From NCBI RefSeq assembly GCF_030849025.1, contig NZ_CP118224.1, positions 1,968,001 to 2,032,000 on the forward strand: a DNA stretch of 64,000 nt. The letters are read 5' to 3'. The notes under the pieces were generated by a model that was given only the letters and a program-made list of their open reading frames with translations, did no database searches and was not told the origin of the DNA. Below, in pieces: positions 1-64,000 of the stretch (position 1 is the stretch's first letter; every line of letters starts with the position of its first letter). Made by a program: the position numbers and the translations under genes. The stretch is from Oceanimonas pelagia (lineage in GTDB: Bacteria; Pseudomonadota; Gammaproteobacteria; Enterobacterales; Aeromonadaceae).

Positions 1-525
1 CACCCGCGCATGGATCTGATCCCGCTCCAGCAGGGTCAGCAGATTGTTGTGGGTGGTGGTGTTTTCGGTCACGCACACGCTCTTGCCCTCGAGGTCGGCC
101 AGCCGCGCAATGCCCTTCCCCTTGCGCACCAGCAGGCCCTGGCCGTCAAACAGATAGACGGCGGGAAAGGCCACCTGGTACTGATCTTCCCGCCCAAGGG
201 TCCAGGTAGCACTGTACATGACCACGTCACTGCGTCGTTGCTGCAGGGTGGTGAAACGGCTGGTGGCATCCACTTCCACATACTGCACCCGGTTTGGATC
301 ACCAAACAGGGCGGCGGCCGTGGCCCGGCAGAAGTCGACGTAAAATCCGCGCCAGACTCCGCTTTCGTCGATGGCGCTGCGGCCGGGATCATCGGGAAAC
401 ACCCCGCAGCGAATGTCGCCGTGGCGCAGCACCTGCTGCAGGGTGCCCGCCTGTACCGGGGCCATGCCCAGCACCATAATGACCCACAGCCCCAACACGG
501 CCCCGCCGAGCACCTTCAAACCCAT
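1..525 (-). CDS. Amino-acid ABC transporter substrate-binding protein (5' part, runs off the window)
   Basis: The reading frame on the minus strand is open from an ATG at 525 to the window edge, so only the first 175 residues or so are present. It begins with a hydrophobic signal peptide ending near APVQA. The mature part resembles the AapJ/BztA-type general amino acid binding proteins: a GDIRCGV segment, then WRGFYVDFCRA and the motif VCVTENTTTHNN. The family delivers amino acids to a membrane ABC permease from the periplasm. The permease and ATPase genes would lie to the left, outside the window. The family assignment is recognition from sequence; the exact substrate is unknown. Confidence 0.8.
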   Translation of the reverse strand, partial: MGLKVLGGAVLGLWVIMVLGMAPVQAGTLQQVLRHGDIRCGVFPDDPGRSAIDESGVWRGFYVDFCRATAAALFGDPNRVQYVEVDATSRFTTLQQRRSDVVMYSATWTLGREDQYQVAFPAVYLFDGQGLLVRKGKGIARLADLEGKSVCVTENTTTHNNLLTLLERDQIHARV

Positions 526-714
526 GGTTACATCCTTGTCGATTCATTCCGGCATGCTGTCAGCATGTCTTATTTTGCAAAAAATGGCATCAGGCTGTCG
601 TTATTCGATGCCGAGCCAGCTCACATTTTCATCATCCCCCGCCGGAGGCCAGAGGATACGCCGGTCATTATCACCGTCTATTCTGACACTAGGATTTATC
701 GCCAGGAGATGTGT

Positions 715-1149
715 ATGCTCATCACCCTTACCGTGCGGCTGGTCTCCGGCATGTATGCCCATCACGACTGGGCCTGCGAGCTGGAAATTGACGATCGCTC
801 CTCCCTGCACGAACTGCACGATGCCATTCAGCGAGCGGTGCGCTTTGACAACGATCACATGTATTCCTTTTTTATCGCCCGCAGCGAGCGCGCCGGCGAG
901 CGCCTGCACTTTGACGGTGACGAATACTCCCTCGACGCCCCCATCTCGGCGTTGTTTCCGCTGCCCAGGGGCAAAAAGCTGTTTTACTGGTTCGACTTCG
1001 GTGACGACTGGATTTTCAGCGTCTCCCGCTCCCGCAAGAAGCCCAGACCCGGCCCGCCGGAGCAGGGCTACCCGCGCATGACCGGTGAAACCGGCACCCG
1101 CCCGGTGCAGTATGAAGGCTATGATCCCCACGCCGAGCCGGAGTGGTAG
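715..1149 (+). CDS. Plasmid pRiA4b ORF-3 family protein
   Basis: A 144-residue protein that starts MLITLTVRLVSGMYAHHDW. The start is set by an AGGAG six bases upstream of the ATG at 715; an in-frame ATG at 709 sits directly against this Shine-Dalgarno and is less likely. The fold resembles the pRiA4b ORF-3 domain: an ELEIDDRSSLHELHDAI segment, a central HMYSFF strand and a conserved FYWFDFGDDWIFSV block near residue 100. The biochemical role of the family is unknown. The next gene begins only 4 bases after the stop, so the two may be co-transcribed, although their functions do not obviously connect. Confidence 0.75.
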   Translation: MLITLTVRLVSGMYAHHDWACELEIDDRSSLHELHDAIQRAVRFDNDHMYSFFIARSERAGERLHFDGDEYSLDAPISALFPLPRGKKLFYWFDFGDDWIFSVSRSRKKPRPGPPEQGYPRMTGETGTRPVQYEGYDPHAEPEW

Positions 1150-1153
1150 GGCC

Positions 1154-2245
1154 ATGCGCGCGTGCCTGTTTGCGTTGTGGCTGCTGAGCCTGCCGCTGGC
1201 GGCGGCAGACTATCGAGTGCATACCCTGGCCACCGGCCTGCATCACCCCTGGAGCCTGACCGAGCTGCCCGACGGCAGCCTGCTGGTAAGTGAGCGCCGG
1301 GGCCGGCTGCTGCGCCTGATGCCCGGCGGCGAACGCCGCTCCATTTCCGGCCTGCCGGCCATTGCCGCCGGCGGTCAGGGCGGCCTGCTCGATCTGGCCC
1401 TGCACCCGGACTTTGCCCGCAACCGCCTGCTGTATTTCAGCTTCAGCCAGCCGGGCCCGGGGGGCGCCGGCACCGCCGTGGCCCGGGCCCGGCTGAGGGA
1501 CGACCGCCTGCTGCAGCCCGAAGTGGTATTTGCCCAGGTACCCAAAACCCACGGCCGCTCCCATTTCGGCTCGCGCCTGGCCTTTGATGCCGGCGGTTAC
1601 CTGTTTATCACCACCGGCGATCGCTACCACAGCCGGCACCAGGCCCAGCGGCTCGACAATCATCTCGGCAAGATCATTCGCCTGCACGACGACGGCCGGG
1701 TGCCCGCCGACAACCCCTTTGTAAACACCCCCGGCGCGCTGCCCGAGATCTGGAGTCTGGGGCACCGTAATGTGCAGGGTGCCGCCATGCACCCGGACAC
1801 CGGTGAACTGTGGACTCATGAGCACGGCCCCCAGGGAGGCGATGAGGTCAACCGCATTCAAAAAGGCGCCAACTACGGCTGGCCGGTGGTGACCTTCGGC
1901 GAAGAATACGGCGGCGGCGCCATCGGCGAAGGCACCAGCAAGACCGGCATGGCAGACCCGCTCTGGGTATGGGTGCCGTCCATCGCCCCCTCGGGCATGC
2001 TGTTTTATACCGGCTCCGCCTTTGCGGCCTGGCGCGGCAACCTCTTCGTGGGGGCCCTGGCCGGACGCCGGCTGGTGCGGCTGGAGCTGGACGGCGAGCG
2101 GGTAACGGGCGAGCACCACCTGCTGCGTGAACCGGGTCTGCGCATTCGCGCCCTGCACCAGGCCGCCGACGGCGGCATTTACGTGCTCACCGACGCGGAC
2201 GACGGCCGCCTGCTCAAGCTGGTGCCGGCGGCAGCCAAGGGCTGA
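1154..2245 (+). CDS. PQQ-dependent sugar dehydrogenase-like periplasmic protein (YliI/Asd family)
   Basis: A 363-residue protein with an N-terminal signal peptide (about residues 1-17) and a six-bladed propeller of the glucose/sorbosone dehydrogenase family. Recognisable blocks include HHPWSLTELPDGSLLVSER, GGQGGLLDLALHPDF, HFGSRLAFDAGGYLFITTGDR and WSLGHRNVQGAAMHPDTGELW, which carry the catalytic-type His and Arg region, and GWPVVTFGEEY. Relatives such as E. coli YliI oxidise aldose sugars with pyrroloquinoline quinone in the periplasm. No PQQ biosynthesis genes lie in this window, so the enzyme may need cofactor from elsewhere. Length is normal for the family. Confidence 0.88.
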   Translation: MRACLFALWLLSLPLAAADYRVHTLATGLHHPWSLTELPDGSLLVSERRGRLLRLMPGGERRSISGLPAIAAGGQGGLLDLALHPDFARNRLLYFSFSQPGPGGAGTAVARARLRDDRLLQPEVVFAQVPKTHGRSHFGSRLAFDAGGYLFITTGDRYHSRHQAQRLDNHLGKIIRLHDDGRVPADNPFVNTPGALPEIWSLGHRNVQGAAMHPDTGELWTHEHGPQGGDEVNRIQKGANYGWPVVTFGEEYGGGAIGEGTSKTGMADPLWVWVPSIAPSGMLFYTGSAFAAWRGNLFVGALAGRRLVRLELDGERVTGEHHLLREPGLRIRALHQAADGGIYVLTDADDGRLLKLVPAAAKG

Positions 2246-2322
2246 TCTTGCCGCTGAAATGGGGTAACCTGTAACAACTGTACTTTATTTCAGTTACTTT
2301 TGTGAACAATAAGGAAGGCAAT

Positions 2323-2772
2323 ATGAGCGACAAGATCTGGAACGTCTACCTCTCCGGCGAAATCCATACCGACTGGCGCGAGCAAATCATCAATGGTTGC
2401 GAAGCCAAAGGCCTGAAGGTACGCTTCAGCTCCGCCGTGACCGATCACGACGCCAGCGACATGGTGGGCGTGAACATTCTGGGCAACGAGGAAGACAACT
2501 TCTGGCGTGACCGCAAGGCCTCGGGCATCAACAGCATTCGGACCTCCACCCACATTCGCGAAGCGGATCTGGTGGTGGTGCGCTTCGGCCCCAAATACAA
2601 GCAGTGGAACGCCGCCTTTGACGCCGGCTTTGCGGTGGCTTCCGGCGTGCCCATCATCACCCTGCACGACGCCGAGCACGATCACCCGCTGAAGGAAGTG
2701 GACGAAGCCGCCAAGGCCACCTGCCGCCACCCCGAGCAGGTGGTGGAGATCCTGGCCTACCTGATGTCCTGA
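2323..2772 (+). CDS. YtoQ family protein
   Basis: A 149-residue protein starting MSDKIWNVYLSGEIHTDWR. The start at 2323 follows an AAGGAAGG Shine-Dalgarno at 2311-2318. It matches the YtoQ family, distant relatives of nucleoside 2-deoxyribosyltransferase-like Rossmann proteins. The SGEIHTDWR start and the DLVVVRFGPKYKQWNAAFDAGFA block near the middle are the hallmarks. No reaction has been assigned to the family that I know of. It is monocistronic: a good terminator follows at 2795. Confidence 0.85.
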   Translation: MSDKIWNVYLSGEIHTDWREQIINGCEAKGLKVRFSSAVTDHDASDMVGVNILGNEEDNFWRDRKASGINSIRTSTHIREADLVVVRFGPKYKQWNAAFDAGFAVASGVPIITLHDAEHDHPLKEVDEAAKATCRHPEQVVEILAYLMS

Positions 2773-2794
2773 TCCCATTCGGTAACAAGATGCC

Positions 2795-2822
2795 AAACGG
2801 AGCCTGAATGGCTCCGTTTTTA
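2795..2822 (+). terminator. Rho-independent terminator after the YtoQ gene
   Basis: The stem AAACGGAGCC / GGCTCCGTTT closes a five-base TGAAT loop and runs into a T stretch. It lies 23 bases after the stop codon. Confidence 0.85.
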
Positions 2823-2927
2823 CGCGTTTGTGCCGGTTTCTGTCGGCCCCCCGCCCCCCGGGCCATTCTTCCCCTTCCCTTCTGTTTTACACTTGCCGGC
2901 AGACACCACTGAACGGGTACCCACGCC

Positions 2928-3299
2928 ATGAAGATTCTCATTGCCACCCTGCTGCTGACGCTGGCCACGCCGTTACCGGCCGCCGAGCGCGCACACACCG
3001 AGCACGGCCCGGTATGGATAGACGTGCGCACTGTGGAGGAATACCGGCAGGATCACCTGCCCGGCGCCGTGCTCATTCCCCATACCCATATCGCCCGGGG
3101 AGTAACCGAGCGCTATCCCGACCGCCATACCGCCATCAACCTCTACGGCCAGGACGGCCGCCGCTCGCGCATGGCGATGGAAGCCTTGCAGGCGCTGGGC
3201 TACAGCCGGGTGGCCGACCTGGGCAGTCTGCACCACATTCGCGGACAGCAGCCCGAGCCGGCGTTGCAGCCGACCGGTTACTCCGCCCACGGCGAGTAA
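2928..3299 (+). CDS. Secreted rhodanese-like protein lacking the catalytic cysteine
   Basis: A 123-residue protein with a signal peptide (about residues 1-19) and a single rhodanese fold like PspE. The entry motif WIDVRTVEEYRQDHLPGAVLIPH (residues 30-52) is well kept. The active-site loop normally reads C-x-x-G-x-R, but here it is G74-Q-D-G-R-R-S80, with glycine in place of the sulfur-carrying cysteine. As written it cannot form the persulfide intermediate of thiosulfate sulfurtransferase. It may be a binding or regulatory rhodanese domain in the periplasm. It faces nhaP2 convergently with a 3-base gap, and no functional link is evident. Confidence 0.75.
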   Translation: MKILIATLLLTLATPLPAAERAHTEHGPVWIDVRTVEEYRQDHLPGAVLIPHTHIARGVTERYPDRHTAINLYGQDGRRSRMAMEALQALGYSRVADLGSLHHIRGQQPEPALQPTGYSAHGE

Positions 3300-3302
3300 C
3301 CA

Positions 3303-5024
3303 TCAGGACGGCTCAAACTCGCGCATGCCCACCTTCAGCACCCGGTCACCGTCTACGTCCGCCACCGTCCAGACCATGTCGTAACGCACAAAATAATCCC
3401 CCACCACCGGATGGCCGCTGTTGTGGGCCAGCATAAAGTCGCCCAGGGTCAGATCCCGCTCCGCTGGCGGCACATCCACACCGTACATCAGCGCCACATC
3501 GCTCATGCGGGCGCCGGCATCGAGAATAAAGTCGCCAAAGAAGGCCCGGGCCTTTTCGCGGGCCGCTTCCAGATCGCCGCCAAACATGTTGTTGAGGGTT
3601 TTGAGGTGCGTACTGCGACCGATCACACACAGCATGTCATTGATCGCCAGCCGGGTACTGCCCGAAGCGGGCAGCAGATTTTCGCCCCGGAATACCGCCG
3701 CCACCCGGCAGTGGGGCGGAAAGGTCAGCTGGCGCACCACCACACCGTCGAGGGACTGACTGTCCACCCGGTAAAGAAACATCTCGAAGTCGTCTTCCTT
3801 GAAAATGCCGAGCATGGAGCGGCGCCGGGGCGCCGGCTCGGGGGGCACTTCCACCTTCATCCAGCGGGCCACCGGCGGCAGGGTGGAGCCCTGCACCAGC
3901 AGAGAGATCAGCACCACGAAAAAGGCCACATTGAACAGCAGATTGCCCTCGGGAATGCCGGCCATCAACGGAAAAATGGCCAGCACAATGGGCACGGCAC
4001 CGCGCAGCCCCACCCAGGAAATAAAGCCCAGCTCACGCCCGTTGAAACGGAAAAACGGCAGCAGAGACACCAGCACCGCCAGCGGCCGGGCCACAAAAAT
4101 CATGGCCAGGGCAATCAGGCTGGCGGGCAGCGCCAGGGCCCACATGTCGGCGGGAGAGAGCAGCAGCCCCAGCACCAGGAACAGGCCAATCTGGCTGAGC
4201 CAGGCCAGGCCGTCGAACACCGGCAAAATCGACTCCAGATTGCGCAGGCGGGAATTGCCCAGCACCAGCCCGGCCAGGTACACCGCCAGAAAGCCGCTGC
4301 CCTGCAGCACCGCGGTCAGGGCAAACAGGGTCAGGCCAAAACCGAACACCAGCAGCGGATAGAGGCCGGCCACCAGATGAATACGGCGAATAAGCTGCAC
4401 CAGCAACTGGCCCCCCAGCCAGCCCGCCAGCGCGCCCACACCGAATTGACTGAGCAGAAACAACAGGGCATCGCCGGCGCTGTTCATCTCGCCGGTGATC
4501 AGCGCAATCAGGGTCAGGGTGAGAAAAATGGCCATGGGATCGTTGGTGCCGGACTCAATCTCGAGGGAGGCGCCCACCCGCTGGTTCAGCTGCATGCCCC
4601 GGCCGCCGAGCAGGGAAAACACCGCCGCCGCGTCGGTGGAGCCGACGATGGCGCCCAGCAGCAACCCCTGCAGCCAGCCCAGATCGAGAATGTACACCGC
4701 CAGCAGCCCGGTAATGCCGCTGGTGATGAGCACCCCCAGGGTGGCCAGACTGAGCGCCGGTTTGAGGCCCACACGAAAGGTGTCCATGCGGGTACGCATG
4801 CCGCCATCCAGCAAGATCACCGCCAGCGCCAGGTTGCCCACGGTATAGGCCAGGGAATAACTCTCGAACTGAATGCCACCGGGGCCGCTTTCACCGGCCA
4901 GCATGCCGATCAGCAGAAAGATAAGCAGAATGGGAATGCCGGAGCGCGCCGACACCAGGGTGGCCAGCACGCTGAGGCACAGCAGCACGCCGGCCAGCAA
5001 AAACAGGTGTTCGATATTAGCCAA
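3303..5024 (-). CDS. nhaP2: K+/H+ antiporter NhaP2 (CPA1 family)
   Basis: A 573-residue membrane protein of the CvrA/NhaP2 type. About twelve transmembrane segments occupy residues 1-390. They contain the CPA signature LLDGGMRT, the pair GSTDAAAVFSLL and ESGTNDPMAIFL with the ion-binding Asp residues, and GLRGAVPIVLA. A cytoplasmic tail follows: a TrkA-C-like domain (FPPHCRVAAVFRG to VIGRSTHLKTL) and a CorC/HlyC-type transporter-associated domain ending GDRVLKVGMREFEPS. The family exports potassium in exchange for protons. There is no ATG in frame, so the best start is TTG at 5024 (reads L-A-N-I-E-H), with a weak GGAA upstream. Confidence 0.92.
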   Translation of the reverse strand: MANIEHLFLLAGVLLCLSVLATLVSARSGIPILLIFLLIGMLAGESGPGGIQFESYSLAYTVGNLALAVILLDGGMRTRMDTFRVGLKPALSLATLGVLITSGITGLLAVYILDLGWLQGLLLGAIVGSTDAAAVFSLLGGRGMQLNQRVGASLEIESGTNDPMAIFLTLTLIALITGEMNSAGDALLFLLSQFGVGALAGWLGGQLLVQLIRRIHLVAGLYPLLVFGFGLTLFALTAVLQGSGFLAVYLAGLVLGNSRLRNLESILPVFDGLAWLSQIGLFLVLGLLLSPADMWALALPASLIALAMIFVARPLAVLVSLLPFFRFNGRELGFISWVGLRGAVPIVLAIFPLMAGIPEGNLLFNVAFFVVLISLLVQGSTLPPVARWMKVEVPPEPAPRRRSMLGIFKEDDFEMFLYRVDSQSLDGVVVRQLTFPPHCRVAAVFRGENLLPASGSTRLAINDMLCVIGRSTHLKTLNNMFGGDLEAAREKARAFFGDFILDAGARMSDVALMYGVDVPPAERDLTLGDFMLAHNSGHPVVGDYFVRYDMVWTVADVDGDRVLKVGMREFEPS

Positions 5025-5086
5025 TATGGTTATTCCAGTGCGTTTTTATATACGAGTGTTATATCACACTCACGGACAGCCCCAAC

Positions 5087-5127
5087 AAATGAATTTTTAA
5101 TGATTATTTAAAAATATAAATTCATTT
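5087..5127. repeat. AT-rich inverted repeat between nhaP2 and the macrodomain gene
   Basis: AAATGAATTT at 5087-5096 is mirrored by AAATTCATTT at 5118-5127 around an A/T-only spacer. It lies immediately after the macrodomain gene's stop and upstream of nhaP2. It may act as a weak terminator or as an A+T-rich upstream element for nhaP2. Confidence 0.45.
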
Positions 5128-5128
5128 A

Positions 5129-5662
5129 TTACTCACCTGTTTCTGCCAGCACCCGCCGGTAGCAGGCCAGATCGGCGGCACTGAACAGCACGAAACGCAC
5201 TCGCTTGATGCCGGGGCACTCCGCCAGGGTCGCCTTTACCGTGTTCACCGCAATGCGCGCCGCGGGCTCAAGGGGATAACCGAACACCCCGGTAGAAATG
5301 GCGGGAAAGGCCACCGACGCCAGCCCCTGTTGCTCGGCCAGCCGCAGAGCCTGGCGATAGCAGGACGCCAGCAGGGCAGCGGCGGGCTCATCTACCCCGT
5401 AGACCGGCCCCAGGCAGTGAATCACATGGCGGTTGGGCAGCCGGTGGCCACCGGTGCTCACCGCCTCGCCGGGATGAATGGGCGCAAGCTTCCGGCATTC
5501 CTGCACCAGGCCGGGCCCCGCCGCCCTGTGTATGGCGCCGGCCACACCACCACCGGGCAGCAGGGCACCGTTGGCGGCATTGACGATGGCGTCCATGTCC
5601 GGCTGTTGCGTAATGTCGCCCTGCACGCATTCCAGCATGGCGCCCCTGTGTGCTGTGTTCAT
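5129..5662 (-). CDS. Macrodomain protein, O-acetyl-ADP-ribose deacetylase-like (YmdB type)
   Basis: A 177-residue single-domain macro protein. Visible ADP-ribose contacts are the GDI motif with D16, IVNAAN (residues 26-31), the glycine loop GGGVAGAIHRAAG (37-49) and the phosphate loop AISTGVFGYP near residue 115. YmdB-type members hydrolyse O-acetyl-ADP-ribose or remove ADP-ribose from proteins. The start at 5662 has a strong GAGGAGG upstream. The CLCA_X gene ends only 34 bases upstream on the same strand, so the two probably share a transcript. Confidence 0.9.
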   Translation of the reverse strand: MNTAHRGAMLECVQGDITQQPDMDAIVNAANGALLPGGGVAGAIHRAAGPGLVQECRKLAPIHPGEAVSTGGHRLPNRHVIHCLGPVYGVDEPAAALLASCYRQALRLAEQQGLASVAFPAISTGVFGYPLEPAARIAVNTVKATLAECPGIKRVRFVLFSAADLACYRRVLAETGE

Positions 5663-5696
5663 CGCTAATCCTCCTCTATGGCCGTCCGCTTTCAGC

Positions 5697-6476
5697 TTAG
5701 ACGGGCTGCTGGCGATACAGAGCCCGGCCCAACGCATGAAAATAACGGCCAAAGGCGGCATTGCAGCGGGCCCGCTGCGCCCCTTGCGGATAGAGCCCGA
5801 GCTCGGCCTCCCGGGTGGCCCTGGTGCCCTTGACCAGAAAGCCGTTCTTGATGGCGGCATCCTGCACGAAGGCCTCAAAGGCACGGGCGCACAGCTCCTC
5901 GGGCCGGCTGTAATAAAACACGCCCTGCCGCTCGTCCACGCTGGCCGAGGCACGGGGCTGGCTGCCGTCTTCGCTCAGCAGCACGGCCTCAAAACAGGCA
6001 AACAGCAGGGCGTTGAGCGGGTGGATTACCGGGCGGGCCTCGTTCAGCCAGGCGCCGGAGGCAAAGACGTTATGGCCCAGGCCGCTGAAGGCCTTGCTCC
6101 CCATATGATGATCAAAGGCATGAAACCACTCGTGGGCAATGCTGCCGGGGCCGGCGTTCTTGGCCAGGGCAAAGCTGCGGGTGGCGGGGCTGTAATGGGC
6201 GGATACCCCCGGCCGGCCGCCGGTGCCGTATTGCAGCGACAGGGTGCCACGCAGGGAAATGAGGGACTCGGGGCCCTGCAGGATCAGCATGAGATCGCAC
6301 AGGGCGTTGTAAAAATGGCCGGCCGCGGCCTCACGCTCGGCCCGCGTGACCCAGCGGCCGATTTCTATGCTGCGAAAATCAAAACGCCGGCGAACATGCA
6401 CAAAGTCCACCGGCTCTCGTGAAAGGTGATCGGGTCCGTTGCGGTAAAATCGGTTGTGCGGGGCCCTTTCACCCAT
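5697..6476 (-). CDS. CLCA_X family protein with zincin-type HExxH motif
   Basis: A 259-residue protein that I recognise as the uncharacterised CLCA_X family of gammaproteobacteria. The sequence contains H115-E-W-F-H119 followed by AFDHHMG, a metallopeptidase-like zinc motif, and a distal PEELCARAFEAFVQD block that could supply the third ligand. There is no signal peptide, so it is likely cytoplasmic. It is first in a probable two-gene unit with the macrodomain protein. Peptidase activity is inferred only from the motif, and the substrate is unknown. Confidence 0.78.
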   Translation of the reverse strand: MGERAPHNRFYRNGPDHLSREPVDFVHVRRRFDFRSIEIGRWVTRAEREAAAGHFYNALCDLMLILQGPESLISLRGTLSLQYGTGGRPGVSAHYSPATRSFALAKNAGPGSIAHEWFHAFDHHMGSKAFSGLGHNVFASGAWLNEARPVIHPLNALLFACFEAVLLSEDGSQPRASASVDERQGVFYYSRPEELCARAFEAFVQDAAIKNGFLVKGTRATREAELGLYPQGAQRARCNAAFGRYFHALGRALYRQQPV

Positions 6477-6594
6477 GATGCGCCTTGTCTGTATGCGGTG
6501 ACTGTTGGGCCCAGCTTACCGCAACCGACCCCGGTGAAAAAACCGCTGGCGCCGGGAAAGGAAGCGGCTGCGCCTTATTGATCCCTCTCCTGTC

Positions 6595-6632
6595 GAAATA
6601 AAAACCGGCCACTCACCCGGCCAGTGAGTGGC
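6595..6632 (-). terminator. Rho-independent terminator after the BON-domain gene
   Basis: Read on the minus strand, GGCCACTCAC pairs with GTGAGTGGCC around a seven-base loop and is followed by GGTTTTT. It starts about 26 bases past the stop codon. Confidence 0.8.
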
Positions 6633-6657
6633 CGCCGGCCCGGGCCGGATCCGGGCG

Positions 6658-7329
6658 TTATCCGTTCACCACCCTGATATCGTTTTTCACCGTGGTCACG
6701 CCTTCCACCGTGCCGGCCAGACGGGCAGCCTGCTCAGCCTGAGCCTGGCTGTCCACCTCGCCGCTCAGGTGCACCACGCCCTTGTCGGTTTCCACGCTGA
6801 CCGAGGTGCCGGCAACCACTTCATCCGCCAACAGCAACGCCTTGATCTTGCCGGTGATCAGCGCGTCACCCGCCAGTTCGGCCAGGGAGCCGTCCTCCGT
6901 CTCACCCGCGGCCTGAACATGCAGCTGATCATCTACCGCGGTGACCCCCTTCACCCCCTGAGCAACCGCCACGGCCCGCTCGGCCTGCCGCTGCTCGGGC
7001 ACAAAGCCGCTCAGCACCACCTTGCCGTTATTGGTTTCCACCGAAATATCGACACTGGATATGCGCTCGTCATTGAGCAGCGCCGACTTCACCTTGCCGG
7101 TGATCACACTGTCATTCATCAGGGTGCCGGCCTTGCTGGCGGCCTGCTCCAGCGAATTGCCGGTCTGCTCGGTGGCCGTTTCCAGCTTGCCGGCCAGGGA
7201 GCCGGCTTCGGTGGCCGCCTCAGCCTTGCCGGACAAGGCGGCAGACGGGGCGGCCAGGGCGGTGCCCGCCACCAGTGCGGAACTCAATGCAACAGCCAGT
7301 ACGGAACGGGAAAATACGTGCTTACTCAT
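6658..7329 (-). CDS. Periplasmic BON-domain protein (OsmY-like)
   Basis: A 223-residue protein with a signal peptide cleaved near TALA-A (residue 27). Then come a low-complexity Ala/Glu region (30-70) and two BON domains: one from about residue 71 (NDSVITGKVKSALL) and one from about 152 (GDALITGKIKALLLADE). Each ends in the usual GVKGVTAVDD or VEGVTTVKNDI turn. BON proteins such as OsmY bind phospholipid surfaces and help protect the envelope in osmotic or protein-folding stress. The start at 7329 has GGAGGAAG upstream. It is divergent from the Na/Pi cotransporter gene. Confidence 0.88.
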   Translation of the reverse strand: MSKHVFSRSVLAVALSSALVAGTALAAPSAALSGKAEAATEAGSLAGKLETATEQTGNSLEQAASKAGTLMNDSVITGKVKSALLNDERISSVDISVETNNGKVVLSGFVPEQRQAERAVAVAQGVKGVTAVDDQLHVQAAGETEDGSLAELAGDALITGKIKALLLADEVVAGTSVSVETDKGVVHLSGEVDSQAQAEQAARLAGTVEGVTTVKNDIRVVNG

Positions 7330-7498
7330 GCTCTCTTCCTCCGGTTGTGACCTGATGTATCGGTTTATTCGCTTGAACAGGATGCAAACGCATTCGCGTT
7401 GCATCCATGGTGTTTCACTATTACCCCTGGACTGCGCGAGAGCAAGTGAGGGAAATTCGGATGCGAACGAGGCTGTCGGAGCCGGCAAATTCATCGTA

Positions 7499-7551
7499 CC
7501 GTCATGCCAGTGTCACATTGTAATAAAACCGTCATATTAGGCCGGCATAGT
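7499..7551 (+). promoter_or_regulatory. Two PHO-box-like PhoB sites and a -10 element
   Basis: Site 2 (7518-7535) reads TTGTAATAAAACCGTCAT and agrees with the E. coli PHO consensus CTGTCATAAAACTGTCAT at 15 of 18 positions. Site 1 (7499-7516) reads CCGTCATGCCAGTGTCAC, with its two half-sites 11 bp apart, and agrees less well. CATAGT at 7546-7551 sits 10 bases after site 2, where the -10 of a PhoB-activated promoter is expected. The downstream gene is a phosphate transporter, which supports the reading. Confidence 0.7.
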
Positions 7552-7579
7552 GCGCCCATCATGACGTTGAGGATGTACC

Positions 7580-8740
7580 ATGAGCACTGAAACCTCCGCC
7601 CTGCCCGCTTCCGCCAACACGCAGAGTATCCCTCGCTGGATGTCCTGGCTGCTGGTGGCCGCCCTGGTTTATCTGCTGCTGGCCGCCGTGGGCGCCATTG
7701 GCAGTGGCTTTAAGGCCGCCGCCGGTGAAGACGCCAAAACCCTGTTTGAATTTGCCTCCAATCCCGTTATTGCACTGATCATCGGTGTGGTGGCCACCGC
7801 GTTGATCCAGAGTTCCAGTACCGTAACCTCCATTATCGTGGGCATGGTCGCCGGCGGCCTGCCGGTGGCCATTGCCATTCCCATGGTCATGGGCGCCAAT
7901 ATCGGCACCTCGCTGACCAGCACTCTGGTAAGCCTGGGCCATGTGCGCAACGGCGAAGAGTTCCGCCGCGCCTTTTCCGCCGCCACCGTGCACGACAGCT
8001 TTAACCTGCTGGCGGTGGCCATTGTGCTGCCGCTGGAACTGCTGTTTCAGCCTCTGGCACGGGCTTCCGAGTGGCTGGCCGGCCTGCTGGTCAGCGACAC
8101 CAGCATGAGCCTGGGCAATCTGAACTTCATGAAGGCCATGCTGGCCCCCGCCACCGGCATGATGAAGGACAGCGTGGCCTGGCTGCCCGGGATCTGGTCC
8201 GGCGTGGCGCTCATTCTGCTGGGCATCGGCCTGATCCTGATGGTGGTCACCCAGATCGGCCGGGTGCTGCGCACCCTGATGGAAGGTCGTGCCATGGGCA
8301 TTCTGCGCACCGCCGTGGGTCGCGGCCCGGTGTCGGGCATGGCCTCGGGCACCCTGGTGACCGTGCTGGTGCAGTCGTCCTCCACCACCACCTCGCTGAT
8401 CGTGCCCCTGGCCGGCTCCGGCATGTTCAGCCTGAAGCAGGTGTATCCCTTTATTCTGGGCAGTAACATCGGCACCACCATCACCGCCCTGCTGGCGGCC
8501 ACCGCCATCACCGGTGCCTCGGCCATGGTGGCGCTGCAAATCGCCCTGGTGCACCTGCTGTTCAACCTGCTGGCCATCGCCCTGATCTACCTGTTGCCCA
8601 TGCTGCGCTCCCTGCCGCTGTACATGGCCGAAGGCCTGGCCGGGCTGGCCCAGCGCAACAAGGGCTATGTGGCGGCCTATATCGGCGGCGTGTTCTTTGC
8701 CCTGCCCCTGGGGCTGGTGGGCCTCAGCCAGTGGCTGTAA
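7580..8740 (+). CDS. Na+/phosphate cotransporter family protein (NptA-like)
   Basis: A 386-residue inner-membrane protein with two inverted halves, each carrying the Na/Pi cotransporter signature QSSST (residues 77-81 and 265-269). GANIGTSLTSTLVSLGH and GSNIGTTITALLAA follow them. Eight or more transmembrane stretches are visible. Relatives such as Vibrio NptA couple phosphate uptake to the sodium gradient. PHO-box-like sites lie directly upstream, so it is probably induced by phosphate starvation. A terminator follows at 8769, making it monocistronic. Confidence 0.92.
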   Translation: MSTETSALPASANTQSIPRWMSWLLVAALVYLLLAAVGAIGSGFKAAAGEDAKTLFEFASNPVIALIIGVVATALIQSSSTVTSIIVGMVAGGLPVAIAIPMVMGANIGTSLTSTLVSLGHVRNGEEFRRAFSAATVHDSFNLLAVAIVLPLELLFQPLARASEWLAGLLVSDTSMSLGNLNFMKAMLAPATGMMKDSVAWLPGIWSGVALILLGIGLILMVVTQIGRVLRTLMEGRAMGILRTAVGRGPVSGMASGTLVTVLVQSSSTTTSLIVPLAGSGMFSLKQVYPFILGSNIGTTITALLAATAITGASAMVALQIALVHLLFNLLAIALIYLLPMLRSLPLYMAEGLAGLAQRNKGYVAAYIGGVFFALPLGLVGLSQWL

Positions 8741-8768
8741 GCTGACCACCCGAGTGGAGTTATCAAAG

Positions 8769-8798
8769 GCAGGCCGCTAGAATGGCCTGCTTTTTTTC
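8769..8798 (+). terminator. Rho-independent terminator after the Na/Pi gene
   Basis: GCAGGCC (8769-8775) pairs with GGCCTGC (8784-8790) and is followed by seven T. It ends 16 bases before the next start codon, so the methyltransferase promoter must overlap the end of the Na/Pi gene or this hairpin. Confidence 0.85.
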
Positions 8799-8813
8799 TT
8801 GCCGGACCACACC

Positions 8814-9752
8814 ATGAATGCCACCGCCCTGCCCACCTTCAGGAAACACCTCGAAACTGCCCTGGAACACCTGCCCGCCGAGGCCCGCCGGCTGTTTCAC
8901 GGCCGGGGCCGGCGCTGGCCCGGACTGGAGCAACTGACCGCCGACTGGCTCGACGGTCAGTTGCTGGTAAGCCTGTTCCGGGAGCCGGTGCCCGAGTTTC
9001 TGAACGCCCTGCTCAGCCTGCTGAATGAGCTGGTGACTACGCAGGCCTGGCAACAGAGCGGTGCCAGGGCCTTGTTGCTGCAACACCGTGGCCGCGACGG
9101 CGCGCCGCTGGAAGTGATCTGGGGGACGCTTGAACCCAACCCCGTGGTGCGCGAGCACGGACTGAACTACCGGCTGACCCTGGGCCGCAACCAGAACCAC
9201 GGCCTGTTTCTGGATATGCGCGCGGGCCGGCAGTGGGTGCGACAGCAGTCACAAGGAAAACGGGTGCTGAACCTGTTCGCCTACACCTGCGGCTTTTCCG
9301 TGGCCGCCATCGCCGGCGGTGCGACGCAGGTGGTGAATCTGGACATGGCCAAATCGTCGCTGGCCCGGGGCCGGGACAACCACCGGCTGAATCATCACGA
9401 TTTGAGCAAGGTCGGTTTTCTCGGCCACGAGCTGTTCAAGTCCTGGGGCAAGGTGCGCAAACTGGGGCCCTATGAGTTGATCATTATCGACCCGCCGTCG
9501 TTCCAGAAGGGCAGCTTTGCCCTTACCAAGGACTACGGCAAGATCCTGCGCCGGCTGCCGGAGCTGCTAACCGAACAGGGCACCGTGCTGGCCTGCGTCA
9601 ACGATCCGGAGGTCAGCAGCCGGTTTCTGATCGACGGCATGGCCGAGCAGACACCACAGCTGCGCTTTGTACAGCGCCTCGACAACCCGCCCGAGTTTGC
9701 CGACATTGACCCCGAGGCGGGGCTCAAGGCGCTGGTGTTTGCTCAGGGTTAA
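8814..9752 (+). CDS. Class I SAM-dependent methyltransferase (RlmI/RlmK-like)
   Basis: A 312-residue protein. The N-terminal third is family-specific (SLFREPVPEFLNALLSLLN). The C-terminal half is a Rossmann methyltransferase with motif I VLNLFAYTCGFSVAA, an acidic VVNLDMAKSSL and the motif IV IIIDPPSFQKGSF that is typical of rRNA m5C/m2G enzymes such as RlmI and RlmK. No PUA domain is present, so it is not a full RlmI; the target is unassigned. The ATG at 8814 is preferred over an in-frame TTG at 8799, although neither has a clear Shine-Dalgarno. The 3' end overlaps the convergent symporter gene by 29 bases. Confidence 0.8.
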   Translation: MNATALPTFRKHLETALEHLPAEARRLFHGRGRRWPGLEQLTADWLDGQLLVSLFREPVPEFLNALLSLLNELVTTQAWQQSGARALLLQHRGRDGAPLEVIWGTLEPNPVVREHGLNYRLTLGRNQNHGLFLDMRAGRQWVRQQSQGKRVLNLFAYTCGFSVAAIAGGATQVVNLDMAKSSLARGRDNHRLNHHDLSKVGFLGHELFKSWGKVRKLGPYELIIIDPPSFQKGSFALTKDYGKILRRLPELLTEQGTVLACVNDPEVSSRFLIDGMAEQTPQLRFVQRLDNPPEFADIDPEAGLKALVFAQG

Positions 9753-10728
9753 GGTCCGGATCCCCTTCACGGGCGTATTTCTGCGCCAGCACGGCGCACA
9801 CCATCAGCTGGATCTGATGAAACAGCATCAGCGGCAGCAACGCCGGTCCCAGCATGGCACCACCGAACAGCACCTTGGCCATGGGCACGCCCGTGGCCAT
9901 GCTCTTTTTGGAGCCGCCAAAAATGATGGTGATGCGGTCTGCCCGGTTAAAGCCCAGGCGCCGGCCAAGCACCGCGGTCAGCCACAGCACCTGCGCCAGT
10001 AATACACAACAGACCAGCGCCAGCACCATTAGCCGGGTCATGGACACCGTGTGCCACAGTCCCTCCACCACAGACGCACTCAGCGCCGTGTACACCACCA
10101 GCAGAATGGAGCCCTGATCGATTTTGCCCAGCCAGGCCCGGTTGCGATCCACAAAACCGCCAATCAGCGGGCGCAGCACATGACCCGCCACAAAGGGCAG
10201 CAACAGCTGGGCACTGATGGACAGAATGGAGTCCAGCGGCGACACCGCCTCACCGGCCTGCATATTGAGCAGGGCCGCCACCAGCAGGGGGGTGAGCAGG
10301 ATGCCCAGAATGCTGGAGGCCGAGGCACTGCACACCGCCGCCGGCACATTGCCGCCCGCCAGCGAGGTAAAGGCGATGGCCGACTGCACCGTGCCCGGCA
10401 GCACGCACAGAAACAGCACGCCCATATACAGCTGCTCTCCCAGCAGCGGCAGCAGCACCGGCTTCAGCAGAACCCCTATGACGGGAAACATGACAAAGGT
10501 ACAGGCGAATACCAGCAGGTGCAGCCGCCAGTGAGTGGCACCGGCGATAATGGCCTGGCGAGACAGTTTGGCCCCGTGCATAAAAAACAGCAGGGCAATG
10601 GCGGCGGCGGTAAGCCAGTCAAACAGCACCGCCCCCTGTCCTCGGGCCGGCCACAGGGTGGCCGCGGCCACCACCGCCAGCAGCACCAGGGTGAAACGAG
10701 CGAACAGTAAACGTAAATGGTTGAGCAT
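9724..10728 (-). CDS. Bile acid:sodium symporter family protein (YfeH/SLC10A7-like)
   Basis: A 334-residue membrane protein with about ten hydrophobic segments. Family landmarks are FFMHGAKLSRQAIIAG in the second segment, LCVLPGTVQSAIAFTSLAGGN (a substrate/Na-site discontinuous helix), ASSILGILLTPLLVAALL and a C-terminal IIFGGSKKSMATGVPMAKVLF. This set marks the YfeH/SLC10A7 branch, whose substrates are not established. The start is the ATG at 10728 (MLNHLRLLFARF). It is divergent from an AraC-type regulator 46 to 76 bp away, a common arrangement for a locally controlled transporter. Confidence 0.87.
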   Translation of the reverse strand: MLNHLRLLFARFTLVLLAVVAAATLWPARGQGAVLFDWLTAAAIALLFFMHGAKLSRQAIIAGATHWRLHLLVFACTFVMFPVIGVLLKPVLLPLLGEQLYMGVLFLCVLPGTVQSAIAFTSLAGGNVPAAVCSASASSILGILLTPLLVAALLNMQAGEAVSPLDSILSISAQLLLPFVAGHVLRPLIGGFVDRNRAWLGKIDQGSILLVVYTALSASVVEGLWHTVSMTRLMVLALVCCVLLAQVLWLTAVLGRRLGFNRADRITIIFGGSKKSMATGVPMAKVLFGGAMLGPALLPLMLFHQIQLMVCAVLAQKYAREGDPDLNPEQTPAP

Positions 10729-10774
10729 CTGAAATATTCCCGGTTGAGAGCAATACCGGGCTACTGTAGCCTGA

Positions 10775-11602
10775 ATGGAAATCACGCTTTATCGGCAAAA
10801 AGAGATGAAGTATCGCCAAGCGGACAAACAGCAGCCTTTGCTCGACCAGCTGGCCCGGCTGCAGCTGCCCCGGCCGCTCCTGGGGCAGCGGTGGTCCTTG
10901 CCCAACCAAGCCATTCACACTCCCCATGCTCACCCCTGGGTGCAGCTGTCCTGGGCCGCCGAAGGGGTGATCACGGTAGACACCCCCCATGCCCGTTTTG
11001 TGGCCCCGCCCAGCCGGGCAGTGTGGATCCCCCCGGGCCTGAGCCACGGTGTGTGGTGCACCGCCGGCACGCAGATTCGCAGCCTCTATATCGCTTCCGA
11101 TGCAGTGCCGGCGCGGCCCTGCCTGGTGGTGGAAATCAGCCCGTTGCTCAGGGAGCTTATTCTGGCCTTCAGCCACTTTGAGGTGGAATACGACGAGGGC
11201 GGTGCCGAGGGCCGGCTGGTGGCGGTATTGCTCGACCGGCTGACAGCGGCACCGGGCTGCGCCCTGATGCTGCCCTGGCCCGATAATGAGATGTTATTCG
11301 GCATCTGCCACCATCTGGCCGAAAACCCGGACTGCCGCCGGCCCATGGGGTATTTCAGCCGGCAACTGGGCGTGAGCGACAAGACCCTGGGGCGGTATTT
11401 CATGCGCCACACCGGTCTGGGCTTTCGCCAGTGGCGCCAGCGCGCCCGCCTGCTCGCCGCCCTGCCCCTGCTGGAGCAAAACCTGCGCATTACCGATGTG
11501 GCACTGGAATGCGGCTACGACAGCCTGTCGGCCTTTATCGCCGCCTTTGGCGAACTGATGGGCTGCACACCGGGAGACTATGTACGCAGAAAGCAAGGAT
11601 GA
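10775..11602 (+). CDS. AraC family transcriptional regulator
   Basis: A 275-residue regulator. The N-terminal cupin-like sensor domain (about residues 30-110) contains HTPHAHPWVQLSWAAEGVI and the WIPPGLSHGVWC motif seen in the RmlC-like cupin AraC group. The C-terminal pair of helix-turn-helix units (about 175-270) has LGVSDKTLGRYFMRHTGLGFRQW and the AraC signature ITDVALECGYDSLSAFIAAF. An alternative start is the ATG at 10805 (MKYRQADKQQ). It is transcribed away from the symporter gene and may regulate it, a hypothesis from position only. Confidence 0.88.
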   Translation: MEITLYRQKEMKYRQADKQQPLLDQLARLQLPRPLLGQRWSLPNQAIHTPHAHPWVQLSWAAEGVITVDTPHARFVAPPSRAVWIPPGLSHGVWCTAGTQIRSLYIASDAVPARPCLVVEISPLLRELILAFSHFEVEYDEGGAEGRLVAVLLDRLTAAPGCALMLPWPDNEMLFGICHHLAENPDCRRPMGYFSRQLGVSDKTLGRYFMRHTGLGFRQWRQRARLLAALPLLEQNLRITDVALECGYDSLSAFIAAFGELMGCTPGDYVRRKQG

Positions 11603-11815
11603 AGGCCGGACTTCTGCAACATACTCAGCCGTTTGCAGAGCCGTGCAACCTCGTCGGACAAAGCGCACAACTTCGCCGGCTCGCCGTAAACACTTCCATG
11701 TGGGCTCCGCTGCGCCATCCATGGCGCAGAGGGCACGGCGAAGCTGACGCCCTTTGCCCTCCTCGCTGAGCATCGCGTTGCCTGACAGCGTTTTGCAAGC
11801 AACAGTGAAGCTACA

Positions 11816-12061
11816 CGAAGCAGCAGCAGGGATTGCCGTAGCCGACCGTCAAATTCCACGGCCGAAAAGTTGCTCCTGCATTTTCGACATTCCCGCCTTC
11901 CATGGCGGTCAGATGCATTTTCCGAGCGTCCATGGGGCGAGCTTGCTCGCCGTGACGAAGTAAAAAGGCTGACCGAACATTGATTATGTTCGCAGCTGCC
12001 TTTTTATTGAGTGGCGTTTAACGAAGCGTGTCGGCGGAGTGCAACCCTGCTGTTGCTTCGC
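11816..12061 (-). repeat. Dispersed intergenic repeat, copy 1 (inverted relative to copy 2)
   Basis: Read on the minus strand it begins GCGAAGCAACAGCAGGGTTG (12061 downward), passes CTCCGCCGACACGCT, and ends with a block matching TTTGACGGTCGGCT-CGGCAAT and CTGCTGCTTCG (11854-11816). Both end blocks and a central GGACGCTCGG-AAATG block recur in the same order, in the opposite orientation, at 13760-13877. Copy 1 carries extra sequence in the middle, including a terminator hairpin. Confidence 0.7.
11961..12006. terminator. Bidirectional terminator between the AraC and Lrp genes
   Basis: A long hairpin: AAAAAGGCtGaCCGAACAT pairs with ATGTTCGCAGCTGCCTTTTT with two small mismatches, around a TGATT loop. 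It has an A-run on one side and a T-run on the other, so it can end transcripts from either convergent gene. Confidence 0.75.
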
Positions 12062-12085
12062 ACTGCGGCACAAACCAGCAAGTTT

Positions 12086-12544
12086 TTACACTTTTAACGG
12101 CAAGGCCGTGGTGTACTTGATTTGCTCCATGGCAAAGCTGGAGGTGATATCGGACAGGCCTTCGGTGCTGTTGATGAGCTTTTTGTAAAAGCGATCAAAA
12201 GCCTTGATGTCGGCCACCACCACCCGCAGCATGTAATCCCATTCGCCGGACATGCGGTAGAACTCCACCACCTCGTCAAAGGCGGTGACCGTCTCGGCAA
12301 AGCGCGCCAGCCAGCGGCTGTCGTGGTGCTGGGTTTTTATCTGCACAAACACCGACAGTCCCAGTCCCAGCCGCTCGGCATCGAGCAGCGCCACCCGGCC
12401 ACGAATGTACCCGGCCTCTTCCAACCGCTTCACCCGCTTCCAGCAGGGGGTGGTGGACAGGTTCACCGCCTCCGCCAGATCCTTCAGCGCCAGGGTGACG
12501 TCCTGCTGCAACAGGGCCAGTATTCGACGATCGAAATTATCCAT
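12086..12544 (-). CDS. Lrp/AsnC family transcriptional regulator
   Basis: A 152-residue regulator. The N-terminal helix-turn-helix [20 protein letters not shown] to [16 protein letters not shown] and the C-terminal RAM/ligand domain ([33 protein letters not shown]) are intact. The ATG at 12544 is preferred; a GTG four codons upstream is possible. It is divergent from a cysteine-synthase-fold enzyme with a 128-bp shared promoter region. Lrp-type proteins paired this way with cysteine desulfhydrases (DecR/YbaO is the E. coli example) activate them in response to cysteine. That role here is inferred. Confidence 0.88.
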
Positions 12545-12672
12545 TCGCTTAACCACCCATTAAGAGAAAAATTTTCTAAAAATTATCCATCATGACGGGA
12601 ACAAGAGAAAACTTTTTCCGTTGAGTGAGAATACAATTCCTGCCATTCCCCAGTTTTCACGGACGCCATCTT

Positions 12673-13713
12673 ATGAGCCAGTGGACCCGCACCGCCCTTA
12701 AAATTCTCTCCAGCGATCAGCTGCGCACCTCGGATACCCACCTTTACCGGCTGGATATTCCCGCCCTTGAAGGCATCGATATCTACCTCAAGGACGAAAG
12801 CACCCACCCCACCGGCAGCCTCAAGCACCGGCTGGCCCGCTCGCTGTTTCTGCACGCCATCTGCAGCGGCAGGGTGCGTGAAGGCACCCATGTGGTGGAG
12901 GCATCATCCGGCAGCACCGCAGTGTCGGAAGCCTATTTCGCCAAACTGCTGGGGCTGCCCTTTACCGCCGTGATGCCGGCGTCCACCACCCGCAGCAAAA
13001 TCGCCCAGGTAGAACGCCTGGGCGGCCGCTGTCACTTTGTGGAGCATGCCAGCGAGGTCTATGCCGCCGCCGAACGGCTGGCCCACGACACCGGTGGCCA
13101 CTACATGGATCAGTTCACCTATGCGGAGCGGGCCACCGACTGGCGCGGCAACAACAACATAGCCGAAAGCATTTTTCGCCAGCTGGCGGAAGAGCCCCAC
13201 CCGGAGCCTGAGGCCATCGTGATGAGCGCCGGCACCGGCGGCACCTCCGCCACCCTGGGCCGTTACATCCGCTATGCCGGCCTGAACACCCGGCTGGTGG
13301 TGGTGGACCCGGAAAACTCGGTGTTCTTCGACAGCTTTCAGCAGCAGGATGCCAGCCTCACCAGCCGGGCCTGCGGCCGCATTGAAGGCATTGGCCGCCC
13401 CAGAGTGGAGGCGTCGTTTCTGCCCGAGGTGATCGACCGCATGATCAAGGTGCCCGACGCCGCCAGCATCGCCACCATTCACTGGCTGGAGCGCGTGCTG
13501 GGGCGCAAGGCCGGCGGCTCTACCGGCACCAACCTGTGGGGCGTGCTGCAACTGGCGCAGGAAATGCAAAAAGCCGGCAAAACCGGCTCCCTGGTCACCC
13601 TGATGTGCGACGGCGGCGAGCGCTACCTCGACACCTACTACAACCCGGAGTGGGTCGCCGAACACATCGGCGATATTCGGCCCTGGAGCGAACAGCTGGC
13701 CCTGTTGGGCTAA
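12673..13713 (+). CDS. PLP-dependent cysteine synthase-fold enzyme, probable L-cysteine desulfhydrase (Cds1-like)
   Basis: A 346-residue fold-type II PLP enzyme. The PLP lysine is K51 in [12 protein letters not shown], the substrate loop is [15 protein letters not shown], and the phosphate cup GTGGTS lies at residues 187-192. The long insert [25 protein letters not shown] is typical of the Cds1 branch rather than CysK/CysM, which read GNTG in the substrate loop. Cds1 breaks L-cysteine into sulfide, pyruvate and ammonia. The divergent Lrp/AsnC regulator supports a catabolic role. No serine acetyltransferase gene is nearby. Substrate specificity is inferred. Confidence 0.8.
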
Positions 13714-13759
13714 CCCACCAAGCCGGAAGCCAATCACAAATCGTCAAAGAGAACACAAC

Positions 13760-13877
13760 GCGAAGCAGCAGTGCGGTTGCACTCCGCCGACACGCTCCAA
13801 GCCCATCCGTGGGACGCTCGGTAAATGTCATCCCTGACATTTGACGGTCGGCTCCGGCAATCCCCACTGCTGCTTCG
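13760..13877 (+). repeat. Dispersed intergenic repeat, copy 2
   Basis: A 118-bp element starting GCGAAGCAGCAGTGCGGTTG and ending ACTGCTGCTTCG. Its own ends are near-inverted (CGAAGCAGCAGT at the left, ACTGCTGCTTCG at the right), giving it palindromic termini. It contains CTCCGCCGACACGCT, GGACGCTCGGTAAATGTCA and TTTGACGGTCGGCT. It is homologous to 11816-12061 in inverted orientation and lies 46 bp past the cysteine enzyme stop. Confidence 0.7.
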
Positions 13878-13940
13878 GGCAGCATGGGCGTTGCCCGCTT
13901 CCTATCAGGAAGCCAAATTGCACCACTTATAGCTGACCGC

Positions 13941-16900
13941 TTACAGCTCCCTCGAAGAGGGTTTCCGGCTTTCCCTTAAGACCAGCATGCAGGGGGTGAG
14001 CAGCAGGGTCAGCAGGGTGGCAAAGGCCAGGCCGCCGGCAATGGCGCTGGAGAGCTGGGTCCACCACTGGGTGGAGGGCGCGCCCAGCCCCAGGGACGGC
14101 GCCAGCAGGTCCACATTCACCCCCAGCACCATGGGCATCAGCCCCAGTACCGTGGTAATGGCGGTGAGCAGCACCGGGCGCAGACGCAGGCAGCCGGTTT
14201 CCAGCGCCGCCTCCACCGGGTTCATGCCATCGGCCCGCAACTGGTTGAAGGTGTCGATCAGCACGATATTGTTGTTCACCACTATGCCCGCCAGGGCGAT
14301 GATGCCCATACCCACCATCACAATGCCGAACGACTGACCGTTCAGCAGCAGCCCCATCAGCACCCCGGCGGTGGAAAACACAATGGCCGACAGCACCAGC
14401 GCGGTCTGGTACAGGCTGTTGAACTGGGTCACCAGGATCAGCGTCATCAGCAACAGCGCCACCACAAAGGCGGTGGTCAGAAACTGCGCCGCTTCACGCT
14501 GATCCGCATCTTCTCCGGCCACGGTCAGGGCCACGCCATCCGGCAGTGTCACACCACTTCGCTGCAGCGCCGTCAGCCGCTCGTCGAGGCGAAAGCCCTC
14601 GGCAATGTCGGCCTTGATGGTGACGGTGCGTCGGCCATCCACCCGGTGCAGGGTGCCCACCTTGGGCGCCGGGGTCAGGGTCACGAACTGGCTGAGCGGC
14701 ACCTGGCCCCGGGGGGTATTCAGGGTCAGGCGGGAGAGCTGATCCACCGAGCGCCAGTGGCCTGGTAGCCGCACCCGAATGTCCACCTCGTCGCTGGCAT
14801 CTTCCGGCCGGTAGCTGGCCAGGCGCAGGCCGTTGGTCACCAGCTGCACCGCATTGCCCACACTGAGCACATCGGCCCCCATGCGGGCGGCGGCTTCCCG
14901 GTTCACCCGCAGCCGCCATTCAATGCCCGGCAGGCTGCGATCGTCCTCGATATCGGCAAACCCGCCCAGTTCGATCATGGCATGACGCAGCCGATCGGTG
15001 GCCTCACTCAGGGTGGCATCGTCGCTGCCCGACAGCCGGATTTCCACCGGCTTGCCACCGCCCGGCCCCATTTGCTGCTCACGAAACTCCAGCGCCACCC
15101 CGGGAATATCGGCGGTACGCGCCAGCATGGTTTCCCGAATGGCGCTGGCCGGGCGGCGCAGATACCAGTCGGTGAACTGAAACTGCAGCACGCCAATCAC
15201 ATCGCTGCCGCGCTGGTTGTCGGCCATGGCAAAGCTGCGGGCATAGAGCGCCTTCACCTCGGTGAGGCCGGTGAGCCGGTGCTCCACTTCCCGCAGCAGG
15301 GCATCCTTCTCATAAACGGACAGATCCCCTCTGGCGCGCACCTGCAGCTGGGCGCTGTCGGGCTCGATATCGGGAAAGAACTCCACCCCGTGGTTAAAAC
15401 GGGCATAACCGGCATAGATGAGCGCAATCAGCCCAAGAGTGCCCAGCAGGGTCAGCCCGGGGCGGCGCAGCAGCCAGGCCAGCAGCCGGCGGTAGTGGTT
15501 CAGTCCGGGCACCACCACAGGCGCTCTGGGCACACCACCGGCCCGGCCCAGCCCGCCCATGGTGGGCAAAAACACCAGCGCCATGGCCAGAGACGCCAGC
15601 AGACAGATGATCACGGTGGCGGGCAGGTATTGCATAAACTGGCCCACCACCCCGGGCCAGAACAGCAGCGGCAGGAATACCGCCAGGGTGGTAAAGGTGG
15701 AGGCGATCACCGGCCAGCTCATGCGATGGGCGGCGTTGATCCAGGCTTCCTTCGGTGTTTGCCCTTCGTGCAGGTGGCGGTCGGCCAGCTCGCTCACTAC
15801 GATGGCCCCGTCCACCAGCATGCCCGCCACCAGAATAAGGGCAAACAGCACGATAATGTTCATGGTAAAGCCGATGCCCCAGATGATCAGAATACCGGCA
15901 AAAAAGGCGCCGGGAATGGTGAGGCCCACCATCACCGCCAGGCGCGCGCCCATGGTGGCCAGGATCAGCACCAGTACCAATGTCACGGCGGTGAGCACAT
16001 TGTTGAGCAGATCCGCCAGCATGGTTTCAATCTGGGTGGACTGATCCATGATGTAGTCGATGTTCACCCCCTCGGGCAGCAGGGGCTGCGCCCGCGCCAG
16101 CAATGCCTTGACCCGGGCGATGGTCTCGATGATGTTGGCGCCGGCGCGCTTGCTCACCTCCAGCACCACACCGGGCTGGCCGTTGATGCGGGCAAAGCCG
16201 GCGGGATCCTTGAAGGTGCGCCGCAGGGTGGCCACATCGGCAAAGGTAACCACGCTATCGCCGCTCACCTTGAGCGGCAGGCCCAGCACGTCGTCCAGAT
16301 CCTCGATCACCCCGGGTACCTTGATGGCCAGCCGGCCGGCGCCGGTGTCCAGGCTGCCGGCGGCCACCAGCCGGTTGTTGCGGGACACCAGATTGAACAG
16401 TTGCGTATAGTCGATGCCGTAGCCGTCGAGCACCTGGGGGTCGACCAGAATTTCCAGCACGTCTTCCCGGTCACCGCCGATGTCCACTTCCAGCACCTCG
16501 GCAATGCCCTCGATTTCGTCCTTGAGGCGGCGGGCAATCATCACCAGTTCGCCTTCCGCCAGCGGTCCCGACAGCGCCACCGACAACACCGGAAACAGCG
16601 CCACGTTGATCTCGTGCACCACCGGCTCGTCCGCTTCCTGGGGCAGTTCGCTGCGCGCCGAGTCCACCTTTTCACGCACTTCCTGCAGCGCCTGTTTGGG
16701 ATCAAAACCGGCATCAAATTCCAGCATCACCGCCGCATGGCCCTCGCTGGCGGTGGAGGTCATTTTTTTCACCCCTTCCAGGGTGCGCAGTTCCTGCTCC
16801 ATGGGCCGCACCAGCAGGCGCTCGCCGTCTTCCGGGCTGATGCCTTCCAGCGCCATGGACACATACATGATGGGAATGGTGACGTCGGGGTTGGCTTCCT

Positions 16901-17003
16901 TGGGAATGGCCTGGTAGGCCCCCACGCCACCCAGCAGCAACAGCATAAAGGCCAGCAGGGTGGCCCGGCTGCGGTACACGGCGGCGGCAATCAGGGCCCT
17001 CAT
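13941..17003 (-). CDS. RND efflux transporter permease subunit (HAE1/AcrB-like)
   Basis: A 1020-residue inner-membrane pump subunit. It has the RND plan of twelve transmembrane helices and two large periplasmic loops. The fourth-helix motif AGMLVDGAIVVSELADRHL carries the proton-relay Asp position, and the second-half signature LAGIVVNNNIVLIDTFNQLR mirrors it. The family uses the proton gradient to push hydrophobic compounds out through a tripartite pump. Its start overlaps the adaptor gene stop by 4 bases (ATGA), so the two are translationally coupled. No outer-membrane channel gene is next to it, so a TolC-like partner would be encoded elsewhere. Confidence 0.93.
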   Translation of the reverse strand: MRALIAAAVYRSRATLLAFMLLLLGGVGAYQAIPKEANPDVTIPIMYVSMALEGISPEDGERLLVRPMEQELRTLEGVKKMTSTASEGHAAVMLEFDAGFDPKQALQEVREKVDSARSELPQEADEPVVHEINVALFPVLSVALSGPLAEGELVMIARRLKDEIEGIAEVLEVDIGGDREDVLEILVDPQVLDGYGIDYTQLFNLVSRNNRLVAAGSLDTGAGRLAIKVPGVIEDLDDVLGLPLKVSGDSVVTFADVATLRRTFKDPAGFARINGQPGVVLEVSKRAGANIIETIARVKALLARAQPLLPEGVNIDYIMDQSTQIETMLADLLNNVLTAVTLVLVLILATMGARLAVMVGLTIPGAFFAGILIIWGIGFTMNIIVLFALILVAGMLVDGAIVVSELADRHLHEGQTPKEAWINAAHRMSWPVIASTFTTLAVFLPLLFWPGVVGQFMQYLPATVIICLLASLAMALVFLPTMGGLGRAGGVPRAPVVVPGLNHYRRLLAWLLRRPGLTLLGTLGLIALIYAGYARFNHGVEFFPDIEPDSAQLQVRARGDLSVYEKDALLREVEHRLTGLTEVKALYARSFAMADNQRGSDVIGVLQFQFTDWYLRRPASAIRETMLARTADIPGVALEFREQQMGPGGGKPVEIRLSGSDDATLSEATDRLRHAMIELGGFADIEDDRSLPGIEWRLRVNREAAARMGADVLSVGNAVQLVTNGLRLASYRPEDASDEVDIRVRLPGHWRSVDQLSRLTLNTPRGQVPLSQFVTLTPAPKVGTLHRVDGRRTVTIKADIAEGFRLDERLTALQRSGVTLPDGVALTVAGEDADQREAAQFLTTAFVVALLLMTLILVTQFNSLYQTALVLSAIVFSTAGVLMGLLLNGQSFGIVMVGMGIIALAGIVVNNNIVLIDTFNQLRADGMNPVEAALETGCLRLRPVLLTAITTVLGLMPMVLGVNVDLLAPSLGLGAPSTQWWTQLSSAIAGGLAFATLLTLLLTPCMLVLRESRKPSSREL

Positions 17004-18094
17004 TCGGCCGGCTCCCGCACCGCCACCGGCTCGCCCTCGGCCACAAAACCGGCGCCCCGGGTCACCACCCTGGGCCGTGCGGGCAGGCCGTCGACCCAGA
17101 TCTCATTCGGGGTAATGGCGAGCAGGGTCACCGGCACCAGTTGCAGCCGGTTTTGCTCGTCCACCACCGGTACGCCGGGCCGGCCCCGTTCATCCAGCGC
17201 CAGCAACGCCGGCGACAGCCGGTGAGCCGGACGGGACGGCAGCACAATGCGCAACTCGGCACTGGCGCCGGCCAGGCGCTCCCCCTGCGGGTTGGCAAAA
17301 CGGGCTTCCACCGCAAAGCTGCGGGTGGCGGCATCGGCGGCGCTGGCCACAAAGCTGAGGGTGCCGGCCAGCTCGCGGCCGTCCAGCAGCACGGCGGTGA
17401 CCGGCAGGCCCGGAACCAGCCCGCTCACCTGCTGCTGGGGCACCTGCGCCATGAGTTTCAGCGCGCCGGCATCCACCAAGGTAAGCAAGGCATCGCCGGC
17501 CCTGACGTAATCCCCCACCTCCACGTGGTGAGCATCCACGGTGCCGGCAAAGGGTGCGGCCGGCCGGCTGTGCTCCAGCGCCAGCCGGGCCTGAGTGAGA
17601 GCCGCCTCGGCCTGGGAAGCGGCGGACTGACGCTGCAGGAAGTCGGTTTCGGCCAGCAGCCCCTTGCCCCTGAGCCGCTCGGCGGCGGCCAGCTCGGCCA
17701 CCCGCAACGCCCGCTCCGCTTCGGCCCGGGCCAGGTTGACCTGGCGATCGTCGGTACTGAGTCTGAGCAACTCCTCGCCGGCACTGACCGCCTGGCCCAG
17801 CGCGGGCATTCGCTCTACCGTGCCTTCCACCCGGGCACGCATCACCAGTTGCCGCACCGCCTGCAGTTGCCCCTGCACCACCACCTCGGGCCGGTAGGGC
17901 TCGGCGGCCAGGGTCTGCACCTGCAGCCGGAACTCGGGCGCAGGGCTCGCCGCGGCGGCGGGCTCGGGAGCCTCGCTCGCCGCCTGATAAACCTGTCCCC
18001 GCCACAGCCAGAACACCACCACCAGCACCAGACCCAGCCCCCATGCCAGGGCCTGGTGCCTGCTCAGCCGTTCACGCCAACCCGTTGCCATCAT
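17000..18094 (-). CDS. RND efflux periplasmic adaptor subunit (membrane fusion protein)
   Basis: A 364-residue membrane fusion protein. A single N-terminal anchor (ALAWGLGLVLVVVFWLWRG) is followed by an Ala/Pro-rich linker, a lipoyl half-motif (VVQGQLQAVRQLVMRARVEGTVERMP), an alpha-helical hairpin rich in Ala/Glu/Arg (about 130-200), the second lipoyl half (PFAGTVDAHHVEVGDYVRAGDAL) and a beta-barrel domain. It links the permease to the outer-membrane channel. The start is MMATGW at 18094 with GGAA upstream. It is the first gene of the pair; no local TetR or MarR regulator is present. Confidence 0.9.
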   Translation of the reverse strand: MMATGWRERLSRHQALAWGLGLVLVVVFWLWRGQVYQAASEAPEPAAAASPAPEFRLQVQTLAAEPYRPEVVVQGQLQAVRQLVMRARVEGTVERMPALGQAVSAGEELLRLSTDDRQVNLARAEAERALRVAELAAAERLRGKGLLAETDFLQRQSAASQAEAALTQARLALEHSRPAAPFAGTVDAHHVEVGDYVRAGDALLTLVDAGALKLMAQVPQQQVSGLVPGLPVTAVLLDGRELAGTLSFVASAADAATRSFAVEARFANPQGERLAGASAELRIVLPSRPAHRLSPALLALDERGRPGVPVVDEQNRLQLVPVTLLAITPNEIWVDGLPARPRVVTRGAGFVAEGEPVAVREPAE

Positions 18095-18199
18095 GATGAT
18101 TTCCGTGCCTTCAGAGTGATGGCTCAGCATATCAATTTGAAGTGGAGTCAAACAGGCTCACGGATCCCGGGAGCGACCGCCGTCACGCCGGGCAAAAAC

Positions 18200-18230
18200 A
18201 AAAAGGCCCCGTGTCGAAACGGGGCCTTGC
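18200..18230 (-). terminator. Rho-independent terminator of the purEK operon
   Basis: On the minus strand AAGGCCCCGT pairs with ACGGGGCCTT around a six-base loop and is followed by TTTGTTTTTG. It lies 20 bases after the purK stop. Confidence 0.87.
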
Positions 18231-18249
18231 CATTGAACCGGGCTCGGGC

Positions 18250-19317
18250 TCAGTCGAGCTGGCTGCGCAGCCAGTCGAGCACAATGCCGTAGCTGGCGGG
18301 GAGCATGGGCTCCAGCTTGTCCAGCGCGGCCCTGGTGTCGGCCGCATTGCTCAGGCAGAAGTTGATGTGCCCCACCTTGCGGCCCGGACGCACCTCCTTG
18401 CCGTACCAGTACAGCTCGGCACCGGGCACCGACAGCCAGTCGTCGTTGCGCTCGGTGCCCACCAGGTTGACCATGACACTGGTGTTTTTCACCGTGGGCG
18501 CCACCAGTGGCAGGCCGGCCACGGCGCGCAGATGCGCCTCGAACTGGCTGACGTTGGCACCGGCCTGAGTCCAGTGACCGCTGTTGTGTACCCGCGGCGC
18601 CAGCTCGTTGATGAGCAGCCGATCGCCGACCCGGAAGCACTCCATGGCCATGACGCCGACATAGTCGAGGTCGTTCATCAGGGTACCCAGCATGCGCTCG
18701 GCCTCGGCCTGCAGGTGCGCCAGCCGCGCCAGCGGCGACACCGAGCCCAGCAGAATGCCGTTCACGTGCAGGTTGAGGGTCAGCGGATAGAAATAACACT
18801 GGCCGTCTTCGCCGCGCATGCCGACGACGGAGGCTTCCTCGTCAAAATCGATGGCCTGCTCGGCAATGGCCTGCTCGTGCCAGTCGTCGGGAATGGCATC
18901 CCGGCCCGGCTCGCGCAGCCAGTGCTGGCCGCGACCGTCGTAGCCGCCGGTGCGGCGCTTGAGCAGCACCCGCTCACCCAGGACGTGGTGCAGATCCTCG
19001 GCGCTGGTGTCGGTTTCCACCAGCCGCCAGGGCGCGGTGGCCAGACCCAGCCTGTCGATCAGTGACTTCTGGGTGTAGCGGTCGGCGAGAATAGGAAAGG
19101 TGTTCAGGTTCACAAACGCCGGGTGCGCCGCCAGCTGGCGGGTGGCGGCGGTTTCGGGCCACTGTTCGCGCTCGGCGGTCACCTTTTCATGGGCTTCCAG
19201 CGGAAAGGTGTCTTCGGACTCAATATCAACCGGACGTACATCCAGATTGAGGGGCATACCCGCATGTTTCAGCATCTGGCCGAGCTGGCCGGCACCCAGT
19301 ACCCAGATACGGCTCAT
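18250..19317 (-). CDS. purK: 5-(carboxyamino)imidazole ribonucleotide synthase PurK
   Basis: A 355-residue ATP-grasp enzyme that makes N5-CAIR from AIR, bicarbonate and ATP in purine synthesis. It opens with the pre-ATP-grasp motif [16 protein letters not shown]. Then come the ATP-binding segment [20 protein letters not shown] and the catalytic end [26 protein letters not shown]. Length matches E. coli PurK. It overlaps purE by 4 bases and ends at a strong terminator. Confidence 0.96.
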
Positions 19318-19808
19318 GCGTCCTCCCGCGGATCCGGGCTACCCAGCACGGTGCTGGTCTGCTCGTTGCGGAACGCTTCCAGCCGCTCGGCCAGCTCGGC
19401 GTCGTGATTCGCCAGCATCTGGCAGGCCAGCAGGCCGGCGTTGAAGGCACCGGCGGTGCCGATGGCCAGGGTACCCACGGCCACACCCTTGGGCATCTGC
19501 ACGATGGACAGCAGGCTGTCGAGGCCGCTCAGGGCCTTGCTCTGTACCGGCACGCCCAGCACCGGCAGGCGGGTTTTGGCAGCCACCATGCCCGGCAGGT
19601 GGGCGGCACCGCCGGCACCGGCGATAATCACCTGATAGCCGCGCTCCACCGCCTTTTCACCGAATTCCATCAGCTTGTCGGGGGTGCGGTGCGCCGACAC
19701 CACTTCCACTGTGTAGGACACCTGCAGCTTGTCCATGATCTCTGCGGCGCCCTGCATGGTGGGCCAGTCGCTTTTCGAGCCCATGATGACGGCAACTTTT
19801 GCTTGCAT
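19314..19808 (-). CDS. purE: N5-CAIR mutase PurE
   Basis: A 164-residue class I Pur[21 protein letters not shown] carries the substrate-binding SDW motif, followed by the SAHRTPDKL histidine motif, [19 protein letters not shown] and [22 protein letters not shown]. It converts N5-CAIR to CAIR, directly after PurK. AGGAG lies at good spacing before the ATG at 19808. The purEK order is the standard one. I looked for a PUR box upstream and saw no clear match. Confidence 0.96.
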
Positions 19809-20227
19809 GACTACTCCTGTTCAACAACGTTCAGCATGTTCTGGTGGATCTGGGGGAGCGCGGATTATACCGAAAGCGCGGTTTTGCAGCCAGTGAAAGG
19901 GTGGACATTACCTGACTCAGTCGTTAAGGTATTGGCGCTCAAAAGCCGACCTAACCAACTTTGAGGAGGTGCACGCCTTATGATGGGCGCCATAGAAGCT
20001 CTGCCCTGACGCACGGATCCGTGCCGTCGACCGCACAATACCAGGCTAACGCCAACGTCTTACAGAAGCGCCGCGCTTCACCGCAAAACACACTCTCGCT
20101 GTTTGCCGAACCTCGTTCACGGGTTCCACACGTCCGTTGCCGTCAGCCAGGTCGTCCTTATTCGCGCCCCGCAATCCGCCTTCGCGAGACTGCCGGCGCT
20201 TGTCTGTGTTTTTCGCAAGACAGGGAG
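19809..20227. other. Gene-free interval between purE and the sodium:solute symporter gene
   Basis: About 420 bases with divergent promoters presumably at its left end. A GAGGAGG Shine-Dalgarno (19963-19969) precedes a nine-codon frame starting at 19980 (MMGAIEALP, stop at 20009), which could be a leader peptide. CACGGATCCGTG (20013-20024) is a perfect palindrome. The rest shows no recognisable gene or riboswitch. If transcription starts near 19950, the symporter mRNA leader would be unusually long, at about 250 nt. Confidence 0.4.
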
Positions 20228-21913
20228 ATGAACTTGGAACTCTATCAATTTTCCAGCACGACCGTGCTGCTGCTGCTGGCCGCCTTTTACGGCGGAACCT
20301 ACTTAATCACCACCTTCATCAAGAAGGAGCAGGAAGACACCGACGCCTTTATGGTGTCCAACCACAGCGTAGGCTTTGGCATGGGCGCGGCCAGCATGAC
20401 CGCCACCTGGATCTGGGCCGCCTCCTTCTACGCCGCCGCCACCTCGGGCTACACCTATGGCGTGTCCGGCCCGCTGCACTACGGCCTGTGGGGCGCACTG
20501 ATGATTTTGTTCATCTACCCCTTTGGCCGGCGCTTTCGTGCCCTGGCGCCCAACGCCCATACCCTGGGTGAGGTGATCCACGCCCGTCACGGCTCCTCCA
20601 GCCAGCTGATCCTGGCGTTTTCCAACCTGCTGGGCAGCATCATCAGCCTGATGGTGAACTTCACCGCCGCCGGGGCTCTGGTGTCGGTGCTGTCGCCGCT
20701 GTCGTTCCAGACCGGGGTGATCATCGCCGGTGTGGGCGTGCTCAGCTACACCCTGTGGTCGGGCTTTCGTGCCTCCGTGCTCACCGACTTCGCCCAGCTG
20801 ATTGCGCTCATGGCCATTGCCGTGGTGATCATTCCCGCCGTGCTGTTTGCCATGGGTGGCCCGGCCGAGGTGATGAACGGCTTTGATCACCTCACCGCCG
20901 AGCAGGCCAACCTGTTCTCCACCGAGGCCATTCTGCATCAGGGCGCGCCCTATTTTGTGGCGGTGCTGGCCTATGCCATTGGTAACCAGACCATTTCCCA
21001 GCGGCTGTTTGCGGTGAATGAGCAGCACATCAAGCCTACCTTTATTACCGCTACCCTCGGTTACGGCGCCATTGTGATTGGCCTGGGCATGATTGGCCTG
21101 ATGGCACTGGCCAACGGTGTTGAGCCCCTCAACGGCGACATGAACAACCTGATCCCGCAGATGGTGTCCAGCTACCTGCCGCCGGTGTTTATCGGCCTGT
21201 TCTTTATTCTGGTGATCGGCTCGCTGTCTTCCACCGCCGACTCGGACCTGTCGGCGCTGTCCGCCATCGTGATGGCCGACGTCTACGGCAAGAACATCGC
21301 CAGGGGCAAGGCCGATCCCAAACGCATGCTGTTTATCGGCCGGCTGACCATGATAGTGGCCACCATGCTGGGCATCGTGTTCGCCAGCTTCTCCCTCGAC
21401 ATTCTGGTGATGCTGGTGTTTGTGGGCGCGCTGTGGGGGGCCATCGTGTTCCCGGTGATCGCCAGCTGTTTCTGGAACCGGGTCACCAACCGCGCCTTTA
21501 CCTCGTCGGTGATTGTGGCCCTGCTCATGTTCTGCGTGGCCCGTTTTGAGCTGTTGCCCATGACCGGTGCCGTGGCCCTGGCGTTTGAACTGCTCGCCAG
21601 CCTCGGCGGCGGCGTGGTGATCGGCCTGATGGCGTTTGGCTTTTTTGGCCGCCACGTCGGCTTTATTGCCGGCATTCTCGCCGGCCTGGCGCTGATGTAT
21701 TTCGCCACCGGTTTCCTGCGGGAATACACCGTACTGCTGTCTTCCCTGGTGGCCTACGGCGTCAGCACCCTGGTGTGTGTGGTGATGAGCCTGATGGAAC
21801 GCCGGGAATTCGACTTTGACCTGATCAAGCAGCGCGTGGGCAACTACGACGATCGCTTTGAACATGCCACTCCGGCGGCCATGCAAACCGCCGACCTTGC
21901 CAAGGAGTCCTGA
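20228..21913 (+). CDS. Sodium:solute symporter family protein
   Basis: A 561-residue SSS-family permease with about thirteen transmembrane segments. Family features are the early GMGAASMTATWIWAASFYAAATSGYTYG stretch, the Na-site region FRASVLTDFAQLIALMA, NQTISQRLFAVNEQHIKP and SLSSTADSDLSALSAIVMADVYGK. It takes up an organic solute with sodium. The branch, with a short partner gene next door, is not well characterised, so the substrate is unknown. AGGGAG abuts the ATG at 20228; a TTG at 20234 is better spaced, so the exact start is uncertain by two codons. Confidence 0.87.
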   Translation: MNLELYQFSSTTVLLLLAAFYGGTYLITTFIKKEQEDTDAFMVSNHSVGFGMGAASMTATWIWAASFYAAATSGYTYGVSGPLHYGLWGALMILFIYPFGRRFRALAPNAHTLGEVIHARHGSSSQLILAFSNLLGSIISLMVNFTAAGALVSVLSPLSFQTGVIIAGVGVLSYTLWSGFRASVLTDFAQLIALMAIAVVIIPAVLFAMGGPAEVMNGFDHLTAEQANLFSTEAILHQGAPYFVAVLAYAIGNQTISQRLFAVNEQHIKPTFITATLGYGAIVIGLGMIGLMALANGVEPLNGDMNNLIPQMVSSYLPPVFIGLFFILVIGSLSSTADSDLSALSAIVMADVYGKNIARGKADPKRMLFIGRLTMIVATMLGIVFASFSLDILVMLVFVGALWGAIVFPVIASCFWNRVTNRAFTSSVIVALLMFCVARFELLPMTGAVALAFELLASLGGGVVIGLMAFGFFGRHVGFIAGILAGLALMYFATGFLREYTVLLSSLVAYGVSTLVCVVMSLMERREFDFDLIKQRVGNYDDRFEHATPAAMQTADLAKES

Positions 21914-21914
21914 G

Positions 21915-22046
21915 ATGAACGAACTGACCCTGGGGGCCTACATTCTGATCTGGCCCGCTCTCACCCTCTGGGTGCTGATCATGATCTGCCGCGGCGTGTG
22001 GAAAGACATTGTCGCCGCCAGAAAGGAAAACCGCGAGCTGGTGTAA
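21915..22046 (+). CDS. Putative transporter small subunit (43 residues)
   Basis: A 43-residue protein, MNELTLGAYILIWPALTLWV onward, made of one hydrophobic helix (about residues 5-26) and a charged cytoplasmic tail (KDIVAARKENRELV). It starts one base after the symporter stop and has AGGAG at 21904. This matches small subunits seen beside sodium:solute symporters, presumably a membrane partner that stabilises or modulates the permease. Function is inferred from adjacency. Confidence 0.75.
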   Translation: MNELTLGAYILIWPALTLWVLIMICRGVWKDIVAARKENRELV

Positions 22047-22060
22047 CCACAGCGGAAAGC

Positions 22061-22092
22061 AAAAAGCGGACCCCTTGGGGTCCGCTTTTTTA
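22061..22092. terminator. Bidirectional terminator between the transporter small subunit and the SbtA-like gene
   Basis: AAAAAGCGGACCCC pairs perfectly with GGGGTCCGCTTTTT around a TT turn. The two flanking genes converge on it. Confidence 0.92.
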
Positions 22093-22095
22093 TGC

Positions 22096-23028
22096 TCAGG
22101 CCGCCAGCCAGCGGGCATAGAGCGGTATGCCCACCAGCACGTTAAAGGGAAAGGTCACCGCCAGCGAGGCCAGCATGGCGAGGCCAATGTCGGCTTTTTC
22201 GATGGCGGCGCCAATGGCGGCCGGCGCGGCAATGTAGGAAGCACTGGCCACCAGCGCCACCAGAATGAGCGCACTGCCCGCCGGCAGACCGAGCAGGGTG
22301 GCGGTCAGCGCACCCAGGCTGGCCAGCGCTAGGGGAGCCACCAGCGCAAACAGCATCACCGGCCAGCGTTTCCAGGGCACCGGCGTCAGCGCCTTGGCCG
22401 CGCACAGCCCCATTTCCAGCAAAAACAGTGCCAGCAGCGCCTTGAAGGCGTGAATAAACAGCTCACTCACCGGCGCTGCCCGTTCGGGGCCATAGAAATA
22501 ACCGATAAGCACACCACCGGTGAGCAGCACCACGCCCCGGCTGGTCAGGGCTTCATGCCACACACTGCCGCTGCTGGCAACACCATCCTGGCCCGCCAGC
22601 CGCTTGTACAGGGAAATGGCCACCACGATGGCGGGCAGCTCCAGCAGCACCAGGTAGAGGGTGGTTTCCGGCGCGATCTCCAGCTGCAGGGTCTGGGCGT
22701 AGGCCAGGGCCACCGCAAAGGTGCCGGCACTCACCGAGCCGTAGTGGGCGGCCAGGCTGGCACTGTTGGCCTGATCCAGGCGCAGCAGCCGCCGGGCCAG
22801 CGGGTAGCACAGCAGCGGGATCAATACGCCCAGTGAGGCCACCGCCAGCAGCTCCGGCACCAGCTGCCAGTGCAGGTTGCCGTGCAGCGCCAGCCCGCCC
22901 TTGAAACCGATGGTCAGCATAAGCAGGATCCCCAGGGTATCGTAGGCCGCCTTGGGCACCTGCAAATCGGAGCGGGCCAGTCCCGCCACCACTCCCAGCG
23001 CAAAAAACGCCACCACTATATCCGGCAT
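22096..23028 (-). CDS. Sodium-dependent bicarbonate transport family permease (SbtA-like)
   Basis: A 310-residue membrane protein starting MPDIVVAFFALGVVAGLARSD. It has ten hydrophobic segments and the SbtA landmarks LLMLTIGFKGG, HYGSVSAGTFAVALAYAQ, ELPAIVVAISLYKRL, LFLLEMGLCAAK and ASASYIAAPAAIGAAIEKAD. Cyanobacterial SbtA imports bicarbonate with sodium; proteobacterial members are less studied. The start at 23028 has AGAGGAG in front. A LysR gene is transcribed divergently 194 bp away and may control it. Confidence 0.87.
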   Translation of the reverse strand: MPDIVVAFFALGVVAGLARSDLQVPKAAYDTLGILLMLTIGFKGGLALHGNLHWQLVPELLAVASLGVLIPLLCYPLARRLLRLDQANSASLAAHYGSVSAGTFAVALAYAQTLQLEIAPETTLYLVLLELPAIVVAISLYKRLAGQDGVASSGSVWHEALTSRGVVLLTGGVLIGYFYGPERAAPVSELFIHAFKALLALFLLEMGLCAAKALTPVPWKRWPVMLFALVAPLALASLGALTATLLGLPAGSALILVALVASASYIAAPAAIGAAIEKADIGLAMLASLAVTFPFNVLVGIPLYARWLAA

Positions 23029-23222
23029 ATTCACTCCTCTTTTATTTGATTGGCAACACGCACAGCCGTGCCCGCGGCAAAGCGTCAAGCCTGCCGGCAC
23101 AAAAGAAAACGGGCTGTAAGCAAGAGCCGGCCGAAGCCGGCTCTGGAAAGTGGCGACATTGTGCGTTGACGGCGCTATAGTTTCCAATAAATGTTAATTA
23201 ACTCAGATATAGATAATCATCC

Positions 23223-24182
23223 ATGAATGTACGCCACCTGACCTTTCGCCTGCTGCAGGTGTATGTGGCCGTGGTGCGGCTGGGCTCGGTGTCCCGGGCC
23301 GCCGCCCAGCTGCACCTGACCCAGCCCACCGTCTCCCAGCAGCTCAAGCGCCTGGCCGAGGCGGTGGGCGAACCACTGCTGGATGGCCAGATGAAACCCA
23401 CCTTTATCGGCACCGAGCTCTACCATGCCGCCCTCGACGCCCTGTCCCGCTTTGACGACTTTGGCGGTTTTCTGCAGGACGCCCGCCAGGGCACCCGGGG
23501 CAGCTTCAGCATTGGTGTGGTGACCACCGCCAAATACATATTGCCCCGGCTGCTGGGACCTTTTAACCGGCAATATCCCGGGGTGGAGGTATCCATCAGC
23601 GTGGGCAACCGGGGCTATATTCTGGAGCGCCACCGCCACCAGCAGGACGACGTCTACCTGTTCAGCCACCCGCCCACCGGCGAGCACACCCTGAGCGGAC
23701 GCTTTATTCACAATCCGCTGGTGCTGATCACCCCTCCCGATCACTGGGCGGTGAAACAACCACCGGCGCGCTTTGCCGATCTGCTCAACGAGCGCTTTTT
23801 ACTGCGGGAGCCGGGCAGTGCCACCCGGCTGGTATTCGAGGAATGGCTGCGCAGCCGCAACCTGCAACTGAAGCGGGTGATGCAGATAGAAAGCAACGAG
23901 GTCATTCGCATGAGCGTGGAGCAGGGCCTGGGGCTGGCGGTGCTGTCCGAGCACACCCTGGCGGAAGGCCAGCAGCGGCTGGGCCGGCCGGCCCTGGCCG
24001 AATTCCCGCTCGGCAGCTACTGGTATCTGGTGTGCCACGGCAACCGCCGCCTGCCCTATCCCGCCGCCAACTTCGTGCGCTTTGTCAACGACCACCTCGC
24101 CCGCTGCGTGGACGAGCGCTACATTCACAACGATCTGGCCGCCCTGCTGGGGCATATCGGCAGCGACCTGCAGCCGGAGTAA
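23223..24182 (+). CDS. LysR family transcriptional regulator
   Basis: A 319-residue LysR protein. The N-terminal winged helix-turn-helix spans about residues 1-62 (LLQVYVAVVRLGSVSRAAAQLHLTQPTVSQQLKRLAEAVGEPLL). A linker helix follows, then a periplasmic-binding-like effector domain starting GSFSIGVVTTAKYILPRLLG. The effector domain is of the type found in CbbR-like regulators (FNRQYPGVEVSISVGNR), which fits control of the divergent bicarbonate-permease gene. That link is inferred from position and similarity. Confidence 0.88.
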   Translation: MNVRHLTFRLLQVYVAVVRLGSVSRAAAQLHLTQPTVSQQLKRLAEAVGEPLLDGQMKPTFIGTELYHAALDALSRFDDFGGFLQDARQGTRGSFSIGVVTTAKYILPRLLGPFNRQYPGVEVSISVGNRGYILERHRHQQDDVYLFSHPPTGEHTLSGRFIHNPLVLITPPDHWAVKQPPARFADLLNERFLLREPGSATRLVFEEWLRSRNLQLKRVMQIESNEVIRMSVEQGLGLAVLSEHTLAEGQQRLGRPALAEFPLGSYWYLVCHGNRRLPYPAANFVRFVNDHLARCVDERYIHNDLAALLGHIGSDLQPE

Positions 24183-24268
24183 GCCGGTCTCCCGGGGCAG
24201 CGGTGGCAAAGCCCAATACGGGGGCAAGCAACCGGTCCGTGGGCCGGCCTGACTGGCGGGCGAGTCGC

Positions 24269-25033
24269 TCAGACACCGGGAGCAAGCCGCCATTCGGCCC
24301 GCCGGCGGTGCAGCAAACGGCCCCGGGGCCCCCGGCCCTGCTCCAGTATGCGCACTCGACCCTGTTCCACACTCAGCACCGTCTGGGACCGGGTGCCGTA
24401 GTCGTCGCCGGTAATAAACACCGACGACAGCCGCCGCTCCAGCTCAAAGGGCACACCGGTCTCGGGCAGGGCGGCGTCGGGGGCGCGGGTGGGGTCACTG
24501 AGCAGCGCCAGGGCGGCATCATCGTCACCGGCCGTCAGGCCGGCCAGACCGCGCTTCAGCCGCACCGTTTTGGGCCAGGGCGTGTTCAGCAGGCCATTAG
24601 AGAGCCCGTAAATACCGGCCTGCAGCGCGTGCGCCCCGGCTTCACAGCGATTGCCGCCATAGTAAAACGCACCGCTGCGCAGATCCCCCACCAGCAGGTT
24701 AAAGCCGGCGTAGTCATCGCCTCGCTGCAGCACCTGCCGCACATACTCGGCCGGGCTGCGCTCGCCGGTGAGAAAACCGGTGACCAGCTCCCCCCGGCTG
24801 CGCTTGCCGGCCTGAAGCGCCCCTTCACGAAAATTGGTGAGCGCCGCAAAACGGCCGCTTCGCGTAATACCCAGCCAGGTGCCGCCGGCCTGCAGATCCC
24901 GTCCGGCCCAGAGCCCGGGATGCTCCGGCCACCAGCCGGCGGGCGCCGTGGGCCGGGCATGAAATTCATCCCGGTTGGCCAGCAACAGCAACCGGCCGTC
25001 GGCCGGTTGCCAGTCAAAGGCAATTAAACACAC
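24269..25033 (-). CDS. NRDE family protein (TANGO2-like)
   Basis: A 254-residue protein of the TANGO2/NRDE family. It begins MCLIAFDW with the conserved Cys2, and carries the eponymous LLANRDEFHARPT motif at about residues 17-29, WAGRDLQAGGTWLGI and ALTNFR. The start codon is GTG at 25033; the overlapping ATG at 25035 is out of frame and stops after three codons. The Ntn-hydrolase-like N-terminus suggests enzymatic activity, but no bacterial function is established. Related proteins are implicated in haem handling. Confidence 0.87.
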   Translation of the reverse strand: MCLIAFDWQPADGRLLLLANRDEFHARPTAPAGWWPEHPGLWAGRDLQAGGTWLGITRSGRFAALTNFREGALQAGKRSRGELVTGFLTGERSPAEYVRQVLQRGDDYAGFNLLVGDLRSGAFYYGGNRCEAGAHALQAGIYGLSNGLLNTPWPKTVRLKRGLAGLTAGDDDAALALLSDPTRAPDAALPETGVPFELERRLSSVFITGDDYGTRSQTVLSVEQGRVRILEQGRGPRGRLLHRRRAEWRLAPGV

Positions 25034-25086
25034 ATCCTGTTACCTCTTTGCATCACACTTTCCAGCCGGCCCTGTGCTCCGGGTGA

Positions 25087-25926
25087 TTACTGCCCGGGTT
25101 CACGCACGCGCCAGAAACTGGCAAAACGGGGCAGACCGGTGGCGGTTTCGCCCCGGTAGCGATAGGTCACCACGCTGCCCGGCGCCGGCGGATGGCGGCG
25201 CTGCGCGTCGCTGAAACCGGTGCCCAGTTTAAAACGCCGGCCGTCTGCTGTCTCGACCAGCAGCGCCCCCATCATGCCGGCGTATTTGCCCTGCCCCGGC
25301 AGGTGGGCCAGCACGGTGGCCTCGGCATCCTGAAACTGTTTGAGCTTGAGCAGATGCTGATTCCGGCCGGCGGTATAACGGGCCTGGCGATGATGCAGCA
25401 TCAGCCCCTCTCCGCCTTTGGCGGTCACCTCATCCAGCAACGCGGCCAGGGCGGCGGCATCGGTGACCCGACGCTGCTCCACCCATTGCAGCCAGGGCAG
25501 GTTCAGCTCAGCCAGCAAACGTTCCAGATGTGCCGCCCGCTGCTCAAAGGGCTGAGCGCTTGCGGGCGAGTCAAATACCATAAAGCGAATATGCCGCCAC
25601 TGTGCCTCAACGGGTTCGAAACGGCGCACCGCCGCCGACAGCTCGGCAAAGCGGCCGCGCCCCAGCCACAACTCGCCATCGAGAGGCATGTCGGGAAACC
25701 CGGCCACAAACCAGTCGGGAGCGGCCAATACATGACCGCCACGGGAAATCAGCTGCCGGCCGTTCCAGTATGCCCGCACTCCGTCGAGCTTTTCGCTCAC
25801 CAGATAGTCGGCCGGGTTGTGGTGCGCAGCATACTCCACTGCCAGTTGCAGCGGCGGCGCCTCGGCCCGGACCGGCAACAGCGGCACCAGCCATAACAAG
25901 GGAATGACCAGAGGGATGGCTTTCAT
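25087..25926 (-). CDS. Secreted ATP-dependent DNA ligase (LigE type)
   Basis: A 279-residue minimal ATP-dependent DNA ligase with an N-terminal signal peptide (residues 1-21, ending PVRA). The nucleotidyl lysine is K46 in SEKLDGVRAYW (motif I, K-x-D-G). Motif III is FMVFDS, motif IV GGEGLMLHH and motif V LLKLKQF. The OB domain follows, ending GSVVTYRYRGETATGLPRF. LigE enzymes work in the periplasm and have been linked to DNA uptake or biofilm DNA. AGGAG precedes the ATG at 25926. It lies next to an MFS gene with no obvious shared function. Confidence 0.88.
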   Translation of the reverse strand: MKAIPLVIPLLWLVPLLPVRAEAPPLQLAVEYAAHHNPADYLVSEKLDGVRAYWNGRQLISRGGHVLAAPDWFVAGFPDMPLDGELWLGRGRFAELSAAVRRFEPVEAQWRHIRFMVFDSPASAQPFEQRAAHLERLLAELNLPWLQWVEQRRVTDAAALAALLDEVTAKGGEGLMLHHRQARYTAGRNQHLLKLKQFQDAEATVLAHLPGQGKYAGMMGALLVETADGRRFKLGTGFSDAQRRHPPAPGSVVTYRYRGETATGLPRFASFWRVREPGQ

Positions 25927-25982
25927 GTCGTGCTCCTGGTTGTTTTTCCAGCAAAGTCTAGCCGGTGTACAACAAACAGCCG

Positions 25983-27191
25983 TCATTTTTGCTGATCGGG
26001 CACCACCTGCACGGGCCGGGCGGCAAACCAGCCACAGCCCAGCTGCCACAGTTGCAGCACCATCAACAGCAGCAGGGCGCCCTGCCAGGCGTCTTGCCAG
26101 TCCCGCAGCAGGCCCAGGGCCGCCGGCCCCGCCGCTGCCAGCAGGTAGCCCACGCTCTGGGCCATGGCCGACAGCGCCGTGGCCTGGGCGGTATTGCTGG
26201 CCCGCAGCACAAAAAACGACAGCGCCAGGCTGAGGGCACCGCCACAGCCCACGCCAATCAGGGATGCCCACAGCAGGGGGGCCGCCGCCGGCTGCCACCA
26301 TAACCCCGCCAGCCCGGCAAACGAGGCGATAAAAATGCTCACCACCAGCCGGCGCTGGCTGGCCAGGCGGGCCGCCAGAATCGGCACCAGAAAGTTGAAC
26401 GGAATGCTGACCAGGTTGATCAGCGCGGTGGCGGTGCCGGCCTCATGGGCATTCAGGCCGCTCTCCAGCAGGATCTTGGGCAGCCAGGTGGCCATGGAAT
26501 AGAAATAAAACGACTGCAGTCCCATGTAAAAGGTAATGGCCCAGGCCAGCCGGTCGCGCCACAGGCTCACCCTGACCGGGTTGGCCGGGCGTCCGACCCC
26601 CTTCACCCTGAGCATGGGCAGCCAGAACAGCACGCACAGCAGCGGCAATACCGCCCACAGGGCCACCGGGTAATGCCAGTGGCCAAAGTGCTCCTGCAGC
26701 GGCACCGCCAGGTATACCCCCAGGCCCGCGCCGGTGCTCAGGGTCACCGAGTAGAGTCCGGTCATCAGCCCCACCCGGCGGGGAAAAAACGCCTTCACCA
26801 GCCCGGGGATCAGCACGTTGAGCAGGGCAATGGCCGCCCCCAGCAACAGCGTGCCCAGCAGCACCAGAGCGTAGTCGCCGGCCAGCCGCAACAGCACGCC
26901 GAAACTTATTACCAGCAATCCGGCAATGGCCAGCACCTGGGGCGACCAGCGCCGGGACAGCGCCGGCACGCACAGGGAAAGAATGCCAAAGCAGAGCAAG
27001 GGCAGTGTGGTCAGCAGGCTGAAGGCGCTGGCGCTGATGGCCAGGCTGGCGCGGATCTGTTCCACCAGGGGTCCCACCACTACAATGCCACCGCGCAGAT
27101 TGGCCGCGGCCAGCAGCAGGGCCATCACCGCCAGGGCAGCGACCAGGGGGCGGCCGTTAAAGGGGTCTTCCGGTGCGGAGTCTGTGCTCAT
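25983..27191 (-). CDS. MFS transporter, CynX/NimT type
   Basis: A 402-residue twelve-helix major facilitator protein. The N-terminal helix AANLRGGIVVVGPLVEQIRASL is the hallmark of the CynX/NimT (cyanate/nitroimidazole transporter-like) branch. FYSMATWLPKILLESGLNAHEAGTATALINL marks the start of the second half. No cynS or nitroreductase gene is directly adjacent, so the substrate is not predictable. Start ATG at 27191 (MSTDSAPEDPFNG). Confidence 0.86.
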   Translation of the reverse strand: MSTDSAPEDPFNGRPLVAALAVMALLLAAANLRGGIVVVGPLVEQIRASLAISASAFSLLTTLPLLCFGILSLCVPALSRRWSPQVLAIAGLLVISFGVLLRLAGDYALVLLGTLLLGAAIALLNVLIPGLVKAFFPRRVGLMTGLYSVTLSTGAGLGVYLAVPLQEHFGHWHYPVALWAVLPLLCVLFWLPMLRVKGVGRPANPVRVSLWRDRLAWAITFYMGLQSFYFYSMATWLPKILLESGLNAHEAGTATALINLVSIPFNFLVPILAARLASQRRLVVSIFIASFAGLAGLWWQPAAAPLLWASLIGVGCGGALSLALSFFVLRASNTAQATALSAMAQSVGYLLAAAGPAALGLLRDWQDAWQGALLLLMVLQLWQLGCGWFAARPVQVVPDQQK

Positions 27192-27356
27192 TGTTGTTAT
27201 ACCTTGTTGACGTAAACGGCGGGAAAGCGGTTCATGTTAGGAGTGATGCCGGCCCGGCTCAAGCCATTAAAAACCCCTTTTGTGTGACCGCCCCCCTCAC
27301 GGGACAGGACTTAACGGGTTAGAATCACAAAAGAAAATCATGAAACGGAAGGGATT

Positions 27357-27947
27357 ATGCTGGATCCGAAAGACATTACCGCCGTTATTCTGGCCGGGGG
27401 CCGGGGGCTGCGCATGCAGGGGGCCGACAAGGGTCTGCTGCCATTGTGGGGCCGGCCGCTGGTCAGCCATGTGCTGGAGCGGCTCTCTCCTCAGGTGGGG
27501 CAGGTGCTGATCAATGCCAACCGCAATCTGGAGCACTACCGGGAGCTGGCCACCGTGATCCCCGACGACGGTTACCAGTTTGCCGGGCCGCTGGCCGGGT
27601 TTGAGGCCGGACTCACTCACGCCCCCAGCGAATGGGTACTGTTCGTGCCCTGCGACAGCCCGCTGGTACCCGCCGATCTGGCCGCACGGCTGTGCGCCTC
27701 GGTGCACCGCCACGACCAGATTGCCGTGGTGGACGATGGCACTCAGCTGCATGCCGCCACCGCCCTGATTCACCAGTCGCTGCTGCCGTCCCTGTGCAAT
27801 TACCTGGACGGCGGCGATCGCAAACTGCAACTGTGGTATGAACGCCACCAGCTGGTGCCGGTGGATTTCAGCGATCAGGCCGAAGCCTTTTATAACCTGA
27901 ATACCCCCGAGGCGCTGGTAGCGCTGGAAGGGCGGGGCGAAACCTAA
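27357..27947 (+). CDS. mobA: Molybdenum cofactor guanylyltransferase MobA
   Basis: A 196-residue enzyme that joins GMP to molybdopterin to give the bis-MGD cofactor. The nucleotide-binding signature LAGGRGLRMQGADKGLLP lies at residues 12-29, with the conserved K25. INANRNLEHY, the GPLAGFEAGL loop and VPCDSPLVP follow. Length matches E. coli MobA (194). No mobB follows. It is flanked by the divergent MFS gene and the convergent nitroreductase gene. Confidence 0.95.
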   Translation: MLDPKDITAVILAGGRGLRMQGADKGLLPLWGRPLVSHVLERLSPQVGQVLINANRNLEHYRELATVIPDDGYQFAGPLAGFEAGLTHAPSEWVLFVPCDSPLVPADLAARLCASVHRHDQIAVVDDGTQLHAATALIHQSLLPSLCNYLDGGDRKLQLWYERHQLVPVDFSDQAEAFYNLNTPEALVALEGRGET

Positions 27948-27990
27948 AAAAGGGGCGGAGACATTAACAATGACTCCGCCCTCCTTTCTT
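27948..27990 (-). terminator. Rho-independent terminator after the YdjA-type nitroreductase gene
   Basis: On the minus strand GGGCGGAG pairs with CTCCGCCC and is followed by CTTTTTT. The T-run favours the minus strand, but mobA ends at the same hairpin. Confidence 0.75.
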
Positions 27991-27992
27991 GC

Positions 27993-28547
27993 TTAACGGC
28001 CGAAGTAACGCACAAACTGCGCCGGATCCCGCTCGGGCAGCTTGCGCACCGCCACCTCCGGCGTGCCCAGATACAAAAAGCCGACAATCTGATCCTGCTC
28101 TTCCAGCCCCAAATCCCGGTGCACACCCCTGTCAAAGGCAAACCAGCCGGTACGCCAGATGCCGTTGAACCCCATGCTCTGGGCCGCCATCTGCATGGCC
28201 ATGAGAGCACAGCCGGCAGACAGCTCCTGCTCCAGACGCGGCACCTTGTCGTGCTCCTTCACCTTGGCCACCACGGTAATCACCATGGGCGCGCGCAACG
28301 GCGCATTGCGGGCCTTGTCGATGGCGTCCTCACTTTCCCCCTGCACCTCGGCGGCGGCGGCCAGCACATCCCCCAGGGCCCGGCGCTGCTCGCCTTCAAA
28401 CACGATAAATTCCCAGGGCGTGAGAGCGGCATGATCCGGTGCGCGCAGGGCGGCGCGGAACAGAGTGTCCAGCTGCTCGCCGGCGGGGGCCGGCGCCACC
28501 AGGCGGGGGTTGGAGTGGCGGTTCAGTAACAGTTCCAGTGCGTCCAT
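27993..28547 (-). CDS. NAD(P)H nitroreductase, YdjA family
   Basis: A 184-residue minimal nitroreductase. FMN-contacting motifs are the N-terminal LLNRHSNPRLVAPAP, RAALRAPDHAALTPWEFIVFEG and the C-terminal MAMQMAAQSMGFNGIWRTG and FLYLGTPEVAVRKLPERDP. It matches E. coli YdjA (183 residues), the smallest family member; YdjA is a dimer that binds FMN, and its physiological substrate is unknown. AGGAGT lies upstream of the ATG at 28547. Confidence 0.92.
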   Translation of the reverse strand: MDALELLLNRHSNPRLVAPAPAGEQLDTLFRAALRAPDHAALTPWEFIVFEGEQRRALGDVLAAAAEVQGESEDAIDKARNAPLRAPMVITVVAKVKEHDKVPRLEQELSAGCALMAMQMAAQSMGFNGIWRTGWFAFDRGVHRDLGLEEQDQIVGFLYLGTPEVAVRKLPERDPAQFVRYFGR

Positions 28548-28609
28548 CTATTTACTCCTGTTTTGAGACCGCGTTACCTTACCAGCCCGGGCCTGAGGCA
28601 TAAAGCCTT

Positions 28610-30649
<2,040 letters not shown>

Positions 30650-30799
30650 TCAGGCTAGTGGATGGCCGGGTATTTTTCAAACAGGCGTTTTACTCCGCTT
30701 TTCCGTGAAACACGCAGCAGTTGCCGGGGCCATGCATGGAAATGTTCATGGCGCCACGTCATAATGGACTGATTCGACCCTCTTTTTTAAGGCGTTGCT

Positions 30800-32635
30800 A
30801 TGTGGTCTGCCATCAAGTGGTTGTTTCGCACCCTGGGCCGGGTGCTGAGCGTACTGCGCACCCTGCTCATCAATCTGTTCTTTCTGTTGGGGCTGCTGTC
30901 CGTTTTCATTATTTTCTTCAGCGAGAAGGAAGCCCCCACCCTGCCGTCCAGCGCCGCCCTCACCCTGGACATTAATGGCCCGGTACTGGAGCAGGATGCC
31001 CAGGCCAGCCCCCGCCGCCTGCTGAACCGGTGGCTGGCGGGCGACGAGGCGCCGCCCGCCCTCACTCTGGGACAAATCAAGCAGGCCCTGGCCCTGGCCC
31101 GCAACGATGACCGCATCAAGGCGGTGGTGCTCAAACTGCAGAACATGAGCGAGTCGAGCCTGACCCGGCTGGATGAAATCGGTGCCGCCCTGGAGAGCTT
31201 CAAGACCTCGGGCAAGCCGGTGTATGCCATTGGCGATTACTATACCCAGGGGCAGTATTACCTGGCGGCCCACGCCGACGAGATCTGGCTGAACCCCGCC
31301 GGCGCCGTGACCATTCAGGGGCTGGGCGTGTACCGGCTGCACTACAAGTCGGCCTTTGAGCGTTTTGACATTACCCCCCATGTGTTCCGGGTGGGCACCT
31401 ACAAGTCGTTTGTGGAGCCCTACCTGCGCGACGACATGTCGGCGGAAAGCCGGGAAGACGCCCTGCGCTGGCTGGGCCAGCTGTGGCGCCACTATCAGGA
31501 CAATGTCAGCACCCTGCGCAACATTCCCGCCGATCACATCAGCCCGGGCAAGGAGCTGCTGCTGAGCCGGTTTCGCGCCGTGGGCGGTGATCCGGCCAAA
31601 TATGCCCTGGAGCAGGGGCTGGTGGACAAGCTCGCCACCCGACACGACATGCTGCGCCATGTGGGCCAACTGGCGGGCTGGGATCACCAGGCCGGCAGCT
31701 ACCAAAGCCTGAGCGTCAGCCGCTACCTGGCCCATCACCCCGATGAGAAAAGCACCGCCCCGGCGGTGGGGCTGATTACCGCCAGCGGTGCCATCATGAG
31801 CGGCGAACCCGGGCCCAATACCATCAGCGACGAGCAGCTCTCACGGCTCATCGATCAGGCCCGGCGCGACAACGACATCAATGCCCTGGTGCTGCGCATC
31901 GACAGCCCCGGCGGCAGCGCCTTTGCCGCCGAGCAGATCCGCGCCGCCCTGCTGCGCTTCAAGGAAAGCGGCAAGCCGCTGGTGGTATCCATGGGCAGCA
32001 CCGCCGCCTCGGGGGGGTACTGGATTGCCGCCGATGCCAACAAGATCTACGCCGCCCCCACCACCCTCACCGGCTCCATCGGCGTGTTCGGCCTGTTTCT
32101 CACCTTTGAAGACGCCCTGGCCAAACTCGGCCTGAATACCGACGGCGTGGGCACCACCGATTTTGTCGGCGCCGGCCTCACCACCGGCCTGCCCAAACAC
32201 GCGCAGGAGCTGATTCAGTTGGGGGTCGAGCACACCTATGACCGCTTCGTCACCCTGGTGGCCGAAGGCCGGGCACTGGAGCCGAGGCAGGTGGAAGCGG
32301 CCGCCCAGGGGCACGTGTGGACCGGCACCGATGCCCAGGCGCTGGGACTGGTGGACGAGCTCGGCTATCTGGACGACGCCCTGGCCGGCGCCGCCGAGCT
32401 GGCCGGCCTGCCCGAATACCGGGTGAAAAAAATACAGCTGCCCCGCTCGCCCAGGGAGCTGCTGATGGAGCAGTTGCTGGACACCAATCTCGACGCTGCC
32501 GCCCTGCTGCAGTCGGCCCTGCCCGAGGCCTTGCGCCCGGCCGGCGCGCAGCTGGGCCAGGAGCTGAATACCCTGTCCCGTTTTAACGACATTCGCGGCC
32601 AGTATGTGCTGTGCGTGGAATGCCAGGAGTTCTGA
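30800..32635 (+). CDS. sppA: Signal peptide peptidase SppA, 67-kDa type
   Basis: A 611-residue double-domain SppA. One transmembrane anchor (about residues 19-43, LRTLLINLFFLLGLLSVFIIFF) is followed by two S49 repeats. The catalytic dyad is visible: Lys202 in VGTYKSFVEPY in the first repeat and Ser404 in STAASGGYWIA in the second. The enzyme tetramer cuts leftover signal peptides in the inner membrane, facing the periplasm. ansA starts directly after the stop, the same pair as in E. coli. Confidence 0.95.
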   Translation: MWSAIKWLFRTLGRVLSVLRTLLINLFFLLGLLSVFIIFFSEKEAPTLPSSAALTLDINGPVLEQDAQASPRRLLNRWLAGDEAPPALTLGQIKQALALARNDDRIKAVVLKLQNMSESSLTRLDEIGAALESFKTSGKPVYAIGDYYTQGQYYLAAHADEIWLNPAGAVTIQGLGVYRLHYKSAFERFDITPHVFRVGTYKSFVEPYLRDDMSAESREDALRWLGQLWRHYQDNVSTLRNIPADHISPGKELLLSRFRAVGGDPAKYALEQGLVDKLATRHDMLRHVGQLAGWDHQAGSYQSLSVSRYLAHHPDEKSTAPAVGLITASGAIMSGEPGPNTISDEQLSRLIDQARRDNDINALVLRIDSPGGSAFAAEQIRAALLRFKESGKPLVVSMGSTAASGGYWIAADANKIYAAPTTLTGSIGVFGLFLTFEDALAKLGLNTDGVGTTDFVGAGLTTGLPKHAQELIQLGVEHTYDRFVTLVAEGRALEPRQVEAAAQGHVWTGTDAQALGLVDELGYLDDALAGAAELAGLPEYRVKKIQLPRSPRELLMEQLLDTNLDAAALLQSALPEALRPAGAQLGQELNTLSRFNDIRGQYVLCVECQEF

Positions 32636-33655
32636 ATGAACCGCAAGAAAATCTACATCGCCTACACCGGCGGCACCATCGGCATGCAGAAGTCCGCCAA
32701 GGGCTATATTCCCCTGGCGGGCTTTATGACCGACAGTCTGGCCGCCACCCCGGAGCTGCATCGTCCGGAAATGCCCGCCTACCACATCAGCGAATACGAG
32801 CCCTTAATCGACTCGTCGGACATGACCCCCGCCGACTGGCAGCGCATTGCCGACGATATTCGCGCCCACTACGATCAGTACGACGGCTTTGTGGTACTGC
32901 ACGGCACCGACACCATGGCCTTTACCGCCTCGGCGTTGTCGTTCATGCTCGAAGATCTGGACAAGCCGGTGATCGTCACCGGCTCCCAGATCCCGCTGGT
33001 GGAGCTGCGCTCCGACGGCCGCACCAACCTGCTCAACGCCCTCTATATCGCCGCCGAGTACCCCATTCACGAGGTGGGACTGTTTTTCAATAACCGGCTC
33101 TATCGGGGCAACCGGGCCAGCAAGGTGCATGCCGACGGCTTCAACGCCTTTGACTCCCCCAATTTTCCACCCCTGCTCAACGCCGGCATCCATATCAGCC
33201 TTGAAAGCGGCACCCTCAGCCAGACCAGTGGCAAGCCGCTGACGGTCAGCCCCATCACCCCCCAGCCCATCGGCGTGGTCACCCTCTACCCCGGGATCAG
33301 CGCCGAGGTGATCGCCAACCTGCTGCGCCAGCCGGTCAAGGCCCTGCTGCTGCTGTCTTACGGCGTGGGCAATGCGCCCCAGAACGAGGCCATGCTCGGC
33401 CTGCTGACCGAGGCCTCGGCCCGGGGCGTGGTCATCGTCAACCTGACCCAGTGCCTGCGGGGCTCGGTAAACATGGAAGGCTACGCCACCGGCAAGGCGC
33501 TGGCCGATGCCGGGGTGATCTCGGGCTATGACATGACCACGGAAGCGGCCCTGACCAAGCTGCACTACCTGCTGAGCAAGGGCCTGCCCCCCGAGCAGAT
33601 CAGAACGCTGATGGGGCAAAGCCTGCGGGGCGAACTGACCCGGCCGGCAAGCTAA
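32636..33655 (+). CDS. ansA: Cytoplasmic L-asparaginase I AnsA
   Basis: A 339-residue type I asparaginase. The two catalytic threonines are in IAYTGGTIGM (near residue 14) and in the second motif DGFVVLHGTDTMAFTASALSFM (near residue 91). There is no signal peptide, as expected for the cytoplasmic low-affinity enzyme, and length equals E. coli AnsA (338). It begins with no gap after sppA, so the two form an operon that ends at the terminator at 33667. Confidence 0.95.
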   Translation: MNRKKIYIAYTGGTIGMQKSAKGYIPLAGFMTDSLAATPELHRPEMPAYHISEYEPLIDSSDMTPADWQRIADDIRAHYDQYDGFVVLHGTDTMAFTASALSFMLEDLDKPVIVTGSQIPLVELRSDGRTNLLNALYIAAEYPIHEVGLFFNNRLYRGNRASKVHADGFNAFDSPNFPPLLNAGIHISLESGTLSQTSGKPLTVSPITPQPIGVVTLYPGISAEVIANLLRQPVKALLLLSYGVGNAPQNEAMLGLLTEASARGVVIVNLTQCLRGSVNMEGYATGKALADAGVISGYDMTTEAALTKLHYLLSKGLPPEQIRTLMGQSLRGELTRPAS

Positions 33656-33666
33656 ACCACAGATAC

Positions 33667-33693
33667 AAAAAAACCCGCCGAGGCGGGTTTTTT
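33667..33693. terminator. Bidirectional terminator between ansA and the cold-shock gene
   Basis: AAAAAACCCGCC pairs with GGCGGGTTTTTT around a two-base turn. Both converging genes stop within 30 bases of it. Confidence 0.92.
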
Positions 33694-33717
33694 ACGAATA
33701 TCGACGAGAGCGGTCGA

Positions 33718-33921
33718 TCAGAGCACCTTGATCTCGGATGCCTGCGGACCCTTGGCGCCCTGAGTGGCGGTGTAGGATACCTGCTGACCTTCGCTCAGGG
33801 TTTTGAAGCCGTCGCCAACAATCGCGGAGAAGTGGGCAAACAGATCCTTGCCGCCGTCAGCCGGAGTGATGAAGCCAAAACCTTTTTCTTCGTTGAACCA
33901 TTTTACAGTGCCAGTAGCCAT
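33718..33921 (-). CDS. Cold-shock protein, CspA family
   Basis: A 67-residue OB-fold protein starting [23 protein letters not shown]1 is KGFGFI and RNP2 is DLFAHFSAI, both intact. It binds single-stranded RNA/DNA and melts mRNA structure. AAAAAGG lies before the ATG. The long leader (see 33922-34094) is a hallmark of cold-inducible csp genes, so it is likely one of the regulated paralogues rather than a constitutive CspD-type. Confidence 0.95.
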
Positions 33922-34094
33922 GTGTACTTACCTTTTTAAACATATGAATGAGCAAATGCTCGAAGACGCAATAAATATCAAATAAGGGAAGCCTGGAGAC
34001 TGAAGAACCGAAAGGGACCAACAATGTACTGATGCTGCACTGACTTGAGAATCTTGCTGAGGTGCACTCTACGGCAGTACGGGGGGCGCGTCAA
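33922..34094 (-). promoter_or_regulatory. Promoter and long 5' leader of the cold-shock gene
   Basis: On the minus strand TTGACG (34094-34089) and TAGAGT (34071-34066) are 17 bp apart, a good sigma-70 promoter. Initiation near 34059 would give a leader of about 138 nt before the ATG. CspA-type genes have similarly long leaders that switch structure with temperature. I did not find an exact E. coli cold-box sequence. Confidence 0.65.
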
Positions 34095-34134
34095 ACACTA
34101 TCGGCAAAAAAACAGAACATTTTTTATACAGCAC

Positions 34135-34160
34135 TAAAAAGGCACCCTAAGGTGCCTTTT
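34135..34160 (-). terminator. Rho-independent terminator of carAB
   Basis: On the minus strand AAAAGGCACC pairs with GGTGCCTTTTT around a four-base loop, 22 bases after the carB stop. Confidence 0.9.
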
Positions 34161-34181
34161 GAATCTATCTGTATCGAGAGC

Positions 34182-37409
<3,228 letters not shown>

Positions 37410-37425
37410 GACTCTACCCTACTCC

Positions 37426-38562
37426 TTATGCGCGGTACTTCTGGATCAGTTCGATGAAATGGTCAAACAGCGGGGCTGCGTCGTGCGGACCCGGGCTCGC
37501 CTCGGGGTGCCCCTGGAAGGAGAACGCCGGCTTGTCGGTGCGGTGCATGCCCTGCAGGGTGCCGTCGAACAGCGACACATGGGTAGCGCGCAGGGTGTCG
37601 GGCAGGGTGTCGCCGTCCACCGCGAAACCGTGGTTCTGGGAAGTGATCATCACCACATTGCGGTCCAGATCCTTCACCGGGTGGTTGGCACCGTGGTGGC
37701 CGTGGCCCATTTTCACGGTCTTGGCACCGCTGGCCAGGCCCAGCAGCTGGTGACCCAGGCAGATACCGAACACCGGAATGTCGGTTTCCAGGAAGGTCTT
37801 GATGGCCTCGATGGCGTAGTCGCAGGGCTCGGGGTCGCCGGGGCCGTTGGACAGGAAAATACCGTCCGGGTTCATCGCCAGCACCTCGGCGGCCGGGGTC
37901 TGAGCCGGCACCACGGTCAGGCGGCAGCCGCGATCCACCAGCATGCGCAGAATGTTGCGCTTGGCGCCGAAGTCATAGGCCACCACATGGTAGGGCAGTT
38001 CGGCATCGGTGGGCTGGCTGTGGCCCTGCCCCAGTTGCCAGCTGCCTTCGCGCCACTCATACCGGCTGGCGGCAGACACCACCTTGGCCAGATCCATGCC
38101 CTTGAGGCCGGGAAAGCCCTTGGCCTCGGCCAGCGCCTTGGCCTCATCCAGGCCGGTTCCGGCCAGAATGCAGCCGGCCAGGGAGCCCTTTTCACGCAGA
38201 ATGCGGGTCAGCTTGCGGGTATCGATATCGGCAATACCCACTATGTTGTGAGCCTTGAGATAGTCGGACAGGGTACGCTGATTGCGGAAGTTGGAGGCAA
38301 TCAGCGGAAGATCTCGAATGATCAGCCCCTGAGCGTGAACCCGGTCGGATTCTTCATCTTCGGCGTTAGTGCCGGTATTGCCTATATGAGGATAAGTGAG
38401 CGTGACGATCTGGCGGGCATAGGATGGATCGGTAAGGATTTCCTGGTATCCCGTCATCGACGTGTTGAATACCACCTCACCAACGGAACAACCGTCGGCG
38501 CCAATGGCTGTACCGCGGAAGACCGAGCCATCTTCCAATACGAGCAGCGCTGAGTGATTCAA
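37426..38562 (-). CDS. carA: Carbamoyl phosphate synthase small subunit CarA
   Basis: A 378-residue glutaminase subunit. The class I amidotransferase triad is visible: the nucleophile Cys in [15 protein letters not shown] and the His/Glu pair near [22 protein letters not shown]. The N-terminus aligns with E. coli CarA ([14 protein letters not shown]) if translation starts at TTG 38562, which has GGAGGT seven bases upstream. E. coli carA is also known for a UUG start. The upstream TTG at 38574 overlaps the Shine-Dalgarno and is less likely. Confidence 0.96.
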
Positions 38563-38968
38563 GACAACCTCCAAGTTAATTCTTATAAATCAACAATTTA
38601 CCTGGCTGTCCCGAGTTACAGACAAAAAAAATTTACTGCATCTCGGCTAATACTGGGCAAATTCTGTGTATTTTATCTGTAAGCATTGTTTTCGACAAAC
38701 TTTTTTACGTTACCAAATGGCGGCTGACGAAAACTTCGGCACAGGACGCATAGGTATTCACAAAAAAAACATAAAACTCAGAGGTTAATATGGCGCGCGG
38801 CAGGACACGGCAGAAAATGCGGGCTTGAAAGTATCTTCACAGAAAGATATATAAAAAAACAAAAGTTAACCAAAAAACCTTTTATAATCAAAACGATAAT
38901 CAATAAAAAACAACAAACCCGACCGGCCATACCGCGGCCGGTCAGGCCTCATATGACTTATGCTGCGG
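38563..38968. other. AT-rich gene-free interval between carA and dapB
   Basis: About 400 bases, clearly richer in A+T than the rest of the window, with poly-A/T tracts at 38625-38632 and 38761-38769. It holds the dapB terminator on the right and must hold the carAB promoters, which point left. On the minus strand TTGTCT (near 38631) and GTAAAT (near 38607), 18 bp apart, could be one promoter. No clean ARG box or PUR box was recognised. No small gene is convincing. Confidence 0.5.
38908..38943 (-). terminator. Rho-independent terminator after dapB
   Basis: On the minus strand GACCGGCC pairs with GGCCGGTC around a seven-base loop, followed by GGGTTTGTTGTTTTTT. Confidence 0.8.
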
Positions 38969-39905
<937 letters not shown>

Positions 39906-39919
39906 CAGGCTGTTCGTCA

Positions 39920-40531
39920 TCAGGCGATTTCGAGCAGTTCAACTTCAAACACCAGGGTGGAGCACGGCGGAATGGAGCCGGCCCCCTGCTCACCGTAGGC
40001 CAGGTGATGAGGCACGTACAGCTTCCACTTGGAGCCAACCGGCATCAGTTGCAGGGCTTCAACCCAGCCCTTGATCACGCCGTTTACCGGAAACTGGGCA
40101 GGCTCACCACGCAGCACGGAGCTGTCGAACACGGAGCCGTCGGTAAAGGTGCCGTGATAGTGAACCCGTACGGTGTCGGTGGCGGCAGGCTTGGCACCTT
40201 CGCCGGCGGTCAGTACTTCGTACTGCAGGCCGGATTCGGTCTGCTGCACTTCGTCACGGGCGGCGTTGGCAGACAGGAAGGCGGCTTCCTCTTCCTTGGC
40301 CTTGGCAGACTGGGATGCCTGCTCGGCCTTCATGCGCTCGGTGATCACGCCGAAGGCGGCGTTGATGTCTTCCCGGGATACGGCAAAGTCTACCCCGTTG
40401 AGGGAGTCGGCCAGACCCTGCTGCACGGCGGCAATGTCCAGCCCTTCAAACGGCTGCTGGGCCAGCTGATCGCCGATCTGACGGCCGATGCCATAGCTGG
40501 CTTTCTGTTCTACTGTCTCGTAAGACGACAT
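39920..40531 (-). CDS. fklB: FKBP-type peptidyl-prolyl cis-trans isomerase (FklB/FKBP22-like)
   Basis: A 203-residue protein. The N-terminal dimerisation domain (about 1-90) begins ETVEQKASYGIGRQIGDQLA and ends in a long charged helix. The C-terminal FKBP domain contains VRVHYHGTFTDGSVFDSS, GVIKGWVEALQLMPVGSKW and YVPHHLAYGEQGAGSIPP. It lacks a signal peptide, so it is cytoplasmic FKBP22 rather than FkpA. AGAGGGAA precedes the ATG at 40531. Confidence 0.92.
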   Translation of the reverse strand: MSSYETVEQKASYGIGRQIGDQLAQQPFEGLDIAAVQQGLADSLNGVDFAVSREDINAAFGVITERMKAEQASQSAKAKEEEAAFLSANAARDEVQQTESGLQYEVLTAGEGAKPAATDTVRVHYHGTFTDGSVFDSSVLRGEPAQFPVNGVIKGWVEALQLMPVGSKWKLYVPHHLAYGEQGAGSIPPCSTLVFEVELLEIA

Positions 40532-40573
40532 GGAATTCCCTCTGTTTGGGTGCAAAACCCCAATGCTAACAAA

Positions 40574-41503
40574 TTATGCCTCCATGCTGAATGGCGAATC
40601 CGGCCGGGCGGCCAATAATGCCGCACCGCGCACGCCGCCGGCTCCCCCAAACACCGGTGAGCACACCGGCGCCGGAGTGATGCCCTGCATCAGATACGCG
40701 GGCAACCGCGCGGCCAGCCGGTCATACAGCCAGGGCGCTTCCCCCAGGCTGCCCCCCAGCACCAGGGCATCGGGGTCAAGCTGGGTCATCAGGGCGCCCA
40801 GCCCGGCCGCCAGCACCTCAACGTACAGTTCCAGGCAGCGCCCTGCTTCGGCTTCCCCCTGTTGCCAGGCGGCAACAATGGCCTTGCCGTCGCGCTCCGG
40901 ACCACCACAGTGGCGGTACAGCCGGGCCAGACCGGTACCGGACACATAGGCTTCCAGACAGGCGCTGCGGCCGCAGCCACAGTCAAACAGCGGCAGGTCG
41001 GGATACCGCGTCAGCAGCCCGGCGCCGATGGCGCCATGACCAAATTCACCACTGCCACCGCGCCGGCTGTTGACCAGCCGGCCGTCGTGGATCAGGGCAC
41101 CGCCCACGCCGGTGCCCAGGGTCAGTCCCAGCGCCAGCCGGCTGCCCGCGACGGCGCCGCCATGGTATTCCGACAGCAGAAAGCAGTTGGCGTCGTTGTC
41201 ACCATGCAGCGGGCGTTTCAGCCGGCGCCGCAGATCGCCCAGCAGATCCCGGCCGTGAATGGCCGGGACATTGGGCGCCAGAATGCGTTGGTCGGCATTG
41301 AGCACTCCGGGAAACCCCACTCCCACCCGCCCCTGTCCGCCCAGGCGCTGGTCGGCACTGCGCACCAGGCCGGTGACGAGCTCCAGAAAGGCGGCGTAGT
41401 CATGAGCAGGCGTGGCATGCTGGCTGGCCTCAAGGCAATGGTAGTGCTCATCGAACACCCCAAAGGCGATTTTGGTGCCGCCGATATCAACCCCGTACAG
41501 CAT
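40574..41503 (-). CDS. nagK: N-acetylglucosamine kinase NagK (ROK family)
   Basis: A 309-residue ROK kinase. The phosphate loop GVDIGGTKIAFGVFDEH, the catalytic D102-N-D104 in GDNDANCF and the zinc cluster C175-G-C177-G-R-S-A-C182-L-E (with H156 of GEFGH) are all present. It matches E. coli NagK in length and layout; that enzyme phosphorylates GlcNAc salvaged from peptidoglycan. Its ATG shares one base with the stop of the M48 lipoprotein gene (TGATG), so translation is coupled. Confidence 0.88.
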   Translation of the reverse strand: MLYGVDIGGTKIAFGVFDEHYHCLEASQHATPAHDYAAFLELVTGLVRSADQRLGGQGRVGVGFPGVLNADQRILAPNVPAIHGRDLLGDLRRRLKRPLHGDNDANCFLLSEYHGGAVAGSRLALGLTLGTGVGGALIHDGRLVNSRRGGSGEFGHGAIGAGLLTRYPDLPLFDCGCGRSACLEAYVSGTGLARLYRHCGGPERDGKAIVAAWQQGEAEAGRCLELYVEVLAAGLGALMTQLDPDALVLGGSLGEAPWLYDRLAARLPAYLMQGITPAPVCSPVFGGAGGVRGAALLAARPDSPFSMEA

Positions 41504-42285
41504 CAGCGTGCACAGGCCGGTTGCTTGCCCTGGGCCCGGGCCTGCATATAGAGGTTGCTGGCTTGTGGCAGCAGGGTCGACAGCCCCTGAATGCGGGTGC
41601 CGTGAGACGGGTGGGTAGACAACAGCTCGGGGGGCTGGTTGCCCGACTCCGCCGCCGCCATGTTACGCCACAGGGTTACGGCCTGCTGCGGGTCAAAGCC
41701 GGCCCGGGCCATCAGCTCAAGGCCCAGCCGGTCGGCTTCGGCTTCCTGCTCGCGGCCATAGGGCAGCAAATAGCCCACCTGCACTCCCAGGCCCAGGGCC
41801 GCCATGGCCGGCTGGCGAATGCCCGACTGGCCCAGGGCGGTGTCGGCAGCACTCAGGCCGATATTGGCAAGCTGCGTGCGGGACACCCGCTCGTTGCTGT
41901 GCCGGGCCAGCACGTGGGCAATTTCATGACCGATCACCGCCGCCAGCTGATCCTGGGTGTTGGCAACCCTGAGCAGGCCGGTATACACCCCCACCTTGCC
42001 GCCGGGCAAGGCAAAGGCGTTCACCTGATTGGAGTCAAAAAGAACCACTTCCCACTGACCGCCACCGGACAATTCCGCCACCAGCTGGTTGGTGACGCAC
42101 TGAACGTAACCGTTAAGGGCACGATCCTTGCTGACGGTTTCCTGCTCCTTCAACTGGGCAAACGACTGCTCTCCCAGGCGTTGCATGTCATTTTCGGAAA
42201 ACAGCAGCACCTGGCTGCGGCCGGTGGGAGACTGGACACAGGCGGTCAGCGAGCCCAACAGCAGGGCAAGTAGAATGGCACGCAC
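41503..42285 (-). CDS. M48 family zinc metallopeptidase lipoprotein (LoiP/YcaL-like)
   Basis: A 260-residue lipoprotein. The lipobox is LTAC with Cys16. The zinc motif is H120-E-I-A-H124, and the third ligand is the Glu in REQEAEADRLGLELM. The C-terminal THPSHGTRIQGL is typical of the M48B/LoiP-like outer-membrane quality-control proteases. Start choice: GTG at 42285 with GAGG nine bases upstream puts the lipobox at the usual distance; longer frames would bury it. It is coupled to nagK. Confidence 0.88.
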   Translation of the reverse strand: MRAILLALLLGSLTACVQSPTGRSQVLLFSENDMQRLGEQSFAQLKEQETVSKDRALNGYVQCVTNQLVAELSGGGQWEVVLFDSNQVNAFALPGGKVGVYTGLLRVANTQDQLAAVIGHEIAHVLARHSNERVSRTQLANIGLSAADTALGQSGIRQPAMAALGLGVQVGYLLPYGREQEAEADRLGLELMARAGFDPQQAVTLWRNMAAAESGNQPPELLSTHPSHGTRIQGLSTLLPQASNLYMQARAQGKQPACAR

Positions 42286-42418
42286 GACAATGGCCTCACA
42301 AGAATGGATGAAACACCTTATTAGCATACAAAAAGGGAAGGAAAAAACGTATGCAGAAGGGAGACCGCGCAAAAACCGACGCAGGGCGATGCCTCAACCG
42401 CCCTGGGCCCTCAGATGA

Positions 42419-42673
42419 TCATGACTCCGGGCTGACCTGCCCCGCTTCGGGCACGGTAGTGTCGGACAGCAGCCACAGGGTATATTTGTGTAATTCCGGA
42501 TGTTGAGACAAGGCCACCAGAAAGGCGCCACCGACCTCCCGATACCCCAGTTCATAATTTTTAAGTGTGGTGGGAGGAACCTGAAGCAACTCGGCAAATT
42601 TTGGCCGGCTGAGTCCCATCGCCTCACGAATTTGCCGGATCTTTTTTCCGACCAGGCTGGTATCAGGATTCAT
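42419..42673 (-). CDS. Small helix-turn-helix (XRE-type) protein
   Basis: An 84-residue protein. A single XRE helix-turn-helix occupies residues 9-45 (GKKIRQIREAMGLSRPKFAELLQVPPTTLKNYELG), followed by a short helix and a loose acidic tail. GAGGAG lies before the ATG at 42673. It is divergent from ompA and stands alone: no toxin, phage or methylase gene is next to it. Its targets are unknown, and control of the divergent region is only a guess. Confidence 0.82.
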   Translation of the reverse strand: MNPDTSLVGKKIRQIREAMGLSRPKFAELLQVPPTTLKNYELGYREVGGAFLVALSQHPELHKYTLWLLSDTTVPEAGQVSPES

Positions 42674-43061
42674 AATCTAGCTACTCCTCAATGGCAGATT
42701 ACGACAGGTATGTTGCATACAGTATTTAGTTTAACACCCCTCTACAGACTCGTTATGAACTGGCCGTTTTTTGTTGAAAAAATGTTTCCATATGACAAAT
42801 AATTGTTCATTTGGCCACCGAATTCGCTCGCTTCTTTCTATTTTATGGTTCCATTACTGACCGGTCGGCCTGCTCACGTCCACTTTTCCCGTCTTGTGAG
42901 CCACCTGAAAACAAGATAGTCTGGCCCCGCGTGGAACAGGAACGGGAATGCAGTAACCGAGTGCAACATTCCGAAACAGCTTTCCCGAATGGGTCTCCCG
43001 TACGGGGCCGGTTATTCCGCTGTGAGCACGCCAACAACTCATTCGAATGAGGAACAAAAAC
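42674..43061. other. 388-bp interval between the HTH gene and ompA
   Basis: The left 150 bases are AT-rich and should hold the HTH promoter. The right part is the ompA leader, with no clear Shine-Dalgarno except GAGGAAC at 43049-43055. A 79-codon open frame from 42811 has no ribosome site and Cys/Pro-rich noise composition, so I do not count it as a gene. Confidence 0.5.
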
Positions 43062-44015
43062 ATGAAAAAGACAGTGGCTTCTTCTTTGATCGCAATGGCG
43101 CTGGCTTCCGCCGGCCTGTCTGCCGGTGTACAGGCCAACGACTGGTACCTGGGTGCCGGTGCCGGTTACGCCGACTATGAAGATATCGATCGCAACAACA
43201 CCGGCGCCGATGACAATGCCGAAGCGGTGAGCCTGTTTGGCGGTTACAACTTCAACCAGTACTTTGGTGCCGAGCTGGGCTTTAGCAACTATGGCGGCGA
43301 CGCCGATACCCGCGCCCTCAACCTGTCCGCCATTGGCCGCCTGCCCCTGACCGAACGCGTTTCCGTGTTTGGCGAGGTCGGTGCCCTGGGCTGGGATGCC
43401 GACGTGGCCAACGGCGACGAAGGCGTGTCTCCCCTGGCCGGCCTGGGCCTGGCCTACCGCGCCAGCGACCTGGTGGACGTACAGTTGCGTTATCGCCGCA
43501 TTGAAGACATGGGCGACCTGGTCAACAACGGCTTTGAGACCGACGTCAACAACGTGATGCTGGAGCTGGTGCTGCACCCCAACCGCCGCGTGGCCGCTCC
43601 CGCGCCGGTCGCGCCGGTGGCGCCTCAGCCGCAGCCTGAAGTGACCTACGAAACCCGTACCGTCACCGCCGATGGCTCCGTCTACTTCGCCTTTGACAGT
43701 TCCGCATTGTCTGCCGAAGCCCGTGCCACCCTGGACGATGTGGCCCGCTTTGCCGAGCAGAACCCGGACTACCAGATTGAACTGGCCGGTTATGCCGACC
43801 GACTGGGCAGTGCCGAGTACAACCGCAAGCTGTCCGAGCGCCGTGCGCTGGCCGCCAAGGACTACCTGGTGCAACGGGGTGTGGCTGCCGAGAACATTCA
43901 GACTGCCTGGTACGGTGAAGAGCTGGCTCAGGGCATGAGCGAGGAAGAGCGTCAGCGCGATCGCCGTGTAGATGCCAAGGGTCAGGCCAGCATTCAGGTG
44001 GAAATCATCGAATAA
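43062..44015 (+). CDS. ompA: OmpA family outer membrane protein
   Basis: A 317-residue porin-like protein. The signal peptide is cut after VQA (residue 25). The N-terminal eight-strand barrel (about 26-170) starts NDWYLGAGAGYADYED. A proline hinge (APAPVAPVAPQPQP) follows, and the periplasmic OmpA-C domain (about 200-310) has VYFAFDSSALSAEARATLDD and LAGYADRLGSAEYNRKLSERRA, which bind peptidoglycan. GAGGAAC sits upstream of ATG 43062. A terminator follows at 44038, so it is monocistronic. Confidence 0.93.
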   Translation: MKKTVASSLIAMALASAGLSAGVQANDWYLGAGAGYADYEDIDRNNTGADDNAEAVSLFGGYNFNQYFGAELGFSNYGGDADTRALNLSAIGRLPLTERVSVFGEVGALGWDADVANGDEGVSPLAGLGLAYRASDLVDVQLRYRRIEDMGDLVNNGFETDVNNVMLELVLHPNRRVAAPAPVAPVAPQPQPEVTYETRTVTADGSVYFAFDSSALSAEARATLDDVARFAEQNPDYQIELAGYADRLGSAEYNRKLSERRALAAKDYLVQRGVAAENIQTAWYGEELAQGMSEEERQRDRRVDAKGQASIQVEIIE

Positions 44016-44037
44016 GCGGCCTTGCCATCTCCGTCAC

Positions 44038-44067
44038 AAACGGCCCGAGAGGGCCGTTTTGTTTTTC
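44038..44067 (+). terminator. Rho-independent terminator after ompA
   Basis: AAACGGCCC pairs with GGGCCGTTT around GAGA, then TTGTTTTT. It lies 23 bases after the stop. Confidence 0.9.
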
Positions 44068-44122
44068 ACCTTCTCTCCTCTGATCTGGCATACTGCTGCT
44101 TTTCATTTTTTGATCCAACGCC

Positions 44123-44584
44123 ATGCAATGCCACTGTGACAGCGGACAGCGGTTTTCCGACTGCTGCCAGCCCTTTCTGGACGGTCGGCTCACGGCCCCG
44201 ACGCCCCTGGCGCTGATGCGCTCCCGCTACAGCGCCTACCGGCTGGGACTGGGCGATTATCTGGTGCACACCTGGCATCCGGACACCCTGGGGGAGCTGA
44301 ACGCCGCCACCCTGAGCGAATCCGGACGCAACACCGAGTGGCTGGGGCTGGCCATCGTGTTTGCCCGGGGCGGCTGTGCCGACAGCGAAGGCGAGGTGGA
44401 GTTCAGGGTACGTTACCGCGAGAACGGCCGGGTGGTACTGCTGCACGAGCGCTCCCGCTTTGTGCGCCATGAAGGCCGCTGGGTGTACCACTCGGGTCAG
44501 TTCAACCCGTCCAAAATCGGTCCCAATCAGCCCTGCCCCTGTCACAGCGGCAAAAAATACAAACAGTGCTGCGGCCGACGATAA
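44123..44584 (+). CDS. YchJ family SEC-C metal-binding protein
   Basis: A 153-residue protein. The N-terminal cysteine motif CHCDSGQRFSDCCQPFL (residues 3-19) and the C-terminal SEC-C motif CPCHSGKKYKQCCGRR (138-153) both bind zinc. The middle is a YchJ NTF2-like core (LMRSRYSAYRLGLGDYLVHTWHP). The family has no fixed biochemical role. In E. coli ychJ lies next to purU (ychJ-purU), and here too purU follows 29 bases later, a conserved pairing. Confidence 0.92.
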   Translation: MQCHCDSGQRFSDCCQPFLDGRLTAPTPLALMRSRYSAYRLGLGDYLVHTWHPDTLGELNAATLSESGRNTEWLGLAIVFARGGCADSEGEVEFRVRYRENGRVVLLHERSRFVRHEGRWVYHSGQFNPSKIGPNQPCPCHSGKKYKQCCGRR

Positions 44585-44613
44585 GCAGCCTTGCCAACAA
44601 CAAGAAGAAACCC

Positions 44614-45450
44614 ATGGAACGAAAAATTCTGCTGAGCCACTGCCCCGATGCCCGGGGCCTCATCTCGAAAATCACCAATATCTGCTATAAGCACCAGCTC
44701 AATATCGTGCGCAACGACGAGTTCGTGGATCACGACAACGGTCATTTTTTTATGCGTACCGAACTGGAAGGGCGTTTTAACGACCACACCCTGCTGGCAG
44801 ACTTGAACGAAGCCTTGCCTGAAGGCGGCCAGAACCGGCTGGTGCCGGCGGGCAGCAAGCGGGTGGTGATCCTGGTGACCAAGGAAGCCCATTGCCTGGG
44901 CGATATTCTGATGAAACACTTCAGCGGTGCCATGAACATCGACATCGCCGCCGTGATAGGCAACTACGACACCCTCCGGGGGCTGACCGAAAAATTCGAC
45001 ATTCCCTGGCATACCGTGTCTCACGACGGGCTGAACCGGCCCGAGCACGAGCAGCTGCTGGCGGAGGTGATCGACCGTTATCAGCCCGATTATGTGGTGC
45101 TGGCCAAGTACATGCGCATTCTCAGCCCGGCCTTTGTGGCCCGCTATGAAAAGCGCATCATCAACATTCACCACTCCTTTCTGCCCGCCTTTATCGGCGC
45201 CAGTCCCTATCGCCAGGCCTATGAACGGGGCGTGAAGATGATTGGCGCCACCGCCCACTTCGTGACCGACGATCTGGACGAAGGCCCCATTATCGAGCAG
45301 GACGTCACCCACGTGAACCATGCCTTTTCCGCCGCCGACATGGCCAAGGCCGGCCGGGACGTGGAAAAATCGGTGCTGAGCCGGGCGCTCAACCTGGTGC
45401 TGGAAGAAAAGGTGTTTGTGTACGGCAACCGCACCGTGGTGTTCAAGTGA
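44614..45450 (+). CDS. purU: Formyltetrahydrofolate deformylase PurU
   Basis: A 278-residue enzyme that hydrolyses 10-formyl-THF to formate and THF, balancing one-carbon pools and feeding PurT. The N-terminal ACT domain (1-80) begins RKILLSHCPDARGLISKITN. The C-terminal formyltransferase domain carries the catalytic N184-I-H-H187 in INIHHSFLPAFIGASPY and the Asp in TDDLDEGPIIEQD. Length is close to the E. coli enzyme (280). Confidence 0.95.
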   Translation: MERKILLSHCPDARGLISKITNICYKHQLNIVRNDEFVDHDNGHFFMRTELEGRFNDHTLLADLNEALPEGGQNRLVPAGSKRVVILVTKEAHCLGDILMKHFSGAMNIDIAAVIGNYDTLRGLTEKFDIPWHTVSHDGLNRPEHEQLLAEVIDRYQPDYVVLAKYMRILSPAFVARYEKRIINIHHSFLPAFIGASPYRQAYERGVKMIGATAHFVTDDLDEGPIIEQDVTHVNHAFSAADMAKAGRDVEKSVLSRALNLVLEEKVFVYGNRTVVFK

Positions 45451-45469
45451 GATGTAAGACGTGAAACGT

Positions 45470-45500
45470 GTTATTCAGGCTCTGGCGGAGCCTGAATAAC
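45470..45500. repeat. Perfect 13-bp inverted repeat after purU
   Basis: GTTATTCAGGCTC (45470-45482) and GAGCCTGAATAAC (45488-45500) form a perfect stem with a five-base loop. No T-run follows, so it is more like a REP-type palindrome than a standard terminator. A second, smaller palindrome (GCACGACGTCAGTCGTGC) follows near 45518, ending in the DUF1244 stop region. Confidence 0.7.
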
Positions 45501-45526
45501 TCACTGCTCCCTCATCCCGCACGACG

Positions 45527-45823
45527 TCAGTCGTGCCTGTGGCTTTGCTCAAAGGCCGCCTTCTGCTCAGGCGTTGCCTCTTTCTGGTACTTTTCCTTCC
45601 ACTCGCCGTAAGGCATGCCGTATACCCGCTCCCGGGCCTGGTCGTAGTTCATCTCCACACCCCGCTCTTCGGCGGCGGCCAGATACCACTTGCTCAGGCA
45701 ATTGCGGCAAAAGCCGGCCAGGTTCATCAGATCGATGTTCTGCACGTCCTTGCGCTTGTCGAGATGCGCCAGCAGGGTGCGAAAGGCGGCGGCTTCCAGC
45801 TCGGTTTGGGTTTGCTTGTCCAT
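45527..45823 (-). CDS. DUF1244 domain-containing protein
   Basis: A 98-residue protein that starts MDKQTQTELEAAAFRTLLAH and contains the family core QNIDLMNLAGFCRNCLSKWYLAAAEERG, with the conserved C-x-x-C (CRNC). The tail MPYGEWKEKYQKEAT is also typical. Start 45823 is chosen because GGAG sits six bases upstream; the ATG at 45835 overlaps that site. The family is small and helical with no known function. It is divergent from yfbR. Confidence 0.88.
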   Translation of the reverse strand: MDKQTQTELEAAAFRTLLAHLDKRKDVQNIDLMNLAGFCRNCLSKWYLAAAEERGVEMNYDQARERVYGMPYGEWKEKYQKEATPEQKAAFEQSHRHD

Positions 45824-45891
45824 CTTGTTCTCCATTGGCAGTTGTGGTGCCATTATAACGGCAAGCCCCGCAAACCTCATGAGGCAACAGC

Positions 45892-46485
45892 ATGAACCGC
45901 AGTCACTTTTTTGCCCAGATGGCCCGCATGAAGCTGATCCAGCGCTGGCCGCTGATGCGCAACACGGATCCCGAGAACGTCGCCGAGCACAGCCTGCAGG
46001 TGGCCATGGTGGCCCACGCCCTGGCGGTGATTAAAAACACCCTGTTTGGCGGCCGGCTGGATCCGGGCACCGCCGCCCTGCGCGCCCTGTATCACGATGC
46101 CAGCGAGGTGCTCACCGGTGATCTGCCCACTCCGGTGAAATACTTTAATCAGGAGATGGCCACCACCTACAAGGCCATTGAGCAAAACGCCGAGCAAAGC
46201 CTGCTGGCCATGCTGCCCGCCGAGCTGCAATCCGCCTTTGAGCCCCTGTTGTGCGGCCATGTGCAGGATGACTACAGCCATCTGGTGAAGTCCGCCGACA
46301 TTCTATGCGCCTATCTCAAGTGCGAGGAAGAGCTGTCGGCGGGCAACCGGGAATTCGCCAAGGCCCGGGAACGGCTCACCACCATGCTGGACGCGCGCAT
46401 GAACGACGAAGTTCGGTATTTTATCGAGGTGTTCGTGCCCAGTTTTTCCCTGTCGCTGGATGAAATCTCCACCCCGGGGTTTTGA
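45892..46485 (+). CDS. yfbR: 5'-deoxynucleotidase YfbR
   Basis: A 197-residue HD-domain phosphohydrolase. Metal ligands are H33 in [17 protein letters not shown]68-D69 in [21 protein letters not shown] and an Asp in the [15 protein letters not shown] helix. YfbR removes phosphate from deoxynucleoside 5'-monophosphates and takes part in nucleotide salvage. Length matches E. coli YfbR (199). Confidence 0.94.
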
Positions 46486-46493
46486 GTAATGAT

Positions 46494-46550
46494 GTGAGGG
46501 GTTGGGAGTGAGGTCTCCTCACTCCTCACTCCTCACCCCTCTCTCCTCAC
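46494..46550. repeat. CTCCTCACT-rich palindromic intergenic repeat
   Basis: A 9-bp perfect stem, GGAGTGAGG (46505-46513) with CCTCACTCC (46517-46525), is followed by further CCTCACTC-like direct repeats up to 46550. It separates yfbR from the end of the photolyase operon and may serve as its terminator, although no T-run is present. Confidence 0.6.
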
Positions 46551-47071
46551 ACGTCAGATTTACGTTCAATCCACAGGGTGACTTCCCCGACCTTGAAACC
46601 CCACTTGGTCATTTCGGCGCGGTTGATCAGGCGGTTTTCGTCCAGCAGGTACATCCAGTCGTTAAAGTCGATGTCCCATACTTTTCCGTCCACCGGCACC
46701 GCCAGGGTATAGCGCCAGTTCAGGGCATAACCCTGGGTCTGGCCCTCGGCGGGGGTGACCACGTCACCGGCGGTGCCGGTGTAGCGGCCATTTGGGTGTT
46801 TTTCCAGATACCAGACCCGGCGCTGCCACTCGCCGTCATCATAATAAAAGTCTTCTTCCAGCACGCCCTGGTTGCCTTCCCAGTTGGCCACCATGTCCAC
46901 TCTGAAGCGACGTAATACCCGGCCGGATCTGTCCTGCACCATGCCAAAGGCCACCAGCTCGCCGTTGAAAAACTCATCCAGCGCCAGCGCCGGGGTGGTG
47001 TCTTTATAGTCTGCGATCTGACTGCTGCAGGATGTGAGCAACAGCGCCAGTGCCGCCAGCAATACCTTCAT
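46547..47071 (-). CDS. DUF3833 domain-containing lipoprotein
   Basis: A 174-residue lipoprotein with lipobox LLTSC (Cys15). The body matches DUF3833: LDEFFNGELVAFGMVQDRSGRVLRRFRVDM, WQRRVWYLEKHPNGRYTGTAGDVV and a WDIDFNDWMYLLDENRLINRAEMTKWG block reminiscent of lipocalin-like barrels. It is the last gene of the 11-gene cluster, one base after the chalcone-isomerase-like gene. Function is unknown; a lipid-handling envelope role is inferred from neighbours. Confidence 0.85.
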   Translation of the reverse strand: MKVLLAALALLLTSCSSQIADYKDTTPALALDEFFNGELVAFGMVQDRSGRVLRRFRVDMVANWEGNQGVLEEDFYYDDGEWQRRVWYLEKHPNGRYTGTAGDVVTPAEGQTQGYALNWRYTLAVPVDGKVWDIDFNDWMYLLDENRLINRAEMTKWGFKVGEVTLWIERKSDV

Positions 47072-47072
47072 G

Positions 47073-47555
47073 TCAGCCTCCTTTAAGTTGCCGGGTCAAA
47101 GCGGGATCCCGGCTGTCGGGTGACAGCCAGATGGCCAGAAAGGCCGGCGCAAATGCCGGATCGTCGATACGCCCCAGCAGCCGCCAGTTAAAGTAAAACG
47201 AGCTGGCACCGTTTTCGTCCACCCTGAGCACCAGCTCGTCATTGGTGCGCACCGAGGGCCAGAGCTGTGCCAGCCGCTCGGGCCATTCCGGCTTCCAGTT
47301 CACCCCCAGGCGCTGCCACTCCTCTATGGTGGCGGCCAGCAAATCCTCCTTGTCGATATTGCGGGCATAGCGCAGCGACAATGCCTGAGGATATTGCCCC
47401 GGCTGATAACGGCCGTTTTCGCTGTAAAAACGGGCCTGATACAGATCCCAGAACAGCCAGCTCATTTTGCCCTGGCCCACCAGCGCCAGATCGGCCACCG
47501 GGCTGGCCGACGCCGATGACACCACCAGCAATAACAGTAAACAGAGCCTTTTCAT
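47073..47555 (-). CDS. Chalcone isomerase-like periplasmic protein
   Basis: A 160-residue protein with a signal peptide (cut near SASA, about residue 18). The core GKMSWLFWDLYQARFYSENGRY and SLRYARNIDKEDLLAATIEEWQRLG is typical of the bacterial chalcone-isomerase-like family. Related folds bind fatty acids rather than flavonoids. Bacterial members of this operon type have no proven reaction. The start overlaps the DUF2878 stop by 4 bases. Confidence 0.85.
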   Translation of the reverse strand: MKRLCLLLLLVVSSASASPVADLALVGQGKMSWLFWDLYQARFYSENGRYQPGQYPQALSLRYARNIDKEDLLAATIEEWQRLGVNWKPEWPERLAQLWPSVRTNDELVLRVDENGASSFYFNWRLLGRIDDPAFAPAFLAIWLSPDSRDPALTRQLKGG

Positions 47556-48040
47556 GGTTCACTCCTTCGCAGTCGTTGGTCCAGTACCACCAGCAGCGGC
47601 AGCAACCCAGACCAGATCAGCGCCAGCACCAGCGCCGAAGGCCAGAACCCCAGCGGCAGTGCCACCGCCTGCAGTTTCCAGCCGGCCAGATATGACGATG
47701 CTCCCGCCACCGCGCCGGTGAGCGCCAGCCAGGGCCGGGAGAAACGCCGCAACCATACCAGGCTGTGCCCCAGGGTCAGCACAAAGCCCACCCACAACAG
47801 CCCCAGCCACAGCGGCCAGTGGCTGAACGCGAACACCCCGCTCAGGGTCAGCAGGGCATCTGTTGCCATGCCCAGTACCGCCAGCCATAACACCCGCACA
47901 TCCGCCCGGCGGCTGGGGGTAAAGGCAAAATGCACCCCCAGCAGGGCGGCGGTGAGCCAGGCCCAGGTGTTTTGCCCGGCCACCGCCAGCAGCCAGAAAC
48001 CTTCAAAGGCTACCAGCTGGGTCCATTGCCATTTCGACAT
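47552..48040 (-). CDS. DUF2878 domain-containing membrane protein
   Basis: A 162-residue protein with about five hydrophobic segments (AWLTAALLGVHFAF, FSHWPLWLGLLWVGFVLTLGHSL, LPLGFWPSALVLALIWSGLLPLLVVL). It matches DUF2878, an uncharacterised integral inner-membrane family found with cyclopropane-synthase-like methyltransferases. Its start overlaps the end of that methyltransferase gene by 31 bases, indicating tight coupling. No catalytic residues can be proposed. Confidence 0.85.
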   Translation of the reverse strand: MSKWQWTQLVAFEGFWLLAVAGQNTWAWLTAALLGVHFAFTPSRRADVRVLWLAVLGMATDALLTLSGVFAFSHWPLWLGLLWVGFVLTLGHSLVWLRRFSRPWLALTGAVAGASSYLAGWKLQAVALPLGFWPSALVLALIWSGLLPLLVVLDQRLRRSEP

Positions 48041-49263
48041 ACTCTCGCTCCGGGTTTGGCCGCCTCGAAATGGGCAAGGCCAATGGTGCCTTCAAGAAAG
48101 CCGCCTTCGCAGTAGGCGAAATAAAAGGCCCACAGCCGCTGAAAGTCGGCGCTGTAGCCCAGCCGGGCCAGCTCGGGGCCGGCCCGGCGAAAGCGCTCGG
48201 CCCAGATGCGCAGGGTTTCGGCATAGTGCCAGCCGTAATCGTTAAGGCGCACCAGGGTCATGTCGGTCTGCTCGCGCAGGTGACGGGTCATCTCGCTCAC
48301 CGAGGGCAGACAGCCACCGGGAAAGATGTAACGCTGAATAAAGTCCACACCCTTGCGGTATTGCTGATAACGCTGATCGGCAATGGTAATGGCCTGGATC
48401 AGCAGCCGGCCGTCGGGTTTGAGCAGCCGGTTGAGCACGCGGAAATACGCCGGCAGGTATTCATGACCCACCGCCTCTATCATCTCCACCGAGACCAGCT
48501 TGTCATACTGACCGGTCAGCTCCCGGTAATCCTTCAGCAGCAGGGTCACCCTGTCTTCAAGCCCTTCCCGCTGCACCCGCTGCCTGGCATGGTCGAACTG
48601 TTCCTTTGACAGCGTGGTGGTGGTCACCCGGCAGCCGTAATGGCGCGCCGCATAGCAGGCCAGTCCGCCCCAGCCGGTGCCGATTTCCAGCAGGTGGTCG
48701 TCCGGTTTGAGATCCAGCCGCGAGCAGACAAGCCTGAGCTTGTGCTCCTGGGCCAGCTCCAGCGGTGAGTTGTTTCTTGGGAACACCGCCGAGGAATACT
48801 GCATGTGCGGATCGAGAAACAGCTGGTACATGTCGTTGCCCAGATCGTAATGGGCGGCAATATTGGCCCGGCTGCCCGCCCTGGAGTTGCGGTTGCGCCG
48901 GTGCGTGAGCAGGTGCCAGGGCCGGGTAAGCCAGCCGAGGCGCCGCTCGAGCTTGTCCAGCACCGCCATGTTGCGGGCAAACAGCCGCACCAGACTGGTG
49001 AGATCCGGGCTGTGCCAGCCCCCTTCCACCCAGGACTCGGCGGCCCCTATGCTGCCGCCGCTCATCAGCCGGCGATAAAACCGCGGGTCCCGCACCCGCA
49101 CTTCCGCCTGCAGTGCGGCACCGGCCTCGCCGAAGAAGAAGCGGTCGTCGCCGTCGTATACGGTGAGTCCGGCGTGTTTCAGCCCGGACAACAAGGAAAA
49201 TGCCAGAGTTCGGGCCCAGCGATCCAGGCGGCGGGGGGCGGCTAGGGTCAGGGTTGTGTCCAT
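48010..49263 (-). CDS. Cyclopropane-fatty-acyl-phospholipid synthase-like methyltransferase
   Basis: A 417-residue CFA-synthase family enzyme. The N-terminal lipid-binding part has FFFGEAGAALQAEVRVRDPRFYRRLMSGGSIGAAESW. The catalytic core has NIAAHYDLGNDMYQLFLDPHMQYSSAVF, the SAM motif LLEIGTGWGGLACYAARHYGC, VSVEMIEAVGHEYLPAYF and FIQRYIFPGGCLPS. It transfers methyl or methylene from SAM to unsaturated phospholipid acyl chains. The operon context (photolyase, flavoprotein, MerR) suggests a stress-specific paralogue whose product might not be plain cyclopropane. AAGGA precedes ATG 49263. Confidence 0.9.
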   Translation of the reverse strand: MDTTLTLAAPRRLDRWARTLAFSLLSGLKHAGLTVYDGDDRFFFGEAGAALQAEVRVRDPRFYRRLMSGGSIGAAESWVEGGWHSPDLTSLVRLFARNMAVLDKLERRLGWLTRPWHLLTHRRNRNSRAGSRANIAAHYDLGNDMYQLFLDPHMQYSSAVFPRNNSPLELAQEHKLRLVCSRLDLKPDDHLLEIGTGWGGLACYAARHYGCRVTTTTLSKEQFDHARQRVQREGLEDRVTLLLKDYRELTGQYDKLVSVEMIEAVGHEYLPAYFRVLNRLLKPDGRLLIQAITIADQRYQQYRKGVDFIQRYIFPGGCLPSVSEMTRHLREQTDMTLVRLNDYGWHYAETLRIWAERFRRAGPELARLGYSADFQRLWAFYFAYCEGGFLEGTIGLAHFEAAKPGARVCRNGNGPSW

Positions 49264-49273
49264 CTTGGCGTCC

Positions 49274-49993
49274 TTAAGGGTGTGAATGATAGGGAATGCG
49301 CTTTAACAGCAGTTTCAGCGCCTGCCAGTAAATACCGCGCATCACGGTGAGGGTCATTACCGGCCACTGGCGCAGGGCCGTGCGCAACACATGGGCCTCA
49401 AAGGGCCGGCGGCGCAGGGCCAGGGTGGCGTCAAACAACAGCCCGGGATCGCGGTTTTCAATGTGCACCAGCGCCCGCTTTGCCGGCGGTGAAATGCGCC
49501 AGTGGTAGTTCATGGCCATGCCCATAAAGGGCGACACGTGAAAGGCCTTGGCGGTGGCTTCGGGCTGGCGCAGATCCACCAGGTAGCAATGGCGCTCGTT
49601 CCAGGGGGTGTTGCGGACCTCGGCCAGCAGGTAGCGGGCCTCGCCGTGCTGGTAACAGAAAAACAGGTTCACCGGGCTGAAATAGATGCCGAAACAGCGC
49701 ACCTGGCCGAGCATCAGCACCCGCTCCAGGCCGAGGGACTCTCCACCGAGACGGGCCACTTCTTCCAGCACCGCCTGCTTGAGCGGCGTGCCTTCATCTC
49801 CCAGATAATCCCGGCGACAAAAACTTAAGGGCGCAAAGCGCTCCAGGGCAAAGTCGTGGCTGCTGGCGGCCAGGACCGGCAGCTCGTCCAGATCCAGCGC
49901 CAGCATGTAGAGGCCATAGCTGAAGGCGTGGGCTCTGGGCCGGTAACGGCGGTGGCGCACCACACCGGTGTAAATGGCGCTGTTCAGGCTCAT
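49274..49993 (-). CDS. DUF1365 domain-containing protein
   Basis: A 239-residue protein starting MSLNSAIYTGVVRHRRYRP. DUF1365 hallmarks are HAFSYGLYMLALDLDEL, VRCFGIYFSPVNLFFCYQ, AEVRNTPWNERHCYLVD and KAFHVSPFMGMAMNYHWRISPP. The family always travels with the FAD oxidoreductase and the CFA-like methyltransferase. No reaction is assigned. Its ATG overlaps the FAD gene stop (ATGA), and the methyltransferase gene starts 10 bases later. Confidence 0.88.
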   Translation of the reverse strand: MSLNSAIYTGVVRHRRYRPRAHAFSYGLYMLALDLDELPVLAASSHDFALERFAPLSFCRRDYLGDEGTPLKQAVLEEVARLGGESLGLERVLMLGQVRCFGIYFSPVNLFFCYQHGEARYLLAEVRNTPWNERHCYLVDLRQPEATAKAFHVSPFMGMAMNYHWRISPPAKRALVHIENRDPGLLFDATLALRRRPFEAHVLRTALRQWPVMTLTVMRGIYWQALKLLLKRIPYHSHP

Positions 49994-51237
49994 AAGCCGG
50001 CTCCGAAACGCTCGCACACATCCAGGGCACTGCGCACCCCGTCCTCGTGAAAGCCGTTGTACCAGTAGGCGCCGCAGAAATGGGTGTGACCATGGCCGCA
50101 AATTTCAAGGCGGCGGGCCTGGGCGGCCATGGCGGCCTGGTTATACACCGGGTGCGCATAGGTAAAGCGACGCAATATGCGCGCAGGATCGATGGCCTCG
50201 CTGCGGTTCAGGGTGACGCACAGGGTGTCGTCAGACTCGATGCCCTGCAGAATGTTCATGTTGTAGGTCACCGCCGGCAACGCCTGCTCGCCGCCGCCGA
50301 GGTAATAGTTCCAGCTGGCCCAGGCCCGCCGCTCGCTGGGCAGCAGGCGCGTGTCGGTATGCAGCACCACCTCGTTGTTGCGATAGGCAAGGTTGCCCAG
50401 CACCGACTGTTCGGCCTCGCTGGCATCCGCCAGCAGCCGTAACGCCTGATCCGAATGGCAGGCCAGGATCACCTCATCAAACTGTTCACGCCCGGCGGCA
50501 GTGACAATCTCGACGCCGCCGTCCAGCCGGCGCACCGACTGCACCGGCGAGTTCAGGCGAATATCCTGAACATGCTTCACCAGCGCCGGAATATAGCTGC
50601 GCGAGCCCCCTTCCACCACATACCACTGGGGCCGGTCCACCAGATTGAGCAAGCCATGATGGTTGAAAAAGCGCAGAAAGAAGACCAGCGGAAAATCCCG
50701 GCTGTCGGCCAAAGACGACGACCAGATGGCCGCCACCATGGGCAGCACATAATGGCCGGCAAAGAAGTCCGAGAAGCCGTGCTCCGCCAGAAACCCGCCC
50801 AGGGTCTCGTCGTTACTCAGGCGGCCTTGCTTCAGCGCCCGCTTGCACAGCAGGTTGAAGCGCACGATCTCCAGCAGAAAACCGTAAAAGCGGCCGTTCA
50901 CCAGGTTTTTGCGCTGGGCAAACAGGGTATTGAGGGTATGGCCATTGTATTCCAGTCCGGTGGCGGCCTGCTGCACACTGAAGCTCATTTCCGTGGGCCG
51001 GGCCGTCAGTCCGATCCTGGCCAGCAGCCGCCGAAAACGCGGGTAGGTGCGGTCGTTGAACACGATAAAGCCGGTGTCCACCGCATGAGTACGGCCGTTC
51101 AGGGTCACGTCCACGGTGGCGGTGTGGCCGCCGAGGTAGTCATTGGCTTCAAACAAGGTAACCTCATGCTCCCGGCTCAGCAGCCAGGCCGAGGTCAGGC
51201 CGGCAATGCCGCTGCCAATCACCGCTATCTTGCTCAT
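49990..51237 (-). CDS. FAD-dependent oxidoreductase (amine oxidase/desaturase-like)
   Basis: A 415-residue flavoprotein. The dinucleotide motif G8-S-G-I-A-G13 at the N-terminus (MSKIAVIGSGIAGLTSAWLL) and FEANDYLGGHTATVDV bind FAD. The middle has HYVLPMVAAIWSSSLADSRDFPLVFFLRFF and the C-terminus THFCGAYWYNGFHEDGVRSALDVCE. This is the branch that neighbours CFA-like methyltransferases; it resembles phytoene desaturase/amine oxidases and may oxidise acyl chains. ATG 51237 overlaps the SDR stop by 4 bases. Confidence 0.88.
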   Translation of the reverse strand: MSKIAVIGSGIAGLTSAWLLSREHEVTLFEANDYLGGHTATVDVTLNGRTHAVDTGFIVFNDRTYPRFRRLLARIGLTARPTEMSFSVQQAATGLEYNGHTLNTLFAQRKNLVNGRFYGFLLEIVRFNLLCKRALKQGRLSNDETLGGFLAEHGFSDFFAGHYVLPMVAAIWSSSLADSRDFPLVFFLRFFNHHGLLNLVDRPQWYVVEGGSRSYIPALVKHVQDIRLNSPVQSVRRLDGGVEIVTAAGREQFDEVILACHSDQALRLLADASEAEQSVLGNLAYRNNEVVLHTDTRLLPSERRAWASWNYYLGGGEQALPAVTYNMNILQGIESDDTLCVTLNRSEAIDPARILRRFTYAHPVYNQAAMAAQARRLEICGHGHTHFCGAYWYNGFHEDGVRSALDVCERFGAGL

Positions 51238-51962
51238 GCCTGCTCCTTTTTCATACGGCGGGCCAGACTCAGCCACAGCCCCTGGGGCAGCCAGGACAGC
51301 AGACTCAGGGTGGCGATAAAGCCGGCGGGAAAGGTCACTTCGCGTTTGCCTTTGGCCAACCCTGAGCGAATGGCGCGGCTGGCCTGCGCCGGGCTGACCC
51401 GGCCGGGCATGGGAAAGTCGTTTTTTTGCGTGAGCGGGGTGTCCACAAAACCGGGGCGGATCAGGCTCACCGCCACCTGGTCCGGCTTCAGATCCACCGC
51501 CAGGGTGCGGGCCAGGTAATCCACTCCGGCCTTTGAAGCACCATAGGCCTCGGCGCGGGTCAGGGGCACAAAGGTCACCGACGAGCTCACCAGCGCCAGC
51601 CGGCCACCGGTTTTAATGCGCGGCAGCACCGCCGCCACGCAATTGGCGGTGCCGATCAGGTTGGCCTGCACCACCCGCTCGAACAGGGCGGCGTCAAAGG
51701 CGTGGGCATCGTCCACGTATTCACAGGTGCCGGCATTGAGAATGGCCAGATCCACCGGCGCCACGGCGTTCAAGGCGTCAGTGGCAGCGGTGCGGTCGTT
51801 GATATCAAACACGGCATATTCCACCCGCTCGCCACTCATCGCCTGCTTCAGCTTGTGGTGATGTCGGCCGCAGGCCACCACGGTCCAGCCATCCGCCACA
51901 TAATCCCGCGCCAGTTGCAGGCCAATGCCGGAGCTGGCGCCGGTGATTAAAACCCGTTTCAT
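51234..51962 (-). CDS. SDR family NAD(P)-dependent oxidoreductase
   Basis: A 242-residue classical short-chain dehydrogenase. The cofactor motif is T7-G-A-S-S-G-I-G14, NAG is in LAILNAGTC, the catalytic Ser is in LVSSSVTFVP and the Y-x-x-x-K pair is YGASK. The C-terminus is slightly hydrophobic (FIATLSLLSWLPQGLWLSL), suggesting membrane contact and a lipophilic substrate. It is embedded in the photolyase operon with 4-base overlaps on both sides. Confidence 0.9.
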   Translation of the reverse strand: MKRVLITGASSGIGLQLARDYVADGWTVVACGRHHHKLKQAMSGERVEYAVFDINDRTAATDALNAVAPVDLAILNAGTCEYVDDAHAFDAALFERVVQANLIGTANCVAAVLPRIKTGGRLALVSSSVTFVPLTRAEAYGASKAGVDYLARTLAVDLKPDQVAVSLIRPGFVDTPLTQKNDFPMPGRVSPAQASRAIRSGLAKGKREVTFPAGFIATLSLLSWLPQGLWLSLARRMKKEQA

Positions 51963-52381
51963 GAATTCAGCCTCCGTTTCAGGGCGCGAATGCAGCTGCC
52001 CAGCAGCGGCAACCGCTCGTAGAGCATGGTGCCGAGATCAAAGAAGTCCCTGTGGTAAAACACCCTGTCGGCAAAACACAGGTGACTGACTCCGGGCACG
52101 CTCACCGGCCGGCCATGGTTAAGGCTGGGGTGAATAAAGTGCATTTCCCAGCGCACGTAGGCCTCGCCGTCCTGCTCCATCACCTGAATAATGTCAAAGC
52201 GACATTGCTTGACCCGCGCGAACAGCCCCTCGAAATAGGCCACCAGGGCGTCGATGCCGCGAATGTCGTGGGCCGGATCGGCAAACAGCACATCCTGGGA
52301 ATACACCCGGCGCAGGCCATCCAGCTGTGCAGGCGACAGGCTCTGATACAACCGGCAAAAGGCGTCAAGGGCCGGGCTCAT
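51959..52381 (-). CDS. Nuclear transport factor 2 (NTF2)-like protein
   Basis: A 140-residue SnoaL/NTF2-fold protein: an early [50 protein letters not shown] helix-cone start, then [25 protein letters not shown]2-like proteins bind small hydrophobic ligands or act as isomerases/dehydratases. No catalytic dyad can be assigned with certainty. It sits between the photolyase and SDR genes with 4-base overlaps. Confidence 0.85.
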
Positions 52382-53787
52382 ACCGCCTCCTCATCCTTCA
52401 GGGCATCGAACATGGCAATGGCATGCAGCCGGGCCCTGGCGTGATCGACGATGGGCGGCGCATACTCCCCTGCCCGTCCGCGCTGGCGCAGCCACTCGTG
52501 GGGGGCATGAATGTGTCTGGCCGGTACGCTTTCCAGCTCGGGTACCCAGCGGCGAATAAAGTCGCCGTCGGGGTCAAAGCGCTCGCTCTGGGTCACCGGG
52601 TTGAACACGCGAAAATAGGGCGCGGCATCGGCGCCGGTGCCCGCCGCCCACTGCCAGCCACCGTTGTTGGCGGCCAGCTCACCGTCGATCAGGTTGGTCA
52701 TAAACCAGGCCTCGCCCCGGCGCCAGTCGAGATGCAGATCCTTGGTGAGAAAGCTGGCCACTATCATGCGCAGCCGGTTGTGCATCCAGCCGGTTTCGCG
52801 CAGGCAACGCATGGCCGCATCCACTATGGGGTAGCCGGTCTGCCCTTGGCACCAGGCGGAAAAAGCGTCGTCGTCGTTGCTCCATTGCAGCGCCTCGGTT
52901 TCTTCCTTGAAGGCCCGGCTCATGGAAAGCCGGGGAAAGGCCACCAGCAGGTGACGGTAAAACTCCCGCCAGATAAGCTCGTTGAGCCAGGTAAAGCCGC
53001 GCTCGCCCCGGCCAAAAGGCAGGCTGCCGAGCTCCTGCTCAAGCGCCGCCAGGCACTGGTTGGGAGACAGCACCCCCAGCGCCAGCCAGGGCGACAAGCG
53101 GCTGGTGCCCTCCGCCGCAGGAAAATCCCGCTGCTCGCCGTAATCGAGCAGCCGTTCGGCGCAAAACCGCGCCAGCGCCTGCTGTGCCGCCTGCTCGCCG
53201 GCGGGCCAGGCGCCGCTGTCCTTTTTATCGCCCCTGAGCGTGACGGCACCGGGGTGACACGGTTTGCCAACGGCCGCGGGCACGGGCAACAAGCGGTAGC
53301 CCTGGCTCCGAAGGGCGCTCAGCCAGGCTTTGGAGAAGGGCGTAAACACCTTGTACATGTCCCCGCCCTGGGTGGTAATGCTGCCGTGGTTCATCACGCA
53401 GTCGCCGTTGTATACCCGGCAGGGAATGGCCAGCCGCTGCTGCACCGCCTTATCGCGGCGGCGCTCGTTGACGCCGATCTCCCGGTTGGCATAGAGGGCA
53501 TCAATCCCGTGCTGCGCCACCCAGTCGGCGAGCAGCTCGGGCACGTCGTCAAAACGCTCGCATTCGAGCACGGTCAGGGGCACGCCCAGCTTCGCCAGCC
53601 GTTCCGCCAGGGCCTGCAGATTGCGGTTCAGAAAGTCCCGCTGCATGGGGCTGTGACCATGCTCCCGCCACTGGCCGGGGCAGTCGATGTACACCGCCAG
53701 CACCTGCTCGCCTTCATTACCGGCGGCATGCAGCGCCGGGTTGTCGGCCACCCGCAAATCGTTTCTAAACCACACCAAATGTCGCAT
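52378..53787 (-). CDS. phrB: Deoxyribodipyrimidine photolyase PhrB
   Basis: A 469-residue CPD photolyase that uses blue light to split cyclobutane pyrimidine dimers. The N-terminal antenna domain begins [20 protein letters not shown]. The FAD-binding helical domain carries [55 protein letters not shown] and [35 protein letters not shown]. Length matches E. coli PhrB (472). Its start overlaps the MerR gene by 23 bases. Confidence 0.96.
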
Positions 53788-54604
53788 CGTGCTTCCTCGC
53801 GAGTTCGCTCACGGTATTTTCATGGGGGCGAGTGAGCCAGCCCTGCTCGGCATACACCCGCCCCAGCTCTCCGATAAAAAAGCTGTGCTCGGGCCAGCAC
53901 TGGACCCGTTCGGCAAACCAGCTCTGAGGCAGGCCGCCCCCCAGCACCACCACCAGGGCATCACACTTCAGCCGCTCCACCGCCAGCGGCAGTTGCAGCG
54001 GCTCCAGCAGCCCCAACTCCAGGCTGCGGCATTCCAGCCCCTGTAGTTCAAAGCAGGTCAGCAGGCTGCTCAGCCCGTGGCCCTGCCCCACCCGGGCCAC
54101 GGCAATGCGCGGGCCGGTTTTGATGGTCAGCAACTGGGTAAAGACCCGGGCCAGCAGGGCGGTGGCGCTTTGCTCGATTAGCTGACTGTCGGGCCGTTCC
54201 AGCCGGGCCAGCGCGGCCAGCCAGGGCTCAATCACATGACGCAACAGCAGCTCCGCCGGATACAGGCTGGCCAGCTCAACCAGCTCCGCTTCCAGCCGGC
54301 CCAGATTGAGATCTCCGGCTGCCGTCAGCAGCCGGAGGCGAGCTTGTTCCCAGTTGGAGCCTTCCTCCACCGGCTGCGGGTTGTTCAGCAGGCCCTTGAC
54401 CTGACCGATGCTCACTCCCTGCTCCAGCCAGTGCAGTATTTGCCGAATGAGGGCGATGTCTTCATCGGAGTAGAGCCGGTGGCCCTTGTCGGTGCGCGCC
54501 GGCTTGAGCAGACCGTAACGGCGCTGCCAGGCGCGCAGGGTGACCGGGTTGATGCCGGTTAAGCGGGATACTTCCCGAATCGGATATTGGGGCTCAGATG
54601 CCAT
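53765..54604 (-). CDS. MerR family regulator with degenerate cobalamin-binding-like domain (LitR/CarH/MlrA group)
   Basis: A 279-residue regulator. The MerR winged helix (residues 8-75) includes [38 protein letters not shown] helix bundle (90-160) and a Rossmann-like part (163-279) follow, as in the B12-dependent light sensors CarH/LitR. Key AdoCbl contacts look altered. The CarH bundle pattern W-x9-E-H aligns with R134 and E144-Q145, so Trp and His are missing. H176 in VGQGHGLSS keeps the lower-axial-ligand position. It may sense another cofactor, or none (as MlrA/BluR do). It lies inside the operon it probably controls. Confidence 0.85.
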
Positions 54605-55547
54605 AACGCAGTCGCAATGCCTCCGGATGCGGATCGAGATAGACCTGCTGACGCAGGTAGTCGTTGGGGTGCTCTTCCAGGTAGTGGCGCAGCAGGGTGA
54701 TGGGCGCCAGCAGCGGCAATATGCCTTCCCGGTACTGGTGAATGGTGCGGGCCAGCTCCTGGCGCTGGCGCGAGGTCAGCTGGCGCTTGAAATAGCCCTG
54801 CAGGTGCTGCAGCACATTGGTATGGCCCTTGCGGCTGGCCCTGTGGCTCAGGGCCTGCATCAGGCCGTGAATATACTGCCCGGCTTTTTGCTGCGGATGC
54901 TCCGACAGATCCGCTACCAGCCGGCCCAGCTCCTGATAACTGTCTCTGTGATGGGCCATCAGCAGATATTTGTAGCGGCTGTGAAAGGCAATCAGGCTCG
55001 ACGGTGTCAGCCCGCGGTGCAGCAGGCACTGCCAGTCGTGCAGGGCGTACACCCGGGTGACGAAGTTTTCCCGCAGCACCGGATCGTTGAGCCGGCCGTC
55101 TTCCTCGCAGGGCAGCAACGGCAGCGCCTGCATGATTTCGGCGGCATAGATGCCCACCCCTTCCTTGGCGTTGCCCTTGCCGCTTTCGTGATAGACCCGC
55201 ACCCGCTCCATGCCGCAACTGGGCGACTTGGCGCACAGCACATAACCGCTCAGGCCTTCAAATTGCGCCGCCATGGTGCGGCCGTAGTCGCGCAGCGCCC
55301 CGGTCACATCCACGCCCCTGGCGGTCTGGGCAATCACCTGCCCCTGTGCGCCAATCAGCCGAATACTGGGCCGGGGTGTGCCCAGGCCAATGGCCATTTC
55401 CGGACAGACGGGAACAAACTCCACGAATTTGGCCAGCTGCTCGGTGCAGAAGTCGGAACGTTTGTGTCCGCCGTCAAAACGCACCTTCTGGCCCATCAGG
55501 CAACCGCTAATACCTACCTTGATGATATGGGGATCAAACTTGTACAT
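54594..55547 (-). CDS. DUF523 and DUF1722 fusion protein (YbgA-related)
   Basis: A 317-residue two-domain protein. The N-terminal DUF523 (about 1-150) has VGISGCLMGQKVRFDGGHKRS, CPEMAIGLGTPRPSIRL and AKSPSCGMERVRVYHES, with conserved cysteines. The C-terminal DUF1722 (about 165-317) has DWQCLLHRGLTPSSLIAFHSRYKYLLMAHHRDSY. The DUF1722 half is E. coli YbgA, which also lies beside phr. Function is unknown; it is conserved with photolyases. First gene of the cluster. ATG 55547 is preferred (GAGGG at good distance) and overlaps the TTGTACAT operator. Confidence 0.88.
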   Translation of the reverse strand: MYKFDPHIIKVGISGCLMGQKVRFDGGHKRSDFCTEQLAKFVEFVPVCPEMAIGLGTPRPSIRLIGAQGQVIAQTARGVDVTGALRDYGRTMAAQFEGLSGYVLCAKSPSCGMERVRVYHESGKGNAKEGVGIYAAEIMQALPLLPCEEDGRLNDPVLRENFVTRVYALHDWQCLLHRGLTPSSLIAFHSRYKYLLMAHHRDSYQELGRLVADLSEHPQQKAGQYIHGLMQALSHRASRKGHTNVLQHLQGYFKRQLTSRQRQELARTIHQYREGILPLLAPITLLRHYLEEHPNDYLRQQVYLDPHPEALRLRYGI

Positions 55548-55616
55548 TGCCAACCCTCTTGTACAACTATGTATTTACCATAGCGCTGGTTGTACAAGAT
55601 GATCAAGGTTGTACAA
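55540..55616 (-). promoter_or_regulatory. Operator array of four TTGTACA sites with promoter for the photolyase operon
   Basis: TTGTACA(A/T) occurs at 55540, 55559, 55590 and 55609. The spacings are 19, 31 and 19 bp, so there are two pairs of equal pitch. Three copies are the perfect palindrome TTGTACAA. They fit the CarH/LitR half-site pattern nnTnnACA. A minus-strand promoter TTGATC (55606-55601) with TATGGT (55582-55577), 18 bp apart, has one operator in its spacer. The downstream pair covers the ribosome site and start codon. Regulation by the MerR protein of the operon is the natural inference. Confidence 0.72.
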
Positions 55617-55692
55617 GAAAATTTCCCAAGGCAGGAGATAAAGGTTGGACGTGAGGCGCGAAGACGCAGGACAGGGTTGGAATGGGTGAACC

Positions 55693-55740
55693 GGAGCTGG
55701 GGCTGGGGCTGGGGCTGGGGCTGGGGCTGGGGCTGGGGCT
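55693..55740. repeat. Hexanucleotide tandem repeat (GGGGCT)7 with one variant unit
   Basis: GGAGCT followed by seven exact GGGGCT units, 48 bp in all. Eight G-tracts on the plus strand could fold as a G-quadruplex. It lies between the photolyase operon start and the YeaC-like gene, outside any coding region. Confidence 0.95.
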
Positions 55741-55776
55741 GAAATATTGCCCGGGATAAACCCGGGCCGGCAAGGT

Positions 55777-56055
55777 TCAGTTCAGCTTGCTGCGTACAAT
55801 TTCTTCTTCGTCACGAAACTGGCGACGCAGCTCGGCCTTGCTTTTCATCACCAGCTCGCCCCCCTTGCCAATGGTCATGTGCTCGGGGTTGTCGTTGTGC
55901 ATGGCCTGCCAGGCCAGTACCGCCTGCATGCTGTTTTCCTTCTGCTCCTGAGTGAGCACGGAGCCGTCGGGCCACTTGCCCAGCTCCACCGCGGTCTTGA
56001 GCCGCTCATATACTTCTTTGGGCATGGCGGCAATGGCTTGCTGAAACGATGACAT
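55777..56055 (-). CDS. YeaC family (DUF1315) protein
   Basis: A 92-residue protein, MSSFQQAIAAMPKEVYERLKTAVELGKWPDG onward, matching the YeaC/DUF1315 family. It is helical and charged, with no catalytic motif. In E. coli yeaC lies close to gapA, and here GAPDH genes also follow. The start has AGGAGG-like sequence upstream (AGGAAGTG). The role is unknown. Confidence 0.88.
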   Translation of the reverse strand: MSSFQQAIAAMPKEVYERLKTAVELGKWPDGSVLTQEQKENSMQAVLAWQAMHNDNPEHMTIGKGGELVMKSKAELRRQFRDEEEIVRSKLN

Positions 56056-56100
56056 GACACTTCCTCCTGTATAGATGGGCTCAATTTACCATTCCCCATG

Positions 56101-56130
56101 AAAAAAGGGGTGGCTTCTGCCACCCCTTTT
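56101..56130 (-). terminator. Rho-independent terminator after the long GAPDH gene
   Basis: On the minus strand AGGGGTGGC pairs with GCCACCCCT around four bases, followed by TTTTT. It lies 25 bases after the stop. Confidence 0.88.
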
Positions 56131-56154
56131 GTCTGCCGGTTTGCAAAAATGCGA

Positions 56155-57591
56155 TCAGCCGCGCGCGGGCAGATCCATCAGCTCGATACCGGCCATCTTC
56201 TGCATCACGCGCACCACCTGGCAGCTGTAACCGAATTCGTTGTCGTACCACACATACAGCACGGCGCGGTCGCCTTCCACAATGGTAGCCAGGGAGTCAA
56301 CGATACCGGCAAAGCGGGAGCCGACCATGTCGGTGGAAACCAGCTCGCTGCTAGTGCTGTAATCGATCTGGTTGTGCAGCGGGGAGTCCAGGGACACCTG
56401 CAGCAGGTAGTCGTTCAGCTCTTCTACCGTGGTGGCTTTTTCCAGGTTCAGGTTGAGCACGGCCATGGACACGTTCGGAGTAGGAACGCGAATGGCGTTG
56501 CCGGTCAGCTTGCCTTTCAGCTCGGGCAGGGCCTTGGCCACGGCGGAGGCGGCGCCGGTGCTGGTGAGCACCATGTTCAGCGCGGCGCTGCGGCCACGGC
56601 GATCGCCCTTGTGGTAGTTGTCGATCAGGTTCTGATCGTTGGTGTAGGAGTGCACGGTTTCAACGTGACCATTCTTCACACCGTAGGCATCGTTCACCGC
56701 CTTCAGCACCGGGGTGATGGCGTTGGTGGTGCAGGAGGCGGCGGACATGATGCGGTCTTCCGGCTGGATCATGTCGTCGTTCACACCGAACACGATGTTC
56801 TTGATGTCACCCTTGCCCGGCGCGGTCAGCAGCACCTTGGCGGCACCCTTGGCCTTGAGGTGCAGGCCCAGGCCGGCTTCGTCGCGCCACTTGCCGGTGT
56901 TGTCGACCACCAGGGCATCGTGAATGCCGTACTGGGTGTAATCGATTTCGTCCGGGCTGTTGGCGTAGATCACCTGAATGTAGGTGCCGTTGGCGATAAT
57001 GGCGTTGTTGTCGGCGTCCACTTCAATGGAGCCGTTAAAAGGACCGTGCACGGAGTCACGACGCAGCAGGCTGGCGCGTTTTTCCAGATCGTCGCTGCTG
57101 CCACGCACTACTATGCCACGCAGGCGCATGCCGTTGTTGCTGCCAGCGCGTTCAATCAGCAGGCGGGCCAGCAGGCGGCCGATGCGGCCAAAGCCGTACA
57201 GCACCACGTCGGTGGGCTTGGCGTCGGTATTGGCGTTCAGGGCCGGGGCCAGCTCGGCTTTCAGGAAGTCGGCCAGGCCGGACTCGTCCTGATGATCTTT
57301 CCAGTAGCGCACCGCCAGTTTGCCCAGGTCGATGCTGGCCGGGGCCAGTTCCATCTCGCTCAGGGCCTTGAGCACAGGGTAGCTCTGGCTGACCGGCAGC
57401 GGCTGGCCTTCGTGACGACGCACCACACGGTGAGCCTTGAGAATGTCAATGGTAGATGCGTTCAGCAGGGGGCGAGCATAGACGCAGGTTTCCACGCCCT
57501 GGTTGCGGTACAGTTTGCCAATCAGGGGCTGCATGGACTCTGCCAGTTCCTGGCTCTGTTGCCAGGCGGACAGGTAACTCTCATGGGTCAT
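56155..57591 (-). CDS. Glyceraldehyde-3-phosphate dehydrogenase, long form with N-terminal extension
   Basis: A 478-residue GAPDH. Residues 1-125 are an extra helical domain (MTHESYLSAWQQSQELAESMQPL onward) not found in classical GapA. The NAD domain begins DVVLYGFGRIGRLLARLL. The catalytic cysteine is C287 in SAASCTTNAITP, with the His in VETVHSYTNDQN. This long type occurs in Vibrio, Shewanella and relatives beside gapA, and might favour gluconeogenesis or NADP. That is inference; the cofactor-selecting residues were not checked against a structure. Confidence 0.92.
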   Translation of the reverse strand: MTHESYLSAWQQSQELAESMQPLIGKLYRNQGVETCVYARPLLNASTIDILKAHRVVRRHEGQPLPVSQSYPVLKALSEMELAPASIDLGKLAVRYWKDHQDESGLADFLKAELAPALNANTDAKPTDVVLYGFGRIGRLLARLLIERAGSNNGMRLRGIVVRGSSDDLEKRASLLRRDSVHGPFNGSIEVDADNNAIIANGTYIQVIYANSPDEIDYTQYGIHDALVVDNTGKWRDEAGLGLHLKAKGAAKVLLTAPGKGDIKNIVFGVNDDMIQPEDRIMSAASCTTNAITPVLKAVNDAYGVKNGHVETVHSYTNDQNLIDNYHKGDRRGRSAALNMVLTSTGAASAVAKALPELKGKLTGNAIRVPTPNVSMAVLNLNLEKATTVEELNDYLLQVSLDSPLHNQIDYSTSSELVSTDMVGSRFAGIVDSLATIVEGDRAVLYVWYDNEFGYSCQVVRVMQKMAGIELMDLPARG

Positions 57592-57735
57592 CGACCGGAT
57601 CCTTTTAATTCACGTAACCGTTATTGGTATGAGCAGCCAAACAAAAAGTTGCTGCTTTTGGGCTTTTCAGGCGCGCCCATTTTAGTGGATAGGGGGTATG
57701 ATTACCAGACCGGAGCCGAGCGCAAAAAGACCGAA

Positions 57736-58542
57736 ATGAGAACCAAACCCCTGTTATTTCTGCTTGCTGGCATACTTTTGTTGGCAGGCTGTGAGCGAGA
57801 TCGCACCCGTGGCCTGTGCGGCCGATTCCCCCAGTTCTGTGCCGATTTGCACGACGACAGCTGGTGCACCCGGGAGCGGGAACGGCTGGTTGAGGCACGC
57901 TATGAGAACGCCGAGCACCCCGGCGATGCCAGCCGCTACCGGCTGATGAGCAGCCTGGAACACTACCGGCTGTGCCTGGATCCGCTGCTCGACATCGAAT
58001 ACACCAAGCGCCATGAGCGCAAAAACATCAAGGTGGAAGCCGTTATCGACATCGGTGAGGAACTGGCCCGGCTGGAAGCCCTCACCGCCGGCTCCGACTA
58101 CCCCTATCTGCAACTGTGGCGCTGGCAGCGCCATGGTGATCGCTCGGCCCGCGACAGCTTTATTGCCCAGGCCTCCCGCCCCGAGATGCAACAGGCCGAG
58201 CTGCAGCAGGCCCTGGCCGGCTTGCTGTTGCACCGGGATCCGGCCGCCGCCGAGCGCGCCCTGCACCGCTCACTGGAGCTGACCCGGGAAGACAGCAAGC
58301 CCGACGCCAGCCTGCTGGCCAGCCTGGTGGATCTTTACATCGGACAAAAACGCTACGAGCAAGCCTGGATCTGGGCCGGAGCCCTGGCCGAGCTGCATGG
58401 TGAGGAGTGGGTCAACTGGCAGCGCATGGACTCCCATGTCAGATTCAGCAACCAGCAAAAAGACGCCATGAAGCAGCAGGTCGAGCATCTGGCACAGCAG
58501 CTGGAACGGGGCCGCTATCGGCGTTATGCTGCCAGCAACTGA
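57736..58542 (+). CDS. DUF2989 domain-containing lipoprotein
   Basis: A 268-residue lipoprotein with lipobox LLAGC (Cys19). The mature part opens with a cysteine-containing CGRFPQFCADLHDDSWCTRERERLVEAR block. It continues as helical hairpins resembling TPR/SEL1 repeats (LQQALAGLLLHRDPAAAERALHRSLEL; LVDLYIGQKRYEQAWIWAGALAELHG). It matches DUF2989, found in Aeromonas, Vibrio and Shewanella. Function is unknown; an envelope scaffold role is plausible from the repeats. Transcription diverges from the long GAPDH gene. Confidence 0.84.
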   Translation: MRTKPLLFLLAGILLLAGCERDRTRGLCGRFPQFCADLHDDSWCTRERERLVEARYENAEHPGDASRYRLMSSLEHYRLCLDPLLDIEYTKRHERKNIKVEAVIDIGEELARLEALTAGSDYPYLQLWRWQRHGDRSARDSFIAQASRPEMQQAELQQALAGLLLHRDPAAAERALHRSLELTREDSKPDASLLASLVDLYIGQKRYEQAWIWAGALAELHGEEWVNWQRMDSHVRFSNQQKDAMKQQVEHLAQQLERGRYRRYAASN

Positions 58543-58682
58543 GCAGGCGCCCCGGCTCAGTTGCCGGATTCCGGCGCCCGTTTATTTTGACACAAAGTCC
58601 CAAAAGACATGATCCAGCACAAGGAGAGCCGGTTTATCGTCGTTGACGGGCCGCCCAGTTTAAGTAACGTTACAACCAGTAA

Positions 58683-59717
<1,035 letters not shown>

Positions 59718-59720
<3 letters not shown>

Positions 59721-59872
59721 TACCAATTCGACCAAAGAAGTGAGCATTTTCTGGCAACAATGCCACGTTTCAAACAGTGTCATACCGGGTTTGACCCGGT
59801 ATCTTTCTGCCGGAAGATCCTGACCTTCGCCAGGATGACAACCTGACCAAATGATTCATCTGTTTGGTATAA
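59718..59872. repeat. MITE-like element directly after gapA
   Basis: A 155-bp segment with imperfect terminal inverted repeats: TAATACCAA at 59718-59726 and TTGGTATAA at 59864-59872. It contains a perfect hairpin, ATACCGGGT-ttg-ACCCGGTAT, at 59782-59802. The left terminus includes the gapA stop codon TAA. The inner TGACCCGGTATCTTTCTGCCGG and CGCCAGGATGACA resemble intergenic repeats common in proteobacteria. It encodes nothing. Confidence 0.55.
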
Positions 59873-59891
59873 GGCCCCTTCCCCCAGGATC

Positions 59892-59924
59892 AAAAAGGCC
59901 GGCGCAGTGCGCCGGCCTTTTTCT
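59892..59924. terminator. Bidirectional terminator between gapA and nadA
   Basis: AAAAAGGCCGGCGC pairs perfectly with GCGCCGGCCTTTTT around AGT. Both genes converge on it; the nadA stop is 13 bases away. Confidence 0.92.
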
Positions 59925-59936
59925 TGCCGCTTGGGA

Positions 59937-60998
59937 TCAGGCGTTACCCTTGACCTTCATCTTCAATGCCTTGGCAAAGTTGAGCATACGCTCCAGCGGG
60001 ATCATGGCCTTGACCCGGGTGGCTTCATCCACGTGAATTTCGTGGGCGGCACCGCCCTCCTTCAGGGCATCGCGAATGGCCATCAGGCCGTTCATCGCCA
60101 TCCAGGGGCAGTGAGCGCAACTGCGGCAGGTGGCGCCGTTGCCGCCGGTGGGGGCTTCCACCATTTCCTTGTCGGGACAGGCCTGCTGCATCTTGTAGAA
60201 GATGCCCTTGTCGGTGGCCACGATCAGCTTCTTCTGAGGCAGATCTCTGGCTGCCTGGATCAGCTGACTGGTAGAGCCCACGGCGTCGGCCAGCTCCACC
60301 ACCGACTGGGGCGACTCGGGGTGCACCAGCACGGCGGCATCCGGGTTCTGTGCCTTCAGCTCCTTCAGCGCCTTGGCCCGGAATTCGTCATGCACGATGC
60401 AGGCCCCCTGCCAGCGCAGCATCTCACAGCCGGTCTGCTTCTCGATGTAGGACCCCAGATGACGATCCGGTGCCCAGATGATCTTGTGGCCTTCGCTGTC
60501 GAGGTGCTCGACAATTTCCAGCGCGATGCTGGAGGTCACCACCCAGTCGGCCCGGGCCTTGACCGCCGCCGAGGTGTTGGCATACACCACCACGGTATGA
60601 TCCGGGTGCGCATCGCAAAAGGCACTGAACTCGTCGGCCGGGCAGCCCAGATCCAGCGAGCATTCCGCTTCCAGGGTGGGCATGAGCACGGTTTTTTCCG
60701 GGCTCAGGATCTTGGAGGTTTCCCCCATAAAGCGCACGCCGGCCACAATCAGGGTCTGGGCCTCGTGCTCCTTGCCAAAGCGCGCCATTTCCAGCGAGTC
60801 GGCCACGCAACCACCGGTTTCCTCGGCCAGCGCCTGGATCTCGGGATCGGTGTAATAGTGCGCCACCAGCACCGCATTGCGGGCTGTCAGCAGAGACTTG
60901 ATCTCATCCTTCAGGGCATGCTGCTGCTCGGCAGTGAGCGGGGCCGGTTTGGCGGGAAAAGGATAGTCAAATTCGACAATATCAACGGCTTCAGTCAT
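59937..60998 (-). CDS. nadA: Quinolinate synthase NadA
   Basis: A 353-residue 4Fe-4S enzyme that condenses iminoaspartate with dihydroxyacetone phosphate in NAD synthesis. The N-terminus has [34 protein letters not shown]. Cluster cysteines fall in [11 protein letters not shown], in the QTGCEM region and in the C-terminal [13 protein letters not shown]. The start at 60998 ([15 protein letters not shown]) gives the same 11-residue lead as E. coli NadA; an ATG at 61019 would add seven residues and has no ribosome site. The tol-pal/tRNA/nadA order is typical of gammaproteobacteria. Confidence 0.94.
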
Positions 60999-61136
60999 GG
61001 CGGTGTGCCAGTGCTCCATTCAATCACAATCTGCGGCCATTATACCGCCGAAGGCGAAGCAACCCAAATCCGGGTTAACAATATGAAACAACGAAACAGA
61101 ATAAAGGGGGTTTTGAACAGAGAGTATTTACAGGAA

Positions 61137-61212
61137 TGGTGGGTCGTGCAGGATTCGAACCTGCGACCAATTGATTAAAAGTCAACTGCTCTACCAACTG
61201 AGCTAACGACCC
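61137..61212 (-). tRNA. tRNA-Lys (UUU), copy 1
   Basis: 76 nt with encoded CCA. Read on the minus strand: GGGTCGTTAGCTCAGTTGG, anticodon loop CTTTTAA with anticodon TTT, T-loop GGTTCGAATCC, acceptor end CGACCCACCA. It is the last (promoter-distal) gene of the array and lies outside the tandem repeat, flanked by a different spacer. Confidence 0.97.
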
Positions 61213-61243
61213 GTATAAACGGAGGCTTATTCGTCGGAATAAG

Positions 61244-61319
61244 TGGTGGACGCTACTGGGATCGAACCAGTGACCCCCTCCTTGTAAGGGAGGTGCTCTC
61301 CCGGCTGAGCTAAGCGTCC
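61244..61319 (-). tRNA. tRNA-Val (UAC), type B, copy 1
   Basis: 76 nt with CCA. It starts GGACGCTTAGCTCAGCCGG, anticodon loop CTTACAA (anticodon TAC), and ends AGCGTCCACCA. Type B differs from type A in the acceptor stem and in CCGGGA versus CTGGGA of the D arm. Confidence 0.96.
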
Positions 61320-61325
61320 GGGAAC

Positions 61326-61401
61326 TGGTGGGTCGTGCAGGATTCGAACCTGCGACCAATTGATTAAAAGTCAACTGCTCTACCAACTGAGCTAACGACC
61401 C
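61326..61401 (-). tRNA. tRNA-Lys (UUU), copy 2
   Basis: Identical in sequence to the other Lys copies: anticodon TTT and CCA encoded. It lies six bases from the type B Val gene on its left; the pair is separated from the next by a short AT-rich spacer. Confidence 0.97.
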
Positions 61402-61426
61402 GAATTGTATTACTTTCCTGCGAAAG

Positions 61427-61502
61427 TGGTGGGTGATACTGGGCTCGAACCAGTGACCCCCTCCTTGTAAGGGAGGTGCTCTCCCAGCTGAGCTAATCAC
61501 CC
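61427..61502 (-). tRNA. tRNA-Val (UAC), type A, copy 1
   Basis: 76 nt with CCA. It starts GGGTGATTAGCTCAGCTGG, anticodon TAC, and ends ATCACCCACCA. The acceptor stem matches the E. coli tRNA-Val(UAC) type. Confidence 0.97.
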
Positions 61503-61534
61503 TGGGAGGTACTTTTTACAAAAAGTACCAAAAC

Positions 61535-61610
61535 TGGTGGACGCTACTGGGATCGAACCAGTGACCCCCTCCTTGTAAGGGAGGTGCTCTCCCGGCTGAG
61601 CTAAGCGTCC
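61535..61610 (-). tRNA. tRNA-Val (UAC), type B, copy 2
   Basis: Same sequence as the type B copy at 61244. The spacer to its left contains GTACTTTTTACAAAAAGTAC, a small palindrome. Confidence 0.96.
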
Positions 61611-61617
61611 GGGAATC

Positions 61618-61693
61618 TGGTGGGTCGTGCAGGATTCGAACCTGCGACCAATTGATTAAAAGTCAACTGCTCTACCAACTGAGCTAACGACCC
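61618..61693 (-). tRNA. tRNA-Lys (UUU), copy 3
   Basis: Same sequence as the other Lys copies, anticodon TTT, encoded CCA. It lies 292 bp from copy 2. Confidence 0.97.
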
Positions 61694-61718
61694 GAATTGT
61701 ATTACTTTCCTGCGAAAG

Positions 61719-61794
61719 TGGTGGGTGATACTGGGCTCGAACCAGTGACCCCCTCCTTGTAAGGGAGGTGCTCTCCCAGCTGAGCTAATCACCC
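61719..61794 (-). tRNA. tRNA-Val (UAC), type A, copy 2
   Basis: Same sequence as type A copy 1, offset by 292 bp. Confidence 0.97.
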
Positions 61795-61826
61795 TGGGAA
61801 GTACTTTTTACAAAAAGCACCAAAAC

Positions 61827-61902
61827 TGGTGGACGCTACTGGGATCGAACCAGTGACCCCCTCCTTGTAAGGGAGGTGCTCTCCCGGCTGAGCTAAGCGT
61901 CC
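61827..61902 (-). tRNA. tRNA-Val (UAC), type B, copy 3
   Basis: Same sequence as the other type B copies. The left spacer palindrome here reads GTACTTTTTACAAAAAGCAC, one base different from the first unit. Confidence 0.96.
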
Positions 61903-61909
61903 GGGAATC

Positions 61910-61985
61910 TGGTGGGTCGTGCAGGATTCGAACCTGCGACCAATTGATTAAAAGTCAACTGCTCTACCAACTGAGCTAACGACCC
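61910..61985 (-). tRNA. tRNA-Lys (UUU), copy 4
   Basis: Same sequence as the other Lys copies, 292 bp from copy 3. Confidence 0.97.
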
Positions 61986-62010
61986 GAATTGTATTACTTT
62001 CCTGCGAAAG

Positions 62011-62086
62011 TGGTGGGTGATACTGGGCTCGAACCAGTGACCCCCTCCTTGTAAGGGAGGTGCTCTCCCAGCTGAGCTAATCACCC
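62011..62086 (-). tRNA. tRNA-Val (UAC), type A, copy 3
   Basis: Same sequence as type A copies 1 and 2, offset 292 bp from copy 2. Confidence 0.97.
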
Positions 62087-62118
62087 TGGGAAGTACTTTT
62101 TACAAAAAGCACCAAAAC

Positions 62119-62194
62119 TGGTGGACGCTACTGGGATCGAACCAGTGACCCCCTCCTTGTAAGGGAGGTGCTCTCCCGGCTGAGCTAAGCGTCC
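62119..62194 (-). tRNA. tRNA-Val (UAC), type B, copy 4
   Basis: Same sequence as the other type B copies; second gene from the array promoter. Confidence 0.96.
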
Positions 62195-62201
62195 GGGAAT
62201 C

Positions 62202-62277
62202 TGGTGGGTCGTGCAGGATTCGAACCTGCGACCAATTGATTAAAAGTCAACTGCTCTACCAACTGAGCTAACGACCC
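62202..62277 (-). tRNA. tRNA-Lys (UUU), copy 5
   Basis: Same sequence as the other Lys copies and the first gene transcribed. The array promoter lies about 40 bp upstream. Confidence 0.97.
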
Positions 62278-62317
62278 GGCCTGGTGGGTGGCTGCTGCCC
62301 CCTGCCAACGGCGGCCT

Positions 62318-62345
62318 ATAATACGGATTTAATTGTGTGACGCAA
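62318..62345 (-). promoter_or_regulatory. Promoter of the tRNA array
   Basis: On the minus strand TTGCGT (62345-62340), a 16-bp spacer, then TATTAT (62323-62318). The following AGGCCGCCG is a G+C-rich discriminator of the type that makes stable-RNA promoters sensitive to ppGpp. Confidence 0.7.
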
Positions 62346-62417
62346 CAGCTAAATTGTCATTTTGTTTTGTTTGCTCAAGGAACAAGCGACTCTCACAAAA
62401 TTCCGTCAATCCGCCGT

Positions 62418-63179
62418 TTATTTCATCGCATCCAGGTTTTCCTGAGCCAGCCGGGCGGCGCTGCTGCTGCCATATTCGCTCAGTATTTGCTCGAAGTACT
62501 GCCGTGCCTGGGCATCGTCCTTTTGCTCCCGGGCAATCAGCCCCAGTTTCAGCAGCGAGTCGGCCCGCTTGTTGGACTTGGGATAGGCTTCCACCACCCG
62601 GCCAAACTGCGCCTTGGACTGATCAAAGCGCTTCTGGGCATAGAGCAGCTGTCCCAGCCAGTAATGAGCATTGGGCACATAGGTGGACTGGGGATACTGG
62701 GTAATAAAGCGGGCAAAGGCCGGAATGGCGGCATTGTAATCCTTGTCCTGCAACACCAGATTCACCGCCCGATCGTAGGTGGCCTGTTCGTCGCCGGCCG
62801 GCTCGGGCGAAGCAGAAGCCGCGGTCTGGCTGGGCGCCGGTTCCGCCTCGGCACGGGGAGCTGCCTCCGGTGCGGCCCGGGGCGCCGACGCCGCTTCCTG
62901 CTGCGCCGCCAGCATGCTGCGCTGGCGCTCAATCACCTGCTCCAGCCGGTAGCTCTGCTCTTCCAGCAGGCCGCGCAATTCGCTCAGCTCCTGCTGCATG
63001 GCGTTGAGCTGGCGTTGTTGATCGATCTGCGCCTGAGCCCGGGCACTGAAGCTCCGCTCCAGCTCGGCCAGGCGCTCGTTAACGGAGCCGCTGCCACCCA
63101 CGCTGGCCACCGGGGCCTGAGCCCAGCTGGCGGTGGATAAAACAGCGGCCATCGAAATGGCCGCGAATTTAATCATCAT
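62418..63179 (-). CDS. cpoB: Cell division coordinator CpoB (YbgF)
   Basis: A 253-residue periplasmic protein. A signal peptide (cut near SWA-Q, residue 21) is followed by a trimerising coiled coil (about 33-95, RLAELERSFSARAQAQIDQQRQLN onward), an Ala/Pro/Glu linker (95-125) and a C-terminal set of TPR repeats (128-253) such as YVPNAHYWLGQLLYAQKRFDQSKAQFGRVVEAYPKS. CpoB links Tol-Pal with PBP1B at the division septum. It follows pal with a 16-base gap. The start may be either of two adjacent ATGs (63179 or 63176). Confidence 0.95.
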   Translation of the reverse strand: MMIKFAAISMAAVLSTASWAQAPVASVGGSGSVNERLAELERSFSARAQAQIDQQRQLNAMQQELSELRGLLEEQSYRLEQVIERQRSMLAAQQEAASAPRAAPEAAPRAEAEPAPSQTAASASPEPAGDEQATYDRAVNLVLQDKDYNAAIPAFARFITQYPQSTYVPNAHYWLGQLLYAQKRFDQSKAQFGRVVEAYPKSNKRADSLLKLGLIAREQKDDAQARQYFEQILSEYGSSSAARLAQENLDAMK

Positions 63180-63195
63180 GTAACCGAATCAGTCC

Positions 63196-63723
63196 TTAGT
63201 AAACCAGTACCGCGCGACGGTTCTTGGCAAAACCGGCTTCGCTGCGGGAGGTATCAATCGGCTTCTCTTCACCGTAGCTGACGATGGCCAGCTGGGAACC
63301 GCTTACACCCAGGCTCTGCAGGTAGCTGGTCACGGCCTTGGCACGACGCTCACCCAGCGCAATGTTGTACTCGGGCGTACCGCGCTCATCGGCGTGGCCT
63401 TCCACCAGAATGCTGACATTGGGGTTGGAGCGCAGGAAACTGGCATGAGCTTCCAGCACCTGGGCGTAGTGACCGCTTACTTCGTCCTGGTCGAATTCGA
63501 AATAAATCACGTTTTCGCGACGCAGGGCTTCATACTGCTGACGCATCTGCTCGTCGGCGGACAGGGCGCCGCCGTTCTGGGCACCACCAGTGTATGCGCC
63601 ACCGTCCTGATAGCTGCCATCGGCGCCGGACATGCTGTCGGCATCGCCGGTTGAGCTACATGCAGCCAGGGTCAACATGGGAAGTGCAACCGCCAGACTC
63701 TGAAGCAGTTTTTTCATTTGCAT
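63196..63723 (-). CDS. pal: Peptidoglycan-associated lipoprotein Pal
   Basis: A 175-residue outer-membrane lipoprotein. The lipobox is LTLAAC with Cys22. A Gly/Ser-rich tether (to about residue 60) leads to the OmpA-C domain (VIYFEFDQDEVSGHYAQVLEAH; LVEGHADERGTPEYNIALGERRAKAV), which grips peptidoglycan diaminopimelate. It works with TolB and TolQRA in outer-membrane constriction. Start MQMKK at 63723, with AGGA six bases upstream, is preferred over the ATG at 63717. Confidence 0.96.
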   Translation of the reverse strand: MQMKKLLQSLAVALPMLTLAACSSTGDADSMSGADGSYQDGGAYTGGAQNGGALSADEQMRQQYEALRRENVIYFEFDQDEVSGHYAQVLEAHASFLRSNPNVSILVEGHADERGTPEYNIALGERRAKAVTSYLQSLGVSGSQLAIVSYGEEKPIDTSRSEAGFAKNRRAVLVY

Positions 63724-63749
63724 GGTTTTTCCTTAAGAAAAAGCAATTA

Positions 63750-64000
63750 CTAGTTTAGAAACGGTGACCACGCCGGTGAGCGGACATCGCCGCTGCGCGC
63801 CGGCAGCCTGGCCTTGAATCGACCATCCATAGATACCAGCGACAGCACCTGACGGCCCTGATAGGTGGTACTGTAGATGATCATGGTGCCGTTGGGCGCC
63901 GGGCTCGGGGACTCATCCAGCCGTGTTTCGGTCAACACCTGCAGATAACCACCGTCCAGCTCCTGTCGGGCAATCCGGTATTGCCCCTGGGAGCGGCTGA
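63750..64000 (-). CDS. tolB: Tol-Pal system protein TolB (3' end, runs off the window)
   Basis: The last 83 residues or so of TolB are present, ending [27 protein letters not shown] and [27 protein letters not shown]. This is the final blade of the beta-propeller that binds Pal. The reading frame is open to the window edge. pal begins 26 bases after the stop, the conserved tolB-pal-cpoB order. Confidence 0.93.

Follow-up and report, generated by a model that had tools for sequence, protein, structure and literature searches.

A probable sun-protection operon with paired TGTACA operators in Oceanimonas pelagia

The pmlR1 cluster of Pseudomonas mendocina is reported to be light-inducible (PMC9758184), and the operon SO_3386-SO_3374 of Shewanella oneidensis MR-1 is a predicted RpoE2 target (PMC4336711). 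Enzymes encoded in such operons have published reactions: RudS, described from light-responsive operons, erases 4-thiouridine from tRNA (PMC11417400), and DUF1365 is UfaO, which forms furan rings (PMC7380195). A chrR merR double mutant of Vibrio cholerae is blind to blue light (PMC5241685). In Aeromonas salmonicida, with riboflavin as the signal, six genes of the lipid part shift together in one RNA-seq experiment, along with ChrR and a LON-domain protein, riboflavin having lowered the lipid genes and ChrR; the 19-gene table of that report names no photolyase, MerR or DUF523 gene (PMC10012899), so the two halves of such a gene set may not always move together.

The window analysed here, 64,000 nucleotides of Oceanimonas pelagia (contig NZ_CP118224.1, positions 1,968,001 to 2,032,000), contains an operon of a type already known as light-induced in Pseudomonas and as a predicted sigmaE target in Shewanella, but its control looks new. 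It is probably a sun-protection operon, whose products would remove a light-sensitive base from tRNA, repair UV-damaged DNA and make furan membrane fatty acids reactive with singlet oxygen. The operon ties to one promoter tRNA 4-thiouridine erasure, photolyase and furan fatty acids, which were published separately.

Gene content and layout

The ORF list contains eleven minus-strand genes in succession, from an ATG at 55547 to an end at 46547; in order of transcription they are:

54594..55547, minus strand: rudS, TudS(DUF523)-DUF1722, predicted tRNA 4-thiouridine desulfidase (Pfam and residues; PMC11417400)
53765..54604, minus strand: merR, class II LitR-like regulator, presumed repressor of its own operon (MerR_1, 72 bits in Pfam; CarH match)
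52378..53787, minus strand: phr, DNA photolyase (Pfam, 288 and 153 bits; 458 bits to E. coli 1DNP, residues 2-464)
51959..52381, minus strand: NTF2/SnoaL-like small protein (SnoaL_2, 61 bits; in 117 of 120 order-sample loci)
51234..51962, minus strand: short-chain dehydrogenase (adh_short, 137 bits; in 110 of 120 order-sample loci)
49990..51237, minus strand: ufaD, predicted FAD-dependent desaturase of a methyl-branched acyl chain (Amino_oxidase, 80 bits; PMC7380195)
49274..49993, minus strand: ufaO, DUF1365, predicted furan-ring-forming oxygenase (DUF1365, 258 bits; PMC7380195)
48010..49263, minus strand: ufaM, predicted SAM-dependent acyl methylase of the CFA-synthase family (CMAS, 291 bits)
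47552..48040, minus strand: DUF2878 membrane protein (DUF2878, 121 bits; three hydrophobic spans above the threshold used)
47073..47555, minus strand: chalcone-isomerase-like protein (Chalcone_3, 31 bits, cut-off 27; hydrophobic signal-like start)
46547..47071, minus strand: DUF3833 lipoprotein (DUF3833, 232 bits; lipobox LTSC)

Successive genes are spaced by -11, -23, -4, -4, -4, -4, +10, -31, -4 and +1 bases, and all eleven keep their order in 21 of the 23 genomes of the genus (O. pelagia counted), the exceptions (G010 and G011) both having internal deletions; an arrangement so conserved is not due to chance. Spacing (-31 to +10) and order confirm the eleven-gene minus-strand operon proposed in an earlier note on this DNA, whose boundary at 55616 includes the promoter, and Pfam matches support every protein family named there. 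Conserved synteny, which that note would have looked for in relatives, is strong, ufaD, ufaO and ufaM lying side by side in 80 of 80 named loci and 120 of 120 order-sample loci. With the reported light induction in P. mendocina (PMC9758184) and the predicted RpoE2 control in S. oneidensis (PMC4336711), it upholds the view of a conserved light or photo-oxidative set joining DNA repair to lipid modification. The order sample includes 71 relatives in which phr and the NTF2-like gene share a strand; in 14 of them the two lie more than 450 bases apart, and the lipid genes can therefore form a unit of their own elsewhere. A simple sigma-70 scan of positions 45000-58000 gave 2 sites versus 2.9 expected, a result compatible both with internal promoters and with their absence.

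The rudS product has the RudS architecture, a TudS domain (2-thiouracil desulfurase, 140 bits) fused to DUF1722 (150 bits). Its cluster cysteines (Cys16, Cys48, Cys111) and catalytic residues (Glu50, Arg59, Ser108), placed by spacing against those given for PP_0741 in PMC11417400, are identical throughout the 143 homologues aligned (141 of them distinct, the O. pelagia copy included); the Ser110 column has Ser in 101 and Thr in 42. The genome also encodes ThiI (358 bits against a cut-off of 264.5). RudS would strip 4-thiouridine, a base that absorbs near-UV, off tRNA, and the photolyase would repair UV dimers. The earlier statement that DUF523/DUF1722 and DUF1365 have no known reaction was mistaken, as those of RudS (PMC11417400) and UfaO (PMC7380195) are published.

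Promoter, operators and regulator

The promoter region of rudS contains two candidate operators around a putative core promoter:

55591..55615, minus strand: operator pair Site 1, TGTACA (55615-55610), N13, TGTACA (55596-55591), enclosing the -35-like TTGATC
55577..55606, minus strand: inferred core promoter, TTGATC (55606-55601)-N18-TATGGT (55582-55577), from the sequence, 23 promoters and relatives
55541..55565, minus strand: operator pair Site 2, TGTACA (55565-55560), N13, TGTACA (55546-55541), its last box overlapping the start codon (ATGTACAAG)

The geometry of the two TGTACA-N13-TGTACA pairs is fixed in 23 of 23 genus genomes. Both boxes of Site 2 are exact in all 23; Site 1 is exact in 18 and has a single-base change in one box in the other five. 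Among the matches listed, exact pairs occur in the O. pelagia genome only at the operon; another genome of the genus (G022) has one such pair outside it. Across the order, pairs are present at 42 of 46 MerR-type loci, 0 of 50 ECF-type loci and 1 of 51 other loci (L229; four of these 51 regulator-free loci have fewer than 15 bases of upstream sequence), compared with 0.07% of shuffles that preserve base content only. Paired TGTACA operators at its own promoter, here candidate sites spaced by N13 and not N12, place the regulator with class II LitR, as does a helix-turn-helix followed by a CarH-like region (65 bits, residues 2-218) without B12 ligands. Identity with class I CarH/LitR, the B12 photoreceptor, was rejected: the AdoB12-binding residues are degenerate (the Trp131 column is empty in 23 of 23, His142 is replaced in 22 of 23 and His177 is kept in 6 of 23), and there is no B12-binding Pfam match at E 0.01. 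The RudS authors call class II LitR B12-dependent (PMC11417400), contrary to PMC9758184.

We infer that the operon is repressed by its own MerR, which would bind the two pairs that frame the core promoter, in line with the PmlR2 footprints of P. mendocina, and repress a single transcript until light or photo-oxidative stress lifted the repression. By analogy, light would induce the operon in O. pelagia.

The sigmaE/ChrR control mentioned in the earlier note does not fit the genus, and membership of a sigmaE-ChrR (ECF11) regulon was rejected: the motif TGATC-N16-19-CGTA is found in 0 of 23 promoters (400 bases upstream), and ChrR in 0 of 23 genomes above the TIGR02451 cut-off. Weak partial ChrR matches occur in 22, that of O. 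pelagia being a cupin-like ORF of 224 aa, near which the ORF list shows no sigma-like ORF. The core promoter reads TGATC-N17-CTAT; some relatives carry TGATC-N17-CGTA at the same place. As neighbours of the module, MerR and sigmaE/ChrR almost exclude each other across the order: both are present in 1 of 120 loci (L251, with MerR on the opposite strand), and neither lies within 9 kb in 47 of 120. MerR boxes often co-occur with sigmaE-type promoters in these order-wide loci. Against our reading stand the 47 loci with neither regulator, the double locus L251, the pairs at L229 and away from the operon in G022, the absence of the strict sigmaE motif from 4 of 17 MerR-type genomes that have ChrR, and a MerR-type Shewanella locus (L276) in which two ChrR-like matches lack a sigma gene; the HMMs, moreover, derive from loci that belong to this survey itself.

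The known light and oxygen sensors of this operon type appear to be missing here. BLUF is found in 0 of 23 genus genomes, and short LOV proteins in none of these or of 20 further MerR-type genomes with one DNA motif, which degenerate LOVs could escape; the LOV domains seen in the genus belong only to GGDEF-EAL proteins (4 of 23 genomes; no motif match in O. pelagia). Tentatively, the genus may have lost sigmaE-ChrR, the sigmaE promoter having decayed, CGTA becoming CTAT, to a sigma-70-type one framed by MerR boxes, and MerR may sense light or singlet oxygen without short LOV, BLUF or B12, via a divergent C-terminal domain or another partner; if true, the LitR family would gain a new class of sensor.

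It is a serious possibility, a little short of an even chance, that MerR responds to reactive oxygen or nitrogen species or to a metabolite, light acting through stress alone with no photoreceptor. The LOV and BLUF results and the degenerate B12 residues favour this, and the V. cholerae authors propose that reactive oxygen species act on the MerR protein VCA0056; however, the LOV search rested on a single motif, and a true photoreceptor controls the Pseudomonas class II LitR. A flavin photoreceptor that releases MerR, either the photolyase beside merR or the product of a second photolyase-family gene present in the genome, is unlikely: merR shares 23 bases with phr, and two species without the lipid genes still keep rudS, merR, phr and the operators, but according to a V. 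cholerae review cryptochrome/photolyase is not involved in the photo-oxidative response (triple mutant).

Lipid-modifying and envelope genes

By family, gene order and context, UfaD, UfaO and UfaM are predicted to form a furan-fatty-acid pathway, in which UfaM, UfaD and UfaO would methylate, desaturate and oxygenate phospholipid 18:1 chains to furan fatty acids able to react with singlet oxygen. The DUF1365 gene adjoins the FAD/NAD desaturase-like gene, and the AlphaFold model of UfaO has a pLDDT of 93.7. The general membrane-lipid remodelling of the earlier note is replaced by this predicted product. It is distinctly unlikely that the CFA-like gene encodes an ordinary cyclopropane synthase and that the lipid arm hardens the membrane in general without making furan fatty acids. 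Although the genome has no other full-length CMAS match, E. coli Cfa aligns to residues 50-396 of its product, and the Shewanella and Aeromonas authors name it cfa, the sequence signature is that of a CFA-family methylase distinct from Cfa: all 8 operon enzymes aligned carry Gln290 at the position of a His in two CFA synthases (6bqc and 5z9o), the best NCBIfam Cfa equivalog scores 282 bits, below its cut-off of 400, and UfaD and UfaO precede the gene in 80 of 80 named loci. It is very improbable that MerR takes its signal from furan fatty acids or products of their oxidation, an idea put forward for ChrR turnover in Rhodobacter sphaeroides, where sigmaE induction by singlet oxygen requires the furan-fatty-acid genes: two genus members without ufaD-O-M at the locus retain MerR together with the two operator pairs.

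DUF2878 (inner membrane), the chalcone-isomerase-like protein (putatively periplasmic) and DUF3833 may carry or handle furan lipids in the envelope. DUF3833, in which the lipobox Cys15 is invariant in the alignment, is predicted to be a lipoprotein with a calycin-fold beta-barrel of the nitrobindin-like kind. These three proteins are candidates for missing parts of furan-lipid biology.

Our preferred explanation, a single MerR-repressed transcript induced by light or photo-oxidative stress that encodes RudS, photolyase, UfaM/D/O and the envelope trio behind paired operators, is likely as a whole; against it count the dispensability of RSP1087-1089 for furan-fatty-acid synthesis in R. sphaeroides, the negative search for the known photoreceptor partner by one DNA motif, the N13 spacing of the operators, the A. 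salmonicida expression pattern and the B12 dependence ascribed to class II LitR by the RudS authors.

Comparison with described systems

The genes, families, operators, their conservation and synteny are read directly from sequence; the biochemistry of RudS, UfaM/D/O and LitR operators is published for homologues. The pmlR1 cluster of P. mendocina and the pplR1 cluster of P. putida, ordered by locus numbers, contain LitR, phrB, a hypothetical gene, SDR, FAD oxidoreductase, a hypothetical gene, ufaM and a hypothetical gene. RudS of P. putida (PP_0741), reportedly in one operon with LitR and PhrB, shares the TudS-DUF1722 fusion, cluster cysteines and catalytic Glu, Ser and Arg with the predicted RudS of O. 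pelagia (PMC11417400). The Pseudomonas promoter likewise has two TGTACA pairs, one over the -35 and one between the start site and the ATG (PMC9758184), with boxes spaced by N12 in the published sites versus N13 here. MerR has 279 aa versus 318 in PmlR1, and in Pseudomonas LitR has multiple paralogues and short LOV proteins occur as partners, whereas the O. pelagia genome has one other MerR match, which is HTH-only.

The RpoE2/ChrR operon of S. oneidensis likewise unites ybgA, phrB and cfa, and its published promoter (TGATCCTTGTACAAGAATGGTCCGTAAT) has a TGTACA box inside the spacer (PMC4336711), but the genus of O. pelagia has CTAT instead of CGTA at equal spacing and no ChrR over the cut-off. 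The furan pathway of R. sphaeroides and Rhodopseudomonas palustris comprises the same three enzyme families, encoded by RPA2571 (ufaD), RPA2570 (ufaO) and RPA2569 (ufaM) in R. palustris; R. sphaeroides has a five-gene operon (RSP1087-1091) under sigmaE-ChrR control, with ufaM elsewhere (PMC7380195). In A. salmonicida, the NTF2-like, SDR, FAD, DUF1365, cfa and DUF2878 genes are adjacent in a predicted operon (AXA69_RS13645-13670; PMC10012899).

MerR-type and ECF-type operons constitute a natural experiment in regulator replacement. V. cholerae, in which MerR likewise stands beside photolyase in a predicted operon (VCA0056-VCA0057; PMC5241685), has ChrR, unlike the genus of O. pelagia (0 of 23 over the cut-off). 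With no detected ChrR, short LOV or BLUF, this genus offers a clean setting for the question, shared with V. cholerae, of light and singlet-oxygen sensing by class II LitR.

Operon structure and conservation in the genus

The genome of Oceanimonas pelagia, a single contig of 3.59 Mb, encodes rudS, merR, phr and the NTF2-like, SDR, UfaD, UfaO (DUF1365), UfaM, DUF2878, chalcone-isomerase-like and DUF3833 proteins in one operon, transcribed in that order with intergenic distances of -11, -23, -4, -4, -4, -4, +10, -31, -4 and +1 bases. The operon and neighboring features are:

55547-46547, minus strand: eleven-gene operon, from ATG to last stop
55615-55591 and 55565-55541: promoter with four TGTACA boxes, arranged as two pairs with 13-base spacers
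55696-55741: perfect 6-base tandem repeat GCTGGG, 7.7 copies, at one end of the operon
46515-46550: imperfect 7-base tandem repeat CTCCTCA, 5.1 copies, at the other end
61137-62277, minus strand: twelve tRNA genes (7 Val-TAC, 5 Lys-TTT)

The tight packing and the protein families described in an earlier note are borne out (distances of -31 to +10 bases; all families backed by Pfam), as is conserved synteny in relatives: the full gene set is found in the same order in 21 of the 23 genus genomes, O. pelagia included. In one genome (G010) nothing but remnants of the SDR and DUF3833 genes is left downstream of phr, and in another (G011) residues 1-48 of the NTF2-like protein are joined to the chalcone-isomerase-like protein from residue 80 on. 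Because both have lost lipid genes yet retain rudS, merR, phr and the operators, the lipid part of the operon is separable.

Short repeats comparable to those flanking the operon are found upstream of it in some genus relatives (L122, L123, L126 and L127). Part of the tRNA array consists of about 3.5 copies of a 292-base unit with 99% matches, and the array is recently amplified. A second photolyase/cryptochrome-family gene of O. pelagia (G000:C1:3137953-3138432) has its best structure matches in photolyase 6kii and DASH-type proteins.

Predicted RudS and furan-fatty-acid enzymes

The first gene product is a TudS desulfidase domain (structure match 6z92) fused to DUF1722, according to Pfam. 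Cys16, Cys48, Cys111, Glu50, Arg59 and Ser108 do not vary among the 143 homologues aligned, 141 of them distinct, which come from the fetched loci and include the O. pelagia copy; position 110 is Ser in 101 of them and Thr in the other 42. ThiI, the maker of 4-thiouridine, is encoded in the same genome (358 bits versus a cut-off of 264.5). DUF523/DUF1722 and DUF1365 had been listed as lacking a known reaction, which does not hold for either. TudS-DUF1722 fusions are RudS, which removes 4-thiouridine from tRNA and, in E. coli cells that express it, diminishes the growth delay caused by UVA (PMC11417400). The DUF1365 domain belongs to UfaO, the enzyme that forms the furan ring with O2, alongside the desaturase UfaD (with an NAD/FAD-binding domain) and the SAM-dependent acyl methylase UfaM (RPA2570, RPA2571 and RPA2569 of R. 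palustris, respectively; PMC7380195). The three ufa genes are also consecutive in a Halomonas whose UfaM yielded the first pathway intermediate in E. coli (PMC12089945).

UfaD, UfaO and UfaM are encoded consecutively in all 120 loci sampled from the order (247 genomes searched, 140 with DUF1365, 20 of them left out) and, among the matches listed, in all 80 named loci of a separate genome scan, which include Aeromonas, Shewanella, Pseudoalteromonas, Vibrio, Enterobacter, Klebsiella, Marinomonas, Nitrospira and Planctomycetota. Their neighbors in the order sample are NTF2-like (117), SDR (110), phr (80), rudS (78), DUF2878 (96), chalcone-isomerase-like (94) and DUF3833 (78) genes, the last three of the list apart from phr and rudS (DUF2878, chalcone-isomerase-like and DUF3833) together in 72 loci. 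The methylase is the one protein encoded by the O. pelagia genome that matches CMAS over its full length. Like seven further operon enzymes, it carries Gln where the two CFA synthases 6bqc and 5z9o have His; this His binds bicarbonate in Cfa.

An additional UfaM-DUF2878 pair precedes UfaD-UfaO-UfaM in five loci (L307, L318, L324, L336 and L338), possibly for a second methylation step. In Klebsiella, Buttiauxella and Pectobacterium (L140, a 550-kb Klebsiella plasmid record; L301, L303 and L306), the lipid module adjoins a MerR gene and rudS is last in the operon; phr was not detected within the fetched stretches. In nine loci of family f6 (L197, L203, L208, L216, L224, L228, L233, L234 and L248), phr is more than 3 kb from the lipid genes and a sigmaE-type motif lies upstream of the NTF2-like gene, which suggests that a separate promoter drives the lipid part there.

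Promoter architecture and the exchange of regulators

The paired TGTACA arrangement is present in all 23 genus promoters (four exact boxes in 18, one box a single base off in 5), with 25 or 26 bases between the pairs; the automatic start of one promoter (L120) is misplaced, but its sequence agrees. Among the matches listed, exact pairs occur nowhere else in the O. pelagia genome, and two single-mismatch sites lie away from the operon, the number also given by a reversed-pattern control.

As neighbors within 9 kb, the order sample has MerR without an ECF sigma/ChrR pair in 25 loci, the reverse in 47, both in 1 and neither in 47; the named loci, among the matches listed, have MerR in 19, ECF/ChrR in 42, both in 0 and neither in 19, and Shewanella alone has both types within one genus. 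In named Pseudoalteromonas loci the order is sigma-ChrR-rudS-phr; at the equivalent place, Aeromonas and Salinivibrio loci read rudS-merR-phr.

Both promoter elements were sought within 400 bases upstream, with named plasmid loci included. Paired boxes precede 42 of 46 MerR-type loci, one of the 51 loci with neither regulator and none of the 50 ECF-type loci (0.07% of shuffles). The sigmaE motif TGATC-N16-19-CGTA (0.6% of shuffles) precedes 38 of the 50 ECF-type loci, 21 of those 51 and, among MerR-type loci, 15 of the 23 from other genera and none of the 23 in the genus, where the matching place reads TGATC-N17-CTAT or, as a sigma-70 promoter, TTGATC-N18-TATnnT. Thirteen MerR-type loci combine both elements. 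Of the MerR-type genomes from other genera, 20 in number, ChrR exceeds the cut-off in 17, 13 of which have the sigmaE motif, and does not in 3, none of which has it; within the genus, ChrR exceeds the cut-off in none of the 23 genomes. We infer that the genus promoter is an older composite promoter that lost its sigmaE half along with ChrR.

One locus (L229) has two paired-box operators although no MerR is nearby, and its regulator should therefore sit elsewhere in that genome.

The signal and comparison with known systems

In the genus MerR, presumably a class II LitR-like repressor of the operon, the B12 residues of CarH are not conserved: Trp131 falls in an empty column in 23 of 23 proteins, His142 is replaced in 22 and His177 is retained in 6. 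Class II LitR is called B12-dependent by the RudS authors (PMC11417400), whereas the Pseudomonas authors report the opposite (PMC9758184). The favored signal is reactive or singlet oxygen: the blue-light response of V. cholerae required MerR VCA0056 and ChrR together, and its authors propose ROS as the signal (PMC5241685). A photoreceptor of unknown kind, or the photolyase itself, ranks second; BLUF was found in none of the 23 genus genomes (the E. coli positive control was found), and a LOV motif search had no match in O. pelagia, no convincing match in 20 further MerR-type genomes, and LOV domains in 4 of 23 genus genomes, every one within a GGDEF-EAL protein.

This operon type and its light response, anticipated from relatives in the earlier note, are already published. 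The open-licence PMC literature, as far as its text was available, yielded no account of either the composite promoter or the regulator swap; no paper there was found to join RudS with furan fatty acids, and two of DUF3833, DUF2878, DUF1365 and chalcone isomerase appear together only in an Aeromonas salmonicida study, whose available text reports no experimental function for them (PMC10012899). There, 2 uM riboflavin lowered 18 genes by RNA-seq, among them those of NTF2-like, SDR, FAD, DUF1365, cfa, DUF2878, ChrR and LON-domain proteins, which shows that the lipid genes move together with a sigmaE-type set in this relative; because the table names no photolyase, MerR or DUF523, the two operon halves need not always co-vary. 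In Shewanella oneidensis, RpoE2 is predicted to control the SO_3386-SO_3374 operon from the promoter TGATCCTTGTACAAGAATGGTCCGTAAT (PMC4336711), which has a TGTACA box within its spacer. In the corresponding cluster of Pseudomonas mendocina, the repressor PmlR2 protects two TGTACA-N12-TGTACA sites at a light-inducible promoter, one over the -35 and one between the start site and the ATG, and a short LOV protein activated by blue light relieves repression (PMC9758184), but the spacer is N12 there and N13 in O. pelagia.
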